The notes under the pieces: model-generated
The model's input: only the letters and a program-made list of their open reading frames with translations
Databases searched by the model: none
Told to the model about the DNA's origin: nothing
Position numbers and translations under genes: made by a program
Assembly: GCF_013009555.1 (NCBI RefSeq)
Contig: NZ_CP046176.1
Location: 4,061,501-4,125,500 of the forward strand
Direction of reading: 5' to 3'
Length of the DNA stretch: 64,000 nt
Origin: Phocaeicola dorei
GTDB lineage: Bacteria; Bacteroidota; Bacteroidia; Bacteroidales; Bacteroidaceae
Shown: positions 1-64,000 of the stretch, in pieces
How the letters are laid out: each line of letters starts with the position of its first letter
How positions within the stretch are numbered: the stretch's first letter is position 1

Positions 1-1274
1 TCATGCACGCCAAAAACCTGCATACCTTGACGGGAAGGAATAAAACGTCCGGCATGTAAAGCATCCCCGTGACGCAAGCCCGTAGTAAACAGTCCTTTAC
101 CATCATGGTCTACAGTCATAGCCCCCACGCAGATTTCATCACAACCATCACCATCAAAATCCGCTACGGTCACACTATGATTTCCCATGCCCGAATAGGC
201 CTCCCAACCCGGTGCCGCACTATCAAAAGTCCATGTATGTTTCAATGCCCCGTTTGTAAAAGTCCATGCAGCCACCACCGTCCGTCCGTACCATCCTCTT
301 ACCATGACAGGTGAAGGAGTTTTTCCATCCAGAAAAGCTACTCCAGCTGTAAAACGGTCTGAACGACCACCAGTATTGTCATTACCACAATTACCACCGA
401 CACCTCCCCAACCATCCAAGGGATAACGGGTTGGAATATATTCTTTCGAATCCAGTTCTTTTCCAGTACGTCCCTCAAAAACCGTGAGGTATTCCGGGCC
501 ATTTACTATCTTACCATACGTAGGACTTTTTTTATCCCATGTCCTCCAGTCGGCTTGGGCATCTCCTATCCGATGTCCCAGTCCGTCGACAGTACCATCT
601 CCTGTCTTACAACAGATTTCCGCACATCCATCTCCATCAAAATCAAAGACCAGGAAATTAGTAGTGGCTGCTCCGGAACGTACATTCGGTCCCAAATCAA
701 TACGCCACAATCTTGTTCCATCCATTTTATATGCATCCAAATAGGTATTACCGGTAAAGCCACGTTGTGGCGGTCGCTTTGAATTAGAAGGAAACCATTT
801 TAAAATAATCTCATACTCTCCATCACCATCCAGATCACCTACACTACAATCATTAGCTGTATAAGTGAATGATTCACCTGCTATTTCTCCGTCTTCCGGT
901 TTACAAACAGGAACACTTAAATAAGGATTCCGTTCCTCTCCTTTCAGACGGGTCCAGATAGCGACTTCCCCGGTAGTTGCTTTTAAAGTCCAACGATTAT
1001 CCACCGTATAATCAACCGTACGGTCTAAAAAATCGGAAGTCCGATCTATCGGTTCTTTATTTAATTTCACCTCCGCACCTCCACCGGAACTACGGTATAA
1101 ATCAAATTGTAATCCGGCTGCATCCTCCAAGGTCATGCGCCAGCTAAAATACATTCCATCCTCTGTAGGAATTCCAATCAATCCTCTTGAAAGCTTTTCT
1201 CCACTGTAAGGTTGGGAAAAAGCGAATATGCTTCCGACAAGCAGAAGCATATTCATCATAATCCAATGTTTCAT
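1..1274 (-). CDS. Rhamnogalacturonan lyase, PL11 family (3' part cut by window edge)
   Basis: Reading leftward from an ATG at 1274 the frame stays open to base 1, giving 424 codons; the C-terminus lies outside the window. The protein starts with a signal peptide (MKHWIMMNMLLLVGSIFAFS) and continues with an N-terminal beta domain (GIYxSWR-like motif, here DGMYFSWRMT) and an eight-bladed propeller-type body with Asp-rich calcium loops (DLDGDGEYE, DFDGDGCAE, DFDGDGCDE). This is the PL11 pattern; PL11 enzymes cleave the galacturonate-rhamnose backbone of RG-I by beta-elimination. The second PL11 at 39.9-41.7 kb has the same loops but differs in sequence, so the pair may be an endo/exo or cell-surface/periplasm pair (inference). 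It lies 106 bp behind the GH2 gene and is probably co-transcribed with it. Confidence 0.9.
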   Translation of the reverse strand, partial: MKHWIMMNMLLLVGSIFAFSQPYSGEKLSRGLIGIPTEDGMYFSWRMTLEDAAGLQFDLYRSSGGGAEVKLNKEPIDRTSDFLDRTVDYTVDNRWTLKATTGEVAIWTRLKGEERNPYLSVPVCKPEDGEIAGESFTYTANDCSVGDLDGDGEYEIILKWFPSNSKRPPQRGFTGNTYLDAYKMDGTRLWRIDLGPNVRSGAATTNFLVFDFDGDGCAEICCKTGDGTVDGLGHRIGDAQADWRTWDKKSPTYGKIVNGPEYLTVFEGRTGKELDSKEYIPTRYPLDGWGGVGGNCGNDNTGGRSDRFTAGVAFLDGKTPSPVMVRGWYGRTVVAAWTFTNGALKHTWTFDSAAPGWEAYSGMGNHSVTVADFDGDGCDEICVGAMTVDHDGKGLFTTGLRHGDALHAGRFIPSRQGMQVFGVH

Positions 1275-1301
1275 CTAACAATTTATAAAACCTTAATACA
1301 A

Positions 1302-1318
1302 GCGGGGAGTTTCCCCGC
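1302..1318 (-). terminator. GC-rich hairpin between GH2 and PL11 genes
   Basis: GCGGGGA and TCCCCGC form a 7-bp perfect stem around a 3-base loop, in the 106-bp gap between two leftward genes. On the minus strand it is followed only by a weak T-rich stretch, so it may be a leaky terminator or an mRNA-stabilising or attenuating hairpin ahead of the PL11 start at 1274. Confidence 0.4.
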
Positions 1319-1380
1319 CTATCTACTAAAAAAAGAAACTCCTGTCTATCAATCTTTACCTCTAAAAAATATCCACATCT

Positions 1381-4300
1381 CTATTGCCACAAATTCTCTT
1401 TAAACTCGATTTCAACAATGCGTAACTCGTGATTAGTTTTATCGCCATTTTTTGCCTTAAACAAGTCTAATTCACCTGCGGCAGGAGCAGCAACTTCTAC
1501 AATTTGTCCGAAACCGTCACCTTCCTTGCTGGCACCTTTCAAACGAATGGTTATCTCATTTGTCAATACAGGTTTTACATTCAGGTGGATATACCCCAAA
1601 CTTTTTTCAGTCTCACCACTCCAAATCAGTTCATCACCTGCATATATTTCCAAAGGATAGCTGCGCAAACGCCAACCGGTAAGTTTCATACAAATTTCAT
1701 CCACACGGGCCGCACGTTCCAAACTATAAGTTATCCATGCACTGTTCAGTCTGCCATCATTCTTCCATTCACTCAATTCATTATCATCGAAACTTTTTAT
1801 CACTTCATCCTGATTGGCTCCGGCAACCGCCGATAAGATATTCACATCGACTTTCGTATCCTTGTAAGAAGGAGTCAACGGAGTTTCTCCACGGGTCAGC
1901 CTGCCCTCCAGTTCATCTCCCGGAATATAGTTACTCAAGCCATTCTTCACTTCAACAGGTGCAGAAGAAAGACTGATTTCGGCAGATTGCAATCCATCAG
2001 CCTTGGCTGTTATACGAACTGTCCCCGGAGTCGTAAGAGAGCGTATCAAAGCCCGGTTGATTCCACATTCTACAGGCAAATCTTTTGAAAGAATATAATT
2101 ATCTTTGCCCTGTGCTATTCCACCACGCCATTCAGCCGGTCCTTCTACATCAAAATGTATCAAATCATTAGCCAGCGGACAACGTCTGCCATCTTTATCC
2201 ATCACTTCCACTTGAAGCAATACCATATCAGCTCCATCCGCTTTCCAGCCTTTAGGACTTTGAATCACACTGAGTTTAATCTGTTCCGGCTTGCCGGCAG
2301 TCTGCAATTCAGCGCGACAACATTCTTTTCCATTCTTATCATACCCTACAGCTTCCAACTTGCCCGGAACAAATGCCACATCTTTGAAAGTATACAAGAA
2401 ATGATAATCTCTTTGACCGTTTCCTAAAGATTTACCATTCAGGAACAATTCCACTTTTTCAGCACTGGATACCACATAAACAGGTTTCACCACATCTTCT
2501 TTATAGTTCCAATGACCAACGATATGAATACGGGGATTCTCTATATCCACCCATCCGTCCCACATCACCTGATGTGCATAGAAAGGATCTTTAGGGATAC
2601 GCATGGCATCTGTCACACCACTACGACGATAATTCTCCACACCACGATAATGTGTATTCGTATCCGAGAAGATGATTTTCACACCTCCCGAGCTGACACG
2701 GTCACCTGTACCCGGGCGTTCACGCCAATAATCAAACCAACGAATTACATTTTCAATAGTAAAGGAATCCTGATTGTGATTATAAGCACGGGCATCCACC
2801 TTTTTCTGGACCTTATTAGTCATTGCAGAACGAAATGAATTATTTCCTTCCCCATTTTTATGATATGGATAAGAATATTCATCCCAATATTTGCGCAGAC
2901 CTTCATCACGGCAGTATTCCATGGCCCACATCGGATGATGTTTGCTTTTATTGATATAAAGCATCTCGCCACCATATTCGGCTTCACGAATATCAAGCAT
3001 TTCACGAGAACCGATGGCACGGCCTCCATGAGGGTCATACTTATCACGAATCGCTTTCATTTCTATCATGTGTTCACGACTGATTGATTCGTTTCCACAT
3101 TCATAAAATAAAATACTCGGATTATTACGGTTGTAAATAATGGCATCACGCATCAATTCTGTACGTTGTTCCCATTGACGGCCTTCACGGTCCTTTTCTG
3201 CATCACCGGCCTGCATCGCCTGAATCAATCCGACACGGTCACACGATTCAATATCCTGCTTCCAAGGGGTGATATGCATCCAACGAACCAAATTGGCATT
3301 ATCTTCCACCATCAAACCGTTGCTATAATCACTCAGCCATGCAGGAACACTCATACCGACTCCCGGCCATTCATTACTGGTACGCTGTGCAAAACCTTTC
3401 ATCTGAATCACCCGGTCATTCAACCAAATCATTCCTTTGCCGAAACGAGTTTTACGGAAACCGGTACGGGTAGCCACTTCATCTACTTTTTTGCCATCCA
3501 CCCATAAACTGGTTTTTACTGTGTACAAATATCCGTATCCCCAACTCCAGAAATGAAGTCCGTCTATTTCTGCTGAAGCTTCCAAAGTCGCAGTTTCACC
3601 CGGTTTTACTACCGTCTGAGTACCCTCAAAACTTTTTATGCTTTTCCCGTCACGATCACACACTTCAACCTTATAAGCGACTTTCTTATCCCGATTATAT
3701 TCATTTTTTATTTCGGATTCGGCGTGAACTACGGCTTTACGAGATTTTACACGAATATCCTCCGCATAGATATAGACACCGGTCGTTTTTAAATTACTAT
3801 ACAAGGGAAGTGTCTGATAAAGTTTATCAGTAACATGAAGCCACACATTCTTAGGAATCCCTCCATAATTGGCATTAAAATTACGGTCACTCCATTGATA
3901 CTTAGTATCAGTGGCACGTTCCTTATAATTCCAGTTATTATCAATGCGGACTGCCATTACATTCTCTTGTCCATATTTAATATAAGGAGTCAAATCGAAA
4001 CCTACAGCCATCGCACCATTTTCATGCAAGCCGATATATTCACCATTGATATAAAAATCAGCTCCTTGACGGACGCCTTCAAATTCAACAAAAACTTTTT
4101 TGTTTTTGCTATTGGCAGGCAGACGGAAATGCTTACGATACCACATGATTGTATCCGTCAGTTGTTCTATACTTAAACGAAAAGCTTCATCTTCATTAAA
4201 AGGACGGGGTAATGTTACTTTCTTCCAATCCGTATCCTGAAAACGTACTTCTTTGGCTTCCGGTATATCGCCAACATAAAGTAACCATTCAGAATTAAAA

Positions 4301-4386
4301 TTGTATTTATCACGAACAGCTGATGCTGCCGCAATCTGACTTATTCCTATAAAAGCCAATAAAAATAAAAGAATTTTGTTTCTCAT
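1381..4386 (-). CDS. GH2 family glycoside hydrolase (beta-galactosidase/beta-glucuronidase type)
   Basis: A 1001-residue protein with a signal peptide ending near ASA (residues 22-25), then the GH2 order: sugar-binding jelly roll (about 30-210, with DFYINGEYIG), immunoglobulin-like domain (about 215-320), TIM barrel (about 325-590) and C-terminal beta domains, including a DUF4982-like segment (VELFLNGKSLG) and a final discoidin-like domain. The acid/base is probably Glu433 in YECGNES and the nucleophile Glu490 in WAMEYCRDE. GH2 enzymes of RG-I loci remove beta-linked side-chain sugars; the exact sugar cannot be read from the sequence. The gene has its own promoter (4409-4454) carrying the regulon element and is followed by the PL11 gene. 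Confidence 0.88.
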   Translation of the reverse strand: MRNKILLFLLAFIGISQIAAASAVRDKYNFNSEWLLYVGDIPEAKEVRFQDTDWKKVTLPRPFNEDEAFRLSIEQLTDTIMWYRKHFRLPANSKNKKVFVEFEGVRQGADFYINGEYIGLHENGAMAVGFDLTPYIKYGQENVMAVRIDNNWNYKERATDTKYQWSDRNFNANYGGIPKNVWLHVTDKLYQTLPLYSNLKTTGVYIYAEDIRVKSRKAVVHAESEIKNEYNRDKKVAYKVEVCDRDGKSIKSFEGTQTVVKPGETATLEASAEIDGLHFWSWGYGYLYTVKTSLWVDGKKVDEVATRTGFRKTRFGKGMIWLNDRVIQMKGFAQRTSNEWPGVGMSVPAWLSDYSNGLMVEDNANLVRWMHITPWKQDIESCDRVGLIQAMQAGDAEKDREGRQWEQRTELMRDAIIYNRNNPSILFYECGNESISREHMIEMKAIRDKYDPHGGRAIGSREMLDIREAEYGGEMLYINKSKHHPMWAMEYCRDEGLRKYWDEYSYPYHKNGEGNNSFRSAMTNKVQKKVDARAYNHNQDSFTIENVIRWFDYWRERPGTGDRVSSGGVKIIFSDTNTHYRGVENYRRSGVTDAMRIPKDPFYAHQVMWDGWVDIENPRIHIVGHWNYKEDVVKPVYVVSSAEKVELFLNGKSLGNGQRDYHFLYTFKDVAFVPGKLEAVGYDKNGKECCRAELQTAGKPEQIKLSVIQSPKGWKADGADMVLLQVEVMDKDGRRCPLANDLIHFDVEGPAEWRGGIAQGKDNYILSKDLPVECGINRALIRSLTTPGTVRITAKADGLQSAEISLSSAPVEVKNGLSNYIPGDELEGRLTRGETPLTPSYKDTKVDVNILSAVAGANQDEVIKSFDDNELSEWKNDGRLNSAWITYSLERAARVDEICMKLTGWRLRSYPLEIYAGDELIWSGETEKSLGYIHLNVKPVLTNEITIRLKGASKEGDGFGQIVEVAAPAAGELDLFKAKNGDKTNHELRIVEIEFKENLWQ

Positions 4387-4408
4387 AGTTATCTCAAATT
4401 GTTTGTTA

Positions 4409-4454
4409 CAAAACTAGCATAAAGTTCCCTCTCATACCATAGAATAAGATACAT
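4409..4454 (-). promoter_or_regulatory. Promoter with PUL regulon element upstream of GH2
   Basis: On the minus strand the -7 box TAGTTTTG (4409-4416) matches the Bacteroides TAnnTTTG consensus. Exactly 21 bp upstream is ATGTATCTTATTCTATG (4438-4454), a member of a 17-bp element shared by six promoters in this window. No TTTG -33 box is seen; the element occupies its place, as expected for an activator-dependent promoter. Confidence 0.65.
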
Positions 4455-4481
4455 TTATATAGAAATTCGTTCAAAACGAAA

Positions 4482-4553
4482 TTTCAGGGTATTCATGTTG
4501 CACATATTTACATATCACATTAATACTCAATATATTACACAAATACCCTGAAA
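4482..4553. repeat. 12-bp perfect inverted repeat between GH106 and GH2 genes
   Basis: TTTCAGGGTATT (4482-4493) and AATACCCTGAAA (4542-4553) are exact reverse complements separated by 48 AT-rich bases, just downstream of the GH106 stop. It could serve as a long-loop transcription terminator for the GH106 operon or as a protein-binding site; the sequence does not decide. A second, imperfect hairpin around GAAATTCGTT lies next to it (about 4461-4486). Confidence 0.45.
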
Positions 4554-4591
4554 CATTTATTCTATAGGTTGCAACATCAGGACTATATAAT

Positions 4592-7447
4592 TCATTGCTT
4601 CACCATAGCCGGAGTCAACGTTACAGGTCCCAATAGCCCTGAAGATTTTGGTTCCCAATCAGAAGCATCAAAGATACCATTTTTCACATTTTCCTTTTTT
4701 CTTGCAGACATATTTACATTATAGAAAATCTTCCAGTCCACTCCCTTCTTATCCATATAAGCAATTCGATTCGCCATAGAGTTGGCTACTCTGACAACTA
4801 ACTCATCCTGTCCTTTGAATTTTTCAGCAGGGATATACAATTGATAAGGAGAGTCAATCACTGTACCTATATATTCTCCATTCAAATAGACAGATGCATT
4901 TTCTGCCACAGTTCCAAGGTTCAATTTGATCACATCCGCTACAGGCACCTTATTTATAGTAGTCGTATAAACGGCTGTTCCAGAAAAAGCTTTATATTCA
5001 TCCCCTACAAAATCAGTCCATGAGCCCAAACTGTCAACCGTTATAGAAGCAGGAAGTTGAGGACCTCCTTGAACAAAAGAAACAGTCCAACTGCCGGAAA
5101 CTGGATTTGGCTCACCTGCATTTTGATAATAAGCATAGGCATCTCCTGTAAAATGCTGACCGGAAGTTGATACAATGACAGTTTCACCCGGATTCAATTC
5201 CAGGTAAACATCTGTTTGCCCGTCATTGCGTTTCATAGTAGCCAAACCACTAGCACCAGTCATTGGATTGAAAATCGCCGCACTCCGAGCTTCTGTACGA
5301 AGTGGAATCCAATCCTCTATTTTACGGTCACTACTATTTTCTATAAAGTAATATTTTCCCGTCGTACTATTTCTTCGGATACATTGCAGACCTGCCTGAT
5401 ACATTTTCTCAGCACCCACATTCGCCTCATTCATCAGAGCATTAATATCATCTGACAAACAAACCTTCCCCTTACCTACACGAGCACATTTAACAGCACC
5501 TTCAGCATGAAAGTCCAAAGCATCCAACATTTCTTTAAAATGAGCCTGTTTTTCTTCCGAAAGAATCATTCCGGCCATATCTTGAGGAATTCCCTTATAA
5601 AACACAACGGTAGCACCTTCATCAGCCAAAGCCATCAGTTTTTCCATTGTTTCATAAGGAATATATTGCGCTGCCGAAACAAGAACGGTTTTATATGCGG
5701 CACCAGGCGTTACAATCATTTCTTTCTCAATATTAGTTTTAAGAAGTTGCTTGTCAGAAATCATATCCCATGCATAACCATTCTCTGTTAAAGTTACCGC
5801 ACTTTCTCTGACCGAAGATTCCAACATATTACGATCCAATCCGCTAAAGTGTTGAAGGCTTCTGTTCCCTTGCTCAGACATCACATCGGCTATGTTATAG
5901 TATAAAAGAACATCATTGTCAGGAGTGCCATCCTGTAAAAATGACTGCACGCGAGTAACATACTGATTCAAATATTTAAAATCCTCCCAAAACGGATTAT
6001 TCGGATGAAAATGGACTGCCGCATAAAATAACCATCCCGGCCAAGGAGCATCCTGTGGACTAAAACAAGTACCATGATAAAAAATATGATTCACACCCCC
6101 CAAAAAGAAAAGATCAAGTGCTTTCTTTACATCTCCCAGATTCGATTGAAAATGTTCATTCAACCAAGTCGCACTTTCTGAAGATGAGAGTTTCTTTCCT
6201 TCTGTATGAGCTACAGACGGAGCTGCTTTTATACTGACTAAATCACGCCCCTCTATTTCGGGTACATCACTCACTGCATACAAATCCAGAATATTGGCAG
6301 GAGAGCCATGAGCCTGATTCCTTATACCCTTTCCTTGTTTTGCCGCCCAATGTTGCCAACGAATAGAATAATGATTTATCAATAAATCGTTTATGGTTTG
6401 TCTATAATCATATAACACTCTTGCATTTTTATCTGGTGTGTCAATACCTAACAATGCAGGTAAGTGCTGACGCAAGTCATATCCTCTATACTTTTGAAAT
6501 TCTTCAAAAAAAGCAGGAGTCCAATTCGACTCGCCTCTTGCATCGTCCACTTCATAAGAGTCATTAAAATAATACCTCAGATAACTGATATCCTTTCCTT
6601 TAAAAGCCTCATCGAATTTACTGAGATAATGATCAATGGCCGAAGCTGAAAAATGATCTATCACATCACCTTCACCACCAGGCCCTGCACGTTCTACCAT
6701 TTTTCCATGATGACCTTGGAACAGAGCACAAATAGTCCAGTCACCTTGAGGAGCCGTCCAATCCAATGTACCATCCGGCTTTATTTTTGAAGTCAAGTCG
6801 AGACATTCACCTTCATCACTATTAGCGGTCACTATAATCAAAGGCAGTTCCTTTTTATATCGTACCTGATCCAATGCCAATGTCTGTAAATCAGCATTCG
6901 CACTGACTGGTTCTTTCAAATCCGCCAGTTTTACCGGAGTATGCCCTGCCAATCTGACAAAGCCTTCTTCTTTATACCGGACAGGTTCACCCAATTGCTC
7001 ACCTTCTTTCAATTGATAAGTTTTATAAGCCACCGTCTTGCACGCATCTTCGGGAGTGACCCAAGGTCCTCCAAACGGCCATCCCGAAGCATTAGCCAGA
7101 TCAATACCTAACCCCAACTGCTTTGCTTCCTGCAAAGTATACAGAAACAAATCAACCCATTCCGGAGAAAGAAAATCTTTAAAGCGGTCCTCATAACCAT
7201 GTATTCCATAAATAGGAGTGATCTCCAATCCCCCCAGATTTGCCTCCTGGTACTTACGCATAACCGTATCCAAATCAATAGTCCTGACCGCATTGCCTTC
7301 CCACCACCATCGCGTCCAAGGCTTGGTCTCGTTAGTCACTTGCGGCCATTCAATCTTCTGATTCTGTGTACAAGCCAAACAGCCACAAACTGCAAAAAGT
7401 ACATAACAGAACTTACTGCATTTCTTTAAAAATAAGGATTGCTTCAT
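4592..7447 (-). CDS. Alpha-L-rhamnosidase, GH106 family, lipoprotein
   Basis: I place the start at the ATG at 7447, which leaves 13 bp after the sulfatase stop; a longer reading to 7498 would overlap that gene and push the signal peptide inward. From 7447 the N-terminus is a lipoprotein signal with lipobox GCLACTQN, so the enzyme is probably membrane-anchored. The mature part opens with the GH106 hallmark PWTRWWWEGNAV, then GGLEITPIYG, FNDSYEVDD, RNQAHGSPAN, SSSESATWLNEHF and HIFYHGTCFSPQDAPWPGW, and ends with a galactose-binding-like domain (AYMDKKGVDWKIFYNVN). GH106 enzymes release alpha-L-rhamnose by inversion. It is the last gene of an operon with the PL22-like and sulfatase genes, suggesting that the three act on one oligosaccharide. 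Confidence 0.92.
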   Translation of the reverse strand: MKQSLFLKKCSKFCYVLFAVCGCLACTQNQKIEWPQVTNETKPWTRWWWEGNAVRTIDLDTVMRKYQEANLGGLEITPIYGIHGYEDRFKDFLSPEWVDLFLYTLQEAKQLGLGIDLANASGWPFGGPWVTPEDACKTVAYKTYQLKEGEQLGEPVRYKEEGFVRLAGHTPVKLADLKEPVSANADLQTLALDQVRYKKELPLIIVTANSDEGECLDLTSKIKPDGTLDWTAPQGDWTICALFQGHHGKMVERAGPGGEGDVIDHFSASAIDHYLSKFDEAFKGKDISYLRYYFNDSYEVDDARGESNWTPAFFEEFQKYRGYDLRQHLPALLGIDTPDKNARVLYDYRQTINDLLINHYSIRWQHWAAKQGKGIRNQAHGSPANILDLYAVSDVPEIEGRDLVSIKAAPSVAHTEGKKLSSSESATWLNEHFQSNLGDVKKALDLFFLGGVNHIFYHGTCFSPQDAPWPGWLFYAAVHFHPNNPFWEDFKYLNQYVTRVQSFLQDGTPDNDVLLYYNIADVMSEQGNRSLQHFSGLDRNMLESSVRESAVTLTENGYAWDMISDKQLLKTNIEKEMIVTPGAAYKTVLVSAAQYIPYETMEKLMALADEGATVVFYKGIPQDMAGMILSEEKQAHFKEMLDALDFHAEGAVKCARVGKGKVCLSDDINALMNEANVGAEKMYQAGLQCIRRNSTTGKYYFIENSSDRKIEDWIPLRTEARSAAIFNPMTGASGLATMKRNDGQTDVYLELNPGETVIVSTSGQHFTGDAYAYYQNAGEPNPVSGSWTVSFVQGGPQLPASITVDSLGSWTDFVGDEYKAFSGTAVYTTTINKVPVADVIKLNLGTVAENASVYLNGEYIGTVIDSPYQLYIPAEKFKGQDELVVRVANSMANRIAYMDKKGVDWKIFYNVNMSARKKENVKNGIFDASDWEPKSSGLLGPVTLTPAMVKQ

Positions 7448-7460
7448 AAATCTTACTTGT

Positions 7461-8855
7461 TTAAAAATGGAAACGGGCATTTTCAACACGTTGACCACCT
7501 ATCATATTCTTTAATTTCCTTGCCACATCAGGATATTGCTTTATCACATTAGTAGTTTCTGCCGGATCTGTATAAATGTTATACAATTCTTCATAAGTTT
7601 TAGACGGGTCACTAACTTCCAGTCTCACCAACTTCCAACCATCAGGTGTCATAATAGATTGCTTTCCTCCAAATTCAAAGAACTCATAATAAATACAATC
7701 ATGCTCCTTCTGAATACCTTTTCCCGTAAGAGTAGGCAAATAAGATATACCATCAATATTTTGAGGTATATCCGCCTGCACCAATTCACCTATAGTAGGC
7801 AAAAAATCCCAAAATGCAGAAATATGATTAGTAACTACCCCTTGTGGAATAACTCCCGGCCATTGAATGACGAACGGAGTACGGATACCTCCTTCATATA
7901 AATCTCTTTTCTGACCCCTGAACGGACCATTACTGTCAAAATAAGATGGATCGTGCCCTCCCTCCGAATGGACTCCATTATCGGAAGTAAAAACAATTAT
8001 CGTATGATCATACAAACCTTTCTCTTTTAATTCTTTAATAATCAAACCCACACTTTTATCCAAATAAGTAACCATCGCCGCATATGCCGCACGCGGAGTT
8101 TGCTGCGATTTATAACCGTCTTTGCTTCCTCCAAAAGGAGTTTCACAAAATTCCCCCTCATATTCCGTCATTACCTCTCCCATTATATCAAGATCTGCAT
8201 GAGGTATGGTTGGTGAAAAATAAAGAAAGAAAGGTTTCTGCGCATTTTCATCAATAAAATTCAAAGCCTTTTCCAACATCAAGTCATGCGAATAATATTT
8301 CCCATCCAGCATAATCTTCTGCTCATTCTCATGCAAGAACTCAGGGTAATAACTATGAGCAAAACGTTGCCCCAGATAACCGTAGAAATAATCAAAACCA
8401 TGTTTGCCGGGCATACCTTCCGTACCCGGTCCTCCCATTCCCCATTTGCCTACACATCCGGTAACATAATTCTTTGTTTTAAAAATATCGGCTACAGTAA
8501 CTTCACCGACAGGAAGCGGAGTTTCATATAACAATCCATCCGAACCTGCTACTTTTGCATTTCCTCTGATTGCAGCATGTCCCATGTGCTTTCCTGTAAT
8601 CAGAGCACAACGAGACGGAGCACTGACTGTAGAACCGGAATAATGCTGCATAAACTTCATCCCATTCTGAGCTATCCCATCAATATTCGGTGTCTTAATC
8701 TGACGCTGACCATAGCATCCCAAATCACCTATTCCCAAATCATCCGCCATAATATAAATAACATTGGGCGATTTCTCTGCCGTTGTAGTCTGGGCCATCG
8801 TAAGCCCTGAAGACAACAAAGCTGCGGAAAATAATATCTTACGTGTTTTTTTCAT
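7461..8855 (-). CDS. Sulfatase of the S1 (alkaline phosphatase-like) family, Ser-type
   Basis: The ATG at 8855 is preferred; the open frame can be extended two codons to a TTG at 8861 without gain. The 464-residue protein has a signal peptide (to about residue 22), the metal-binding NVIYIMADDLG start and the sulfatase signature with Ser78 in SAPSR, the residue converted to formylglycine. The Ser form needs an anaerobic radical-SAM maturase, not encoded here. Further S1 landmarks are GKHMGH, CVGKWGMGG, FFLYFSPTIPHADL and FTSDNGVHSEGGHDP. It removes sulfate esters from glycans, but the position and sugar cannot be told. It lies 13 bp from the PL22-like gene and 13 bp from GH106. A sulfatase is not expected for ordinary land-plant RG-I, so the true substrate of this operon may be a sulfated rhamnose-containing glycan. 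Confidence 0.92.
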   Translation of the reverse strand: MKKTRKILFSAALLSSGLTMAQTTTAEKSPNVIYIMADDLGIGDLGCYGQRQIKTPNIDGIAQNGMKFMQHYSGSTVSAPSRCALITGKHMGHAAIRGNAKVAGSDGLLYETPLPVGEVTVADIFKTKNYVTGCVGKWGMGGPGTEGMPGKHGFDYFYGYLGQRFAHSYYPEFLHENEQKIMLDGKYYSHDLMLEKALNFIDENAQKPFFLYFSPTIPHADLDIMGEVMTEYEGEFCETPFGGSKDGYKSQQTPRAAYAAMVTYLDKSVGLIIKELKEKGLYDHTIIVFTSDNGVHSEGGHDPSYFDSNGPFRGQKRDLYEGGIRTPFVIQWPGVIPQGVVTNHISAFWDFLPTIGELVQADIPQNIDGISYLPTLTGKGIQKEHDCIYYEFFEFGGKQSIMTPDGWKLVRLEVSDPSKTYEELYNIYTDPAETTNVIKQYPDVARKLKNMIGGQRVENARFHF

Positions 8856-8868
8856 ATCCAACCTTGCT

Positions 8869-10194
8869 TTATTTAAAAGATGAAATATCCACCATCATTA
8901 AATTTAATCTTTTTCCATTTGTAAAATGTCCGGATTGGAAAAGAACTTTCGTACCATCCGGACTAAAGCTGGGATGTGCATGATCCGGTTTCATCTTGGT
9001 ATCCGAAACCAACCAATGACGTTCTCCGGTTTGCACATTAATCAGCCATACATTACCTCCAAAAGTATCTCCGGCAGCCCATTTATTATCACGGCTGGCA
9101 TTACAATGCCAGAAACCTCTTCCTACCAATTGGCCGTCAATCGCTTGGCGGTCTTTTTCTAATTCTACCTGCCCTATCAACTCTACATCATCTGTACGCA
9201 AATTGATACGCACAATACCACTTGCCTGTTTGCGAAGGCGCGGCTGAAATCCTAAGATATTGAAATATACAAAATCTTTGGTTGCAAAAGTTTCATGAGT
9301 CACCCAATCTAGCGGAGTTTCTTTATATAAAGGTTTAAAGACTGTTCCATCTGCCGTGCAAAACCACATACGCTGATGGGCATCGCCACCGGTTTCGTTA
9401 CAAAAAACAATTTCACCCGGAGTAAAACGGCTGGCTTGTATGTGGCCTGTTTTAAATTCCGTATCAATAACCTTAGTTACTTCTCCTGTACTGAGATTCA
9501 TTTTACGAATTCCGCAAAGAGTTGGCTTTATCTTTACCGGCTGGTTACTTTCAGGCAAGAAAGCGTTTTTCATCATACGTTCCTTTTCCTCTTCCGTACC
9601 CTCACGCTCAACAGTTATGTAGGCATAATCATCATTGCAATCCACAGCATATCCTCCCGGACGTCCCATCTCAGTGGGAAAAGTGCCTATGAAAGTTTCA
9701 TAAGCGGATGGTTTACCTACTTTTCCTTGTTTTACATCGGCAAAGAATTTATCCAAGTCCATCACATACATGTTCCAGTTTTCTTTTTCTTTCCGGCTGA
9801 CAAACATACGATTCGTTTTATTAGCCAAAAAAGCACTGCCCAAGTTCGGTCCTTCCGTAGCTTGAATAATCTTACCGGTGGCCATTTCAATAAAATAAAT
9901 TTGTGTAGGAGTCCATTTACGTTTTTCTCCGTTAGGAAGCGTACTTTCTACCTCTTTGTCATTTCCACGGCTGGAAGACCTGAACAATAAATATTTGCCA
10001 TCAGCTGTCCACATGGGATCAGTCTGATAAAGAAAACGGTCATTCTTCATCGTATCGGTCAACATAGTGATAGTACTGCCGGTCGCACTATCTACATAAG
10101 TCCGCATTTCCGATGCAGTGCAGTTTCCAAACTGAGCCAATGCGGCTTTACTAAAAGCTAAAAATAATGTAATAGCTAAAAATGTCTTTCTCAT
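8869..10194 (-). CDS. PL22-type oligogalacturonate lyase-like beta-propeller protein
   Basis: A 441-residue secreted protein (signal peptide ending SKAALA). The body is built of propeller repeats (MWTADGKYLLFRSSS, HAHPSFSPDGTKVLFQS). The order of histidine-bearing motifs resembles oligogalacturonate lyases: GHIQASRFTPGE with a following CNETGG...QRMW, then WVTHE, then HCNASRD, then DHAHPSFSPDG. PL22 enzymes cleave short unsaturated or saturated galacturonate oligomers with a Mn-binding His cluster; the matches are by eye. It is slightly longer than the roughly 390-residue classical enzyme and is secreted, whereas the enterobacterial ones are cytoplasmic. First gene of the PL22-like/sulfatase/GH106 operon, with its own promoter (10221-10266). 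A different propeller lyase family is the main alternative. Confidence 0.7.
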   Translation of the reverse strand: MRKTFLAITLFLAFSKAALAQFGNCTASEMRTYVDSATGSTITMLTDTMKNDRFLYQTDPMWTADGKYLLFRSSSRGNDKEVESTLPNGEKRKWTPTQIYFIEMATGKIIQATEGPNLGSAFLANKTNRMFVSRKEKENWNMYVMDLDKFFADVKQGKVGKPSAYETFIGTFPTEMGRPGGYAVDCNDDYAYITVEREGTEEEKERMMKNAFLPESNQPVKIKPTLCGIRKMNLSTGEVTKVIDTEFKTGHIQASRFTPGEIVFCNETGGDAHQRMWFCTADGTVFKPLYKETPLDWVTHETFATKDFVYFNILGFQPRLRKQASGIVRINLRTDDVELIGQVELEKDRQAIDGQLVGRGFWHCNASRDNKWAAGDTFGGNVWLINVQTGERHWLVSDTKMKPDHAHPSFSPDGTKVLFQSGHFTNGKRLNLMMVDISSFK

Positions 10195-10220
10195 AGCATG
10201 TCATTTTTTATCTGATACGA

Positions 10221-10266
10221 CAAATTTATGCACGAGAGAAGTTATATCAAATAGAATTTTATCCAT
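10221..10266 (-). promoter_or_regulatory. Promoter with PUL regulon element upstream of PL22-like operon
   Basis: Minus-strand -7 box TAAATTTG (10221-10228) and, exactly 21 bp upstream, ATGGATAAAATTCTATT (10250-10266). The same 17 bases occur without change at 11319-11335 in front of the deacetylase gene, at the same spacing. Confidence 0.7.
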
Positions 10267-10287
10267 TTATATGGTTAATTGTTCACT

Positions 10288-11265
10288 TTATCTGATTTTA
10301 GTTATTGAAGAAGCATAAGAGATCTCTACTGGTCCTCCCCACGGACTGAAGTCCACAACCATTCCTCTACGACACAAGTTCACAGGCAAATTTCTACCAT
10401 CCTGCAGAACAGTAACAGCACACTGATCGGGCAAATCTTCCAAAAGCAAAGTCAACGGCATGTCAAACAATTCCTTGTCCATTGTAAAATGAAAAGTCAC
10501 TGTAATTTTTCCTGATGTCCTCTTTATATCCAGTACCAAATTCTCCCGTTCAGCCATGTACGCCGCTACCTCACGAAATGTCGTAACCCACAATCTGTCT
10601 CTTCGGCAGTTCACTTCATCCAAGTGATTCCAAAACACTTGAGGATCAGGAAAAGCATCATATCCCGTTACTATACCATGTGTCATACCGACACCCCACA
10701 ATCTGTTTGCTATCAAACTATCCGTCCACTGCGTTAGCCACCGGGCATTACGGCGTGAACCTATATCTATTTGTCGGATACGAGTACCTACTCTGTCAAC
10801 CGATGCACAAGCTATGGCCTCCTCATTTTTCCGGTTTCCCGGATAAAAATAAGTACGCGGAAATATACCTGTTTGCTCAAAAATAACCGTATCATTATGT
10901 TGTATTTCAAAACGCCTTTCTTCCCCTACCAATTTCGTCAGATTCTTATGCATCCACCCATGATTTGTTATCTCATGTCCTGCTTGTGCCATTTCCCTTG
11001 CTTGTTCCCAAGACATACATACTTTCTTTGCACTAATACACCCCATCCAACCTCCATTCACAGCGAATGTAGCCTTTATATTCCTTTTCTCCAATTCCGG
11101 AAAAACCAATGTATATTGTTCCAACAAACCATCATCAAAAGTATAACTGATTGCAGCATCTCTTCCTCCCCTATATTGGGCAATACTCACTTTTACCTCT
11201 TCATCATCAGCTGCTATGCTCTCTAGGGGCACATATAACAGTAAAAAAATTATTATTTTTATCAT
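10288..11265 (-). CDS. Polysaccharide deacetylase-like (CE4/NodB fold) esterase
   Basis: A 325-residue protein with a signal peptide (MIKIIIFLLLYVPLESIAA). The NodB motifs are visible: YTFDDG with Asp44/Asp45 and NHGWMH with His102 and His106 as the likely metal ligands, plus RTYFYPGNRKN as motif 3. Beyond residue 240 there is a small beta domain. NodB-fold enzymes remove acetyl groups from glycans using a divalent metal; in a pectin locus O-acetyl removal from galacturonate or rhamnose is plausible but unproven, since CE12 already covers RG acetylesterase activity here. It stands alone between two promoters, with the susD-A terminator upstream. Confidence 0.8.
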   Translation of the reverse strand: MIKIIIFLLLYVPLESIAADDEEVKVSIAQYRGGRDAAISYTFDDGLLEQYTLVFPELEKRNIKATFAVNGGWMGCISAKKVCMSWEQAREMAQAGHEITNHGWMHKNLTKLVGEERRFEIQHNDTVIFEQTGIFPRTYFYPGNRKNEEAIACASVDRVGTRIRQIDIGSRRNARWLTQWTDSLIANRLWGVGMTHGIVTGYDAFPDPQVFWNHLDEVNCRRDRLWVTTFREVAAYMAERENLVLDIKRTSGKITVTFHFTMDKELFDMPLTLLLEDLPDQCAVTVLQDGRNLPVNLCRRGMVVDFSPWGGPVEISYASSITKIR

Positions 11266-11289
11266 TTTTCCAATATACTATTTACCACA

Positions 11290-11335
11290 CAAAGATAAGA
11301 ATCAATCGCATGGCATCCAATAGAATTTTATCCAT
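11290..11335 (-). promoter_or_regulatory. Promoter with PUL regulon element upstream of deacetylase gene
   Basis: Minus-strand -7 box TATCTTTG (11290-11297); 21 bp upstream lies ATGGATAAAATTCTATT (11319-11335), identical to the element at 10250-10266. This gives the deacetylase its own regulated start, separate from the susC-A/susD-A transcript. Confidence 0.7.
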
Positions 11336-11463
11336 TATACATGTATTTTTGTATAATCAGTACCTTCACACATTTAATACGTTATCTCAAAACAAAACAT
11401 CTACAATCACTTCCCAAATCTTATGATCTTAAAAAGATTCACGAAATCATTGTAAATGTTTTA

Positions 11464-11501
11464 AAAATTGCCCATCATTAATAGTAATGACAGGCAATTT
11501 T
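11464..11501 (-). terminator. Intrinsic terminator of module A (after susD-A)
   Basis: On the minus strand AAAATTGCC and GGCAATTTT form a 9-bp stem enclosing a second stem (TCATTA/TAATGA), followed by a run of T. It lies 22 bp after the susD-A stop and separates the transporter pair from the enzyme genes. Confidence 0.75.
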
Positions 11502-11522
11502 GCTATGGTTAGATTCAACTAA

Positions 11523-13835
11523 TTAATAACCATAATTTTGATAAGCTTTTTTAGCAGAGGCATCCAGTAAAGCCCCATTTTCGTCAGTCAATAAATCAAG
11601 CAATGACTGTCTAAATGGTTTTAATGTATAAGCAGGTTTAAATGCTCCCAAACCATTACCTGTAGGTCCTGTCCCATTCACCAAATTATCAGCACTATCC
11701 CAAAGCCCAGTTAATGGTGAACCTACCTGATCATGATACATTATACGATCAGCCTGCCAACCAGAATGATGCAACCATTCATAATAAATAAATTCTGTAT
11801 TCGCTTCACGTGCAACTTCATTCAATATAAAATTGACAAAACGATCTAATATAGAGGTAGCAGTAACAGGATAATTCTCAGCATCAGCATTTACCCCACC
11901 TGTCCAATAACTTTCATCAACCAACATGGAAGAAGTCATATCTGTATTTACAATATAAGGCCATTCTCTCTCTGTTTTAGCCAAATTCTCACTACCCGGA
12001 TACAAACGAGCCAACACTTCATTTCGAGTTTCACCAGCTTTAAATGCAGCACGTGCACGTACTTTATTGATATCCAAGACAGCAGCCGAGAAATTACCTT
12101 TACGTCCATAAGCCTCTGCACGTATTAAGAATGTTTCAGCTAACCGGAACAAAGGAATGTCGCGCGATGAATAGTATGAATCATAAGAATTTCTATTAGG
12201 ATCAGTGTATTTAGCAGTAGTCGGCCCTCCTGTTCCCGAAACTTTATCCAACCCTACATATGTTGCATTATTATAAGCATACGAACTGCCATCCGACTTT
12301 ATTGGAGCACGATAATAATATTTATTTCCATCTTTAATCCAACGTGCCAATAATACAAAAGGTTGTGCTAACGCTTCTTTAATATCAATAGCTGTTTCCT
12401 TTGTATTTTCCAAATAAGCAAACGCCATATCACCTGCCCCCATCTTATGCTCTCCTGCGACAGCTCGACGACCACCCCACGAATCACGATTATAATTAGG
12501 CAATATATTAGAATTAAAAAAATCAGCCATATCTGATGTCCAGGTATATGTAGCATTATCTTCACTATCATAAGCGTAATAAGGAACATCTGCTGCCGGA
12601 GTCGATGTATTAGAACCACCCCTTAATGATGTATGATATTCCAAATAAAATGATTTTTGAAAACGAGAATCAGCTTGTTTGTTAGTAAAAACATCGTAGC
12701 CAAAATCAGTAGGCGAAACAGAATGCCCATTACCTTTACCTGGATATTCCCAAGTAAAATTAGGAATTCCCCACGAGGCACTTGTATAATTGGGAGTTAA
12801 AAAATAAGGCAAACGATTCCCATAACGTCCATTTGTACCACTATTAGCAGGCATACCATATACACAAGCTAAAATTATCTCACGACTCTCCTCATTTGAA
12901 TAATCATCCAAAGGATGGCTAAACAATTTTCCGTAATCCGATTCCAATGAATAGTGTCCATCTTGATCAATCACATAATTAGCATAATAAATACAAGAAT
13001 CTAAGTCAGCAGTGCCTTTTCCTTTGTATAGCATACCCAAATATGACTTCTCATTAGAATTATCAATACTTCCATCCGCCTTACGTCCGTATTCTGCTGT
13101 TCCATAATCAGCCCCTTGTGCACGTTGCAAATAAAGCTTTGCCAAAAAATGAGCGGCGGCTCCTTTTGTAGCACGTCCGTAATCAGCCCCTGATTGTTCG
13201 GAAGCTTTCGGCAATTTTTCAAAAGCATAACGCAAATCTCCAATCATCAATTTATAAAGACTTTCCGAAGTTTCCCGATTGTATGCATAATTTTCAGGTA
13301 AAGCAGTAGTATACCCCCTTGGAACATAAACATCTCCCAATAACGTATTCATCAAATAAATACAATAGGAACGATTAAACATTGCTTCAGCCATTCGTTG
13401 TTCTGCATAAGCTTGATCAGAAGCAAATTTACCATCAACTTTCCCCTCACGAATAGAAAGAATTGCACGATTACAATTATTAATACAAGGATAAAAACCC
13501 AACAATTGATTACTAGTATACTCACCACATAATCCATCAACATACGTTGCTTCATTACCAGTAGAAGTCCAAACTGATCCTGAATAAATAGCATAATTGG
13601 CAGATTTAGCCATCATATTATCAACACCCGTAAAAAAAGCAAAAGGTCCTTGTTGGTACTGTTTAGTCACTCGTAACGCATCATAAGTGCTAACAATTAA
13701 CTGCTCTACCCCCGTTTCTGTTTCAAAATAATCTTGCGTAATGGTTGCTACCATTTTTTCTTCCAAAAAATCATCTCCACAAGATGCTAAAGTAACAGCA
13801 ACCATGGAAATCAACATATATTTTTTTAGTTTCAT
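11523..13835 (-). CDS. SusD-like outer-membrane glycan-binding lipoprotein (module A)
   Basis: The ATG at 13835 (770 residues) is chosen; the frame extends two codons to a TTG at 13841. Lipoprotein signal with lipobox LASCGDD, then the RagB/SusD pattern FLEEKMVATITQDYFETETGVEQL, TPR-like helices (RALLSIREG, AEAMFNRSYCIYLM, KGAAAHFLAKLYLQRAQ, FLIRAEAYGRKGNFSAAVLDINKVRARA) and the usual Tyr-containing end. At 770 residues it is longer than typical SusD proteins (500-600) and similar in size to susD-B (712), suggesting both bind large, complex glycans. It sits 23 bp behind susC-A, with which it should form a lid-and-barrel complex. Confidence 0.93.
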   Translation of the reverse strand: MKLKKYMLISMVAVTLASCGDDFLEEKMVATITQDYFETETGVEQLIVSTYDALRVTKQYQQGPFAFFTGVDNMMAKSANYAIYSGSVWTSTGNEATYVDGLCGEYTSNQLLGFYPCINNCNRAILSIREGKVDGKFASDQAYAEQRMAEAMFNRSYCIYLMNTLLGDVYVPRGYTTALPENYAYNRETSESLYKLMIGDLRYAFEKLPKASEQSGADYGRATKGAAAHFLAKLYLQRAQGADYGTAEYGRKADGSIDNSNEKSYLGMLYKGKGTADLDSCIYYANYVIDQDGHYSLESDYGKLFSHPLDDYSNEESREIILACVYGMPANSGTNGRYGNRLPYFLTPNYTSASWGIPNFTWEYPGKGNGHSVSPTDFGYDVFTNKQADSRFQKSFYLEYHTSLRGGSNTSTPAADVPYYAYDSEDNATYTWTSDMADFFNSNILPNYNRDSWGGRRAVAGEHKMGAGDMAFAYLENTKETAIDIKEALAQPFVLLARWIKDGNKYYYRAPIKSDGSSYAYNNATYVGLDKVSGTGGPTTAKYTDPNRNSYDSYYSSRDIPLFRLAETFLIRAEAYGRKGNFSAAVLDINKVRARAAFKAGETRNEVLARLYPGSENLAKTEREWPYIVNTDMTSSMLVDESYWTGGVNADAENYPVTATSILDRFVNFILNEVAREANTEFIYYEWLHHSGWQADRIMYHDQVGSPLTGLWDSADNLVNGTGPTGNGLGAFKPAYTLKPFRQSLLDLLTDENGALLDASAKKAYQNYGY

Positions 13836-13858
13836 ATTCAATATCTTTTAATGGTTTA

Positions 13859-16800
13859 TCAAAATCCAAGTCTTAATCCGATAACATAACTACGAGTCAA
13901 TATGGTATTGTTTGTTTGACCACCAATAAAATTAGTGTCATTTGTTTTTTCACTCCATCCTGTTGTATCATCTGGGTTTATACCCGATTTCACTAATTCT
14001 CCTCCAAATATAAATGGATTCAATACTTGACCATAAATTTGACAACTAGCAGCCCCAAGTTTCTTCAACCACTTTTCAGGGAACGTATATGATAAAGCAA
14101 TATTACGTATTGCTACCATATTACCTTTAGTATAGTTCATATAAGCACTATAATCTGTAGTAGTTACACCACCAGAACGAGGTTGTGGAAACTTTCCATT
14201 CGGATTTTCAGTACTCCATACGTCCTTTTCTACACGACGACCATAAGTTTGTAACAATCCATAATACATATTGCCCATACGAGCATAAACAAATGAATTC
14301 AACTGCCAGTTTTTATAGATAAATGTAGTAGTAAAGCCACCAATCCATTTAGGTTGGAATGACCCAAGAAATTTATTATCTTCTGTATTGATAGTACCAA
14401 AACCATTATCCATATAAGTCACTCTTTCGCCAGAATTCAATGTTACAGTTTTTGCTCCTTCCGTACCCTCGGGAACTTCTATTAATGGTTGGTCTACAAC
14501 TTTCGCCATTCCAGGCTGCATTACAGTCTTCGATATTTTCTCATATAATTCCAAAGTTCTTAAATCTTCAGGAGTATTCTGCCATAAACGATCATATTTC
14601 AAAGTCCAAATTTCATCTTTAGGTTTACCTATAAACCATTTATTTGCTGTATCATCAACCTTTCCTCCTGCCAATTCCACAATTTCTTCTTTATTAGTAG
14701 AGAATGTAAAATCAGTCTTCCATGTAAAATCTTTTGTTTGAATATTAGTTGTAGACAATGTTATTTCAAGTCCTTTGTTCTGTGTTTTACCAATATTAGT
14801 AGTAATACTTGTATAACCAGTCATCAAAGGTAATGATTTAGCAAGCAGCAAATCCGAAGTTTTAGCCACATAATATTCCACACTACCGCTTATACGGTTG
14901 TTAAGAAAGCCAAAATCAACACCAATATTGGTAGACGCTGTCTTTTCCCAACCTAAATCCAAATTAGGTAATACAGAAGCTTTAGCACCAATAGTAACTT
15001 GAGTAATATTACCTACCCCAAAAAACTTACCGGCACCACTTGCTGTCATTGTTCCAGAAGTCTGATACGGTTTTATAGATGCATTACCTGTCACACCGTA
15101 TCCAACACGAACCTTCAATTGATTGATCCATTTAACGTCTTTCATAAAGTTTTCCTCATTCATCTTCCATGCCAATGCAGCAGAAGGGAAAAAATCCCAT
15201 TTATTACCAACAGCCAACATAGATGCACCATCCCATCGACCAGTAACAGTCAACAAATATTTATCCATCAATCCATAATTCATACGAGCCATATAAGAAG
15301 CACGCTTTTGTTCGCTAAATGAAGATCCTGGGCTATCCATTGTCAAATCGGAATTACCCACACTATACCATAATGCCGTAGGAAATGTACAATTATATGC
15401 ACGTACTTCCAATCCCTCAGCACGAGAATACTCAGCAGACTGCATCAATGTTAATCCCACAGAATGGATATTCTTGAATATTTTATTGTAATAAATTAGA
15501 TTTTCTAATGTCCACGACAAATTTTGACCTTGCTGATTAAAGGCTGTATTAGCAGCATAAGCAGAATGCTTCAAAGGATTAGAAAAATCATTTCCATAAT
15601 AGCTTCCATAACGTGAGTTGCGATACTGAGTACCTAAATTTGTGCGCCATTTTAACCCTTCAACCGGCGACCATATTTTACCAAAATCAATTTCTCCATA
15701 AGAATTAAACATAACACTATAATAACGAGTTTCATTCGTTGCCTGATATACATCCAACATCGGATTATACTGTGACGGACCTCCATCTACATTCAATGGT
15801 TTGCCCTCCTCATCATAAGCAGGGGCGAATGGCATTTTAGCCACAGCATAGCCATAAGAATCTTTGTAGGTTGAATTAGAAGTATTATTAATAATACCAT
15901 AATTCTTAATAGAATGACTGGCATTCATACCCATACCTACCTTTAAAAAATTTGTAGCTTGAATTTCACCATTAATATTTGCCGTATAACGCTTAAAATC
16001 TTGATCTTTCATCGGAGACTCTTGATCCAAATAAGCCAATGAAATGTACAAATTAGATTTTTCAGAACCAGCTGACAACGAAATCTGATGATTATGAGTA
16101 ATCGCAGTACGTGTCACATAATCAGTCCAAGGTGTAGTTGGAATATTTGCAGAATTATATACAGGTACTTGATCAGCATATCCTAAAACCTCTTTTTCAT
16201 AATCTGTAGCCGGACGCATCTTATATGAACCATCCGCATTATATTCCCATGCTTTCTGAAAATATTGATTCAAATACGGATAATTAGATACACCTCCACC
16301 ATTGTCAGAAAACAATAAATCACCATCAATATTAGGATCAGGAGCATTACCATATGTACCTGAATATGCTCCTGTATTAATATAAGCTTGACGTTTCCAA
16401 TCGATTAATTCGCCAGAATCCATCCAATCTGTCATCGAATGGATTTTAGAAAAAGTTACCGTTCCATCATAATTAATACTAACCTTACCAACTTTACCTT
16501 TTTTAGTTGTTATCAAAACAACACCATTCGCTCCACGTGAACCATAGATGGCGGTAGCTGAAGCATCTTTTAAAATTTCCATCGACTCAACATCATTCGG
16601 ATTTATATCAGCAATAGAACCGGCAACCATAGGTATTCCATCAATAACATATAACGGATCATTATCAGCAGTAATAGAACGATTACCACGAATTCGAACA
16701 TCTCCCAATTCACCTGGTCGGCTATTTGTTGTAATATCCACACCAGGAGCTTTACCTTGCATAGCCTGCAAAGCATTTTGCACTGGACGCTCTTTTATTT

Positions 16801-17224
16801 GCTTCTCTGAAACTTTTGTCAACGCTCCTGTAACATCACTCTTTTTAACAACACCATAACCTACTACCACAACCTCATCCAGTGTTTCAGTATCCTCCTC
16901 CAAGATTACCTTAACGGTAGATTGTCCTTTCACCTGGATATCTACGGTCTTGTATCCCACGAAACTTACTTGGATAGTTCCATTATCAGGAACATTTTGA
17001 AGTGTGAACTTACCATCAAAGTCAGTAATTGTACCATTGGTAGTACCTTTCACCACCACACTGGCACCGATTACAGACTCACCTGTCTTGTCAAGGACAG
17101 TACCCGAAACGGTTTTGCTCTGTGCAAAGGCCCCTACAGCCAATACGGATAACAAAGCAACGAAGAACAGCCGCTGGAACTTGTCCAGGCGACCCAACAG
17201 ACTTGAATTCTTTCTGTCTTTCAT
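13859..17224 (-). CDS. SusC-like TonB-dependent transporter (module A)
   Basis: A 1121-residue outer-membrane protein: signal peptide (cleavage near AVGAFAQ), carboxypeptidase-regulatory-like domain (about 38-112), TonB-box region DEVVVVGYG (about 115-124), plug domain with IRGNRSI and LYVIDGIP, SusC signature KDASATAIYGSRGANGVVL, and a beta-barrel ending in the aromatic residue of GLRLGF. It imports oligosaccharides with its SusD partner. The first 125 codons and 30 bp of leader are identical in nucleotide sequence to susC-B on the other strand, then identity stops abruptly at VVKKSDVTGAL against VQKKSDVTGAM. I see no consensus promoter in the 1 kb upstream, so the gene may be silent in the orientation shown (inference). 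Confidence 0.95.
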   Translation of the reverse strand: MKDRKNSSLLGRLDKFQRLFFVALLSVLAVGAFAQSKTVSGTVLDKTGESVIGASVVVKGTTNGTITDFDGKFTLQNVPDNGTIQVSFVGYKTVDIQVKGQSTVKVILEEDTETLDEVVVVGYGVVKKSDVTGALTKVSEKQIKERPVQNALQAMQGKAPGVDITTNSRPGELGDVRIRGNRSITADNDPLYVIDGIPMVAGSIADINPNDVESMEILKDASATAIYGSRGANGVVLITTKKGKVGKVSINYDGTVTFSKIHSMTDWMDSGELIDWKRQAYINTGAYSGTYGNAPDPNIDGDLLFSDNGGGVSNYPYLNQYFQKAWEYNADGSYKMRPATDYEKEVLGYADQVPVYNSANIPTTPWTDYVTRTAITHNHQISLSAGSEKSNLYISLAYLDQESPMKDQDFKRYTANINGEIQATNFLKVGMGMNASHSIKNYGIINNTSNSTYKDSYGYAVAKMPFAPAYDEEGKPLNVDGGPSQYNPMLDVYQATNETRYYSVMFNSYGEIDFGKIWSPVEGLKWRTNLGTQYRNSRYGSYYGNDFSNPLKHSAYAANTAFNQQGQNLSWTLENLIYYNKIFKNIHSVGLTLMQSAEYSRAEGLEVRAYNCTFPTALWYSVGNSDLTMDSPGSSFSEQKRASYMARMNYGLMDKYLLTVTGRWDGASMLAVGNKWDFFPSAALAWKMNEENFMKDVKWINQLKVRVGYGVTGNASIKPYQTSGTMTASGAGKFFGVGNITQVTIGAKASVLPNLDLGWEKTASTNIGVDFGFLNNRISGSVEYYVAKTSDLLLAKSLPLMTGYTSITTNIGKTQNKGLEITLSTTNIQTKDFTWKTDFTFSTNKEEIVELAGGKVDDTANKWFIGKPKDEIWTLKYDRLWQNTPEDLRTLELYEKISKTVMQPGMAKVVDQPLIEVPEGTEGAKTVTLNSGERVTYMDNGFGTINTEDNKFLGSFQPKWIGGFTTTFIYKNWQLNSFVYARMGNMYYGLLQTYGRRVEKDVWSTENPNGKFPQPRSGGVTTTDYSAYMNYTKGNMVAIRNIALSYTFPEKWLKKLGAASCQIYGQVLNPFIFGGELVKSGINPDDTTGWSEKTNDTNFIGGQTNNTILTRSYVIGLRLGF

Positions 17225-17254
17225 ACTTTAATTATTAAGTTAAACAAAAGTTAG
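16850..17254. repeat. 405-bp inverted repeat, left copy (5' end of susC-A)
   Basis: Identical in reverse complement to 30758-31162. It covers 30 bp of leader and the first 125 codons of susC-A. Identity at DNA level is supported because the translations of the two copies agree in the coding frame and in two antisense frames. It starts at a C just before TAACTTTTG and ends after GGTTATGGTGTT, beyond which the two genes differ. Serves as a potential crossover region for inversion of about 13.5 kb. Confidence 0.95.
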
Positions 17255-18108
17255 AAAGCAGTTTTTTTATAGGATTATTATATTGATAAACAGTGAGTTA
17301 TATTTTTCAACGACTCATATATTGAATAAAAATTAAATCTATGTTTTCTTTTTAATCACACATATTCTCAATCTATATTCTTATTAATCAAGTATATATA
17401 AATTAATATTCTCATACTATTATTATTAATAGCATATTTTATTTCCTTTTTGTTGTATTCAATATCGTGACTTATCTAATTAATATCATTCATATAAACA
17501 ATATATACTACTTACTTCTTTGATAAAAACTTGCTATGGATTTTAAAATCATCTATAACAGATGATTGACGATAGTTTGACATTACATCGATTTTTTTTA
17601 ATAACTTTAAAGCATAGGAAAGACGGGAATGCGACCCTTAAAAATATTTTTATTTTTCAAGTATGAATATACAAAATGACAGCGGAAATAAAAAACTAAA
17701 AACTTTATGATGACTCTTTACTATAGTTCTTCTTTTAAAATAGAATATCCTTTATAAAAACAGGAAGAATTTTGGTCCAAACTATGATTCGACATGATTG
17801 AGAACTAAAACTCAATCATCAGATTTGTATACTTAATCAACAGATGCTTGATGCTTATTGGAAATTTAAAGAGTGTATAAATCTATAATAAAAAAAGAAG
17901 AATATTTTCCGTATTACCATGTTATTGACTGAACGTCTTGACATATTCCCATATGTACTTTTTAATAATAATGAAACCTATAAGTTCCTGTATTATCCCA
18001 ATAATGGCCTTTATTAGATGAATGGTGCCTACATCATAAATAATAATTATACCAAGAACTTCAGACCAGAGACTATTAACCTTATAAAAAAAGATGTGAC
18101 TTTAAAAA
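17255..18108. other. AT-rich non-coding stretch upstream of susC-A
   Basis: About 850 bases of very AT-rich sequence without a convincing gene. A small open frame (18018-18233, rightward) has no start context or recognisable motif. Searching the minus strand for TAnnTTTG found no match, so I see no promoter for susC-A here. Confidence 0.5.
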
Positions 18109-18169
18109 AAATACTAATATATGGATTTCTCAAATTGCTTTTAATTGAAAGATCCATATATCAGTATTT
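18109..18169 (-). terminator. Terminator of module C (after NigD-like gene)
   Basis: AAATACTAATATATGGAT (18109-18126) and ATCCATATATCAGTATTT (18152-18169) pair over 18 bp with one wobble position; reading leftward the hairpin is followed by a run of eight T. It lies about 100 bp after the NigD-like stop. Confidence 0.65.
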
Positions 18170-18266
18170 CATTTCCCTAGTTTTGTATAATATTTTTCTT
18201 GATTGGCTAAGCCTTTATCGTTTTTATCGGTAAAATTTCTGCAAATGCAATGAAGAATCCAATGTT

Positions 18267-19070
18267 TTAAGGAAGCATAAAATCTTTTAAAGCCATTTTA
18301 CAATGTATTTGTTCTTGACCGGAAACGGTTTCAGAATTCAAATATACATCGATAAGATCGTCATCATTCATGCCTTTATCTTGAAATTTATAATAAATTT
18401 CTCCAGGCATTTCAAGACTTATAAACGAAGAAATTGAGTTATTACTACTTTGTATACTATTATTAAAATACAAATTTAGATTCAACTTATTATTAGAAAT
18501 ATCTATATCTTTTTCGCCATCATAGTATAATAAAAAGAAAACTGGCTTATATAAATCATACTCAAAAGTTGGAACAATATTCATATAACCATTTTTTATA
18601 TAGAATGCTCCGGCCGTTTTATCTAATGAATAAATACTCTTATTTTTTAGATGGATAGAGTCTTGGCCGGATATTTGATACTCTTCACTTAAAGTGTCAA
18701 CATGAACTGTAAAAGTAGGAATCTGTTGGCTCATTCCATTCGTACTGTTTAATATAATATCATAAGTTTTTCCATCCTCCAATTGAGTTATATTTTCATT
18801 TTCCTCCAATAGATTAAAACTAACTATGGCACGTTGTACTTCTTTTAACCAAGGTATACGATTAAGACTTTCTTCTGTTGGAACTAAAATTGCACCAAAA
18901 TCCGTGTATAACTTGTAGCCACGAATATTGTCTCCACTAACCGTAACATATACACCATTAAATTTAGACCATTGCGCATCATCGTCATTACTGAGACATG
19001 AGCAAAATAGCCCGATACAAACTACAAAAACTACAAAGAAAAAGAGAATATAAAATCTAGATTGTTTCAT
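18267..19070 (-). CDS. NigD-like lipoprotein
   Basis: A 267-residue lipoprotein (lipobox FCSCLSNDDD). After the Asp-rich anchor there is a beta-rich region with GYKLYTDFGAILVPTE, then RAIVSFNLLEENEN and a C-terminal beta-sandwich-like part. This resembles the NigD family of Bacteroidales lipoproteins, which often lie downstream of SusC/SusD pairs; no enzymatic role is known to me and none is visible. It is separated from susD-C2 by an 83-bp gap with a hairpin, so its expression may be lower than that of the transporter genes. Confidence 0.65.
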   Translation of the reverse strand: MKQSRFYILFFFVVFVVCIGLFCSCLSNDDDAQWSKFNGVYVTVSGDNIRGYKLYTDFGAILVPTEESLNRIPWLKEVQRAIVSFNLLEENENITQLEDGKTYDIILNSTNGMSQQIPTFTVHVDTLSEEYQISGQDSIHLKNKSIYSLDKTAGAFYIKNGYMNIVPTFEYDLYKPVFFLLYYDGEKDIDISNNKLNLNLYFNNSIQSSNNSISSFISLEMPGEIYYKFQDKGMNDDDLIDVYLNSETVSGQEQIHCKMALKDFMLP

Positions 19071-19102
19071 GTCATTTTTATAAATTATAATTTAAAGGTA
19101 AA

Positions 19103-19136
19103 AGAGGATGCTTTATACATATTGATGCATCCTCTT
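19103..19136 (-). terminator. Hairpin between susD-C2 and NigD-like gene
   Basis: AGAGGATGC and GCATCCTCT form a 9-bp stem followed on the minus strand by TTTTA. The short T run suggests a partial terminator or attenuator inside the module C operon. Confidence 0.55.
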
Positions 19137-19153
19137 ATTGTATATTTATTCTA

Positions 19154-20857
19154 TTACCATCCTGCGTTTTGAGACAAATTAGGATTTTTCATACGTTCCG
19201 ATTGTGGAATTGGGAAGAGATACATTTTATCATTCCAAACACGATTGACAACGTTTCGTTTATAAGTGATAGTACCATCCTCATTTTTTGTAAGTTTCAT
19301 TTCTATGATGCTCTTTAATTTATCACCATCTTTCCATCTTCTCAGATCATAAAAACGATGTCCCTCAAAAGCCAATTCTACCATGCGCTCATTCTGATAT
19401 TTATTCCAAAAAGCATCTGCCGACAAACCTGTTGGAAATTCCGGCATTTTGACATCAGTACGATTACGTATGATATTTACCGCTTCACAAGCTGTCATCC
19501 CGAATTCGCCAGCATTATCAGCAGAACCCGTATATTGGAATATGGCTTCTGCATAGTTTAAGTAAAATTCTCCTAAACGATAAGTGATCCATGAATGGCG
19601 GCTGGTTTTTGTAGTACTATTGGCACTCAGATCAATGGCTGAATCCAAATATTTTTTCAAATAATATCCGGTAGGAGTTGCACCTGAAAGAGGTTCAGCA
19701 TTCAAACCTCCATAAAAAGTTTCAATAGGATTGGTATTCTTTGATGGCCATTTTGTATCGCCATTCTTCACAATAGTCATATCGAAGCGTGGATCACGTC
19801 CGACATATGGATTAGAAGCGTCATAACCACTTCCTGTTTCATTCCACATTTTTCCAGTAGCTTTCATTTCATAGGCATCAACCATATTTTGTGTTGGACA
19901 ATTACCGGAATTTCCACCTGGTACTCCCATTGGAAAATTATATTCTTCCAATGTGCTGATGTTACCATTATATCGACGAACAAAAATCATTTCATTATTT
20001 GACCAGTTGTTAGGTCCCCACAATTCTGAGTACTTACTTAATTTAAAACCGTTAGCCGTACAAGTTTCAATCACTTCTTTATTAGCTTCAGCTGCTCTGC
20101 GCCACAAATCTTTGTTATTTTCCGGATTAAACAATGGACTGGCAGCATATAAAGCAGCACGTGCTTTTAATGCCAAAGCCGCATAACAAGTAACACGACC
20201 GTTCTCTGCTGGGGCAATTCCGTCCAGTCCAAGTTTTGTGTAGTCTGCAGGTAATTCAGTAGATAATTTGTCACATTCTGCTATAATGGCATTAAAAATT
20301 TCCTGTGCAGGGGTGCGTGTTAGACTGTTTACTTGATCCGTAGTTACCATTTCTGTAAAATATGGAACATCCCCATAAGCACGTACTAAATTAAAGTAAA
20401 AATATGCACGCAAAAAACGAGCTTCCTTGAAACTGTTGGTATAACGGAACATTTGTGCACGATAGTCATCATTTAATTTTAATTCATCAAATGTCAATCC
20501 TTGAAATTCAGCCAGATACTGATTACATATCTGAATTGCTTTATAGCTGCTAGTCCAGATATTAGACATTGGATTAGCCGGACTCCAAGATCCGTTTACA
20601 AAATCACATATATCATTGTTTGTATAGGCATATTCAGCTTCATCACAAGCGGATGCCAGCATTCCACCTTTATATGTTTGACCAAAGTCATAGTCTAATA
20701 TGGAATAAACATTGGTAATCATACCAATTACATTTTCATAACTTTCATCTATATAGTCTTTTCCGTAATTGGCATATTCGTGATAATCCAGGTTACATGC
20801 AGCCAAAGTTACCATACATGCCATTCCGCTCACTATTTTTTTGATTTTCATAATCAT
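19154..20857 (-). CDS. SusD-like lipoprotein (second pair of module C)
   Basis: 567 residues, typical SusD length. Lipobox TLAACNLDYHEY; helical repeats with FKEARFLRAYFYFNLVRAYGDVPYF, the classic SusD helix around the glycan-binding arch, ITYRLGEFYLNYAEAIFQ and a C-terminal ERMVELAFEGHRFYDLRRW followed by FPIPQSERMKNPNLSQNAGW. The start may equally be the ATG two codons in, at 20851. It follows susC-C2 by 22 bp. Binds glycan at the cell surface and caps the SusC barrel. Confidence 0.95.
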   Translation of the reverse strand: MIMKIKKIVSGMACMVTLAACNLDYHEYANYGKDYIDESYENVIGMITNVYSILDYDFGQTYKGGMLASACDEAEYAYTNNDICDFVNGSWSPANPMSNIWTSSYKAIQICNQYLAEFQGLTFDELKLNDDYRAQMFRYTNSFKEARFLRAYFYFNLVRAYGDVPYFTEMVTTDQVNSLTRTPAQEIFNAIIAECDKLSTELPADYTKLGLDGIAPAENGRVTCYAALALKARAALYAASPLFNPENNKDLWRRAAEANKEVIETCTANGFKLSKYSELWGPNNWSNNEMIFVRRYNGNISTLEEYNFPMGVPGGNSGNCPTQNMVDAYEMKATGKMWNETGSGYDASNPYVGRDPRFDMTIVKNGDTKWPSKNTNPIETFYGGLNAEPLSGATPTGYYLKKYLDSAIDLSANSTTKTSRHSWITYRLGEFYLNYAEAIFQYTGSADNAGEFGMTACEAVNIIRNRTDVKMPEFPTGLSADAFWNKYQNERMVELAFEGHRFYDLRRWKDGDKLKSIIEMKLTKNEDGTITYKRNVVNRVWNDKMYLFPIPQSERMKNPNLSQNAGW

Positions 20858-20879
20858 GTTTTTAATTTAAGTTCAACAA

Positions 20880-23729
20880 TTAAAAGCCGATAGTTAATCC
20901 AGCCACTACACTACGAGTTAAAGGATAAGTCGCTCCATAAACTTCGGGATCGGCAATATTAATCTTATCAAAACACAAAAGGTCAATACCTCTCACATAA
21001 ATCTTTGCATTGCTTAATATTTTGCTTTTTTTCACCCATGTTTGTGGAAACTTGTAATACAACTCTATTGAACGAAGTTTCAAAAATGAGCGGTCTGCCA
21101 ACCACAAGGTATTGGTCTGATAATTGTTCTCATTACTTTGAGAGCTCAAACGAGGATATTTAGCGTCTTGATTTTCCGGAGTCCACCGGTTATCATAATA
21201 TTCCTGTGAAATCGTTGTATTATTTATTAATGGCCAGTATAAACTCTTCGTATTTAATACAGCAGAATATCTTCCTGTTCCTTGGAACATGGCATCAAAG
21301 CCTAATCCTTTCCATTCCGCGCCCAAATTGAATGAATAGTAAATTTCAGGAGCAGTCGTACTATACCCTATAGCAACTTTATCATTCGCATCAATGATAT
21401 TGTCACCATTGACATCCTTATATTTTATATCACCAGGTTTTACATCACCAAATGACTGCTTAGGACTATTCTCAATGTCAGCTTGATCTTTAAAATATCC
21501 GATAACTTCCATACCATAAGTTTGCTTCAGAGGGTTACCTGTAGTTATAAGATTGTCATACATACGCGGTTCTTCCATTTGCTCGATAATCTCATTTTTG
21601 GCTAAAGCAAAATTAGCTCCTATATTTAAAGTAATGTCAGCAATTTTTTTGTGGTAATTAGCACCAATTTCAACTCCCCAACTATCTACAATGCCACCAT
21701 TTTCATAAGGAGCAGTAAATCCTAAGACACTTGAATAATGGCCGCTTGAAGACACCCAAATATCTGAACGTCTTTCATAATAAGCATCAAAAGATACATC
21801 CAACCCATTGAACATACTGGCATCTAAACCGAAATTATATTTATATGCTTTTTCATGAGTAGAATTCAAAGAAGCCAGACGACCTAATGACCAACTTTGC
21901 GTTCCTACAGAATAATTTGTGTCAAATGGATAATAACCACCGCCACCATATGTTTGTTCCCAATAGTTAGTAACCTCGTTGTCATCATCCAACGGAAGAC
22001 GGTCGGTATTAATGACGCCCAACGAAGCTCGCAGTTTTATAAAATTAATCCAAGAAAGATCTTTTATGAAATTTTCTTTTGACATGACCCAAGCTAAACC
22101 AATAGTGGGAGATATAGACCATTGATGTCCTGGTGCCAATTTATTAGACGCTGAAGCAACTACACTCAAATCAGCAAAATATTTATCTTTGTATCCATAA
22201 TGAGTATAGAAAGAGGCATTCTGACGATACCAAGTCTGATCAGTCCCTTTGGTATTACGGTATTCATAGTCCCATTTTAATTGACTATAAATCTTATTGT
22301 CTTTATTTATTTGTTTGTCATAAAATAAAGTTGCTGCAAAATTGAATACCCGTGTAAATGCAATACATTTAGCATCACTACTCATCGCACTTTCTTTACC
22401 ATCAGTATAATAAGTCGTACTTGAGGGTACGCCATTTTCCCATGCAGTTACCGAATTACTACCATAAACAAAAGTTTTAGAATGATTTTCCCAATATTGG
22501 GCATAGTTATCATAAGATAACATACCGCTTGCTCCTAGTCCTGGGGTTATAGATGATAAATCTTGGGTAAGAGTCATATCAGCGAACAATGTACGTTCGT
22601 GGAACTTTGTGTAAGCCGCCGCTTGTGATACAGCTAAAGGATTTTTGGTTCCAGCCCAAGTCGCACTACCTCCCCATGTACCATTTTCCAAACGAGCGGG
22701 AAAAGCAGCGGAAGGTAAAGTATAAATCATATCCCATAAATTAGCACCTCCCTGATCGTCCGCTCCCGGAGTCCTAGTTTCTGACAGGATACCTAATACA
22801 TTTAATTTCAATTTTGTTTTTTCTGTTAGATCAATATCCAGATTAGTACGTAAATTGGCTCTGGAGTATTGGTCCTGTGTAGAATATCCATCATTCATAT
22901 AAGGATTGGCAATAAATCCTTTATTAGTAGTCAAGTTAGCCATGGCATAATAACGGAATTTGCTTGCCCCACCTCGGAAACTTATATTATATATATTGGT
23001 GGCATCCATATCACGATAAGTTTCTCCAAGCCAATCCACATTAGCATAAAGATATGGATATTGACCACTACGAAATGCGTTCAGCTCATCTTGTGTATAA
23101 CGTGTTGTTAACCCGTCATTTACCAATGCTTCATTCATGGCATTTGCATAAGAATAACTGTCTACAAACTTGGGTTTGCGTGCCTGCCAACCGAAACCAT
23201 GATCATAAGTAAACTTGATTTCACGTGTATTATAAATACCACGTTTGGTAGTGATATTAACTACACCATTAATACCTTTATGTCCGTAAATAGCTACTGC
23301 AGCAGCATCTTTCAATATAGTGACAGTTTCTACCTCTTCAGGAGTAACATCTGTAATATCACGTTCAATACCATCCACCAATATCAACGGATTATTGGTA
23401 GATAAACTTTGTAGACCACGAATAAAAAATGTAGGTTCAGCATCTGCATATCGTCCGCTACCTTGTAAAGTAGTCAAGCCTGTACCATATCCAAAAAGCG
23501 AATTAGCTATATTTTTAGCACTACGCTTATTGAAATCTTCATTATATACGGTAGAGATTGATGAGGTAGATTCTTCCAGACGTTGAGCTTTATGATATCC
23601 GATTTCTACAACTTCATCGGAATATTTTGCCGGTTTACCGGAAGTTATACTATCATTGAGTTCCTGTGCATACCCCTGCATACTCAAAAAAGTAAGGAGT
23701 GCCGGAATAATTAATCTATTTTTTCTCAT
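20880..23729 (-). CDS. SusC-like TonB-dependent transporter without regulatory-like N-domain (second pair of module C)
   Basis: 949 residues, shorter than the other three SusC proteins because the carboxypeptidase-regulatory-like domain is absent: after the signal peptide (to GYAQ) the protein goes within 20 residues to DEVVEIGYHKAQ and the plug domain (FFIRGLQSLS, LILVDGIERDITDVTPEE, KDAAAVAIYGHKGINGVVNI). The barrel ends in VVAGLTIGF. It lies 40 bp after susD-C1 with no promoter or terminator between, so it is transcribed as part of module C. Two pairs in one operon suggest import of two related oligosaccharides. Confidence 0.93.
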   Translation of the reverse strand: MRKNRLIIPALLTFLSMQGYAQELNDSITSGKPAKYSDEVVEIGYHKAQRLEESTSSISTVYNEDFNKRSAKNIANSLFGYGTGLTTLQGSGRYADAEPTFFIRGLQSLSTNNPLILVDGIERDITDVTPEEVETVTILKDAAAVAIYGHKGINGVVNITTKRGIYNTREIKFTYDHGFGWQARKPKFVDSYSYANAMNEALVNDGLTTRYTQDELNAFRSGQYPYLYANVDWLGETYRDMDATNIYNISFRGGASKFRYYAMANLTTNKGFIANPYMNDGYSTQDQYSRANLRTNLDIDLTEKTKLKLNVLGILSETRTPGADDQGGANLWDMIYTLPSAAFPARLENGTWGGSATWAGTKNPLAVSQAAAYTKFHERTLFADMTLTQDLSSITPGLGASGMLSYDNYAQYWENHSKTFVYGSNSVTAWENGVPSSTTYYTDGKESAMSSDAKCIAFTRVFNFAATLFYDKQINKDNKIYSQLKWDYEYRNTKGTDQTWYRQNASFYTHYGYKDKYFADLSVVASASNKLAPGHQWSISPTIGLAWVMSKENFIKDLSWINFIKLRASLGVINTDRLPLDDDNEVTNYWEQTYGGGGYYPFDTNYSVGTQSWSLGRLASLNSTHEKAYKYNFGLDASMFNGLDVSFDAYYERRSDIWVSSSGHYSSVLGFTAPYENGGIVDSWGVEIGANYHKKIADITLNIGANFALAKNEIIEQMEEPRMYDNLITTGNPLKQTYGMEVIGYFKDQADIENSPKQSFGDVKPGDIKYKDVNGDNIIDANDKVAIGYSTTAPEIYYSFNLGAEWKGLGFDAMFQGTGRYSAVLNTKSLYWPLINNTTISQEYYDNRWTPENQDAKYPRLSSQSNENNYQTNTLWLADRSFLKLRSIELYYKFPQTWVKKSKILSNAKIYVRGIDLLCFDKINIADPEVYGATYPLTRSVVAGLTIGF

Positions 23730-23769
23730 AATAATTAATTCAAATTGTAATTGAAGTATTCATTAGTTA

Positions 23770-25746
23770 TTACCATCCGGGATTTTGAACAAGCCCGTAT
23801 CCTTTATTAACTTCTGTTGACGGAAATGGAGAAAGATACCATTTAGGGTCAAATCCATTTGTCCACCAATAACGAGTAGGGTTATTCAATTCAAATTTTT
23901 CATATTCAAAATGGGTTGGATAAGCCATCTTCCCTTCATCGTTTCCACGCCAAGGCAAATCTCTTCGTACTCCGTTGTCATCTAAACGATAAATGAAAAG
24001 TCCATGCAATTGCTTTTCAAATACATCTGCTCGTTTATAGCGAATCAAGTCAAAGAAGCGTGCATCTTCCATACCTAGTTCGCAAGCACGTTCACGAAGA
24101 AGTTCTTCAATAAAAGCATCTTTATTACTTTGTAAATTTTTATCTGGATTACATTCTGCCAATCCTTTCATTCCTACACGTGCGCGTACAATATCTACTT
24201 GAGCTATAGCTTTATCCATACTGCCTCGTGAACTTTGACACAATGCTTCCGCATAAATTAAATGCAGTTCAGCTATACGGATACAAGGCCAATGTACATA
24301 TCTACGCAACATATCGTTTCCCATTAAGAATTTGATGGGTGCATATCCCGTAGCGAATGAACCTGTTTGACTGGTAGGACCATTGCCGGCACTCTTTCCG
24401 CCCAACCACGATTCAAAGCAATACCCCGACATATTTCCTGTAGTCCAATCCAAAGATTCTTGCTGACCATTTACAATGATTTCTTCATACATACGCGGGT
24501 CACGGGTCAATTCTATATTTATTAGTCCGTCACTGGCTGTGCCCGTTCCTTTCAAAAACATTTCATCCAGTTTTCCTTCACTTTTAGTCTTATCCCAATC
24601 AAACGGCATACCATCTTTCCAAGGAAACATTTCCATATATTCTTGTGTAGGACTGTAACCACGATGAATGCTCATAAGAGGATCTCCCCATTGGTGCCAA
24701 TTATAATGACTTGATTTGAATGCATCAATATCAATTACACGTGTGTTTATCAATACTTCCGGGCTGTCCAAATTAGCATAGCCTGCACGATATGCCAAAC
24801 GATAATCTTCTGGACGAGTACCTTTCGCCCGCTGTAAACTATATCCACCTTTAGAAGCCAGTTCATTAAAGAATTGTTCACACGCTTCCAGACAGCGATC
24901 CCATAGTTCCGGTTTATAACCACCATACCAAATAGCAGGATTGCCTGTCGCTCCCGGGTAATAAGGCTGGTCGGAATTAAATAAAGGTGAGGCTGCAAAT
25001 TGAAGAATACGACATTTATAAGCTAAAGCTGCTGCTCTAGTCCAGCGTCCGGATTCAGATGCAGGTGTTTCTACAGTCCAAGGAAGTACAGCAGCAGCTT
25101 CATCCAGCAATTGTACCATATAATTCACTGTTTCTTCCACACTGTTACGGGGCATTTCATAGCTTGTATCTGTCCCACTGAATGTACCTTTAATTAAAGG
25201 AATGCCACCATAATGACGAAATACATCAAAATAACGGGAGGCAAGAATACATTTCGCTTGTGCCACCATAGAAACTTTTTCATCTTCCCCTAACCCCGGT
25301 ACATTATCAATATTCTCAATCAACATCCATACTCCACGTACAGCTTCCCAGATATTATTCCTTAAATAATCAAATTTATCAGAACGTTTACCATAATTAG
25401 CTGTATGAGTACCTTGATAATAAGGTCCGGTGATACCGGCTGATGGATAAGTATATATATAAAGATCTGTCAATGCCTCCGGTTTGCCCACGTAATTATT
25501 AGAACTTTCCTGATTAGCTACATTTTTATAAGGAAGCCCATAATATTGCATACCATAAAGATTAGTCAGAAACTGTCTGGTATATTCAGCATTGTTAAAT
25601 ACGGTATCTTTTGTAACCGATCCTCCTGGAGCCTTTTCCAAAAAAGAGTTGCCGAACTTGATTTCATCGACACATGAAGTAGCGATGACAGATGTTAGAG
25701 CCAGTCCTGAAGCAACATTAAAAATCCATTTATTATATTTTTTCAT
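23770..25746 (-). CDS. SusD-like lipoprotein (first pair of module C)
   Basis: 658 residues. Signal with Cys in ATSCVDEIKFG, then FLEKAPGGSVTKDTVFNNAEYTRQFLTNLYG, a common SusD opening. Further SusD landmarks: CILASRYFDVFRHYGGIPLI, IRIAELHLIYAEALCQ, LLRERACELGMEDARFFDLIRYKRAD and the end LSPFPSTEVNKGYGLVQNPGW. It follows susC-C1 by 18 bp and should pair with it. Confidence 0.94.
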   Translation of the reverse strand: MKKYNKWIFNVASGLALTSVIATSCVDEIKFGNSFLEKAPGGSVTKDTVFNNAEYTRQFLTNLYGMQYYGLPYKNVANQESSNNYVGKPEALTDLYIYTYPSAGITGPYYQGTHTANYGKRSDKFDYLRNNIWEAVRGVWMLIENIDNVPGLGEDEKVSMVAQAKCILASRYFDVFRHYGGIPLIKGTFSGTDTSYEMPRNSVEETVNYMVQLLDEAAAVLPWTVETPASESGRWTRAAALAYKCRILQFAASPLFNSDQPYYPGATGNPAIWYGGYKPELWDRCLEACEQFFNELASKGGYSLQRAKGTRPEDYRLAYRAGYANLDSPEVLINTRVIDIDAFKSSHYNWHQWGDPLMSIHRGYSPTQEYMEMFPWKDGMPFDWDKTKSEGKLDEMFLKGTGTASDGLINIELTRDPRMYEEIIVNGQQESLDWTTGNMSGYCFESWLGGKSAGNGPTSQTGSFATGYAPIKFLMGNDMLRRYVHWPCIRIAELHLIYAEALCQSSRGSMDKAIAQVDIVRARVGMKGLAECNPDKNLQSNKDAFIEELLRERACELGMEDARFFDLIRYKRADVFEKQLHGLFIYRLDDNGVRRDLPWRGNDEGKMAYPTHFEYEKFELNNPTRYWWTNGFDPKWYLSPFPSTEVNKGYGLVQNPGW

Positions 25747-25764
25747 TTGATTGCATTATTAAGA

Positions 25765-28700
25765 TTAAAAACCAAGTTTCAAACTCAATGAATATGTTTT
25801 TGTCAGCGGATAAGAGGGAGAATTGCTAGCCTTTGATTCCGGATCACTCCAAAAATATGGAGTAAAGGTCAATAAATTATATCCACTTAACGCTAACTGC
25901 ATAGTATTCAGTTTCAGTTTTTTCATAAACGGAAGATTGAAATTATAAGCAATTTGCAGATTTTTCAAACGAAGATACTTAGCATCTTTCTCCCACAAAG
26001 TTGATTCCGCATAGTTATTGGTATCGTTGATAAATGTCGCACGCGGATATTCCGCATTTGGATTCGGATTCTCTGGAGTCCATGTATGGTCTAACATATA
26101 TTCCAACAAACCTCCTTGATCTGAGTTTGTACGGTCTGTAAAAGGTTGACGGAATACGCTTGATATACTGCGGCTTACATTCCATGCGGCAGTCCATTGC
26201 ATTGAAACATCAAATCCCTTCCAGCTGAATCCCATATTAAGACCGGCCATGTATTCCGGATCATCTGTGAAACCAAATTGACGTGACATATCGTTAGAAT
26301 CTATTTTACCATCGTTATTTAAATCGACATATACACAATCACCATTTTTTAAATCACTGACTAATTGTTCTGGCATATCCGTACCATATACTTCTTTGTA
26401 ATGAGTAGGGGTTGTTTCCGAATTATAATATTCAAAGAATTTATATTGGCTGCGTGAACCAAGACGACGTCCTTTTTGATACATATATTCTTCATTCTGC
26501 GGAGCTTCTTTTCTCTCTACCACCCGATTTTGATTGTACATCAAATTCAATCCTACGTTATATCTAAAATTGTCGCCTATTTGATCGTTCCATTTTAAAG
26601 TGATTTCCCAGCCCCAGCTTCTCATTTCCCCAAGATTAGCCAATGGAGGAGTAAATCCTAATACAGAAGGAGCCGTACCGTCACTCAACATAATGTCTGT
26701 ACGTTTTTCATGATAATAATCAAATGAAGTGCGTAAGCGATCATTAAGGAAATTAGCATCTACACCTAAATTGGTTTTCAACGCTTTTTCCCATGTAATA
26801 TCTTGGTTATTCTTTCCATTTTCATAAGCTGCAGGACTTACTGTGGAATTATTGATACCAAACAAAAAACCATGACCATCACGGTTAATTAAAGAAGAAT
26901 TATTAACTACATAAGGATCAGACATATAGAGGAAACGTTGCTTGTTTCCGTCAAAACTATCATTACCAACTAGACCGGTTGTATAACGAAATTTCAAGAA
27001 ACTTACTACTGATTTTATAGGTTTCCAGAATTTTTCCTCACTAACAATCCAACCAAAAGACCCGGCCGGAAAAGTACCAAAACGTTTGCCGGGTGCATAA
27101 TTCTCGGAACCATTATATCCAATATTGAATTCTGCCATATAGCGGTTTTTCCAATCATAAGTTGCACGTCCCACTATACCAACCATACCACGAGGAATAT
27201 CAGAATATGCACTAGGATAATATATCTTAGACTGATTGTATAACAATAATGCTGAAACATGATGATTACCGAATTCCCGGGCATAGTTTAAGGCTGCCTC
27301 CATATACCAATCACGTGATTTAGCCGGATCCTTATCTTCATATTTCAACTGAGAATTTTGTCCATATTTCTTGTAAGCAATCGTACCATCTTCCTGTAAT
27401 ACAGGAGTATAAGTTGCAACACTAGCACTAGCCTGTGTATAAGATGTAAAGCCACTATTGTATGATCCTTTAATATGGAATGACAATCCTTTAGTTATAA
27501 AATCCAGTTTTTGTTTTAATTGGACATCAGCATTTAAGGTGTTATTACTGGTTCGCATAAAACCTCCACCATAGTATCCCATGCCGCTACCACCAGTAAA
27601 AGGCATTCTCAAATCCGGATAGTCCGTACTTGCATTAACCAGTTTGCCATCGACAAGTCCCGGACTAGAAAACGGAGTGGAATAATACATGTTTATTAAC
27701 ATCCCGGCACTACCCTGTCCAGTATAAGGTTTAGAAGCATTATTCACATTACCAGCAATATTCATTGATAATGTTGTCGTTTTGGTTACGTCAATATCTA
27801 GATTTGAGCGGTAATTGAAACGATTATATTGATAAGACAGATTATAGGGCAAGTCAAATTCTTTAAATAAACCACCTTGTGTATAAGCTCCTGCTGAAAT
27901 AAAATAACGTACACGGTCTGTACCACCTGATATATTAACATTATGCTGTGTTTGAAGGGTCATATCTTTTAAGCAATAATCTACCCAATCCACACTTGGA
28001 AAACGAACGGGATCTGAACCATCTTTAAATTTCTGGATTATTTCATCCGAAAACGTAGGATTCAAACCATCACCAGTGTTTATTTGGTTATAAAAAGTGG
28101 CATATTGATAAGAATTAGCCATTTTAATACTTTCGGTCGGGGCAATAATACTTGAGGAAGTCGTAAATGAAATCTTAGCCTTTCCTTCCTTACCTCGTTT
28201 AGTCGTAATTAAAACAACGCCATTTGCACCTCGTACACCAAAAACAGCCGTAGCAGAAGCATCTTTTAATATAGAAATGCTTTCTATTTCATTAGGATCA
28301 ATATCATTCATGCTACGTTCCACACCGTCTACTTGAATAAGAGGAGCAGATTGATTCCATGTAGCTTGACCACGGACAAAAATATTCGCTGCATCACTTC
28401 CCGGTTCTCCGGAATACTGTACGGTAGTCAAACCTGCCATTTGCCCTGATAACATATTAGAAATGGACCCTGTTGGAGTTTTTGTCAATTCTTCACCTTT
28501 TACGCTGGAAATAGCTCCAGTCACAGAAACCTTTTTCTGAACACCATAAGCTACAACCTCTACTTCTCCTAACATTTGAGAATCATCCTCCAAAACAATT
28601 TCGATATTAGATTGTTTTACTTCCACAGTTTTAGAACTATATCCAATGAATGAAATCAATAACTTAGCTCCTTTAGGAACATCCAGTTTAAAAACTCCAT

Positions 28701-28947
28701 CAATGTCGGTTATAGTACCTACTGTCTGACCTTGCACAACAACATTGGCACCAATAATAGGTTCTCCTAAATTATCTACAACCTTACCGGTCACTGATAC
28801 TTTTTGTTGTTGAGCAATATTGTTTGCAGCTATTGCCGACTGTCCTCCTAGGGGAAGAGCCAGAGGACCTGCAAACAGACTAAAGAGAAAAAGCCATCGA
28901 AATCTTAATCGATGTCCCAACAGACTTGATTTTTTGCTGTCTTTCAT
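25765..28947 (-). CDS. SusC-like TonB-dependent transporter (first pair of module C)
   Basis: 1060 residues: the N-terminus MKDSKKSSLLGHRLRFRWLF resembles that of susC-A/B, followed by a signal peptide, a regulatory-like beta domain (about 48-125, ending VEVVAYGVQKK), plug domain (IFVRGQATWN, LIQVDGVERSMNDIDPNE, KDASATAVFGVRGANGVVL) and a barrel ending LSLKLGF. Its 40-bp leader (28937-28976) is identical to those of susC-A and susC-B, but the coding sequence is not part of the long identical repeat. I find no TAnnTTTG box in the 340 bp upstream, so module C is predicted to be off in this orientation (inference). Confidence 0.94.
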   Translation of the reverse strand: MKDSKKSSLLGHRLRFRWLFLFSLFAGPLALPLGGQSAIAANNIAQQQKVSVTGKVVDNLGEPIIGANVVVQGQTVGTITDIDGVFKLDVPKGAKLLISFIGYSSKTVEVKQSNIEIVLEDDSQMLGEVEVVAYGVQKKVSVTGAISSVKGEELTKTPTGSISNMLSGQMAGLTTVQYSGEPGSDAANIFVRGQATWNQSAPLIQVDGVERSMNDIDPNEIESISILKDASATAVFGVRGANGVVLITTKRGKEGKAKISFTTSSSIIAPTESIKMANSYQYATFYNQINTGDGLNPTFSDEIIQKFKDGSDPVRFPSVDWVDYCLKDMTLQTQHNVNISGGTDRVRYFISAGAYTQGGLFKEFDLPYNLSYQYNRFNYRSNLDIDVTKTTTLSMNIAGNVNNASKPYTGQGSAGMLINMYYSTPFSSPGLVDGKLVNASTDYPDLRMPFTGGSGMGYYGGGFMRTSNNTLNADVQLKQKLDFITKGLSFHIKGSYNSGFTSYTQASASVATYTPVLQEDGTIAYKKYGQNSQLKYEDKDPAKSRDWYMEAALNYAREFGNHHVSALLLYNQSKIYYPSAYSDIPRGMVGIVGRATYDWKNRYMAEFNIGYNGSENYAPGKRFGTFPAGSFGWIVSEEKFWKPIKSVVSFLKFRYTTGLVGNDSFDGNKQRFLYMSDPYVVNNSSLINRDGHGFLFGINNSTVSPAAYENGKNNQDITWEKALKTNLGVDANFLNDRLRTSFDYYHEKRTDIMLSDGTAPSVLGFTPPLANLGEMRSWGWEITLKWNDQIGDNFRYNVGLNLMYNQNRVVERKEAPQNEEYMYQKGRRLGSRSQYKFFEYYNSETTPTHYKEVYGTDMPEQLVSDLKNGDCVYVDLNNDGKIDSNDMSRQFGFTDDPEYMAGLNMGFSWKGFDVSMQWTAAWNVSRSISSVFRQPFTDRTNSDQGGLLEYMLDHTWTPENPNPNAEYPRATFINDTNNYAESTLWEKDAKYLRLKNLQIAYNFNLPFMKKLKLNTMQLALSGYNLLTFTPYFWSDPESKASNSPSYPLTKTYSLSLKLGF

Positions 28948-28976
28948 ACTTTAATTATTAAGTTAAACAAAAGTTA
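28937..28976 (-). repeat. 40-bp susC leader repeat, copy C (candidate inversion site)
   Basis: Forty bases, from the fourth codon of susC-C1 to 29 bp upstream of its ATG, are identical to 17214-17253 (same orientation) and to the reverse complement of 30759-30798. The core includes GTTTAACTTAATAATTAAAG. Being inverted relative to the susC-B copy, it could support inversion of about 1.86 kb containing the recombinase gene and the susC-B promoter. Confidence 0.85.
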
Positions 28977-29177
28977 ACTTGATATATAAGTATAGAAGTA
29001 TCGAAAAAAGCCCATTTCATCGAATTTTGTAATATAGATGATACAATAATAGAGAATATAAAGAGCTCTTATTGCTGTTTGAAAAAAATCTCTTTTAGTT
29101 GGTTTTTATGAAATATTTTGCTTTACGTTCCAATTTATATGAAGCAGTTTATGTCCTAGCATAAACTTAAAAGATAT

Positions 29178-29253
29178 CCTTAAAAAGTAAGTGTACTTCA
29201 TTAGCCATTTAAGTACATTTACTTGGCTCACGAAGCATACTTGCTTTTTAAGG
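29178..29253. repeat. 30-bp imperfect inverted repeat downstream of recombinase gene
   Basis: Arms 29178-29207 and 29224-29253 pair over 30 positions with five differences, around a 16-base spacer containing AAGTACATTTACTT. Outer ends CCTTAAAAAG/CTTTTTAAGG are exact. It lies about 65 bp beyond the recombinase stop and 200 bp upstream of the module C leader. It could be a recombinase-binding site, an mRNA hairpin or a terminator of the recombinase transcript. Confidence 0.55.
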
Positions 29254-29317
29254 TAATACAATAATAACATTTACATGAAATGAAAAAGCATTTATGCATA
29301 TATAATAATAGAATTGG

Positions 29318-30499
29318 CTATTTAAGCAATTGATCGAAGATTTCTCTAAAAACCTTATCGGCATGCTCCTGCATTATTCGTATATAATTAAATATAGGAC
29401 GATTGTTTTTCATGCTATGGCCAATACAATATTCTATTTTTTCTATTTCGATACCTATATCATAACCATGTTGTGCAAATGTTTTTCTTGCAGAATAATA
29501 TGAAACCTTTCTATTTATGCCTGCTAGACCAGCCACTTTCCCTATATGTCTAAAGACCAAACTATATACTTTTTCATAAGATTTATACTTGCCAAAAACT
29601 AATTTCCCATTTTCTGAAATATATCGATCAATAATTGCCTGTGCTTCTGGCTGGATAGTGAAAGCTATTTCATTTTCATTCTTTTTGCTATTACGGGTTT
29701 TATGTCTTATATATCTCATACAGTTCCCTTTAGTGAAATCATACTCCATTAAGTCTCTTAGATTAATACCACCTAAATAATAAGTTAACATAAATATATC
29801 CCGAGCCATGATATGCACAGATTTGAATAATTTTACATCACGTATTCTTTTTAATTCATCAACGGACAGATCTAGTTCTCTGATATTACTAATTGGCATT
29901 TTAAATAAGACAAAAGGATGAACTAAATAAGTTACATAATTCATTTTCCTGGCATAGTTCAATATTACTTTTATTAAAGTGAGGTAAATCCTGATAGAAG
30001 TTTCTTTTAATCCTTCAGCCTTCATTACATCAGCGAAACTTTGTATATGTGTCGGACTGAGTTGTACCAAAGGAAAATCACCTTTCATGTGTTTAAGGAA
30101 CTTTGCACAAGCTATATTATATAATTTATGGGATTTTTTACGATCGTCTGCCTCCATCATCGAAAGATATTCTTTCACTACCGTATTAAAGGTTATTCCC
30201 TTTTTTTGTTGTTCCCGAGTTATGACATGTATTAATTCAGTGCATGAAATGGTCGACTGATAATGAATAGACGAAAGAATCTCTTCGTATTCATTAATCA
30301 GTTTGCGCAAACAAGAATTTATATTAGCTGCATTTTCGTGTTTTACTACTCGTCCATTTTTCATTTGATTTGCAGAATCCAAAATGAATTGGGTTGAAAT
30401 ATATCTCGTTTGTGAACGATGAGCTACTGCGATCCTAACTCTATGTCTACCGTTAGATAATTTTTTAGCAGGCACAATTACTATTGAAAGATTAGCCAT
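29318..30499 (-). CDS. Tyrosine recombinase (phage-integrase family), probable SusC-module invertase
   Basis: The ATG at 30499 (393 residues) is preferred to a TTG at 30505. Order: N-terminal arm-type domain (1-95), SAM-like core-binding helices (about 100-205), catalytic domain (about 215-393). Catalytic landmarks: Arg338 in SARKTF, His361 in IGHSM and the likely nucleophile Tyr372 in FNYIRIM. The first arginine position aligns with Asn246 in GGINLRDL (Arg248 is near), and the His of HxxR is Tyr335; such variants occur in Bacteroidales recombinases beside SusC genes as I recall them. No transposase, mobilisation gene, phage gene or tRNA is near, so a local DNA-invertase role fits better than a mobile-element integrase. 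It lies between modules C and B. Confidence 0.88.
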   Translation of the reverse strand: MANLSIVIVPAKKLSNGRHRVRIAVAHRSQTRYISTQFILDSANQMKNGRVVKHENAANINSCLRKLINEYEEILSSIHYQSTISCTELIHVITREQQKKGITFNTVVKEYLSMMEADDRKKSHKLYNIACAKFLKHMKGDFPLVQLSPTHIQSFADVMKAEGLKETSIRIYLTLIKVILNYARKMNYVTYLVHPFVLFKMPISNIRELDLSVDELKRIRDVKLFKSVHIMARDIFMLTYYLGGINLRDLMEYDFTKGNCMRYIRHKTRNSKKNENEIAFTIQPEAQAIIDRYISENGKLVFGKYKSYEKVYSLVFRHIGKVAGLAGINRKVSYYSARKTFAQHGYDIGIEIEKIEYCIGHSMKNNRPIFNYIRIMQEHADKVFREIFDQLLK

Positions 30500-30676
30500 A
30501 TTCAAATTTTAGTTTATACGTTTTACAATACAATATTAAAGTAACAATCAGAAATAAAAGCACTCTTGTATAACAAAAATGCTCGTGAGACTATCCATTT
30601 TGAGATTGTTCACAGACATTTGTACTATTTTTCAGTTGAAAAGACGTAAATTTCCATGCTTTTGTACAATCCTACA

Positions 30677-30707
30677 TTGGCTTTTTTCATATTCACGCAT
30701 ATATTTG
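30677..30707 (+). promoter_or_regulatory. Predicted promoter of module B inside the invertible segment
   Basis: TTGG at 30677-30680, a 19-bp spacer and TATATTTG at 30700-30707 fit the Bacteroides primary sigma consensus (TTTG, 19-21 bp, TAnnTTTG). Transcription would begin near 30713, about 75 bases before susC-B. It lacks the 17-bp element of the enzyme promoters. It sits 50 bp outside the 405-bp repeat, within the segment that would be flipped. Confidence 0.7.
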
Positions 30708-30757
30708 CAACACTTTTTCACAGGTGGGAGACCTATTTCTCCTGAGAGAATAGAAAA

Positions 30758-31162
30758 CTAACTTTTGTTTAACTTAATAATTAAAGTATGAAAGACAGAA
30801 AGAATTCAAGTCTGTTGGGTCGCCTGGACAAGTTCCAGCGGCTGTTCTTCGTTGCTTTGTTATCCGTATTGGCTGTAGGGGCCTTTGCACAGAGCAAAAC
30901 CGTTTCGGGTACTGTCCTTGACAAGACAGGTGAGTCTGTAATCGGTGCCAGTGTGGTGGTGAAAGGTACTACCAATGGTACAATTACTGACTTTGATGGT
31001 AAGTTCACACTTCAAAATGTTCCTGATAATGGAACTATCCAAGTAAGTTTCGTGGGATACAAGACCGTAGATATCCAGGTGAAAGGACAATCTACCGTTA
31101 AGGTAATCTTGGAGGAGGATACTGAAACACTGGATGAGGTTGTGGTAGTAGGTTATGGTGTT
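30758..31162. repeat. 405-bp inverted repeat, right copy (5' end of susC-B)
   Basis: Reverse complement of 16850-17254, without a difference that I can find. Contains the 40-bp leader repeat (30759-30798) and codons 1-125 of susC-B. Left boundary at the C before TAACTTTTG, right boundary after GGTTATGGTGTT. Confidence 0.95.
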
Positions 31163-33940
31163 CAGAAAAAAAGTGATGTGACTGGTGCTATGGCACGTGT
31201 TGGTTCTGAAGAATTGAATACAAGACCTGTGAACAATGCTTTTGAAGCCTTACAAGGCAAAGCTGCCGGTGTAGATATCACCTCAAGTGAACGTCCGGGT
31301 ACTGTAGGATCAATCCGTATTCGTGGTAACCGATCTATCAGCGCATCATCAGACCCTCTGTATGTAGTAGATGGAGTTCCTTTGAGTGCTGGAGGAATTG
31401 AAACGATCAATCCGCGTGACATAGAATCCATTGATATCTTAAAGGATGCCTCTTCTACAGCTATTTACGGTTCTCGTGGTGCCAATGGTGTCATATTGAT
31501 AACTACCAAACGCGGTAAAGCGGGTAGACTCGCTTTAAACTACTCAGGTTCTGTCACATTAGAAAACCTAAAAGACAAATCACCTGCCATGAGTGCAAGC
31601 GATTATATTACCTGGCGCCGTTGGGCTTATTATAACTCAGATCCGGTAAACAATCCTCGCGGTGACCAACCTAACTACGATAAAGACCAAATTTATTTCG
31701 CAGCATCAGGTGATCCCGCAGCTTTGGCAAATGTAAATAAAGGTTGGAGTAACGGTACTTGGGATGGAAGTAAAGTAACAGATACCGACTGGGCAGACAT
31801 AGTGACCCAAACAGGTATCACTCATGAACACACCATCAGTGGTAGTGGCGGTAACGAAACTGCGCAAGCTTTCTTCTCTGTTGGTTACCTGAATAATCAA
31901 GGAACTCAGAAAGGACAGGAATATGAACGTTATAATTTTTCAATGTCTGTCGATTTACAAGTAAAACCTTGGTTTAAAATGGGCGGATCTATCAACGGTT
32001 CATGGGCGGTTCAAGACTATGGTTATTCCCGTACCGGACAATCTTCAGGCTCGGGCCCTGTTGATATATATAGCGCGGCAAAAGCTATTCCACGCTTTGG
32101 TGTTCCTTATGATGAAGAAGGAAATATCATTACCAACCCCTGTGGCTCCACCACCAATGTTTATACTGTAATTGACGAATGGAATAAGTCAACCGATAAC
32201 CGCCAAACTTTCCGTGCACTAGGCAGCTTTTACGGACAATTTGATTTTGGGAAAATATGGGCACCTCTAGAGGGACTAAGCTATAAAATCTCTTTCGGTC
32301 CTGATTTCCGCCACTATCGTCAAGGTATTTTTATCAGCAAAGACTCTGCCGTGAAAATGGGCTCAAAAAACTATGCTAAATATGCAACAGATCGTTACTT
32401 GTCATGGACACTGGATAATCAGATCAACTATAACAAGACATTCGGCAAACATAACTTAGGCGTAACCTTATTGCAATCAGCTTCCAAATATAATAAAGAA
32501 AGTGGTTCCGAAAGTGCTAACGCCATCCCTAATGAAAATTTTGAATGGTACAACATGGGCAGTGTAGATATTACTGATGCAGCAACTTATGGTGCTGGTA
32601 TGAGTACTGGTATGTCTGAGAATCAGCTGGCATCGTACATGGCACGTGTAAACTACGCATACAACGACCGTTATTTATTGACTGTATCCGGACGTTATGA
32701 CGGTTCTTCCGTATTAGCAGACGGGCACAAATGGAGTTTCTTCCCTTCTGCCGCCTTGGGCTGGCGCATTGACCAAGAAGACTTCATGAAAGATATTTCT
32801 TGGATAAACCAGTTAAAACTTCGTTTCGGTTTGGGAACAACTGGTAACTCAGCTGTAAGTGCATATTCTACATTAGGTAACATCCAGTCATTCTATGTAC
32901 CTTTTGGCTCTACTCTAACCCCTGCTTATGCTACTAATGAACCTTATTACACTTCTTCTCAAGTAAAAATGGCAAATAAAAATTTAGGTTGGGAAAAGAC
33001 AACACAATATAACTATGGTATAGATTTCAGTTTCTTGAATGGACGTATCAGCGGTTCAATGGATATTTATCACTCTAACACCAATGACTTATTATTAAGC
33101 ATGACTATTCCAACCTTAACTGGCTTTAATTCTACTTATGCCAATGTAGGTAAAACAAAAAACTTCGGTGTTGACTTATCTTTGAACCTGGTTCCCATAC
33201 AAACTAAAGACTTTGAATGGAGTTCCACTATCAATGCAGCCTATCAAAAAGATGAAATCTTAGAACTTGCTAACGGTAAGCAGGATGACATTTCCAATGC
33301 CTGGTTCATTGGTGAGTCAATCAATGTTTACTATGGTATTGCCAACGATGGTCTGTGGCAGGAAAGCGATGCGGCAGAGATGGCTAAATTTAATGCTAAT
33401 GGACATAAATTTGAAGCAGGCATGGTGAAACCTGTTGATCAGGATGGCAACTATATTATTGACAGTAATGACCGTATTATTCTTGGCAATAAAAATCCTA
33501 AATGGGTGCTGGGATGGAGCAATACATTCAACTATAAAGGTCTTGAACTAGGTATCGAGCTGAACGGACGATTTGGTTATATAGTTGATACGGGTGGTGA
33601 AGGCCAAAACGGTATGTATAACCAACGTGAAATAAACTATTGGACTCCAGACAATACTGGTGCTGATTATCAAAAACCAATTTACAGTACAGCGGGTGGT
33701 GATGCTTATTCAAGTCTGCTAGGCTTTAAAGACGCTTCATTCATCAAGATCCGTAACATTTCTCTGGGTTATAACTTTAATTCCAAAGCATTAAAGAACA
33801 TCGGAATCAGTTCTCTTAAATTATATGCACAAGCTAAGAATATAGGCAACCTCTATTCTTCAGTAGATTTTATGGATTTGGACTTAGGCACTACTTATTA
33901 CAATAGAGGCTTTACTTTCGGTTTACAAGTTGGTTTCTAA
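30788..33940 (+). CDS. SusC-like TonB-dependent transporter (module B)
   Basis: 1050 residues. Residues 1-125 (signal peptide, carboxypeptidase-regulatory-like domain, DEVVVVGYGV) are the same as in susC-A, then the plug (IRGNRSISASSDPLYVVDGVPL, KDASSTAIYGSRGANGVIL) and a barrel of its own, ending FTFGLQVGF. Overall the non-shared part is only moderately similar to susC-A, so it should bring in a different oligosaccharide. A consensus promoter lies directly upstream (30677-30707), so this is the module I expect to be expressed in the orientation shown. Followed by susD-B after 31 bp. Confidence 0.95.
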   Translation: MKDRKNSSLLGRLDKFQRLFFVALLSVLAVGAFAQSKTVSGTVLDKTGESVIGASVVVKGTTNGTITDFDGKFTLQNVPDNGTIQVSFVGYKTVDIQVKGQSTVKVILEEDTETLDEVVVVGYGVQKKSDVTGAMARVGSEELNTRPVNNAFEALQGKAAGVDITSSERPGTVGSIRIRGNRSISASSDPLYVVDGVPLSAGGIETINPRDIESIDILKDASSTAIYGSRGANGVILITTKRGKAGRLALNYSGSVTLENLKDKSPAMSASDYITWRRWAYYNSDPVNNPRGDQPNYDKDQIYFAASGDPAALANVNKGWSNGTWDGSKVTDTDWADIVTQTGITHEHTISGSGGNETAQAFFSVGYLNNQGTQKGQEYERYNFSMSVDLQVKPWFKMGGSINGSWAVQDYGYSRTGQSSGSGPVDIYSAAKAIPRFGVPYDEEGNIITNPCGSTTNVYTVIDEWNKSTDNRQTFRALGSFYGQFDFGKIWAPLEGLSYKISFGPDFRHYRQGIFISKDSAVKMGSKNYAKYATDRYLSWTLDNQINYNKTFGKHNLGVTLLQSASKYNKESGSESANAIPNENFEWYNMGSVDITDAATYGAGMSTGMSENQLASYMARVNYAYNDRYLLTVSGRYDGSSVLADGHKWSFFPSAALGWRIDQEDFMKDISWINQLKLRFGLGTTGNSAVSAYSTLGNIQSFYVPFGSTLTPAYATNEPYYTSSQVKMANKNLGWEKTTQYNYGIDFSFLNGRISGSMDIYHSNTNDLLLSMTIPTLTGFNSTYANVGKTKNFGVDLSLNLVPIQTKDFEWSSTINAAYQKDEILELANGKQDDISNAWFIGESINVYYGIANDGLWQESDAAEMAKFNANGHKFEAGMVKPVDQDGNYIIDSNDRIILGNKNPKWVLGWSNTFNYKGLELGIELNGRFGYIVDTGGEGQNGMYNQREINYWTPDNTGADYQKPIYSTAGGDAYSSLLGFKDASFIKIRNISLGYNFNSKALKNIGISSLKLYAQAKNIGNLYSSVDFMDLDLGTTYYNRGFTFGLQVGF

Positions 33941-33971
33941 TTTGATAATAACACATTAAACTGTTTTTAAA

Positions 33972-36110
33972 ATGAAAAATTTAAAATATACATTATTCAC
34001 AGCCGCCCTGTCTGTCGCAATGACTGCTAGTTTCAGTTCTTGTAGCGATAGTTTCCTAGATGAAAAAAACAAGTCATCCTATACCACTGACTATTTCAAA
34101 ACGTCACAGGGCATTCAAGATCTGGCTACCGCACTGTACGGTAACATCCGTTGGCATTTCGGTTATGAATGGGCGTATGGTATTACCCTTTACGGCACCG
34201 ATGAATTTACAAACGGCTCTGACCTGACTGCAGAACCATGGAACACTTATGACAGCCGTCTGAACCCGTTGGACTGTACAACGGCGAACGGTGCCGCCAA
34301 CAACAACTGTCCGGGTGTATCGGCTCTTTGGGATCAGATGTATTACGGCATCGCCTCTGCAAATCAAGTTATCGCATCAGCTGACTATGTTACTGATGCG
34401 GAAGTCCGTGAAAAATGCCTAGGGGAAGCTTATTTCCTACGTGGATATAACTACTATCGTCTTTTCGCACAATATGGTGGTGTGGTTCTGCAAACCCAAG
34501 TTACTGAAGGTGTGGTCAGAACCTTTACTCGCGCTTCTGCAGAAGAAACATTAAACCAAGTGATTGATGACTTGCAGAACGCTTACGACAAACTGCCTAC
34601 AGATAGATGGCGTGGTACAGGTACATGGACTAAATACACAGCAGCACACTTCCTGGCAAAAGCTTTGCTGTACCGTCAGTCTGAACGTTGCAGCGACTGG
34701 AACTCAAGTTATCCTGCTGATGCTGATTTGAAAAAAGCGATTACATTATGTGATGAAGTCATCTCAAAATGTCCGTTAGAAAGTGATTATAATAACCTTT
34801 ACGCCAAATGGACTGGTATAGACTGCAAAGCTGAAGAATCTAATGAAATATTAATGTCATGCCAACACACTTCTTCGGCAACCGGACGTTTCGGAAACCG
34901 TACTTATAATTACTTCAACCCACAATTCTCCAACTTCTCCGGTGGTTGGACACAACGTGGTCAATATATCGGTGGTATGGACTTCCAACGTTGCCGCCCT
35001 ACAGAATACGCTTATGCTATCTTCGACAATGTGAATGACTCACGTATGTGGAAAACATTCAAAACTGTCTACGGATTGAATAATATTGCATCGAAAGCAG
35101 ATGATGTAGTGGCTACAAACGGTATTACAGCCGATCAGGTTCCAACACTAGGCGACCAAGGCATCATCTTTATTCTTAATAAAAAAAGTGACAACCGTTT
35201 TAAAGACGCCACAAACTCCGATTATGGAACAGTAGGTCGTGGTGGTATAGCCCACTCCTTTGTAAACCCCGAAACAAATAAATGGGTGCCGAATGTATTC
35301 CCTATATATGCCGGTGGTCAATATGTATTGAACACCTATGGTGTTAGCGGAAATCCAGCACAGTCCAATGTATTCTGTGGTATCAATAAGACTGACGACG
35401 GATCGCGTACAGCAGAGAAAGGTGACGCACATCGTGATGTCATTATGGCCCGTACAGGCGAAACTTATCTGATAAAAGCGGAAGCTCAAGTACGTTCCGG
35501 TAACTTCCAGGATGCTATCTCTACCATCAACCAGCTCCGTGCACGTGCCGAATGGAAAAATGGTGAAGACCGCGAATACTACACCGATGGTTCTATGGCT
35601 TTCTTGAAAAGCGCAGGCGGTGACGAAGATAATTCAACCGCACTAAGCACTTTAGGCAAATGCAAAGATGCCAATGGTACCAAGATCAATAACACAGAGG
35701 CATTCAAGGCTTCTTTCCTTCAAAAGAACACTTACTATCTTTCAACTGGTATAGAACGCACAACAGATGCTTCCAGTCTGCAAATTTCAAGTTATTCATC
35801 ATTACCAGCCGAGGATGAAGCTATTCTATCAGCTATGGGCGTAAATGGGGACAAAGACCGTTTGATCAATTTCATTTTAAACGAACGTACCCGTGAATGC
35901 TTAGGTGAATGGAACCGATGGGAAGAATTGAGCCGTACCAAGACTTTGGTTCAACGTGCTAAATTATTCAATCCGGAAGCAGCTGCCAATATAGCAGACA
36001 AACATTTGCTTCGTCCTATTCCACAAACATTCTTAGACCAACTTCAACATGAAGACGGTACGAATTTAAGTGATGAAGAAAAAGCCGCAATGCAAAATCC
36101 TGGCTATTAA
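33972..36110 (+). CDS. SusD-like outer-membrane glycan-binding lipoprotein (module B)
   Basis: 712 residues with lipobox FSSCSDSFLDEKN. SusD landmarks: YTTDYFKTSQGIQDLATALYGNI, CLGEAYFLRGYNYYRLFAQYGGVVL, AAHFLAKALLYRQ, TYLIKAEAQVRSGNFQDAISTINQLRARA and FILNERTRECLGEWNRWEEL, ending LRPIPQTFLDQL...NPGY. Large for the family, like susD-A, and similar in opening and ending, which supports common descent of modules A and B. A strong terminator follows 32 bp after the stop. Confidence 0.95.
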   Translation: MKNLKYTLFTAALSVAMTASFSSCSDSFLDEKNKSSYTTDYFKTSQGIQDLATALYGNIRWHFGYEWAYGITLYGTDEFTNGSDLTAEPWNTYDSRLNPLDCTTANGAANNNCPGVSALWDQMYYGIASANQVIASADYVTDAEVREKCLGEAYFLRGYNYYRLFAQYGGVVLQTQVTEGVVRTFTRASAEETLNQVIDDLQNAYDKLPTDRWRGTGTWTKYTAAHFLAKALLYRQSERCSDWNSSYPADADLKKAITLCDEVISKCPLESDYNNLYAKWTGIDCKAEESNEILMSCQHTSSATGRFGNRTYNYFNPQFSNFSGGWTQRGQYIGGMDFQRCRPTEYAYAIFDNVNDSRMWKTFKTVYGLNNIASKADDVVATNGITADQVPTLGDQGIIFILNKKSDNRFKDATNSDYGTVGRGGIAHSFVNPETNKWVPNVFPIYAGGQYVLNTYGVSGNPAQSNVFCGINKTDDGSRTAEKGDAHRDVIMARTGETYLIKAEAQVRSGNFQDAISTINQLRARAEWKNGEDREYYTDGSMAFLKSAGGDEDNSTALSTLGKCKDANGTKINNTEAFKASFLQKNTYYLSTGIERTTDASSLQISSYSSLPAEDEAILSAMGVNGDKDRLINFILNERTRECLGEWNRWEELSRTKTLVQRAKLFNPEAAANIADKHLLRPIPQTFLDQLQHEDGTNLSDEEKAAMQNPGY

Positions 36111-36142
36111 CAGACTAGATTTTTGCAGTCAATAATTAATAA

Positions 36143-36175
36143 AGGGGAGTGCCGAATTCAGCACTCCCCTATTTT
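36143..36175 (+). terminator. Intrinsic terminator of module B (after susD-B)
   Basis: AGGGGAGTGC (36143-36152) and GCACTCCCCT (36161-36170) form a perfect 10-bp stem with an 8-base loop, followed by ATTTT. It isolates module B from the enzyme genes to its right. Confidence 0.85.
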
Positions 36176-36200
36176 CCACACCATAAATACTTATTTTATA

Positions 36201-36518
36201 ATGAAAAAAATCGGTCGGTTTATATGCTTCACTACACTATTCTTGTTAATAGCGGGATGCAAACAACAAAAAACTATACGCTATGAACTTGTAGATGGCA
36301 ATCCACAAATAGATTACATAGATTTCCTGAACGACACGCTATGCCGATTTGTCGCACCAGGACCATTGGTTCTAACAAGCCACTACACAAAAAAAGGAGA
36401 TATTTATATAATACAAATCAACGATATAGTAAGCGCACGGCTATATAAAACAGAAGAAGGAAAGCTACGAGGTGAGGCTCCTTTTTTTGAAGGAATATGG
36501 ATTATAAAAGAAAAGTGA
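36201..36518 (+). CDS. Small putative lipoprotein of unknown function
   Basis: The start is set at the ATG at 36201 because from there the protein (105 residues) has a clean lipoprotein signal, MKKIGRFICFTTLFLLIAGC; upstream codons lie in the susD-B terminator. The mature part is about 85 residues, beta-rich, with no family I recognise. It has no evident promoter of the regulon type and lies between the module B terminator and the promoter at 36692. A surface accessory protein of the PUL is possible. Confidence 0.6.
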   Translation: MKKIGRFICFTTLFLLIAGCKQQKTIRYELVDGNPQIDYIDFLNDTLCRFVAPGPLVLTSHYTKKGDIYIIQINDIVSARLYKTEEGKLRGEAPFFEGIWIIKEK

Positions 36519-36691
36519 TATCAACAAGTTCTGTACAGTTCATTTACTCATTTCTTTTCATATAAAGAATCTATCTGTCAGTCCCCCCCCAATCAATAAC
36601 TAAAATCCAATACAAATCCAACACGACGAATAAAGATTGTTATCCGTATATGAAAAAAGAACAGAAAGAAGATGAACAATATTCCATGTAA

Positions 36692-36736
36692 ATGAATAAA
36701 ATTCCATAGGTAAGACACCTTCTTCGTCTATATTTG
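36692..36736 (+). promoter_or_regulatory. Promoter with PUL regulon element upstream of GH78-like operon
   Basis: ATGAATAAAATTCCATA (36692-36708) is followed after 20 bp by -7 box TATATTTG (36729-36736). The start codon at 36761 is only about 20 bases from the expected transcription start. Confidence 0.65.
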
Positions 36737-36760
36737 CATAAATCAAAAATCAAAGATACT

Positions 36761-38542
36761 ATGGAACTATTACCAGCAATCAGAAAAAGCATAATTGCAT
36801 TCGCTCTGTTACCCGCACTTCTATATGCAGGTATCCCTCCCACCCTACAAAGCGATGCCTCACAAAGAATGACCAAAGATATCATGGACCGCGCTTACAT
36901 CACCCCCAAACGTATTGTTACCAAATATGCAGGATGTAAGAATAATCTAATAAAAAACGAACACTATTTGTTAGAGCGTGGAAACGGCCAATCGGAAATG
37001 AACAGAAAAAAATGTTGCATAATGACCTCTACTGAAACAGAGAAGGCATCCTTATTACTGGATTTCGACAGTGAACTGCATGGAGGATTAAAGCTCGTCA
37101 TGGGCAGTTCCAACCGTAGGGAGCCTTCTTTGGTAAGAATACGTTTCGGAGAATCTGTTGGAGAAGCCAACAGTACCACTTCAAATTCCGAATGGAAAGT
37201 GGGATTTTCAACAGACGATCATGCCAAACGTGATATCATCATGGAAATTCCCCGTGACGGCATGATTGAAATAGGTAATACCGGTTTCCGCTTTGTCCGC
37301 CTCGACTTGCTGCAAAACAACGCCACTATCTCTTTAAAAGAAATTTCAGCTATCCTGCGCTACCGTGATATTCCTTATCTGGGATCTTTTGAATGCAACG
37401 ACCAACGTTTAAACAAAATATGGATTACCGGAGCCTATACTGTCCACTTGAATATGCAGGAGTTTTTATGGGATGGCATCAAACGTGACCGGGTAGTCTG
37501 GCTGGGCGATATGCATCCTGAATTAATGGCTGTCAGCCGTGTTTTCGGATACAATGAGGTAATTCCCAACAGTCTGGACCTGGCCTGCAAACAATTTCCG
37601 TTACCCAATTGGATGAATGGCATGAGTGCATACAGCCTATGGTATCTGATCAACCAATATGAATGGTATCACCAGACTGGTGATATTGATTTTTTAAAGA
37701 AACATTCCGACTATATCAGCGGATTAATCCATCTGATAAATGAGAAAGTGGATGATGCGGGAAATGAAACGTTAGCACCTGCCCGCTTTTTGGACTGGCC
37801 ATCCAGCGGAAATAAAGCCGGAGTTGAGGCAGGCTATCGCGCACTGATCGTATGGGCTATGCAAGATGCACATCAATTGTCTTTAAAACTTGGTAACACT
37901 TCTGATGCTCAATTATGTCTGGACATTATCAACCGGATGAAAAAAAAGATATTACCTCACAACAATCTGAAACAGGCAGCTTCATTAATGGCCATCGCTG
38001 GATTGATGGATCCCCAACAGGCTTGCGATGAAGTTGTCTCTGTCGGTGGTGGAAAAGGTTTTTCCACTTTTTACGGGTATTATATGCTGGAAACATTAGC
38101 CAAAGCAGGTGAGTATGAGAAAGCAATAGATATCATTAACACTTTCTGGGGGGCCATGCTGGATTTGGGAGCAACCACGTTTTGGGAAGATTTCAATCTG
38201 GACTGGATTCCTAATGCCGCTCCTATAGACGAACCTGTTCCAGCCGGAAAAAAAGACATACATGGCGATTTCGGCGCCTATTGCTATCCCGGATTCCGTC
38301 ACAGCCTTTGCCACGGGTGGTCCTCAGGACCTACCACATGGCTGTCAGATCATGTATTAGGTATAAAAATCGTGAACGTGGAACGCAAGCAGATCAGTAT
38401 TGAGCCACACCTAGGTAAATTAGAATGGGCTAAAGGCACTTATCCCACCCCTTGGGGCGTGATAGAAGTCAGCCACGAGAAGAAAGCCGATGGTAAAATC
38501 GCAACCAAAGTGAAACTTCCGAAAGGTGTAAAACAAATTTAA
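36761..38542 (+). CDS. Alpha-L-rhamnosidase-like protein (GH78-type toroid)
   Basis: I choose the ATG at 36761 (593 residues), which gives a signal peptide MELLPAIRKSIIAFALLPALLYA; a longer reading would start before the promoter's transcription start. The N-terminal third is a beta-sandwich (LLLDFDSELHGGLKL, FRFVRLDLL), the rest an alpha/alpha toroid like bacterial alpha-L-rhamnosidases, with a C-terminal beta domain (VNVERKQISIEPHLGKLEWAKGTYPTPWG). The GH78 catalytic segment (consensus DCPQRDERxGWxGD) appears as DGIKRDRVVWLGDMHPE from residue 238, so the usual Glu next to Asp is Arg. It may be a distinct subfamily with another specificity rather than a true rhamnosidase. First gene of an operon with CE15, PL11 and the GH106-like/GH28 fusion. 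Confidence 0.75.
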   Translation: MELLPAIRKSIIAFALLPALLYAGIPPTLQSDASQRMTKDIMDRAYITPKRIVTKYAGCKNNLIKNEHYLLERGNGQSEMNRKKCCIMTSTETEKASLLLDFDSELHGGLKLVMGSSNRREPSLVRIRFGESVGEANSTTSNSEWKVGFSTDDHAKRDIIMEIPRDGMIEIGNTGFRFVRLDLLQNNATISLKEISAILRYRDIPYLGSFECNDQRLNKIWITGAYTVHLNMQEFLWDGIKRDRVVWLGDMHPELMAVSRVFGYNEVIPNSLDLACKQFPLPNWMNGMSAYSLWYLINQYEWYHQTGDIDFLKKHSDYISGLIHLINEKVDDAGNETLAPARFLDWPSSGNKAGVEAGYRALIVWAMQDAHQLSLKLGNTSDAQLCLDIINRMKKKILPHNNLKQAASLMAIAGLMDPQQACDEVVSVGGGKGFSTFYGYYMLETLAKAGEYEKAIDIINTFWGAMLDLGATTFWEDFNLDWIPNAAPIDEPVPAGKKDIHGDFGAYCYPGFRHSLCHGWSSGPTTWLSDHVLGIKIVNVERKQISIEPHLGKLEWAKGTYPTPWGVIEVSHEKKADGKIATKVKLPKGVKQI

Positions 38543-38584
38543 TTATAAGAAATCGTTATCAAACTTCTATAAAAACTGGATCTT

Positions 38585-39868
38585 ATGAAAAACATAATGA
38601 TATGGATTATGCTCCTCTTGAGTATAACTTATACTGACGCCCAAAATGGGAAGTCTCCTAGAAAAGACTATGCCAAATTAGCTAATTATGATGAAAGTAA
38701 GGTTCCGCAATATACCTTACCTTCCGTATTAATGTGTCACGACGGAGAAATGGTTCAGACCAAGGAACAATGGGAGCAAAAACGCCGCCCCGAAATTTTA
38801 AACCTGTTCACGACTTACATGTTTGGCAAAGCACCTGTATTAAAACACAAACTGCCTTGTACAGTCAGTCGGATCAATGAAAAAGCTCTGAACGGATGTG
38901 CCACCCGGAAAGAAATAACCATCCAATTAACAGACGATCCACAGGGTCCCCACATTGACTTGCAACTGTATCTTCCTAATCATGTATCAGGAAAAATTCC
39001 GGTTTTTCTAGGTATCAGCTTCATGCCCAATTACACGATATATGATGATCCCGATTTATCTGTCCCCGAAATAACAGATGAAAAAATGAAGAAAAGATCT
39101 TTCAGGGGATCAATGGACAAATCCTGGCAGCTTGATAAAATTTTGGAACACGGATATGGTCTGGCCACTTTCTGTTATAATGATGTGGATCCCGATTTTG
39201 ACGATGACTTCCAAAATGGTGTGCATCCTTATTATTATGAGAAAGGGCAGAATTTCCCAGATCCGGATCAATGGGGTTCCATTGCAGCTTGGGCATGGGG
39301 CATGAGCCGTGCCATGGATTATCTGGAAACAGACAAAAAAGTGGATGCCAAAAAAATCGCCGTGATAGGTCATTCTCGTCTTGGCAAAACCGCTGTCTGG
39401 GCCGGAGCCTCCGATCCGCGTTTTGCTTTAGTCATATCCGGGAATTCAGGATGTTGTGGAGTTGCCATCTCACGTCGTTGTTTTGGTGAGACTGTAGAAG
39501 CCATGAATGTACGTTTTCCTCATTGGTTCTGCGGTAATTATAAACAATTTAACGACCGGGAAAAATACTTGCCTTTCGACCAGCACGAACTCGTTGCCCT
39601 GATTGCTCCAAGACCTATATATATCGCCAGTGCAGAAGAAGACAACTGGTCCGACCAAAAAGGTGAATTTCTAGGAGGTAAAGGAGCTGAACCTGTATAT
39701 GCCCTCTATGGCTTAAACGGAATAGGTTGTGAAGAAATGCCTCCTGTGGATACACCTTACATGAATGGCTCTATCGCATACCACAATCGCAAAGGGCCTC
39801 ACGCTATTCTTCCATACGATTGGGAACAATTTCTTCGTTTTGCTGACAAATATTTTAAAAACAAATAA
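38585..39868 (+). CDS. CE15 family glucuronoyl esterase-like protein
   Basis: 427 residues, signal peptide to about residue 19 (TYTDAQ). Alpha/beta hydrolase with nucleophile Ser264 in GHSRLGK, Glu302 in RRCFGETV and His406 in KGPHAILPYDW, the CE15 triad order. CE15 enzymes hydrolyse esters of (4-O-methyl)glucuronate, best known between glucuronoxylan and lignin. In an RG-I locus it may act on esterified glucuronate capping galactan side chains or on another uronate ester; this is inference. Lies 42 bp after the GH78-like gene and 15 bp before PL11. Confidence 0.88.
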   Translation: MKNIMIWIMLLLSITYTDAQNGKSPRKDYAKLANYDESKVPQYTLPSVLMCHDGEMVQTKEQWEQKRRPEILNLFTTYMFGKAPVLKHKLPCTVSRINEKALNGCATRKEITIQLTDDPQGPHIDLQLYLPNHVSGKIPVFLGISFMPNYTIYDDPDLSVPEITDEKMKKRSFRGSMDKSWQLDKILEHGYGLATFCYNDVDPDFDDDFQNGVHPYYYEKGQNFPDPDQWGSIAAWAWGMSRAMDYLETDKKVDAKKIAVIGHSRLGKTAVWAGASDPRFALVISGNSGCCGVAISRRCFGETVEAMNVRFPHWFCGNYKQFNDREKYLPFDQHELVALIAPRPIYIASAEEDNWSDQKGEFLGGKGAEPVYALYGLNGIGCEEMPPVDTPYMNGSIAYHNRKGPHAILPYDWEQFLRFADKYFKNK

Positions 39869-39883
39869 TTAATATATAAATCA

Positions 39884-41737
39884 ATGATGAAAAACAAGAA
39901 CCTACTTATAGGATTATGCTCGGTACTGCTGTTGCTTAGCATATCAATAAACATGACAGCTCAGGACTCGCGTGAACGTACATATTATTATGAAATACTA
40001 GAACCACGCCATGAGCCCAAACCGAAAATCAAAGGTTTTGCAACAGAAAGAGTAAAAGAGAACTTAGACAGAGGGTTAACGGCCACCTCATCTGTAGACG
40101 GGAAAGGTATCTACCTCAGTTGGAGGCTATTGGAACAAGATAAAACAGACACTCCCTTCCACCTCTACCGTTCTGCAAACGGCAAGACACAGCGCCTATC
40201 AAAAAATCCAATTAAAAACACCTGTGACTTTGTTGACCAAACTCCCGTTGCCGGAAAAGCAACCTATTGGATCTGTGCATTAGATAAAAAGAAAAAAGTG
40301 ATTAACACATCTTCCAAATTGGATGTGGACTGTTCTTTATTGAAAAACTATCAATCCATTAAATTGAACCGTAATATAAAAGCAGGCAAAATAGCCGTTG
40401 CTGATTTGAACGGGGATGGTATTTACGATTATATCATTCGTACCCCAGAAAAAAATGTGGATCCCGGAATGCCCGGTACTCTGGATGGTTCAACTTACCA
40501 AATTGAGGCTTATTTAAGTGACGGCACTTTTTTATGGTCTAAAGATTTAGGACAAGGTATTGAGCCCGGTGTTTGGTACTCCCCTTTCATCGCATACGAC
40601 TTCAATGGAGATGGCAAAGCAGAAATTGCCTTAAAAACAGCTCCGGAAACGACCAAACGAAATGAAAAAGGACGGGTAGACTCCGGTGAAGAATATCTAA
40701 GTGTATGGGATGGAATGACCGGAAAAGAAATTGCCCGCGTGGACTGGCCTGAACGGAATGACAGGTATGGAAATCTGGTCCGGCAAAACCGTAACCAAAT
40801 AGGAATGGCCTATCTGGACGGCAAGACTCCTTATATATTGGCATGTCGTGGCACTTACAAACTGATGACTGTAGATGCATGGCAACTGAAAGATAACAAA
40901 CTGGAACGTGCATGGCGATGGGACGGTGATGAAGAAAATCCCGTAGTAAGAAGCATGGGTTCCCATAATATGGTATGTGGTGATGTGGATGGAGATGGAA
41001 AAGATGAAATTCTATTAGGCTCATGCATGCTTGATGATAACGGGACTTTACTATGGTCTACCGGATTAGGACACCCTGATAAAATCTATCTGACTGATAT
41101 CGACCCGGATCGTCCGGGTATGGAAGTGTTCCTTTGTCTGGAACCTTGGCACGAGAACGGACGTGGCGTTTGTGTTGTGGATGCCAGAACAGGACAACCG
41201 GTATGGAATATCGGTCATAAGACATTCCATGTAGGCGATGGGATGGTTGCTGATTTTGATCCGGTCCATAAAGGTCTGGAATGTTTTGCCAGCGAAGACC
41301 GTAAAGGAGGCAGCACAGACAAATATCTACTTTCGGCTGACGGTAAACCCTTAGGTAAAAATGAGGAAGTGCCCTCCTGCCGTAATTGGGCCTGGTGGGA
41401 CGGTGACTTATTGCGTGAAACATTTAAAGGAGATGATAACCGATGGGGGGCAAGTTCCTCTTCAAACGGTCGTTCACTAAGTATTGTAAAATGGAAAGGA
41501 GAAACACTAACACAAGATATTGAAGGTGATATCTTAATGATTGCAGATTTATATGGAGACTGGCGTGAAGAAATAATAACCGCATTACCCGGTGAAATAC
41601 GTATCTACACAACCAATCTTCCGGCAAAAGACCGTCGTACCACATTGATGCAGGACGGAATATATAGAAGCTATGTAGCTCATCGTTCCATGGGATACCC
41701 ACAAGCTCCTGTCCCCTCCTATTATTTAGGAGAATAA
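39884..41737 (+). CDS. Rhamnogalacturonan lyase, PL11 family
   Basis: 617 residues, full-length for PL11. Signal peptide to about INMTAQ, an N-terminal fibronectin-like part (GKGIYLSWRLLEQDKTDTPFHLYRS) and a propeller with calcium loops DLNGDGIYD, DFNGDGKAE, DVDGDGKDE and the conserved QNRNQIGMAYLDGKTPYILACRGTY start of a blade. Ends MGYPQAPVPSYYLGE, a usual PL11 end. It cuts the RG-I backbone, leaving unsaturated galacturonate at the new end, the substrate of the GH105 at 45.3 kb. A second lyase of this family is at the left edge. Confidence 0.96.
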   Translation: MMKNKNLLIGLCSVLLLLSISINMTAQDSRERTYYYEILEPRHEPKPKIKGFATERVKENLDRGLTATSSVDGKGIYLSWRLLEQDKTDTPFHLYRSANGKTQRLSKNPIKNTCDFVDQTPVAGKATYWICALDKKKKVINTSSKLDVDCSLLKNYQSIKLNRNIKAGKIAVADLNGDGIYDYIIRTPEKNVDPGMPGTLDGSTYQIEAYLSDGTFLWSKDLGQGIEPGVWYSPFIAYDFNGDGKAEIALKTAPETTKRNEKGRVDSGEEYLSVWDGMTGKEIARVDWPERNDRYGNLVRQNRNQIGMAYLDGKTPYILACRGTYKLMTVDAWQLKDNKLERAWRWDGDEENPVVRSMGSHNMVCGDVDGDGKDEILLGSCMLDDNGTLLWSTGLGHPDKIYLTDIDPDRPGMEVFLCLEPWHENGRGVCVVDARTGQPVWNIGHKTFHVGDGMVADFDPVHKGLECFASEDRKGGSTDKYLLSADGKPLGKNEEVPSCRNWAWWDGDLLRETFKGDDNRWGASSSSNGRSLSIVKWKGETLTQDIEGDILMIADLYGDWREEIITALPGEIRIYTTNLPAKDRRTTLMQDGIYRSYVAHRSMGYPQAPVPSYYLGE

Positions 41738-41796
41738 TATTAAGATTAGCATGAAGGATTCCTCTAAAAACTGTAACGGATATCCTTTTGTTGTAG

Positions 41797-41814
41797 GGGC
41801 GCTTTGATGCGCCC
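41797..41814 (+). terminator. GC hairpin between PL11 and fusion gene
   Basis: GGGCGC-TTTGAT-GCGCCC gives a 6-bp GC-only stem followed by TTATG. The T run is weak, so a partial terminator or RNA stabiliser inside the operon is likelier than a full stop. Confidence 0.4.
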
Positions 41815-41850
41815 TTATGCATATAAAACTCAACTCTAATCATAAACATC

Positions 41851-44800
41851 ATGCAAAAGATACTATTATTTATTGCTTCCCTTTTTTATTTCAACTTCTT
41901 ATTTTCAAAAAATGAAATAAAATCCTGGCAAGGCATTCATGAAACACCCCTTTCCCGTCTAGAACAACAATTTGCAGAACCTCCTGTGGAATTTGCCAAC
42001 CATGTAATATGGGGTTGGGAAGGGAAAATGGATAAAAAGACTATTTGCAATGACTTGGATTCTATCAAAAAGAAAGGATTCCGTGCCGTAATATTTGAAG
42101 CAGGTTACAAACTACCTTTCAAATATCTTTCCGAAGAATGGTTTAAAGCAATTCGCACCGGAGTAGTTGAAGCCAAAAAACGAGACATGAAAGTCTGGAT
42201 TATTGATGAAGGAAAATATCCCAGCGGATTTGCAGGAGGAAAATTCTCACAGGAACGTCCCGATTTGAGAATGCAAGCTCTTGTGATAGGTGATACCATA
42301 CAGATAAAACGGGGAGAAGTAATGACAAACCATAAAATAGCACCGGAAATCATCAGTGCGGTAGCCGTCAGTACATCCGGCGCTCCTAACAGAACTGTAG
42401 AAATTAATAATGGAAAAATAAGTTTCAACGCCGGGCTGGATGACTGGAAGATCCTATTAGTCAAAAGCGACTTTCGGACGGCTGTAACCCGAGCCGTTAA
42501 TAATCCTAATGGCGGTAAAGATGCCACTAATTCTCTGTGTGATTATCTGAACCCTGTTGCCGTACAACAATTCATTGATTGGACACACAAACAGTATAAA
42601 AAATATCTTGGTAAAGAGCTGGGTACCACCGTACTTGGTTTCCGGGGAGATGAACCCGATTATGCACATTTACCTTGGACTCCTTCCATTGTCCAAACAT
42701 TCAAAGATACAAAAGGGTACGATCCGACTCCCTATCTAGCCTCCTTTTTTACCGCTTCGCCTACCATACAGGAACAAAGAGTAAAAGCCGATTATTGGGA
42801 TGTCTGGTCCAGCTTGTTTGCCACCCACTTTTTCAAATTACAAGCCGATTGGTGTGCAGCCAATGGAGTAGCCCATATTACCCATCTTAACAAAGAACAT
42901 GAAATGCCCGCATGTGTAAAAGCTGAAGGAGACTATTTTCGAGCCTTAAGTAAAGTTCAAATACCCGGAGTAGATGCAATCTGGAACCAAATATGGCCCA
43001 GTACCCTTAATGATTTCCCCAAACTAGCCTCATCTGTAGCTCATGTTTATGGAAAACCTAGAGCATTCAGCGAAAGTTTTGCAGCTTACCACATCTCTCC
43101 TACCATTCCCCAAGCCAAATTTGTTGTAGATCATCAGATTGCCCGAGGGATTAACTTCTTTGAATTCATGTTCTGGCTGGCAGGATCCAAACATCGCAAT
43201 TGGATGAGTGATCCTGGTATGAAAGGCCTGAATGAATATACAAATCGCACTACTTACCTGATGAGCCAAGGGAAGCCGGGAGCACGGATTGCCATGTATT
43301 ACCCCACATCTACTATGTGGCTGGGTAACAATGAAGTTTATAAGGATATCGTCACTCTTACCCAACAGCTGTTAACTCATCAACGAGATTTTGACTACAT
43401 AAACGATGATGCTTTTACGGAAGCACTGACCATAGGTCCCGGCTATCTGGAAAATAAAAGCAGCCAAAGATATGAAACATTGATTATCCCATCATCAGAT
43501 GTTATTTCCGTATCTGCCTGGAAAGTAATAGAAACATTTTCCTCACGTGGAGGAAAAGTCCTGTTTTGGGGAAAGAAGCCCGCTTCTTTCATTGACAAAA
43601 ATTTCACTGCTCCTGGTTCCCTATCAGATTTAACCAACAGCAGGATTGAGCCATCCACCAGATGGACAGCACATGTAAGCTCTTCCCTTCCGGAACCAGA
43701 AATGAAAATCATTTCACCTGACAATGATTCTATCCGCTACACACGCAGAGTAATGCCCGATGGCGACCTCTACTTCATATTCAATGAAGGGAATAAAGCT
43801 ACAGAATTTACAGCAGACTTTGATAAAGTAGGAGTTGTAAAAGAATGGAATGCAACAGATGGCACACTCCAACCGATAAATGCAACAATTGTCAATAATC
43901 GCACCCGTCTGACCATTAAACTGGAAGCATGGGAAAGCAAGCTCATATCTATCGGAAAAAATAACAGAGAATATAACATTAAAGAATATGGCGTAAAAGG
44001 AAATGGCTATTCGGAAACAGCCACTTTACAACGTATCATTAATGAAGCAGCTCACAATGGAGGCGGAACGATAGTTATTCCTGCCGGGGAGTATCTAAGC
44101 GGCGCTCTATTCTTCCCACGTGGTGTAGATTTACGTATAGAAAAAAACGCCAAACTAATCAGCACTGTCGACCCCAATGAATTTCCTGTCATCCCTACCC
44201 GTTTTGAAGGCATAGAAAAAAGGTGGCGATGTGCTTTCTTGAATTTCGACCATTCAGACGGAGTTAAAGTTTATGGTGAAGGAGTTATTGATGGTAAAGG
44301 AGTAGAATGGAAAAAAATTCCATTCGGAAACTCCGGACGCCCCAGACTGGTATGTTTCACAGATTGCCCGGGAGGTAAGATTTCCGGTTTAAAAATGATA
44401 AATCAGGCCTCATGGTGTCTTCATGTACTTTACACAAACGGATTCACTATAGATGGAATCGATATCCGTGCATTGGAATATATACCCAGTTCCGATGGCA
44501 TAGATATCGATTCGTCCAATGATATATTGATTACTTCCACCCGCATTGAGGCACATGATGATTGTATCTCCATCAAATCCGGACGAGACGAGGACGGACG
44601 CAGAGTAGGACGTCCCAGTGAAAACATTCTGATAGAGAACTGTCATTTCGCATACGGTCATGGTGGAGTGGCTATGGGCAGTGAAATATCAGGCGACATA
44701 CGCAATGTGACCATACGTTCCTGCCTGATGGATAACGAAAACTGGAGTCCCTTACGTTTTAAAAGCCAGCCCAGCCGTGGCGGAACTGTGGAAAATATCA

Positions 44801-45138
44801 CTTTTGAAGATATTATCATCAAAGGAGCACGCAGTATCTTTGATATCAATATGGAATGGCGTATGGTTCCTCCGCTTCTACCTGCACATTATCCACTGAC
44901 CTGTTTGCGCAATATCCATTTCAAGAATATAAATGGAGAAGCACAATCAGCAGGAACCATGTATGGTTTTAAAGAGGCTCCATTCGGAAATGATACATTC
45001 TTTTTTGAGAATTGCCATATCAAAGCTCAAAAAGGATTAAGTATCTCAAATGTGGCCAATGTTAATTTTAAAGGTTTGGAACTAGAGATAAAAGAAGGGG
45101 AAAAGATTTATGAACGATCTGCAAATAAAGACAAATAG
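41851..45138 (+). CDS. Bimodular enzyme: GH106-like domain fused to GH28 polygalacturonase domain
   Basis: 1095 residues with signal peptide. Residues about 25-700 form a GH106-like module (FANHVIWGWEGKMD, FEAGYKLPFKYLSEEW, FRGDEPDYAHLPWTP, FSESFAAYHISPTIPQAK, GARIAMYYPTSTMWLGN), related to but clearly different from the two GH106 enzymes here: it lacks the PxTRWWW opening. From about residue 705 (YNIKEYGVKGNG) a GH28 parallel beta-helix follows with SSDGIDIDSSND, AHDDCISIKSGRDEDG and MGSEISGD, so the GH28 Asp residues are present. The joint is in frame without sign of a frameshift. Such a protein could remove rhamnose and galacturonate alternately from the RG-I end; this is inference. Confidence 0.88.
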   Translation: MQKILLFIASLFYFNFLFSKNEIKSWQGIHETPLSRLEQQFAEPPVEFANHVIWGWEGKMDKKTICNDLDSIKKKGFRAVIFEAGYKLPFKYLSEEWFKAIRTGVVEAKKRDMKVWIIDEGKYPSGFAGGKFSQERPDLRMQALVIGDTIQIKRGEVMTNHKIAPEIISAVAVSTSGAPNRTVEINNGKISFNAGLDDWKILLVKSDFRTAVTRAVNNPNGGKDATNSLCDYLNPVAVQQFIDWTHKQYKKYLGKELGTTVLGFRGDEPDYAHLPWTPSIVQTFKDTKGYDPTPYLASFFTASPTIQEQRVKADYWDVWSSLFATHFFKLQADWCAANGVAHITHLNKEHEMPACVKAEGDYFRALSKVQIPGVDAIWNQIWPSTLNDFPKLASSVAHVYGKPRAFSESFAAYHISPTIPQAKFVVDHQIARGINFFEFMFWLAGSKHRNWMSDPGMKGLNEYTNRTTYLMSQGKPGARIAMYYPTSTMWLGNNEVYKDIVTLTQQLLTHQRDFDYINDDAFTEALTIGPGYLENKSSQRYETLIIPSSDVISVSAWKVIETFSSRGGKVLFWGKKPASFIDKNFTAPGSLSDLTNSRIEPSTRWTAHVSSSLPEPEMKIISPDNDSIRYTRRVMPDGDLYFIFNEGNKATEFTADFDKVGVVKEWNATDGTLQPINATIVNNRTRLTIKLEAWESKLISIGKNNREYNIKEYGVKGNGYSETATLQRIINEAAHNGGGTIVIPAGEYLSGALFFPRGVDLRIEKNAKLISTVDPNEFPVIPTRFEGIEKRWRCAFLNFDHSDGVKVYGEGVIDGKGVEWKKIPFGNSGRPRLVCFTDCPGGKISGLKMINQASWCLHVLYTNGFTIDGIDIRALEYIPSSDGIDIDSSNDILITSTRIEAHDDCISIKSGRDEDGRRVGRPSENILIENCHFAYGHGGVAMGSEISGDIRNVTIRSCLMDNENWSPLRFKSQPSRGGTVENITFEDIIIKGARSIFDINMEWRMVPPLLPAHYPLTCLRNIHFKNINGEAQSAGTMYGFKEAPFGNDTFFFENCHIKAQKGLSISNVANVNFKGLELEIKEGEKIYERSANKDK

Positions 45139-45206
45139 CCCAATAAGAACACTGATAAATAAAAAACACACTCGAAATGCGTACACATGCATAATATTCA
45201 AGGAAG

Positions 45207-45252
45207 ATGTACACATTTCCATTGTAGAAAATCCCAGACCATCCTATTTTTG
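45207..45252 (+). promoter_or_regulatory. Promoter with PUL regulon element upstream of GH105
   Basis: ATGTACACATTTCCATT (45207-45223), a 21-bp spacer and -7 box TATTTTTG (45245-45252) upstream of the start at 45279. It gives GH105 its own regulated start besides read-through from the operon on its left. Confidence 0.6.
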
Positions 45253-45278
45253 CGCTACCATTAAAACACTAAAACAAC

Positions 45279-46412
45279 ATGATGAAGAAAAAATTAATAC
45301 TATCATTCTTTTTTGTCGCATTAGGTTTTGGAGTTGTAAAAGCACAAGACTTGCCGGACAAAAAAGAAACGTTGAAGACTGTTATAAAAGTCAATAATTA
45401 CTTCATGAAGAAGTATGCCGATTATCGTACTCCTTCTTTTGTAAAAAATGTAACGCGTCCTAGTAATATCTGGACACGCGGAGTATATTATGAAGGATTA
45501 ATGGCTCTTTACTCCGTTTATCCACGCGATGAATATTATAAATATGCTGTCGATTGGTCAAATTACCACGAATGGGGATTTCGCAACGGTACCACCACTC
45601 GCAATGCTGATGATTACTGTGCCAGCCAGACTTACATTGATTTATATAACATTTGTCCCGATCCGGAAAGAATCCGTAAGGTCAAAGCTAATATAGATAT
45701 GCTGGTTAACACTCCTCAAGTAAATGATTGGTGGTGGATTGACGCCATCCAGATGGGAATGCCTGTATTTGCCAAACTTGGAAAATTGACCGGAGAACAA
45801 AAATATTTCGACAAGATGTGGGATATGTATGAATATACCCGTAACAAACATGGCGAGAATGGCATGTACAACCCAAAAGAAGGTCTGTGGTGGAGGGACC
45901 AAGACTTTGATCCCCCCTACAAAGAACCTAACGGTAAGAATTGCTATTGGAGTCGTGGCAATGGATGGGTATATGCAGCACTGGTACGTGTACTGGATGA
46001 AATTCCTACTAATGAAAAACATCGTGCCGACTATATCAATGATTTCCTGACCATGAGTAAAGCTATCAAAAATTGCCAACGCACAGATGGTTTTTGGAAT
46101 GTAAGTATGCATGACGAATCAAACTTCGGAGGTAAAGAAACCAGTGGCACCGCTTTATTTGTATATGGCATGGCATGGGGGGTACGTAACGGACTGTTGG
46201 ACAGAAAAGAATACCTGCCAGTCTTGTTGGAAGCATGGAATGCTATGGTGAAAGATGCCGTTCACCCTAACGGCTTCCTAGGACTTGTACAAGGAACCGG
46301 AAAAGAACCGAAAGACAGTCAACCTGTCACATACGACAAAGTACCCGATTTTGAAGATTTTGGAGTAGGATGTTTCCTGCTTGCCGGAAGTGAAGTTTAC
46401 AAATTAAATTAA
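45279..46412 (+). CDS. Unsaturated rhamnogalacturonyl hydrolase, GH105 family
   Basis: 377 residues, standard GH105 length plus a signal peptide (to about VVKAQ). Alpha/alpha six-hairpin fold with WTRGVYYEGLMALY, DDYCASQTYIDLY, WWIDAIQMGMPVFAKLG (catalytic Asp probably 155), YWSRGNGWVYAALVRVLDEIP and FGGKETSGTALFVYGMAWG. GH105 releases the unsaturated galacturonate left by PL11 lyases, by hydration of the double bond. This enzyme completes the lyase route of the locus. Located at the right end of the operon, before a strong terminator shared with the converging GH42 gene. Confidence 0.95.
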   Translation: MMKKKLILSFFFVALGFGVVKAQDLPDKKETLKTVIKVNNYFMKKYADYRTPSFVKNVTRPSNIWTRGVYYEGLMALYSVYPRDEYYKYAVDWSNYHEWGFRNGTTTRNADDYCASQTYIDLYNICPDPERIRKVKANIDMLVNTPQVNDWWWIDAIQMGMPVFAKLGKLTGEQKYFDKMWDMYEYTRNKHGENGMYNPKEGLWWRDQDFDPPYKEPNGKNCYWSRGNGWVYAALVRVLDEIPTNEKHRADYINDFLTMSKAIKNCQRTDGFWNVSMHDESNFGGKETSGTALFVYGMAWGVRNGLLDRKEYLPVLLEAWNAMVKDAVHPNGFLGLVQGTGKEPKDSQPVTYDKVPDFEDFGVGCFLLAGSEVYKLN

Positions 46413-46478
46413 TAATATGATTGGTTAGTGAATCGATTTTTCATAGACTATGATTTAAAGGTTAGATTTAGGTTAAGT

Positions 46479-46510
46479 AAAAAGGAGCGACTGTGAAGCC
46501 GCTCCTTTTT
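46479..46510. terminator. Bidirectional terminator between GH105 and GH42 genes
   Basis: AAAAAGGAGCG and CGCTCCTTTTT form an 11-bp perfect stem with a 10-base loop; the A and T runs let it act on both strands, fitting its place between two converging genes. Confidence 0.9.
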
Positions 46511-46530
46511 GTTCTATCAATCATACGTTT

Positions 46531-48609
46531 TCAATCAGTAATAGAAAATACCAATACTCCTGCTGTAGGAATTACCGGCTCTCCTATCAACACTTTGGCT
46601 CCCGAGGGAAGTACGAATTTATAAGGTTTATCTGTATAATTCAATACAATCCCCATACCATTGCGGTACTCTAAAGTAACACCATATGGTAAATCCATCA
46701 CAGGAATATTCAATTGCGCATATAGTTTCTTCAAAATATCTTTCTCCAATAATCCGTCCGTACTATCCACTCCCACGTAAGTAACAGTACCTTTTCCCAA
46801 CTTATGAGTAGTGACTGCCGGTTTTCCTTCATAAAATTCCTGTGTATAAGTAGCCCATACTTGTGAATCCTTACCCGGTTTCAATATCTCCCCCCAAGTA
46901 TTCCATGTATATTCTTTTCCATCCATCCGTAATTTGCCAGGTTCTTCAGGAAGTAATAAATCATAAAACTCCATTTCATTACCGGTCAGTTCATTAATCA
47001 TGGAACCAAAAGGAGCTTCGGGTAAACGTCCATGGCGATCTTTTTGGGCTGTACGGCAAGTTAAGACCAAATTACCACCCTTCTTTACATAATCAGTCCA
47101 TCTATCTACCAATGCCTTGTCAGCCAATTGATAAGCCGGAGCTATGACCACAGGATAAGAGGAAAACTCCTTGCTTTCATTGATAAAATCTACAGGCGCA
47201 CCAAAAGATTTCAACGTGCGATAATATTTCTCAATATGCCCCAATGTATTCCATGTACGATTTTGCTTCTGGCGCTCAATGCTCCATGAATTTTCATGAT
47301 TAAAAAGAATGGCAGTACGACGCGCCAAATAATCGGCCGGTTTCACCTCACGAGCAGCAACCTGTCCCCGCAGCTGTCTGATTTCTTTCATGAACTGCTC
47401 ATATTCACGTCCACCGGGAGTTACCGTTGTTCCGTCTGTACCTACAATGCCATAGTGATATTGTTCCGTACCATACAGAGGCTGGCGATAACGATAAGTA
47501 CAGATAAAGTCGCCTCCACCGGCAAATACGCTCCACATCCATAAACGGACAGCTCCGGGCAGCGGTTGCGGATTGATACTCCCCCAATTCACCTGTCCTG
47601 GCTGAAGTTCCATTACTCCATAAGTACCTTGTATGGGTCTGAAAAAGTCATTGGCAAAAGCAATACGCAACGGATTTCCTACTCGATATCCGCGGCGACC
47701 AATACCTTCATTGTCTCCATACACCATATAGCGAGTATAACTTTGAAAATCAAGTGCAGGGCTGCCACCTATATGTCCTTCCTCATAATTAGGAATATAG
47801 TTAGTAGTCACCCATTGGTTCTTTGCATATTTTTTTATCAACAAACATTGTTCATTCAAAAAGTCGTTTGTCTGACTGGCAGCGAAACGGCGGTAATCCA
47901 AAATCTGATGATGATTCATAAACATCTGGGCAGTTTTAGGAAGAGTTATTTCATCAAAAGAAGAATAAACCTCACTCCAAAAAGCCGTTCCCCAGGCATC
48001 ATTCAATGCTTTAATGTCATGATGATATTTTTCACGCAAAAAATCCCGGAAAGCCAGTTCGGCTTTCGGATTATAATCAAATTGTACGGCCGGCTCATTA
48101 TCGAGCTGCCAGCCGATTATTCTGGAATCATTTCCATAATGCTGAGCTAACTTCTCTATCATTTTATAAGCCAGTTCTCTATAAACGGGAGAAGCAAAAG
48201 AAGCATGTTGACGTGCTCCGTGATCAAGCACGGTACCATTTTCATTTTTAATCAAAATTTCAGGGTATTTACGGCTCAGCCATACCGGTGGAGTTGCCGT
48301 AGAAGTACACATAATGACTTTCAAATCATATTTGGCAGCCAAAGCCACCGCTTTATCCAACCAGGAAAAATCATATTTTCCCTCTTCCGGTTCCAATTGC
48401 GCCCAAGCAAATTCCGCGAAATGGGTGAATTCAAAACCCAAATCGTGCATCTGTTTAAAATCTCTCTCCCATTGACTCTCATCCCAATGCTCAGGATAAT
48501 AATAAGCACCGGTCAAGGTCAAATCCTTGTCTTTAAACCAAGGCTGTTGTGCAAAAAGTCCTCCGGCCAAAGAACAAGCCAAAAGAACGGTCACAAATCG
48601 TTTTTTCAT
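46531..48609 (-). CDS. Beta-galactosidase, GH42 family
   Basis: The ATG at 48609 (692 residues) is preferred: it starts a signal peptide (MKKRFVTVLLACSLAGGLFAQ) and lies 14 bp after the GH43 stop, whereas the longer reading overlaps that gene. TIM barrel with GAYYYPEHWDESQWERD, acid/base Glu172 in WQLDNEPAV and nucleophile Glu334 in GVMELQPGQVNW; then a glutamine-amidotransferase-like domain (from about 410) and a small C-terminal beta domain. GH42 enzymes cut terminal beta-galactose and fit galactan side chains of RG-I. Second gene of a two-gene leftward operon with GH43. Confidence 0.94.
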   Translation of the reverse strand: MKKRFVTVLLACSLAGGLFAQQPWFKDKDLTLTGAYYYPEHWDESQWERDFKQMHDLGFEFTHFAEFAWAQLEPEEGKYDFSWLDKAVALAAKYDLKVIMCTSTATPPVWLSRKYPEILIKNENGTVLDHGARQHASFASPVYRELAYKMIEKLAQHYGNDSRIIGWQLDNEPAVQFDYNPKAELAFRDFLREKYHHDIKALNDAWGTAFWSEVYSSFDEITLPKTAQMFMNHHQILDYRRFAASQTNDFLNEQCLLIKKYAKNQWVTTNYIPNYEEGHIGGSPALDFQSYTRYMVYGDNEGIGRRGYRVGNPLRIAFANDFFRPIQGTYGVMELQPGQVNWGSINPQPLPGAVRLWMWSVFAGGGDFICTYRYRQPLYGTEQYHYGIVGTDGTTVTPGGREYEQFMKEIRQLRGQVAAREVKPADYLARRTAILFNHENSWSIERQKQNRTWNTLGHIEKYYRTLKSFGAPVDFINESKEFSSYPVVIAPAYQLADKALVDRWTDYVKKGGNLVLTCRTAQKDRHGRLPEAPFGSMINELTGNEMEFYDLLLPEEPGKLRMDGKEYTWNTWGEILKPGKDSQVWATYTQEFYEGKPAVTTHKLGKGTVTYVGVDSTDGLLEKDILKKLYAQLNIPVMDLPYGVTLEYRNGMGIVLNYTDKPYKFVLPSGAKVLIGEPVIPTAGVLVFSITD

Positions 48610-48623
48610 GATAAAATAGTAAT

Positions 48624-50978
48624 TTAATAGATTTTCCATTCCCATAATCCGGCTGCACCTTTATCTATGTGCAAACGCAAATAACGTACTTTATCTCCCA
48701 CCGTTGCCACATGAGGTGAACATGCCTTCACCTCTTTTACTTCGGCACAAGGTTGCCAATTAGTGCCATCATTGGATTTTTCGAGATGCCAGGCATGACC
48801 TTCAGCAGGGTGTACAAAGGCAAATTGACACTCCGTTACTTGCATGGCTTCACCCAAATCCACCATCAGCCAAGGATGATCATCATTTGTTTCTGCCATC
48901 CAGCGTGTTCCATTAGACTGGTCGCCTGCATTTCCAGGGTGATATATATGTGTGCGTTCCACCTTGACAAGCGAAGTTTTATCAGCCAAAGGACAATTAG
49001 GCTGAGTTTCTATTTCAACCTTAGAAGTACGGGGAGAACGTACGCTGGATGCACTGAAAGAAGCTTTCAGCGCCTTATTTTCGCGCTGTTCCTGGCTGAC
49101 AGCCAAGTAACCAACTCCCTTTTCATCAGGAACAAGTGTCTTTATAGTGCCATCCTCATTAAATTCCATCCGATTAGCATATACTTGGCGGGTAGTTCCT
49201 CCGTCACCGTACTCCAAATATACGAAAATATAATCGTCTGTTTCTTCATTATAAAATACATTTCCATGTCCCGGCCCCCAAACATTATTGGCAATGGATG
49301 AAAAAAGAAAAATATCATTGCCTTCGGGCTTTTCAAAGCCCGACAAAGGGGACTGCCGGCTCATCATGTAAGCATTTACATAATTCTGATTCCCTCTCAA
49401 AGTATAAATGTAATAATAAATACCTTTACGTTTAAACATAACCGGCCCTTCCGAATACCCTTGACGAGCTGTACTCATCACAATAGTATCACCGGTTAAA
49501 TGCTGCCAATCGTCAGTCATACGGGCAGCCATCCGGCGGCGCCAGAATAAATAAGCAGTTCCATCATCATCCACAAAAGGTTCCCCATCTATATCCGGAG
49601 CAATACAAGATTGATCAAACCCATCCAAAGAATGAGAAGATATAGAATTACGTCCGGCAAAAAGGAAAGGACCTTCGGGACGGTCGGACTTCAGCACATA
49701 GGTACGTGCATTCTCATTCGGTTTTACAAAAGTGGTATAAAGATAATATTCACCATTCTTCTCCACTACTCTACCGGGTGCCCAATAACGAAAATATCCC
49801 GTCTTTTTCTCTCCTTTAGCATTGACATATTCATGTCCTTTATGCCAATCGAATCCCACAATATGTGACCCGTCAAAACTCCAGTTTACAAAATCTTTAG
49901 ATTTCCATACCACAGGAGTACCTGCTTGTGACAACCCTTTATCAATATCAGTAGTACCATAAAGATAATAAGTATCACCAAATTTGGATAAAGAAGGATC
50001 AGCAATATTATCCGGAACAAGAGGATTAAAGTTATGGATACGAAGCAATTTATCAAGTACAGCCTTCTCTACGGTAAAAGCGGTTCCGTGACGGATTCCT
50101 TTTGGAAAAGATACACGATCAGACACATCTTCCCACGTCTTTCCATGATCACGACTGCAAACTGCTCCATATTGATGATTACGGTATTTATCAAAATAGA
50201 CATAAAGAACATCATCTACAAAAAGTGGCGCAGGTCCCTCGCACCAATAATCTCCTGTAATAGAAGGAGAAACAGTAGTAGGAAATCCATCCTCTATTCG
50301 TGTTGTCCGTGTTATTCTCAAATTCTTCTCTGCCGGCAACGAGTTTTCATTCTTCACCACCATAATCAAGTCTTTCATCACCGGATCGCGTACAATAGCT
50401 GCATCAATCACACTAAAATCAGGATTAAAGAACAGTTTGGTTTCAGAAAATGTATTAAAATCCTTCGTCGTAACATAGTAAATACGATGGTTCAACCCTT
50501 TCTCACTCTCAATGACCGGCACTTCCTTGTGACGTCCGGGAATGGTCGTTGCCCAAAAAATATAATAAGTTTGCGAAGGTTCATCATAAAACAATTCAGG
50601 TGCCCAGCAATTATGTGCAGCAGGCTCATGCATCATTACCGGAATAGAACGCTGCTCACTCCAATGGATTAAATCGGGAGAAGAAGCGTAACCTATAATC
50701 CGGTCTGTCCAACTGGAAGTCCACACCATGTGAAAGGTTCCGTCCGGCGCCTGACAAATACTAGGGTCACGCATCAGACGGTTCTTCCCGACCGTGGGTA
50801 TCAAGAATGATTTTCCATGATTCAGGGGAGTCCATGTCAGCCCATCCAAACTATAAGCCAAATGAAGACCGTCCCGACTGTCATTAATGAAATAAGAGAA
50901 CAAATAAGCCGTATCACCGGCAAATAATCCGGAAACTGCCCCTAACAAGCAGAGCAAACTGAATAATCGTTTTTTCAT
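48624..50978 (-). CDS. Tandem GH43-like protein with C-terminal CBM32-like domain
   Basis: 784 residues with signal peptide. Two five-bladed propellers follow each other: the first (about 22-320) has RDPSICQAPDGTFHMVWTSSW and NCWAPELFYDEPSQTYYIFWAT; the second (about 330-640) has NIADPSLSKFGDTYYLYG (catalytic base Asp), QSCIAPDIDGEPFVDDDG and YSEGPVMFKRKGIYYY (probable acid Glu). The end (about 665-784) is a discoidin/F5-8 type C domain (DHPWLMVDLGEAMQVTECQFAFV) likely to bind galactose-type sugars. The second propeller looks like the complete GH43 catalytic unit; the first may be catalytic or binding. Likely acts on arabinose or galactose side chains and is paired with GH42. Confidence 0.88.
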   Translation of the reverse strand: MKKRLFSLLCLLGAVSGLFAGDTAYLFSYFINDSRDGLHLAYSLDGLTWTPLNHGKSFLIPTVGKNRLMRDPSICQAPDGTFHMVWTSSWTDRIIGYASSPDLIHWSEQRSIPVMMHEPAAHNCWAPELFYDEPSQTYYIFWATTIPGRHKEVPVIESEKGLNHRIYYVTTKDFNTFSETKLFFNPDFSVIDAAIVRDPVMKDLIMVVKNENSLPAEKNLRITRTTRIEDGFPTTVSPSITGDYWCEGPAPLFVDDVLYVYFDKYRNHQYGAVCSRDHGKTWEDVSDRVSFPKGIRHGTAFTVEKAVLDKLLRIHNFNPLVPDNIADPSLSKFGDTYYLYGTTDIDKGLSQAGTPVVWKSKDFVNWSFDGSHIVGFDWHKGHEYVNAKGEKKTGYFRYWAPGRVVEKNGEYYLYTTFVKPNENARTYVLKSDRPEGPFLFAGRNSISSHSLDGFDQSCIAPDIDGEPFVDDDGTAYLFWRRRMAARMTDDWQHLTGDTIVMSTARQGYSEGPVMFKRKGIYYYIYTLRGNQNYVNAYMMSRQSPLSGFEKPEGNDIFLFSSIANNVWGPGHGNVFYNEETDDYIFVYLEYGDGGTTRQVYANRMEFNEDGTIKTLVPDEKGVGYLAVSQEQRENKALKASFSASSVRSPRTSKVEIETQPNCPLADKTSLVKVERTHIYHPGNAGDQSNGTRWMAETNDDHPWLMVDLGEAMQVTECQFAFVHPAEGHAWHLEKSNDGTNWQPCAEVKEVKACSPHVATVGDKVRYLRLHIDKGAAGLWEWKIY

Positions 50979-51005
50979 GTATACAATGATTTAATTGTGA
51001 GCATA

Positions 51006-51013
51006 CAAAGATA
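51006..51013 (-). promoter_or_regulatory. Probable -7 box of the GH43/GH42 operon
   Basis: TATCTTTG on the minus strand, 28 bp before the GH43 start, matches TAnnTTTG. The 17-bp regulon element is not present at the expected spacing: the bases there match only weakly, and a loosely similar ATGGATATGCC stretch lies 6 bp too far. The operon may answer to another regulator. Confidence 0.5.
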
Positions 51014-51114
51014 AAAAGAGATTTGGACTTTTTTCTGCACATACAAGGCATATCCATGTAAAATCGTACAAATATATCGCACATTACCCTTATTTTATAC
51101 GAATTTCCATCTAT

Positions 51115-51160
51115 ATGTACTTCTTTCTATTTACATGCAAATGAAAAGACCTTAATTTAG
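51115..51160 (+). promoter_or_regulatory. Promoter with PUL regulon element upstream of the GH2-CE12-GH28-GH106 operon
   Basis: ATGTACTTCTTTCTATT (51115-51131), a 21-bp spacer and a near-consensus -7 box TAATTTAG (51153-51160), 30 bp before the start at 51190. It would drive the whole rightward operon to 62546. Confidence 0.55.
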
Positions 51161-51189
51161 CAACATCAAATTCAAAGTAAAAAGATACT

Positions 51190-54057
51190 ATGAAAAAAAC
51201 GTTATTGACAATCTGCCTAACATGGATGTGCTTCTCGTTAAGTGCACAAAAAATTATTGACTTATCCGGAAAATGGTCATTCAGTATAGACCGTCAGGAT
51301 AATGGAGAAAAAGAAAAATGGTTCAGCCACACATTGAATGACTGCATCAACCTGCCCGGCTCCATGCCCGAGAAACTGAAAGGTGATGAGGTCACCGCAA
51401 AGACCCAATGGACAGGCAGTCTCTATGACAGTTCTTACTATTATAATCCATACATGGAAAAATACCGTAAAGAAGGTAATATTAAATTTCCATTCTTTCT
51501 GACTCCTGACAAACATTATGTAGGAGCTGCTTGGTATCAGAAAGAGGTGAATATACCTGCCGACTGGAAAGGTGAACGTATTTTGTTGTTTCTGGAACGT
51601 CCCCATATAGAAACAACTGTATGGGTGAACGGACAAAAGACAGGAATGCAGAATAGTCTTTGCGTTCCCCATCAATATGATATAACCCGTTATGTCCGTC
51701 CCGGAAAATGTACTATCACCATCCGAGTGGATAATCGTATCAAAGAAATCAATGTTGGACCGGATTCACACAGCATAACCGACCAAACTCAAGGAAACTG
51801 GAACGGTATTGTAGGACGCATCTGTCTGCAAACGACTCCGAAAACATATTTCGATGATATTCAAATATATCCGGAACCGGAACAAAAACTGGCACGTGTC
51901 AAAGTCGTCATCAAAGGTGCAGGCATTACAAAAATAAAATTATCAGCGGAGAGTTTCAATACGGATAAAAAGCATATAGTTCCCGCCATACAACAAGAAA
52001 TCAAACTTAACAAAGGAGTAACGGAAACAGAAATGGTATTACCTATGGGGAATGATATGCTGCTATGGGATGAATTTCATCCGGCTCTGTACAAACTGAA
52101 AGCAGAAGTCACCAATGGGAAAAAAACTGAGATAAAAGAAATACAATTCGGTATGCGCCGATTTGAAATCAAAGGTAAATGGTTTTATGTAAACGGGCGT
52201 AAAACTCAGCTTCGCGGAACAGTTGAGAACTGTGACTTCCCGTTGACCGGTTACGCCCCGATGGATGTAGAAAGTTGGGAACGAGTATTCCGTATCTGTC
52301 GCAGTTATGGACTGAATCACATGCGTTTCCATTCATTCTGTCCTCCCGAAGCCGCTTTTATAGCTGCCGACCGGGTAGGATTCTATCTGCAACCCGAAGG
52401 TCCGAGCTGGCCCAATCATGGTCCTAAATTAGGTTTGGGACAACCTATTGACACCTATTTGATGAACGAAACCATCGCATTAACCAAAGAATATGGCAAC
52501 TATGCCTCTTATTGCATGTTGGCATGCGGAAACGAACCTAGCGGACGCTGGGTAGAATGGGTGACCAAGTTCGTAGAATATTGGGAAAAGAAGGATCCCA
52601 GACATGTATATACCGGAGCATCGGTAGGCAACGGATGGCAATGGCAACCCCGCAACCAATATCATGTAAAGGCAGGGGCACGTGGCCTGACCTGGTCTAG
52701 AAGACAGCCATCCACCCAAGACGATTATCGTTTCCAGAATCATCTTGACACAGTGAAACAACCTTATGTATCCCATGAAACAGGTCAATGGTGTGCTTTC
52801 CCTAATTTCAATGAAATACGTAAATATACAGGTGTTAATAAAGCTAAGAACTTCGAAATTTTCAAAGACATTCTGGCTGATAACCACATGAGCGACCAAG
52901 CCCATCTATTTATGATGGCCAGCGGAAAGTTGCAAGCCCTTTGTTATAAATATGAAATAGAAAAGACACTCCGCACGCCTGATTATGCCGGTTTCCAATT
53001 ATTGGCACTGAACGATTATTCGGGTCAGGGAACTGCACTAGTAGGTGTTCTTGATGTTTTCTTTGAAGAAAAAGGATATATCAACTCTGCAGAATGGAGA
53101 CGTTTTTGCTCACCTACTGTTCCACTGATGCGTACAGATAAATTTGTATATAATAACAATGAGATTTTAAAGGCGGATATTGAAGTTGCTCATTTTGGTG
53201 CCAAGACATTAAAACAAGCAGAAATTGTATATACGTTAAAAGACGAATATGGCAAAGTATATGCGCAAGGCACATTGGCAACACAAGACATCCCTATCGG
53301 AAATTTAAATCACACTGGTAGCCTTGAGTTTCCGCTTACTGATATCCAAGAGGCTAAAAAGCTGAATCTGGAAATACGCATTACAGGAACAGAAGCTGTA
53401 AATGACTGGAATTTCTGGGTTTATCCCGCTCAAGTGACAATAGCCGAAGGAAAAGTATACACTACCGATACCTTGGATTCGAAAGCCTTGGAAATTCTTC
53501 AGCATGGTGGAAATGTGCTTATTACAGCTGCGGGCAAAGTGAGTTATGGTAAAGAAGTGGTTCAGCAATTCACTCCTGTATTCTGGAACACCTCCTGGTT
53601 CAAAATGCGTCCTCCTCATACCACAGGTATCTTAGTGAACCCCAAACACCCGTTATTCCGTCAGTTTCCGACAGAATATCACAGCAATCTACAATGGTGG
53701 GAACTGCTGAATCATGCTCAAGTGATGCAATTCACCCACTTTCCACCCGCTTTCCAACCTACGGTTCAAAGCATTGACACTTGGTTCATAAGCCGCAAGA
53801 TAGGTATGTTATTCGAAGCCAATGTATTAAATGGGAAAGTGCTCATGACAAGCATGGACATTACCTCCCAGCCAGAGAAACGCATTGTAGCTCGTCAGAT
53901 GCATAAAGCCATTTTGGATTATATGAATTCGGACCAGTTCCGTCCGCAATTTACTGTAACACCTCAACAAATCAGTGAGTTGTTCACAAAAACAGCCGGT
54001 GACATAAAATCTTATACCAATGACTCTCCGGATGAACTAAAACCGAAAATCAATTAA
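51190..54057 (+). CDS. GH2 family glycoside hydrolase
   Basis: 955 residues, signal peptide to SLSAQ. Jelly roll with WYQKEVNIPADWKGERILLFLERPHIETTVWVNG, an immunoglobulin-like domain, then a TIM barrel in which acid/base Glu449 (ACGNEPSG) and nucleophile Glu530 (SHETGQW) are visible, followed by a long C-terminal beta region. Only distantly similar to the GH2 at 1.4-4.4 kb; the spacing and the HFHSFCPPEAAF-like stretch (MRFHSFCPPEAAFIAADRVG) are typical of GH2 enzymes found in pectin loci. Specificity (beta-galactose, beta-glucuronate or alpha-arabinopyranose) is not readable. First gene of the rightward operon. Confidence 0.88.
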   Translation: MKKTLLTICLTWMCFSLSAQKIIDLSGKWSFSIDRQDNGEKEKWFSHTLNDCINLPGSMPEKLKGDEVTAKTQWTGSLYDSSYYYNPYMEKYRKEGNIKFPFFLTPDKHYVGAAWYQKEVNIPADWKGERILLFLERPHIETTVWVNGQKTGMQNSLCVPHQYDITRYVRPGKCTITIRVDNRIKEINVGPDSHSITDQTQGNWNGIVGRICLQTTPKTYFDDIQIYPEPEQKLARVKVVIKGAGITKIKLSAESFNTDKKHIVPAIQQEIKLNKGVTETEMVLPMGNDMLLWDEFHPALYKLKAEVTNGKKTEIKEIQFGMRRFEIKGKWFYVNGRKTQLRGTVENCDFPLTGYAPMDVESWERVFRICRSYGLNHMRFHSFCPPEAAFIAADRVGFYLQPEGPSWPNHGPKLGLGQPIDTYLMNETIALTKEYGNYASYCMLACGNEPSGRWVEWVTKFVEYWEKKDPRHVYTGASVGNGWQWQPRNQYHVKAGARGLTWSRRQPSTQDDYRFQNHLDTVKQPYVSHETGQWCAFPNFNEIRKYTGVNKAKNFEIFKDILADNHMSDQAHLFMMASGKLQALCYKYEIEKTLRTPDYAGFQLLALNDYSGQGTALVGVLDVFFEEKGYINSAEWRRFCSPTVPLMRTDKFVYNNNEILKADIEVAHFGAKTLKQAEIVYTLKDEYGKVYAQGTLATQDIPIGNLNHTGSLEFPLTDIQEAKKLNLEIRITGTEAVNDWNFWVYPAQVTIAEGKVYTTDTLDSKALEILQHGGNVLITAAGKVSYGKEVVQQFTPVFWNTSWFKMRPPHTTGILVNPKHPLFRQFPTEYHSNLQWWELLNHAQVMQFTHFPPAFQPTVQSIDTWFISRKIGMLFEANVLNGKVLMTSMDITSQPEKRIVARQMHKAILDYMNSDQFRPQFTVTPQQISELFTKTAGDIKSYTNDSPDELKPKIN

Positions 54058-54075
54058 TAACAATCTATATCAATC

Positions 54076-55350
54076 ATGAAACAGATAGCCCTATTAGCTC
54101 TTGGACTTTTAGCGACATTAGGAGTCGAAGCACAAACTTACAAATTCGATTTTACCACAGGTAAAAAAACTAAAGACGGTTATACCAAAATAACTCCCGC
54201 CGACAGATACTCGGAGGAAAAGGGATACGGATATGACAGACAGCCCTCTCCGGAAGGTAAAAGTACAGCCCCATTCTTTTTCTCTATTACGGTACCCGAT
54301 GGCAACTACCACGTCACAGTCGTGATAGGAAACAAACGCGCTGCCGGAGAAACAACAGTGCGAGGAGAATCACGCCGCCTTTTCTTCGAAAATGTGAAGA
54401 CAAAAAAAGGGGAGTTAAAACCTTGTACATTTGTGATCAACAAGCGCAACACACATATTTCGGAAAAAGAAAATGTACGCATCAAACCGCGTGAACGCCA
54501 AAAATTGAACTGGGATGACAAACTAACTTTGGAATTCAACGGGGATGCCCCCCAATTGTCCGAACTGATTATTGAGAAAGTAAATAATGTACCCACAGTA
54601 TTCCTATGCGGTAACTCTACCGTAGTAGACCAGGACAATGAACCTTGGGCAAGCTGGGGACAAATGATTCCCCGCTTCTTCAATGACAGCATTTGTTTTG
54701 CCAATTATGCAGAATCCGGCGAAAGCGCCAATACTTTTATCGGTGCAGGACGACTGAAAAAGGCATTGACACAAATGAAACCCGGAGATTATATTTTTAT
54801 GGAATTCGGTCATAACGACCAAAAGCAAAAAGGTCCCGGTAAAGGAGCTTATTATTCATTTATGACCAGCTTGAAAACATTCATTGATGAGGCAAGGGCA
54901 CGAGGAGCTTATCCTGTACTGGTAACCCCGACACAACGCCGCAGTTTCGATGAAAACGGGAAAATCAGAGATACTCACGAAGATTATCCCGAAGCAATGC
55001 GTTGGCTAGCTGCCAAAGAAAACGTTCCTTTGATCGATCTCAACGAAATGACCCGTACCCTCTATGAAGCAATGGGAGTGGAACCTTCCAAAAAGGCATT
55101 CGTACATTATCCTGCCGGAACCTATCCGGGACAAAACAGGGTATTGGCAGATAATACTCATTTCAATCCTTACGGAGCTTATCAAATCTCCAAATGTATC
55201 ATTGAAGGGATAAAGAAAGCGGGATTACCTATCTCTAACTATTTGCGCAGCGACTATTCCGGTTACAATCCTGCACATCCGGATGCTTTGGACAGTTTCA
55301 AATGGAATGACAGCCCGTTTACAGAAATTGAAAAGCCGGACGGCAATTAA
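54076..55350 (+). CDS. Rhamnogalacturonan acetylesterase, CE12 family
   Basis: 424 residues: signal peptide, an N-terminal beta domain (about 20-165, FDFTTGKKTKDGYTKI...), then an SGNH hydrolase with Ser181 in LCGNSTVVDQ, Gly/Asn blocks AESGESA and GHNDQK, and the Asp359/His362 pair in ADNTHFNPYGA. CE12 removes acetyl groups from galacturonate in RG-I, opening the backbone to PL11 and GH28. It is 18 bp behind GH2 and 17 bp before GH28. Confidence 0.94.
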   Translation: MKQIALLALGLLATLGVEAQTYKFDFTTGKKTKDGYTKITPADRYSEEKGYGYDRQPSPEGKSTAPFFFSITVPDGNYHVTVVIGNKRAAGETTVRGESRRLFFENVKTKKGELKPCTFVINKRNTHISEKENVRIKPRERQKLNWDDKLTLEFNGDAPQLSELIIEKVNNVPTVFLCGNSTVVDQDNEPWASWGQMIPRFFNDSICFANYAESGESANTFIGAGRLKKALTQMKPGDYIFMEFGHNDQKQKGPGKGAYYSFMTSLKTFIDEARARGAYPVLVTPTQRRSFDENGKIRDTHEDYPEAMRWLAAKENVPLIDLNEMTRTLYEAMGVEPSKKAFVHYPAGTYPGQNRVLADNTHFNPYGAYQISKCIIEGIKKAGLPISNYLRSDYSGYNPAHPDALDSFKWNDSPFTEIEKPDGN

Positions 55351-55367
55351 TTTAAAAGTAAGAACAA

Positions 55368-56852
55368 ATGAATAACAAAACATTATTATTAACCCTATCA
55401 TTTACCTTAGGTACCCTCTTTACCAATGCCCAATCCCTCTCCGGATTCCAATGGGGAGAAGGGATGGGAACTCCTGACCTTTCGTGGACTGCCCAAGTAG
55501 GAGCCAAAACCTATCCTGAGGGAAAAATATTCCAAGCAGCCGATTACGGATTGAAAAATGACAGTACCCAGTTAAGCACTGCCGCCCTGCAGAAAGCTAT
55601 TGACGAATGCCACCGTTCCGGAGGAGGAACAGTGGAAGTAGCCCCGGGATACTACCGGATTGGTGCCATCTACCTGAAAAGTAATGTAAACCTCCACCTC
55701 AACCAAGGTACGACGCTGATAGCCAGCGAGGATATAGATTTATACCCCGAAATGCGCTCCCGCGTGGCAGGTATCGAAATGGTATGGCCCTCGGCAGTCA
55801 TCAATATTCTGGATGCAGAAAACGCAGCTATCAGCGGAGCAGGTACGTTGGATTGTCGTGGAAAAATATTTTGGGATAAATATTGGACCATGCGGAAGGA
55901 TTACGAGAAACGCAAACTGCGGTGGATCGTGGACTACGACTGCAAACGAGTAAGAGGAATGCTCATCTCGAACAGCCGCCATATAACACTAAAAGACTTT
56001 ACCTTGATGCGTACCGGATTTTGGGGTTGCCAAGTGCTGTATTCCGACCAATGTACCTTGAACGGACTGAAAATCAATAATAACGTAGGGGGGCATGGTC
56101 CCAGTACGGATGGTATTGACATTGATTCCAGCACCAATATCCTGATTGAAAACTGTGAAGTAGATTGCAACGATGACAATATCTGCCTGAAAGCCGGACG
56201 GGATGCCGACGGCCTGCGTGTAAACCGTCCCACCGAAAATATCATTGTTCGTGGATGCATTGCACGTAAAGGTGCGGGACTTATTACCTGCGGCAGCGAA
56301 ACTTCAGGCTGCATCCGAAATGTCTTGGGATATAACCTTCAAGCATACGGAACCTCTTCCACCCTCCGTCTGAAATCTGCCATGAACCGCGGTGGAACCG
56401 TAGAAAATATCTACATGACCCAAGTGACAGCAGACAATGTCCGCCATGTACTGGCAGCGGACCTTAACTGGAACCCCAGCTATAGTTATTCTACCTTACC
56501 GGCTGAATATGAAGGAAAAGAGATTCCCGAACATTGGAAGGTTATGCTGACTCCTGTCACACCTAAAGAAAAAGGGTATCCGCATTTCCGTAATGTATGG
56601 CTCAGCGATGTAAAAGCTACTAATGTGCAAACCTTTATCACCGCTGCAGGCTGGAATGAGGAACTGCCTTTGCAGAATTTCCATATTTCCGGCATAAAAG
56701 CCAAGGTAAATAAAGCAGGAAGCATTATCTTTACCGAAGACTTCCACTTGGAAGATGTCCGGTTACAAGTAGAAGACGGCAGCCGTGTGGAAGAAAAAAA
56801 CAATAAGAACGCACAAATCAATATCAGCTATGAAAACAACATGGAATTATAG
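55368..56852 (+). CDS. GH28 family galacturonidase
   Basis: 494 residues with signal peptide. Parallel beta-helix with GH28 motifs STDGIDIDSSTN (Asp248 first of the segment), CNDDNICLKAGRDADG, CGSETSG and RLKSAMNRGG. The order DDN and the following KxGRD and GSE/TSG fit exo-acting or rhamnogalacturonan-type members better than endo-polygalacturonase. Resembles in its motifs the GH28 module of the 41.9-45.1 kb fusion. The stop overlaps the next start by 23 bp. Confidence 0.93.
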   Translation: MNNKTLLLTLSFTLGTLFTNAQSLSGFQWGEGMGTPDLSWTAQVGAKTYPEGKIFQAADYGLKNDSTQLSTAALQKAIDECHRSGGGTVEVAPGYYRIGAIYLKSNVNLHLNQGTTLIASEDIDLYPEMRSRVAGIEMVWPSAVINILDAENAAISGAGTLDCRGKIFWDKYWTMRKDYEKRKLRWIVDYDCKRVRGMLISNSRHITLKDFTLMRTGFWGCQVLYSDQCTLNGLKINNNVGGHGPSTDGIDIDSSTNILIENCEVDCNDDNICLKAGRDADGLRVNRPTENIIVRGCIARKGAGLITCGSETSGCIRNVLGYNLQAYGTSSTLRLKSAMNRGGTVENIYMTQVTADNVRHVLAADLNWNPSYSYSTLPAEYEGKEIPEHWKVMLTPVTPKEKGYPHFRNVWLSDVKATNVQTFITAAGWNEELPLQNFHISGIKAKVNKAGSIIFTEDFHLEDVRLQVEDGSRVEEKNNKNAQINISYENNMEL

Positions 56853-57528
56853 CCGGTGGCTACTTCCGTTCTTTCTCTGTATGCTGTTGTCTGTCTTTAG
56901 CAACAACGCCCAGACTCTTCCCTTCCGCTTATCCAAAGGTGCGGGAACTTTCCGTCTGGGAGTGGTTTGCGGCAATGAAAGTTGCTGGCTGGACCAATGC
57001 AGTGTCAAGAAAAAGGGACAGGCTTATACCATTAAAGATAAATTATGGAAAGAAGGTGAAATAAAGCTGATTGTATGTCCATTGACAGATAGTAATGGTT
57101 TTATCATGGAGATTTCCGGTGAGCGATTACCCGAAGAGCTCAAACTTTGCTGGGCTTTCGGTGCATGCGACGGCGCAGACGACCCTGCCGTAACAGACAA
57201 CAGTATTCCGGCAGCCTCCTGCTTCCATAATGTATTCAGTATAGAAGGAAACGCTTTTACTACCTATTATGGTGAAAGCATGAAACTGAGAACGGTTCAT
57301 GGGGTATCTCCCATCGGTTCCGATATTCGTCTGTCCGACGGACATAAACAAGCATCCCCGCTTGCTTTATTCAACTCCGGTAAAAAGACAGATGCCCCTG
57401 TCATCTCTGCCCTATACCCGTGGAAACCGCAAGAAAAGCTCTACTTTTGTTTCTACCAACGAGCAGATTATAATTATTTCATGCTACCCGGATTATTCGA
57501 GAAAGAACATAAAACCCGATCAAAATGA
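56830..57528 (+). CDS. Secreted DUF4450-like protein, short
   Basis: The ATG at 56830 gives 232 residues with a signal peptide (LLPFFLCMLLSVFSNNAQ) and a 23-bp overlap with the GH28 gene. The stretch FRLGVVCGNESCWLDQCSVKKKGQAYTIKDKLWKEGEIKL...DSNGFIMEISGERLPEELKLCWAFGACDG recalls the N-terminal DUF4450 domain of much longer (about 1,100-residue) PUL proteins as I remember them. Here the protein ends after that domain, and the stop overlaps the next start as ATGA. So it is a stand-alone version or what is left of a longer protein whose C-terminal toroid was lost. No catalytic residues can be named. Confidence 0.6.
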   Translation: MKTTWNYSRWLLPFFLCMLLSVFSNNAQTLPFRLSKGAGTFRLGVVCGNESCWLDQCSVKKKGQAYTIKDKLWKEGEIKLIVCPLTDSNGFIMEISGERLPEELKLCWAFGACDGADDPAVTDNSIPAASCFHNVFSIEGNAFTTYYGESMKLRTVHGVSPIGSDIRLSDGHKQASPLALFNSGKKTDAPVISALYPWKPQEKLYFCFYQRADYNYFMLPGLFEKEHKTRSK

Positions 57529-58328
57529 AACGATTGTATCTATACCTGTTCTTCCTTTTCCTATGCCTGTCTGCCCAGGCACAAGAATTCAAGGTGTACC
57601 AATTTCCGGCAGATAAGGTTCCTGCCATAGATGGCAATACCCACGACTGGGATTGCGTTCCGGCTGATTATAAGATAACGGAAACAGCTTTAAAGGAAGA
57701 CGAGGGAAAACATGCACAGCCAGATACCACCACCTTGAAAGTCAGTGTCAAAGTAGGTTGGTGTGCAGAAACTCAGAAGTTGTATTTTCTATATGAAGCA
57801 TACGATAATTATTGGCGGTTCAGTGAGAACTCCTTGAACACGGATATTTTTGAAGTAGTGGTGGATGGCGATTGTTCAGGGGGACCGTTCATCGACCGTT
57901 TTCATCCCACAGCTCCCAAAGACGTATGGCAGGCTTGGTTCAAATTTCACGGATGCCATGCCCAGAACTATCACATCTTCACCCCGGCTCACGGCAATGA
58001 CTGGTGTATGTTATGGGGTCCTCAAGTATGGCTGAAACAAAAGCCATACGCTGATTATGCCTATCAGTACTCTTTCAAGGAGGGTGAACCGGGTAAGCTG
58101 ACATTGGAATTTTATATCACTCCCTTTGACCATGCGGATGCCGATGGTCCCGAACTATCTTGCCCTACTTTATTAAAAGAAGGAAATGAAATCGGATTAT
58201 GCTGGGCAGTGATTGACTGGGATGCCCACCCTACCTCCAAAGACGGATTCTGGAATTTATCCGATGAACATACCATGTATGGCAATGCATCTTATTTACA
58301 CAAATTCAAACTAATGCCCATTCAGTAA
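57525..58328 (+). CDS. CBM9-like secreted carbohydrate-binding protein
   Basis: 267 residues with signal peptide (to SAQAQ). Motifs KVPAIDGNTHDWDCVPADYKI, VSVKVGWCAETQKLYFLYEAYDNYW, TDIFEVVVDGDCSGG and LTLEFYITPFDHA are the pattern of CBM9-like/DOMON-type beta-sandwiches that bind sugar ends. It contains no enzyme domain. The start overlaps the preceding stop (ATGA), so the two proteins are likely made together by translational coupling and may form a complex. Confidence 0.75.
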   Translation: MKRLYLYLFFLFLCLSAQAQEFKVYQFPADKVPAIDGNTHDWDCVPADYKITETALKEDEGKHAQPDTTTLKVSVKVGWCAETQKLYFLYEAYDNYWRFSENSLNTDIFEVVVDGDCSGGPFIDRFHPTAPKDVWQAWFKFHGCHAQNYHIFTPAHGNDWCMLWGPQVWLKQKPYADYAYQYSFKEGEPGKLTLEFYITPFDHADADGPELSCPTLLKEGNEIGLCWAVIDWDAHPTSKDGFWNLSDEHTMYGNASYLHKFKLMPIQ

Positions 58329-58343
58329 AAGCAAAGACAGACC

Positions 58344-59771
58344 ATGAAACAACTCATACTCTTCCTTTTATGCCTCAGCACATGGACAGCACAGGCAAAG
58401 ATATACAATGTAAAAGATTACGGAGCGAAAGCCGATGGTACTACCATTGACACCCCTGCCATAAATCGAGCTATTGAGGAAGCTGCCTCTCAGGGTGGAG
58501 GAACCATTTACTTCCCCGCCGGAGAATACGCGTGCTATTCCATACGTCTGGCCAGTCATATACATTTGTACATAGAACAAGGAGCACAAATTGTAGGCGC
58601 CTTCCCATCAGCAACGGAAGGTTATGACCTGGCAGAACCGAATGAACACACCCAATTCCAGGATTTCGGGCACAGTCATTGGAAGAACTCACTTATTTGG
58701 GGAATCGGTCTGGAAGACATCACCATCAGCGGACCGGGACTGATTTATGGCAAAGGACTCACCCGTGAGGAAAGCCGCCTGCCCGGTGTAGGCAACAAAG
58801 CCATCAGCTTGAAACTCTGCAAGAACGTGACACTGAAAGACTTCTCTTTGTTGCATTGCGGTCATTTTGGTCTGCTGGCTACAGGAGTAGATAATCTCAG
58901 CATTCTGAACGTGAAAGTAGATACCAACCGGGACGGTTTTGACATAGACTGCTGCAAAAATGTCCGCATCAGTCATTGTACAGTCAACGCTCCCTGGGAT
59001 GATGCTATCGTGCTTAAAGCGTCCTACGGATTAGGCTATTTCAAGGATACGGAAAATGTAACCATCTCCGATTGTTTTGTCAGCGGATACGACCGTGGCA
59101 GTGTATTGGATTGTACCTGGCAACGAGACGAACCCCAAGCACCGGATCACGGGTTTGTAACCGGACGTATCAAACTAGGAACAGAATCCAGTGGCAATTT
59201 TAAAAACATAGCCATTACCAATTGCATATTCGAACGTTGCCGAGGTCTTGCCCTGGAAACGGTAGACGGGGGAAAACTGGAAGATATCGTCATCAGCAAC
59301 ATCACGATGCGCGATATTGTCAACGCCCCTATCTTCCTGCGGTTAGGAGCCCGGATGCGCAGCCCGCAAGGAACGCCCGTGGGCACAATGAAACGCATCC
59401 TCATCAGCCACGTCAATGTATTTAATGCCGACTCGCGCTACTCCTCCATTATCAGCGGAATACCGGGAGCCCTTATTGAAAATGTGACACTGAGCGATAT
59501 TCATATCTATCACCAAGGAGGATATACAGAAGCCGACGGACTTCTGACTCCTCCCGAACAAGAGAAAGTATATCCTGAACCGTGGATGTTCGGAACGATT
59601 CCCGCCAAAGGTTTCTACATCCGCCATGCACGCAACATCACCTTGGACAATGTAAATTTCCATTACGAGAAAGCGGACGGACGTCCCTTGTTTGTCACAG
59701 AGGATGCCAATGATATCAGATACAGGAACATCACAGTGGATGGAAAAGAATTCAATGCAGCAAACTTATAA
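58344..59771 (+). CDS. GH28 family polygalacturonase-like protein
   Basis: 475 residues with signal peptide (to TAQAK). Beta-helix start YNVKDYGAKADGTTIDTPAINRAIEEAASQGGGTIYFPAGEY, then TNRDGFDIDCCKN, APWDDAIVLKASYG, LGTESSG. The usual NTD/DD/GHG/RIK set of GH28 is altered: DGFDID and WDDAIVLK remain, while the GHG loop is not visible and a TGRIKLGTESSG segment follows. This is a divergent GH28 branch common in Bacteroidales pectin loci and differs from the other two GH28 modules, implying a different linkage or end of the RG chain. Confidence 0.9.
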   Translation: MKQLILFLLCLSTWTAQAKIYNVKDYGAKADGTTIDTPAINRAIEEAASQGGGTIYFPAGEYACYSIRLASHIHLYIEQGAQIVGAFPSATEGYDLAEPNEHTQFQDFGHSHWKNSLIWGIGLEDITISGPGLIYGKGLTREESRLPGVGNKAISLKLCKNVTLKDFSLLHCGHFGLLATGVDNLSILNVKVDTNRDGFDIDCCKNVRISHCTVNAPWDDAIVLKASYGLGYFKDTENVTISDCFVSGYDRGSVLDCTWQRDEPQAPDHGFVTGRIKLGTESSGNFKNIAITNCIFERCRGLALETVDGGKLEDIVISNITMRDIVNAPIFLRLGARMRSPQGTPVGTMKRILISHVNVFNADSRYSSIISGIPGALIENVTLSDIHIYHQGGYTEADGLLTPPEQEKVYPEPWMFGTIPAKGFYIRHARNITLDNVNFHYEKADGRPLFVTEDANDIRYRNITVDGKEFNAANL

Positions 59772-59783
59772 AAAACAAATAGA

Positions 59784-62546
59784 ATGAAGAGAAAATATTT
59801 ATTGTTCAGCCTATTACTGACCGGAAGCAGCCTTTATGCACAAGAATGGCCGGCAGTACACCCCGAAACCCGTCCGGCTACCCGCTGGTGGTGGCTAGGA
59901 AGTGCTGTCGATGCAACCAATCTGACCTACAATCTGGAGGAATATGCCAAAGCCGGACTGGGAGGTGTTGAAATCACTCCTATTTATGGTGTTCAAGGCA
60001 ACGATAAGAATAACCTCCCTTTCCTCAGCCCGCAATGGATGAATATGTTGCAACATACTGAAACTGAAGGAAAACGTATCGGTATTGAAGTAGATATGAA
60101 CACCGGTACCGGATGGCCCTTCGGCGGTCCTCACGTGAGTATGACAGATGCTGCTACCAAAGCTATTTTTCAATCTTATCAAGTAGAGGGTGGAAAAGAA
60201 ATTACGCTAGATTTGAAAGTAGAAGAAGAAAAACAACGCCCTGTAGCCACTTTAAGCCGGGTTATGGCCTATAATGCGGACAATAAGCAATGTCTTAATC
60301 TCACTTCCAAAGCGAAGAACGGACAATTACAATGGAAAGCTCCGGCAGGTCATTGGCATATTATTACCTTATATATAGGTAAAACATTCCAAAAAGTGAA
60401 ACGTGCCGCTCCCGGTGGAGAAGGCTATGTGATGAACCACTTGGATAAAGGAGCCGTAAAACGTTATTTTGCCAACTTTGACAAAGCTTTTAAAGAAAAC
60501 GAGACCAATTTTCCACATACTTTTTTCAATGACTCTTACGAAGTATATGGTGCTGACTGGACTCCTGATTTCCTGGAACAATTCGCCCGTCGTCGTGGCT
60601 ATAAACTGGAAGAACACTTCCCTGAATTTATAGCTCAGGATCGTAATGAAACCACCGCCCGCATAGTCAGTGACTATCGCGAAACAATCTCCGATTTATT
60701 GATTGAGAATTTCAGTACCCAATGGACTAACTGGGCACACGGTCATGGCAGCATCACCCGTAACCAAGCACATGGTTCCCCTGCCAATCTGATAGATACC
60801 TATGCCTCTGTGGATATTCCCGAATGCGAAGGATTCGGCCTGTCGCAATTCCATATTAAAGGATTGCGCCAAGATTCCCTGACCCGTAAGAATGACTCAG
60901 ACCTTTCCATGCTGAAGTATGCTTCTTCCGCTGCCCATATCGCCGGAAAGCCCTACACGTCTTCAGAAACATTCACCTGGCTGACAGAACATTTCCGTAC
61001 CTCACTTTCCCAGTGCAAACCGGATATGGATTTGATGTTCGTATCAGGTGTAAACCACATGTTTTTCCATGGAACCCCCTACAGTCCTAAAGAAGCCAAA
61101 TGGCCGGGATGGAAGTTTTATGCCTCTATTGATATGTCTCCTACCAATAACATTTGGCAGGATGCTCCTGCTTTCTTTGAATATATCACCCGTTGCCAGT
61201 CTTTCCTGCAAATGGGGAAACCGGATAATGATTTTCTCGTTTATCTGCCTGTATATGATATGTGGCAGGAACAGCCGGGCCGTCTTTTGCTGTTCAGCAT
61301 CCATGATATGGCAAAACGTGCTCCCAAGTTTATAGAGACCGTTCATACCATCAGCAATTGCGGCTATGACATGGATTATATCTCTGACAACTTTGTGAAA
61401 AGTACCCGTTGCGTAAATGGCAAATTACTGACCAAAGGAGGAACTTCCTATAAAGCCATCATCATTCCTGCTGTAAAATTAATGCCGTCCGAGGTACTCG
61501 GCCATTTACTAAAGCTGGCACAAGCCGGAGCTACTATCATCTTTACCGAAAACTATCCGCAGGATGTACCCGGTTATGGAAAACTGGAAGCACGCCGGAA
61601 AAGCTTTGCACAATTACAAAAGCAACTTCCGGAAGTTTCTTCTTTCGATAAAACGGTGGCAACTCCTTATCAGAAAGGAATCATCATTACAGGAAACAAC
61701 TATCAATCTGCCTTGGAAAAAAGCGGTGTTATTCCCGAAGAGATGAAAACGCGATATGGCTTACAATGTATCCGCCGCTCCCATACCGATGGACATCATT
61801 ATTTCATCTCCTCATTGCAGGAAAAAGGAGTAAACGACTGGATAACCTTAGCCGTTCCCGCAGAAAGTGCCATGCTGTTTAATCCGATGACGGGAGAAAA
61901 AGGGAAAGCACAAACTCGCAAGGAAGGAGGAAAAACCCAAGTACGTCTCCAGCTGCATTCCGGCGAAAGCGTGATCCTGCAAACTTTCAACCATGCCTTG
62001 ACAGAGGCTGCCGAATGGAAATACGTTCAAGAACAATCTGTCAGCCTCAGCCTTGATCACGATTGGAAACTTCATTTTGCAAAAAGCACTCCCAAGATAG
62101 AAGGTACATTTGATATCGATACTCCGTCTTCGTGGACTGAAATTGCTCACCCCAACGCTCCGATTACCATGGCGACGGGAGTATATACTAATATCATCAC
62201 TGTTCCCCATATTCCCGCCGATGACTGGATACTGGATTTGGGCGATGTGCGGGAAAGTGCCCGTGTGCGCATCAACGGACAAGATGCCGGAACAGCATGG
62301 GCCGTACCTTTTCAGTTGAAAGTAGGCAAATGGCTGAAACCGGGAGATAACAAGATAGAAATAGAAGTGACCAATCTGCCTGCCAACCGCATTGCGGATA
62401 TGGATCGTCGGGGTGAGAAATGGCGTATCTTCAATGAAATCAATGTGGTAAATCTGCAATACAAACCGGTACCTTATACTGATTGGCAGCCATTGCCATC
62501 GGGATTGAATGGTAGTGTAAGGTTGATACCGGTTACTTATAAATAA
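59784..62546 (+). CDS. Alpha-L-rhamnosidase, GH106 family
   Basis: 920 residues, signal peptide to SLYAQ (no lipobox, unlike the other GH106). Opens with RPATRWWWLGSAVD, then GGVEITPIYGVQ, TGTGWPFGGPHVS, FFNDSYEVYGADWTPDFLEQF, RNQAHGSPANLID, TSSETFTWLTEHF, FHGTPYSPKEAKWPGWKFY and a C-terminal beta-sandwich with ARVRINGQDAGTAW and NRIADMDRRGEKWRIFNEIN. Releases alpha-rhamnose. Last gene of the rightward operon, followed by a strong terminator. With the lipoprotein GH106 on the left, the locus has rhamnosidases for two places or two linkages. Confidence 0.95.
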   Translation: MKRKYLLFSLLLTGSSLYAQEWPAVHPETRPATRWWWLGSAVDATNLTYNLEEYAKAGLGGVEITPIYGVQGNDKNNLPFLSPQWMNMLQHTETEGKRIGIEVDMNTGTGWPFGGPHVSMTDAATKAIFQSYQVEGGKEITLDLKVEEEKQRPVATLSRVMAYNADNKQCLNLTSKAKNGQLQWKAPAGHWHIITLYIGKTFQKVKRAAPGGEGYVMNHLDKGAVKRYFANFDKAFKENETNFPHTFFNDSYEVYGADWTPDFLEQFARRRGYKLEEHFPEFIAQDRNETTARIVSDYRETISDLLIENFSTQWTNWAHGHGSITRNQAHGSPANLIDTYASVDIPECEGFGLSQFHIKGLRQDSLTRKNDSDLSMLKYASSAAHIAGKPYTSSETFTWLTEHFRTSLSQCKPDMDLMFVSGVNHMFFHGTPYSPKEAKWPGWKFYASIDMSPTNNIWQDAPAFFEYITRCQSFLQMGKPDNDFLVYLPVYDMWQEQPGRLLLFSIHDMAKRAPKFIETVHTISNCGYDMDYISDNFVKSTRCVNGKLLTKGGTSYKAIIIPAVKLMPSEVLGHLLKLAQAGATIIFTENYPQDVPGYGKLEARRKSFAQLQKQLPEVSSFDKTVATPYQKGIIITGNNYQSALEKSGVIPEEMKTRYGLQCIRRSHTDGHHYFISSLQEKGVNDWITLAVPAESAMLFNPMTGEKGKAQTRKEGGKTQVRLQLHSGESVILQTFNHALTEAAEWKYVQEQSVSLSLDHDWKLHFAKSTPKIEGTFDIDTPSSWTEIAHPNAPITMATGVYTNIITVPHIPADDWILDLGDVRESARVRINGQDAGTAWAVPFQLKVGKWLKPGDNKIEIEVTNLPANRIADMDRRGEKWRIFNEINVVNLQYKPVPYTDWQPLPSGLNGSVRLIPVTYK

Positions 62547-62567
62547 GATATCCGATAGTGGTAGCCT

Positions 62568-62627
62568 ATTGGCGGAGTTAATCCAGACTGTATTTGAAAG
62601 ACTGAATTAATTCCGCCAATGTTTTTT
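62568..62627 (+). terminator. Intrinsic terminator after the GH106 operon
   Basis: ATTGGCGGAGTTAAT (62568-62582) and ATTAATTCCGCCAAT (62606-62620) pair over nearly all 15 positions, followed by GTTTTTT. Confidence 0.88.
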
Positions 62628-62628
62628 A

Positions 62629-62924
62629 CCTCATGCTCAGTGAGTGCACCTGCAACCGATCAAGCCGCAGCGAGACAGCATTTTATAGCAAAGCGGCCTA
62701 TTTACGGATAGTATCCAAACGTTCCTAAGCGTCTGATCATTACCAGCCTGCTGCATATTATATTCCGGTTACAGCCGCATCAGCGAACCGGCAGGATATC
62801 CAGCATCGCTTCAAACATCATGGCTGTAGGAGTAGTCAAGCCTCAATTGAATGTATATCACTCCCTACCCTATAGCATAAGCCTTTTCTTTCTTCAGGTT
62901 AAGCCTTTTTATACGGATATGTTC
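62629..62924. other. Non-coding stretch between PUL and asparaginase gene
   Basis: No convincing open frame on either strand and no promoter I can support. GC content is higher than in the gene-free stretches inside the transporter core. It continues beyond the tandem repeats to the terminator at 63349. Confidence 0.5.
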
Positions 62925-63009
62925 TATCTCCATAGCCTTTGGAGTTATCTCCATAAGCTTTGGAGTTATCTCCCAAGGTTATGGAGTTAACTCCAAAGGC
63001 TTGCGGAGA
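62925..63009. repeat. Four tandem 21-bp palindromic repeats
   Basis: Units begin at 62925, 62946, 62967 and 62988. The first three read TATCTCC...GGAGT (21 bp), the last is a 22-bp variant. Each unit is itself a palindrome (CTCC...GGAG) with a different centre: ATAGCCTTT, ATAAGCTTT, CAAGGTTAT, AAAGGCTTGC. So the array can form either one hairpin per unit or longer stems between units. Confidence 0.75.
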
Positions 63010-63348
63010 TAAGACAAACAGGTAGAAAAGCCTTAACCATACGTCAGGAAAGGGTTAGGGATACGGATGAGATCCTTTAAGGACGAATCTGATGCCAAAG
63101 TCTTTTGCGGATGCCTTTTTCTTACGGATGAAAGCCCCGCTAAAATTCTACTGCTCCAAAACTTCTCCGTCAGTGAATAATCAAGATATCATCCGTACCG
63201 GTTCCCGATAAGCATACCAACTGTCCGTATCGTTACATACAACCTATAGCTTTCAAACGGTTTTGTCTATTCCAAGGGGTAACGAAGCTAAGACAAAATG
63301 TGACAGGAATTCTCAAACTATCAGAGGAAAGGGAAGTGATAACAGATA

Positions 63349-63394
63349 AAAAGTGGTGGTAGCAGATGTTTTTTCATGCTACTACCACCACCTT
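63349..63394 (-). terminator. Terminator of the asparaginase-like gene
   Basis: Around 63353-63392, GGTGGTGGTAG-type arms pair over about 17 bp with a bulge and an A/T loop; on the minus strand the stem is followed by CTTTTTA. It lies about 110 bp after the stop of the leftward gene. A partial third copy of the arm (GGTGGTAGTAG) sits near 63430. Confidence 0.65.
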
Positions 63395-63500
63395 TGAAAC
63401 GCCCTGTTCATGGGTGTTTACGAAAGAGGGTGGTAGTAGTGGGTAGCAGTTTTGCAAAACTCTGTTGCAGGTGGGAGGAAAATTCAAACAGGAACTAAAA

Positions 63501-64000
63501 TTATAAAGTTTTCATCTTCTTCCCTATGCCCACTGCTTTAGAAATTTTGCCTGTTCCTTTTTCCTTATACAAGTAGCCACGGAACATGCCTCCACTATTA
63601 AACGGCATGGCAAAATTACCTTTCTTGTCCACTGCAATCAATCCACCATTCCCCTCCTTGGTATTCAGTTCCTGATGGATAATATAATCGGCAGCCTCCC
63701 CAACAGGCTGGTGCAGCAACTTCACACGAGTAGAAAGATTATAAGCTACAACATGACGGATAAAATACTCCCCATGCCCGGTGCATGACACAGCGCAACC
63801 TTCATTATCCGCATAAGTACCTGCGCCAATCACCGGAGAATCTCCCACACGGCCCCATTGCTTCTTGAACATACCACCGGTACTTGTTCCCGCTGTCAGG
63901 TTACCTTGCTTGTCCAGTACCACACAGCCCACAGTTCCATTCTTCTTGCTCTCCTTTTTCAAATCCTCTATCCACTTCAATGTCTTAGGAGTAGCAAAAT
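63501..64000 (-). CDS. Isoaspartyl peptidase / L-asparaginase (Ntn hydrolase), C-terminal part
   Basis: The frame is open to the window's right edge; the TTG at 63980 is internal, since the upstream codons continue the protein (FATPKTLKWIEDL). The visible 166 residues hold the beta-subunit start GTVGCVVLD, whose Thr is the autocatalytic cleavage site and nucleophile, then LTAGTSTGGMFKKQWGRVGDSPVIGAGTYAD and CAVSCTGHGEYFIRHV, all family hallmarks. It cleaves isoaspartyl dipeptides or asparagine. Unrelated to the PUL and separated from it by 0.95 kb, so it probably marks the locus boundary. Confidence 0.93.
   Translation of the reverse strand, partial: FATPKTLKWIEDLKKESKKNGTVGCVVLDKQGNLTAGTSTGGMFKKQWGRVGDSPVIGAGTYADNEGCAVSCTGHGEYFIRHVVAYNLSTRVKLLHQPVGEAADYIIHQELNTKEGNGGLIAVDKKGNFAMPFNSGGMFRGYLYKEKGTGKISKAVGIGKKMKTL

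Follow-up and report, generated by a model that had tools for sequence, protein, structure and literature searches.

Switching of SusC/SusD genes by site-specific inversion has been described in Bacteroides. In the intergenic shufflon of region EE of B. fragilis NCTC 9343, inverted repeats overlap the susC/ragA start codons, and large inversions bring one or another SusC/SusD pair downstream of a promoter, itself invertible, according to the accessible part of the report (PMC5729914). In B. fragilis, the available portions of two reports describe Tsr0667 as an invertase that produces shufflon-type inversions at SusC/SusD clusters; it is reported to act on three such clusters and on nine regions besides (PMC4747536, PMC11852207). 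In B. thetaiotaomicron, nutrient-receptor shufflons are described, in the part of the account available, as expressing alternative receptors in turn (PMC12548429).

Here we analysed a window, the whole stretch of 64,000 nucleotides under study, from a Phocaeicola dorei genome of 5.63 Mb (one contig, completeness 100). Its gene cluster, with a predicted specificity for rhamnogalacturonan-I pectin digestion, contains three SusC/SusD modules (Table 1). The presence of three identical sites, a nearby recombinase and a single promoter-like motif suggests that DNA flipping likely picks the active set, and the sequence features point to a three-way selector, in which the recombinase and the promoter-like motif of its cassette would probably serve one of the susC-A, susC-B and susC-C modules at a time.

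Table 1. Features of the locus, in window positions
Feature	Position	Strand	Remarks
susD-A	11523..13841	-	
susC-A	13859..17224	-	core sA over start codon
A arm	16850..17254	-	susC-A leader and first 125 codons: signal peptide, CarboxypepD_reg-like domain
core sA	17223..17253	-	31 bp, overlaps susC-A start codon
core-to-core unit, module C and noncoding tail	17254..28976		11,723 bp; missing from P. vulgatus ATCC 8482 here
NigD-like ORF, final gene of module C	18267..19070	-	match slightly below Pfam cut-off
module C susD no. 2	19154..20857	-	
module C susC no. 2	20880..23729	-	without CarboxypepD_reg-like domain
susD-C	23770..25746	-	
susC-C	25765..28947	-	gene 1 of module C
core sC	28946..28976	-	31 bp, facing the same way as sA and opposite to sB; overlaps susC-C start codon
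recombinase-plus-promoter cassette	28977..30758		1.8 kb, sC-to-sB interval; predicted to flip
hairpin	29178..29253		lies between susC-C and the 3' end of the recombinase gene; arms of 35 nt (80% complementary) around a 6-nt loop
tyrosine recombinase	29318..30505	-	Pfam PF17293, PF13102, PF00589, all above cut-offs
promoter-like motif TTGTACAA-N30-TATATTTG	30662..30707	+	59 nt upstream of sB, faces susC-B; sequence prediction
B arm	30758..31162	+	
core sB	30759..30789	+	31 bp, overlaps susC-B start codon
susC-B	30788..33940	+	predicted promoter-served copy in assembled order
susD-B	33972..36110	+	

Repeat arms and start-codon cores

The original prediction described an identical inverted repeat joining susC-A and susC-B, and its account of the repeat was confirmed: 16850-17254 equals the reverse complement of 30758-31162 over exactly 405 bp, comprising 30 bp of leader and 125 codons, and past codon 125 the DNA identity of the two genes drops to 51.6% over the compared stretch. 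If mismatches are tolerated, the repeat grows to 438 bp with 98% identity (16817-17254 against 30758-31195, with 13,503 nt between them), and outside the locus the next best match in the genome reaches 71% over 302 bp. A third, shorter copy upstream of susC-C (28916-28985) had been missed; it is direct relative to the A arm (61 nt, 95%) and inverted relative to the B arm (70 nt, 90%), and 40 bp of it are exactly identical to both.

The three sites have only the core in common, and along its entire length sA shows no difference from sB or sC. Searched as a 30-bp pattern across the genome of 5.63 Mb, the core has three exact matches, one each at susC-A, susC-B and susC-C, with no further match at up to three mismatches and 0 matches for the reversed control. 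The earlier idea of a two-repeat switch was right in that the inverted A and B arms are real, but the locus has three sites, and recombination likely occurs at the 31-bp start-codon core rather than at the 405 bp. The locus combines inverted repeats over susC start codons, more than two sites with several alternative SusC/SusD pairs (three cores, three modules) and a site-specific recombinase gene, as is characteristic of a shufflon, while the 30-bp core pattern does not recur at many places of the genome in the manner of the Tsr0667 system.

The recombinase-plus-promoter cassette

Residues Lys269, Arg340, His363 and Tyr374 of the recombinase are invariant across 12 aligned relatives, and we take them to be catalytic on the basis of the tyrosine recombinase family motif. 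The listed start is a TTG at 30505, and the methionine at residue 3 (30499), invariant in 12 relatives, may be the true start. No relative of solved structure was found by sequence (E ≤ 0.01). The hairpin downstream of the gene is possibly a terminator. The window contains no Rfam match and no tRNA detected by ARAGORN; a leader RNA hairpin was also considered and rejected, its z-scores at four loci (-0.67, -0.34, -2.48 and -1.56) being too weak to claim.

The putative promoter, called by consensus match, is the sole exact copy of the motif in the window, with one further exact match elsewhere in the genome, and neither part of it lies closer than 250 nt to the start of susC-A or of susC-C. A TAnnTTTG box lies 59-60 nt upstream of the core on the 5' side of the recombinase at seven of seven loci and on its 3' side at none of the seven, and the full composite motif was found at only 3/7 susC starts without a nearby recombinase. 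In one genome (G338) the motif stands upstream of both susC genes, and no recombinase was detected across 35 kb.

The core pattern is present in four of 399 family genomes; three of these have a recombinase at least 73% identical, and in the fourth (G027) the contig begins at the core. Recombinases at most 54% identical occur in G025, G017 and five more genomes, hosts without the core at up to three mismatches. The best case of a flip, which compares two species-level records, one of them a MAG, is that of loci L010 and L011, whose flanks align in inverted orientation (99.0% over 9,580 bp and 98.8% over 2,590 bp) and whose cassettes align in direct orientation (97.8% over 1,944 bp), terminating at a 42-bp inverted core. 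Flank and cassette orientations are likewise opposed when L013 and L014 are compared with L015; in self-comparison, an inverted core pair of at least 35 bp was found in L014 and none in L013 or L015. In the best case a different SusC/SusD pair occupies the B slot, and the A side has a susD remnant only, so that a flip there would act as an on/off switch, with no choice between modules.

It is very unlikely that the long arms simply recombine occasionally through RecA, the recombinase having another role. The identities of 405 bp in the window and 442 bp in P. vulgatus speak for this, since such lengths suffice for homologous recombination; however, cassettes are opposed where the shared sequence is the 42-bp core only, the three window sites have nothing but the core in common, and core and recombinase co-occur. 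As originally proposed, the best reading remains that the tyrosine recombinase lying between the arms carries out site-specific inversion. A crossover between sC and sB would flip the cassette, turning C on and B off; one between sA and sB would flip 13.5 kb, turning A on and B off. Module C is bounded by same-facing sites, so deletion or insertion rather than inversion is predicted for it, and sA x sC recombination would remove or add this unit of 11.7 kb. With the crossover placed at the core, the sequences upstream of the susC genes would be exchanged and every SusC protein kept unchanged; this part of the prediction is supported, as the reading frames stay open in the in-silico products.

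The support from rearrangements comes from comparison between genomes, and there the 1.8-kb recombinase-plus-promoter cassette is the unit with direct support from relatives, being found in opposed orientations. The 13.5-kb block, which the original prediction took as the inverting segment, is retained as one of two predicted inversions, but its inverted state was seen in none of the genomes examined, nor did any of them contain a second locus with all three sites. That the large inversion was seen in no genome would fit a two-way switch, in which the cassette flips between B and its neighbour C, and A, cut off by the arrival of C, is silent or separately expressed, with no 13.5-kb inversion; so would the other paired-core loci (L009, L010, L011, L012, L043 and L044), where the cassette is flanked by a single site to either side. 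We consider such a two-way arrangement quite unlikely, given that sA matches sB and sC over the full core and that the A and B arms are identical over 405 bp, which implies recent A-B sequence exchange, possibly preceding the arrival of C.

Module C and the origin of the arm identity

The corresponding locus of P. vulgatus ATCC 8482 (L009) resembles that of the window in its recombinase (98% identical), its TAnnTTTG box in corresponding position, two exact cores and identical inverted arms, 442 bp long there, but it has two sites and module C is missing at this place. The gap is exactly the 11,723 bp bounded by the same-facing sA and sC, and deletion between sA and sC, carried out in silico, gives a sequence that matches P. 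vulgatus through the junction over 2,693 bp at 92%, a single case of presence and absence of the C unit at the core. Between the two genomes the susC-A body is 70.4% identical and susC-B 98.2%, the P. vulgatus susC-B being interrupted by ~0.95 kb. The noncoding tail (17255-18260) has no match in the other 60 genus genomes (E ≤ 1e-8). The viral contigs lack the exact 30-bp core pattern, and the plasmid collection gave no match to the recombinase (E ≤ 1e-40), so neither collection yielded a mobile carrier. We raise tentatively the possible, though doubtful, extension to an integron-like platform, on which SusC/SusD modules would be captured and lost as circles at the start-codon core, the recombinase would travel with the promoter, inversion would select, and copying outward from the core would keep leader and N-terminal domain shared, module C having been recently captured.

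Arm identity is 100% in the window and likewise in P. vulgatus, and between the two 21 of 375 bases differ; of the 21 codons affected, 18 are changed synonymously. Pairs from the same genome grouped in six of seven cases in the arm tree and in none of seven in the body tree; the arms of B. oleiciplenus, at 69.1%, give no sign of homogenisation. Identical arms within each genome and mostly synonymous differences between genomes argue for concerted evolution, and the combination of identical arms with diverged bodies upholds the earlier claim that the 405-bp identity is maintained by recent exchange. Strand exchange from the core, or homologous recombination between the arms, would copy the N-terminal coding stretch between genes, and the identity is likely a by-product of recombination. 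That it reflects a functionless recent duplication at the start of a susC gene, or a fault of the assembly, is exceedingly improbable: the draft assemblies G026 and G027 do break at the repeat, as is typical of repeats, but the window belongs to a complete one-contig genome, and finished P. vulgatus also carries a pair of identical inverted arms, of another sequence, a pattern that a single old duplication does not yield. The evidence against them led us to set aside these two explanations as well as inversion by RecA alone.

Significance and relation to described shufflons

If the three-way selector operates as proposed, cells of one strain would differ in their pectin receptors through DNA rearrangement, beyond sensing alone, and both rhamnogalacturonan-I growth and the outer-membrane surface would vary inside a clone. 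A natural comparison is offered by the window, with one motif copy for three modules, and G338, with the motif at both susC genes. Testable predictions on gain and exchangeability of the SusC/SusD repertoire further follow from the homogenisation of the arms and from the core over the start codon.

No such switch at a rhamnogalacturonan-I locus was found among the matches listed, in a search of literature outside which most subscription journals lie. Likened by description only, from the part of the account available, the B. thetaiotaomicron shufflons resemble the switch proposed here (PMC12548429). The Tsr0667 system, as described in the accessible portions of the reports, similarly shares an invertase-type switch at SusC/SusD genes, but here the core is confined to one locus of the genome at up to three mismatches (PMC4747536, PMC11852207). 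Region EE is alike, by its description, in having repeats over susC starts and alternative pairs; compared with what the available part of that report describes, the window differs in having the promoter-like motif together with the recombinase gene on one central cassette, in a same-facing site pair that encloses a unit present here and absent from P. vulgatus, in its predicted rhamnogalacturonan-I locus and in arms homogenised over 125 codons (PMC5729914). The locus is probably a new variation on the already known Bacteroides SusC/SusD shufflon.

The predicted rhamnogalacturonan-I locus and its surroundings

The window spans 4,061,501-4,125,500 of a one-contig genome of 5.63 Mb. Pfam matches support its assignment as a rhamnogalacturonan-I locus, since besides an RGL11 lyase they include three GH106 proteins, GH28, GH88 and a sulfatase, together with a rhamnosidase-like protein, an oligogalacturonate-lyase-like protein and esterase-like proteins. 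Next to susD-A, on the side of the oligogalacturonate-lyase-like gene and between the two, is a gene for a predicted polysaccharide deacetylase, which is absent from the corresponding place in Phocaeicola vulgatus ATCC 8482 (L009) and in G026 (L041). The A-slot pair shares 64% (susC) and 52% (susD) protein identity with that of P. vulgatus, while the DNA of the adjoining enzymes is identical at 97%; the susC/susD pair may thus have been swapped as an allele.

Features of the locus (window positions)
Feature	Position	Strand	Basis or remark
Deacetylase gene	10288-11265	-	predicted
susC-A	13859-17224	-	
Core site sA	17223-17253	-	sequence
Core site sC	28946-28976	-	sequence
Recombinase	29318-30505	-	
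Promoter-like motif TTGTACAA-N30-TATATTTG	30662-30707		faces susC-B, recombinase 5′ side
Core site sB	30759-30789	+	sequence
RGL11 lyase	39884-41737		Pfam

Core sites, cassette and predicted switch states

The original observation of a 405-bp identical inverted repeat (the arms, at the 5′ ends of susC-A and susC-B) was confirmed, the identity lying inside a 438-bp match at 98%, and a shorter third copy stands in front of susC-C, the first gene of module C. Common to all three copies is a 31-bp core that overlaps the start codon. A 30-bp core pattern gave three exact matches in the whole genome (reversed control, none), and the whole-genome search with this pattern detected no further core with up to three mismatches. 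Four of 399 sampled family genomes carry the pattern; three (the genome studied here, G000; P. vulgatus; and G386) encode a recombinase at least 73% identical, and in the fourth, G027, the contig begins at the core and no recombinase match reached E 1e-110. Paired cores flanking a recombinase 64-65% identical were also found in G030 and G035, two genomes outside that sample.

The recombinase and the promoter-like motif occupy a 1.8-kb cassette running from sC to sB. The TAnnTTTG part of the motif, which we take to be the Bacteroides -7 box, occurs 59-60 nt before the core on the recombinase 5′ side in all seven loci compared (window, P. vulgatus, L010, L011, L012, G030 and G035) and within 160 nt on the 3′ side in none, the chance expectation being ∼0.12 per 160 nt. 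In the window, a 76-nt hairpin is present on the 3′ side of the recombinase. The 160 nt next to the susC-A core contain no TAnnTTTG, and neither motif part was detected within 250 nt of the susC-A and susC-C starts (TTGTACAA allowed up to one mismatch). The composite, comprising both parts and the N30 spacer, has one other exact genome match, outside the window (G000:C1:2848826-2848872, -), and appeared at three of seven susC starts lacking a recombinase match in the fetched stretch. In G338 it precedes both susC-B and susC-C, with one mismatch at susC-C, and no recombinase match was found in the 35 kb fetched; susC/D-B and module C are arranged there in tandem (L075, L081), the susC-C start having a core-like sequence with three mismatches.

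The assembled orientation is predicted to have susC-B switched on. Recombining sC with sB in silico would bring the motif in front of the susC-C core, at a distance of 59 nt, and recombining sA with sB would bring it in front of the susC-A core, both products keeping open frames (1,060 and 1,121 codons, respectively). Recombination of sA with sC would cut out module C. The 13.5-kb inversion originally proposed (sA × sB) is therefore one of two predicted inversions; the inverted state was seen in none of the genomes examined. A well-supported and likely reading of the locus is a programmed switch of a known kind in a new layout.

Rearrangement, module gain or loss and evolution of the arms

L010, from an uncultured Bacteroides MAG, and L011, from B. 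stercorirosoris, have flanks that match in inverted orientation on both sides, one with 99.0% identity over 9,580 bp and the other with 98.8% over 2,590 bp, whereas the cassette matches in direct orientation (97.8% over 1,944 bp); thus, the cassette is inverted relative to its flanks, and the inversion ends at a 42-bp inverted core. The B slot of L010 holds a different SusC/SusD pair and, behind it, remnants of the old susD-B (L010:18377-19288), which point to a recent module replacement. Since the A side of both loci contains only a susD remnant, and the L010 B pair is replaced, the flip there would be on/off. L013 and L014 show the same opposition to L015, with flanks at 71-83%; L014 is the only one of the three in which inverted paired cores of this length class (≥35 bp) were detected. 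In B. faecis, a recombinase 72% identical lies between two divergent operons (L016:7274-13833), each a lipoprotein-like ORF plus susC, with a different inverted repeat, possibly a sister switch.

Module C is absent from this place in P. vulgatus, and a search of that genome for the module's second susC found nothing at E up to 1e-150. When module C is deleted from the window in silico (sA × sC), the product aligns with P. vulgatus across the junction over 2,693 bp at 92%. Hence the difference between the two genomes at this place is a single unit of 11,723 bp, running from core to core, which may have been either gained or lost. Relatives of this second susC occur in 52 of the 399 family genomes, and the order susC, susD, susC, susD is kept in seven fetched loci containing them. 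In P. vulgatus, susC-B is broken by ∼0.95 kb (L009:7171-8126).

Arm identity is 100% over 125 codons in the window and P. vulgatus pairs alike, extending to 442 bp in the latter, and between the two genomes 21 of 375 bases differ (18 synonymous codons, 3 replacements), which bears out the recent exchange originally invoked. Other within-genome pairs are less similar (G026, 93.7%; G030, 89.5%; G035, 88.7%; G025, 81.2%; B. oleiciplenus, 69.1%). Six of seven within-genome pairs are sisters in the arm tree, the exception being B. oleiciplenus and support being low for G030 (0.49); none of the seven are in the tree of the bodies, the remaining susC (for susC-B, the first 1,593 nt were used from P. 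vulgatus and 2,934 nt from G026). The pattern is one of concerted evolution of the arms. A core crossover does not itself move the arms, so their identity calls for some form of copying, either by homologous recombination or by branch migration that starts at the core and extends into the arm.

Relation to known shufflons

Invertible regions of P. dorei differing in inflammatory bowel disease have been reported (PMC10939037), and another source mentions that B. thetaiotaomicron has nutrient-receptor shufflons (PMC12548429). By its anatomy, the window locus belongs with the SusC/SusD shufflons. The closest known system is the intergenic shufflon of B. fragilis region EE, in which an invertible promoter stands upstream of inverted repeats that cover the starts of susC/ragA genes (PMC5729914). 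Next comes Tsr0667, which is reported to make shufflon-type inversions at three clusters of SusC/SusD genes and also at nine other regions (PMC4747536). The window locus differs from the known shufflons in its central recombinase-plus-promoter cassette, in a same-facing third site with a presence/absence difference, in a core confined to one locus and in the measured concerted evolution of its arms.
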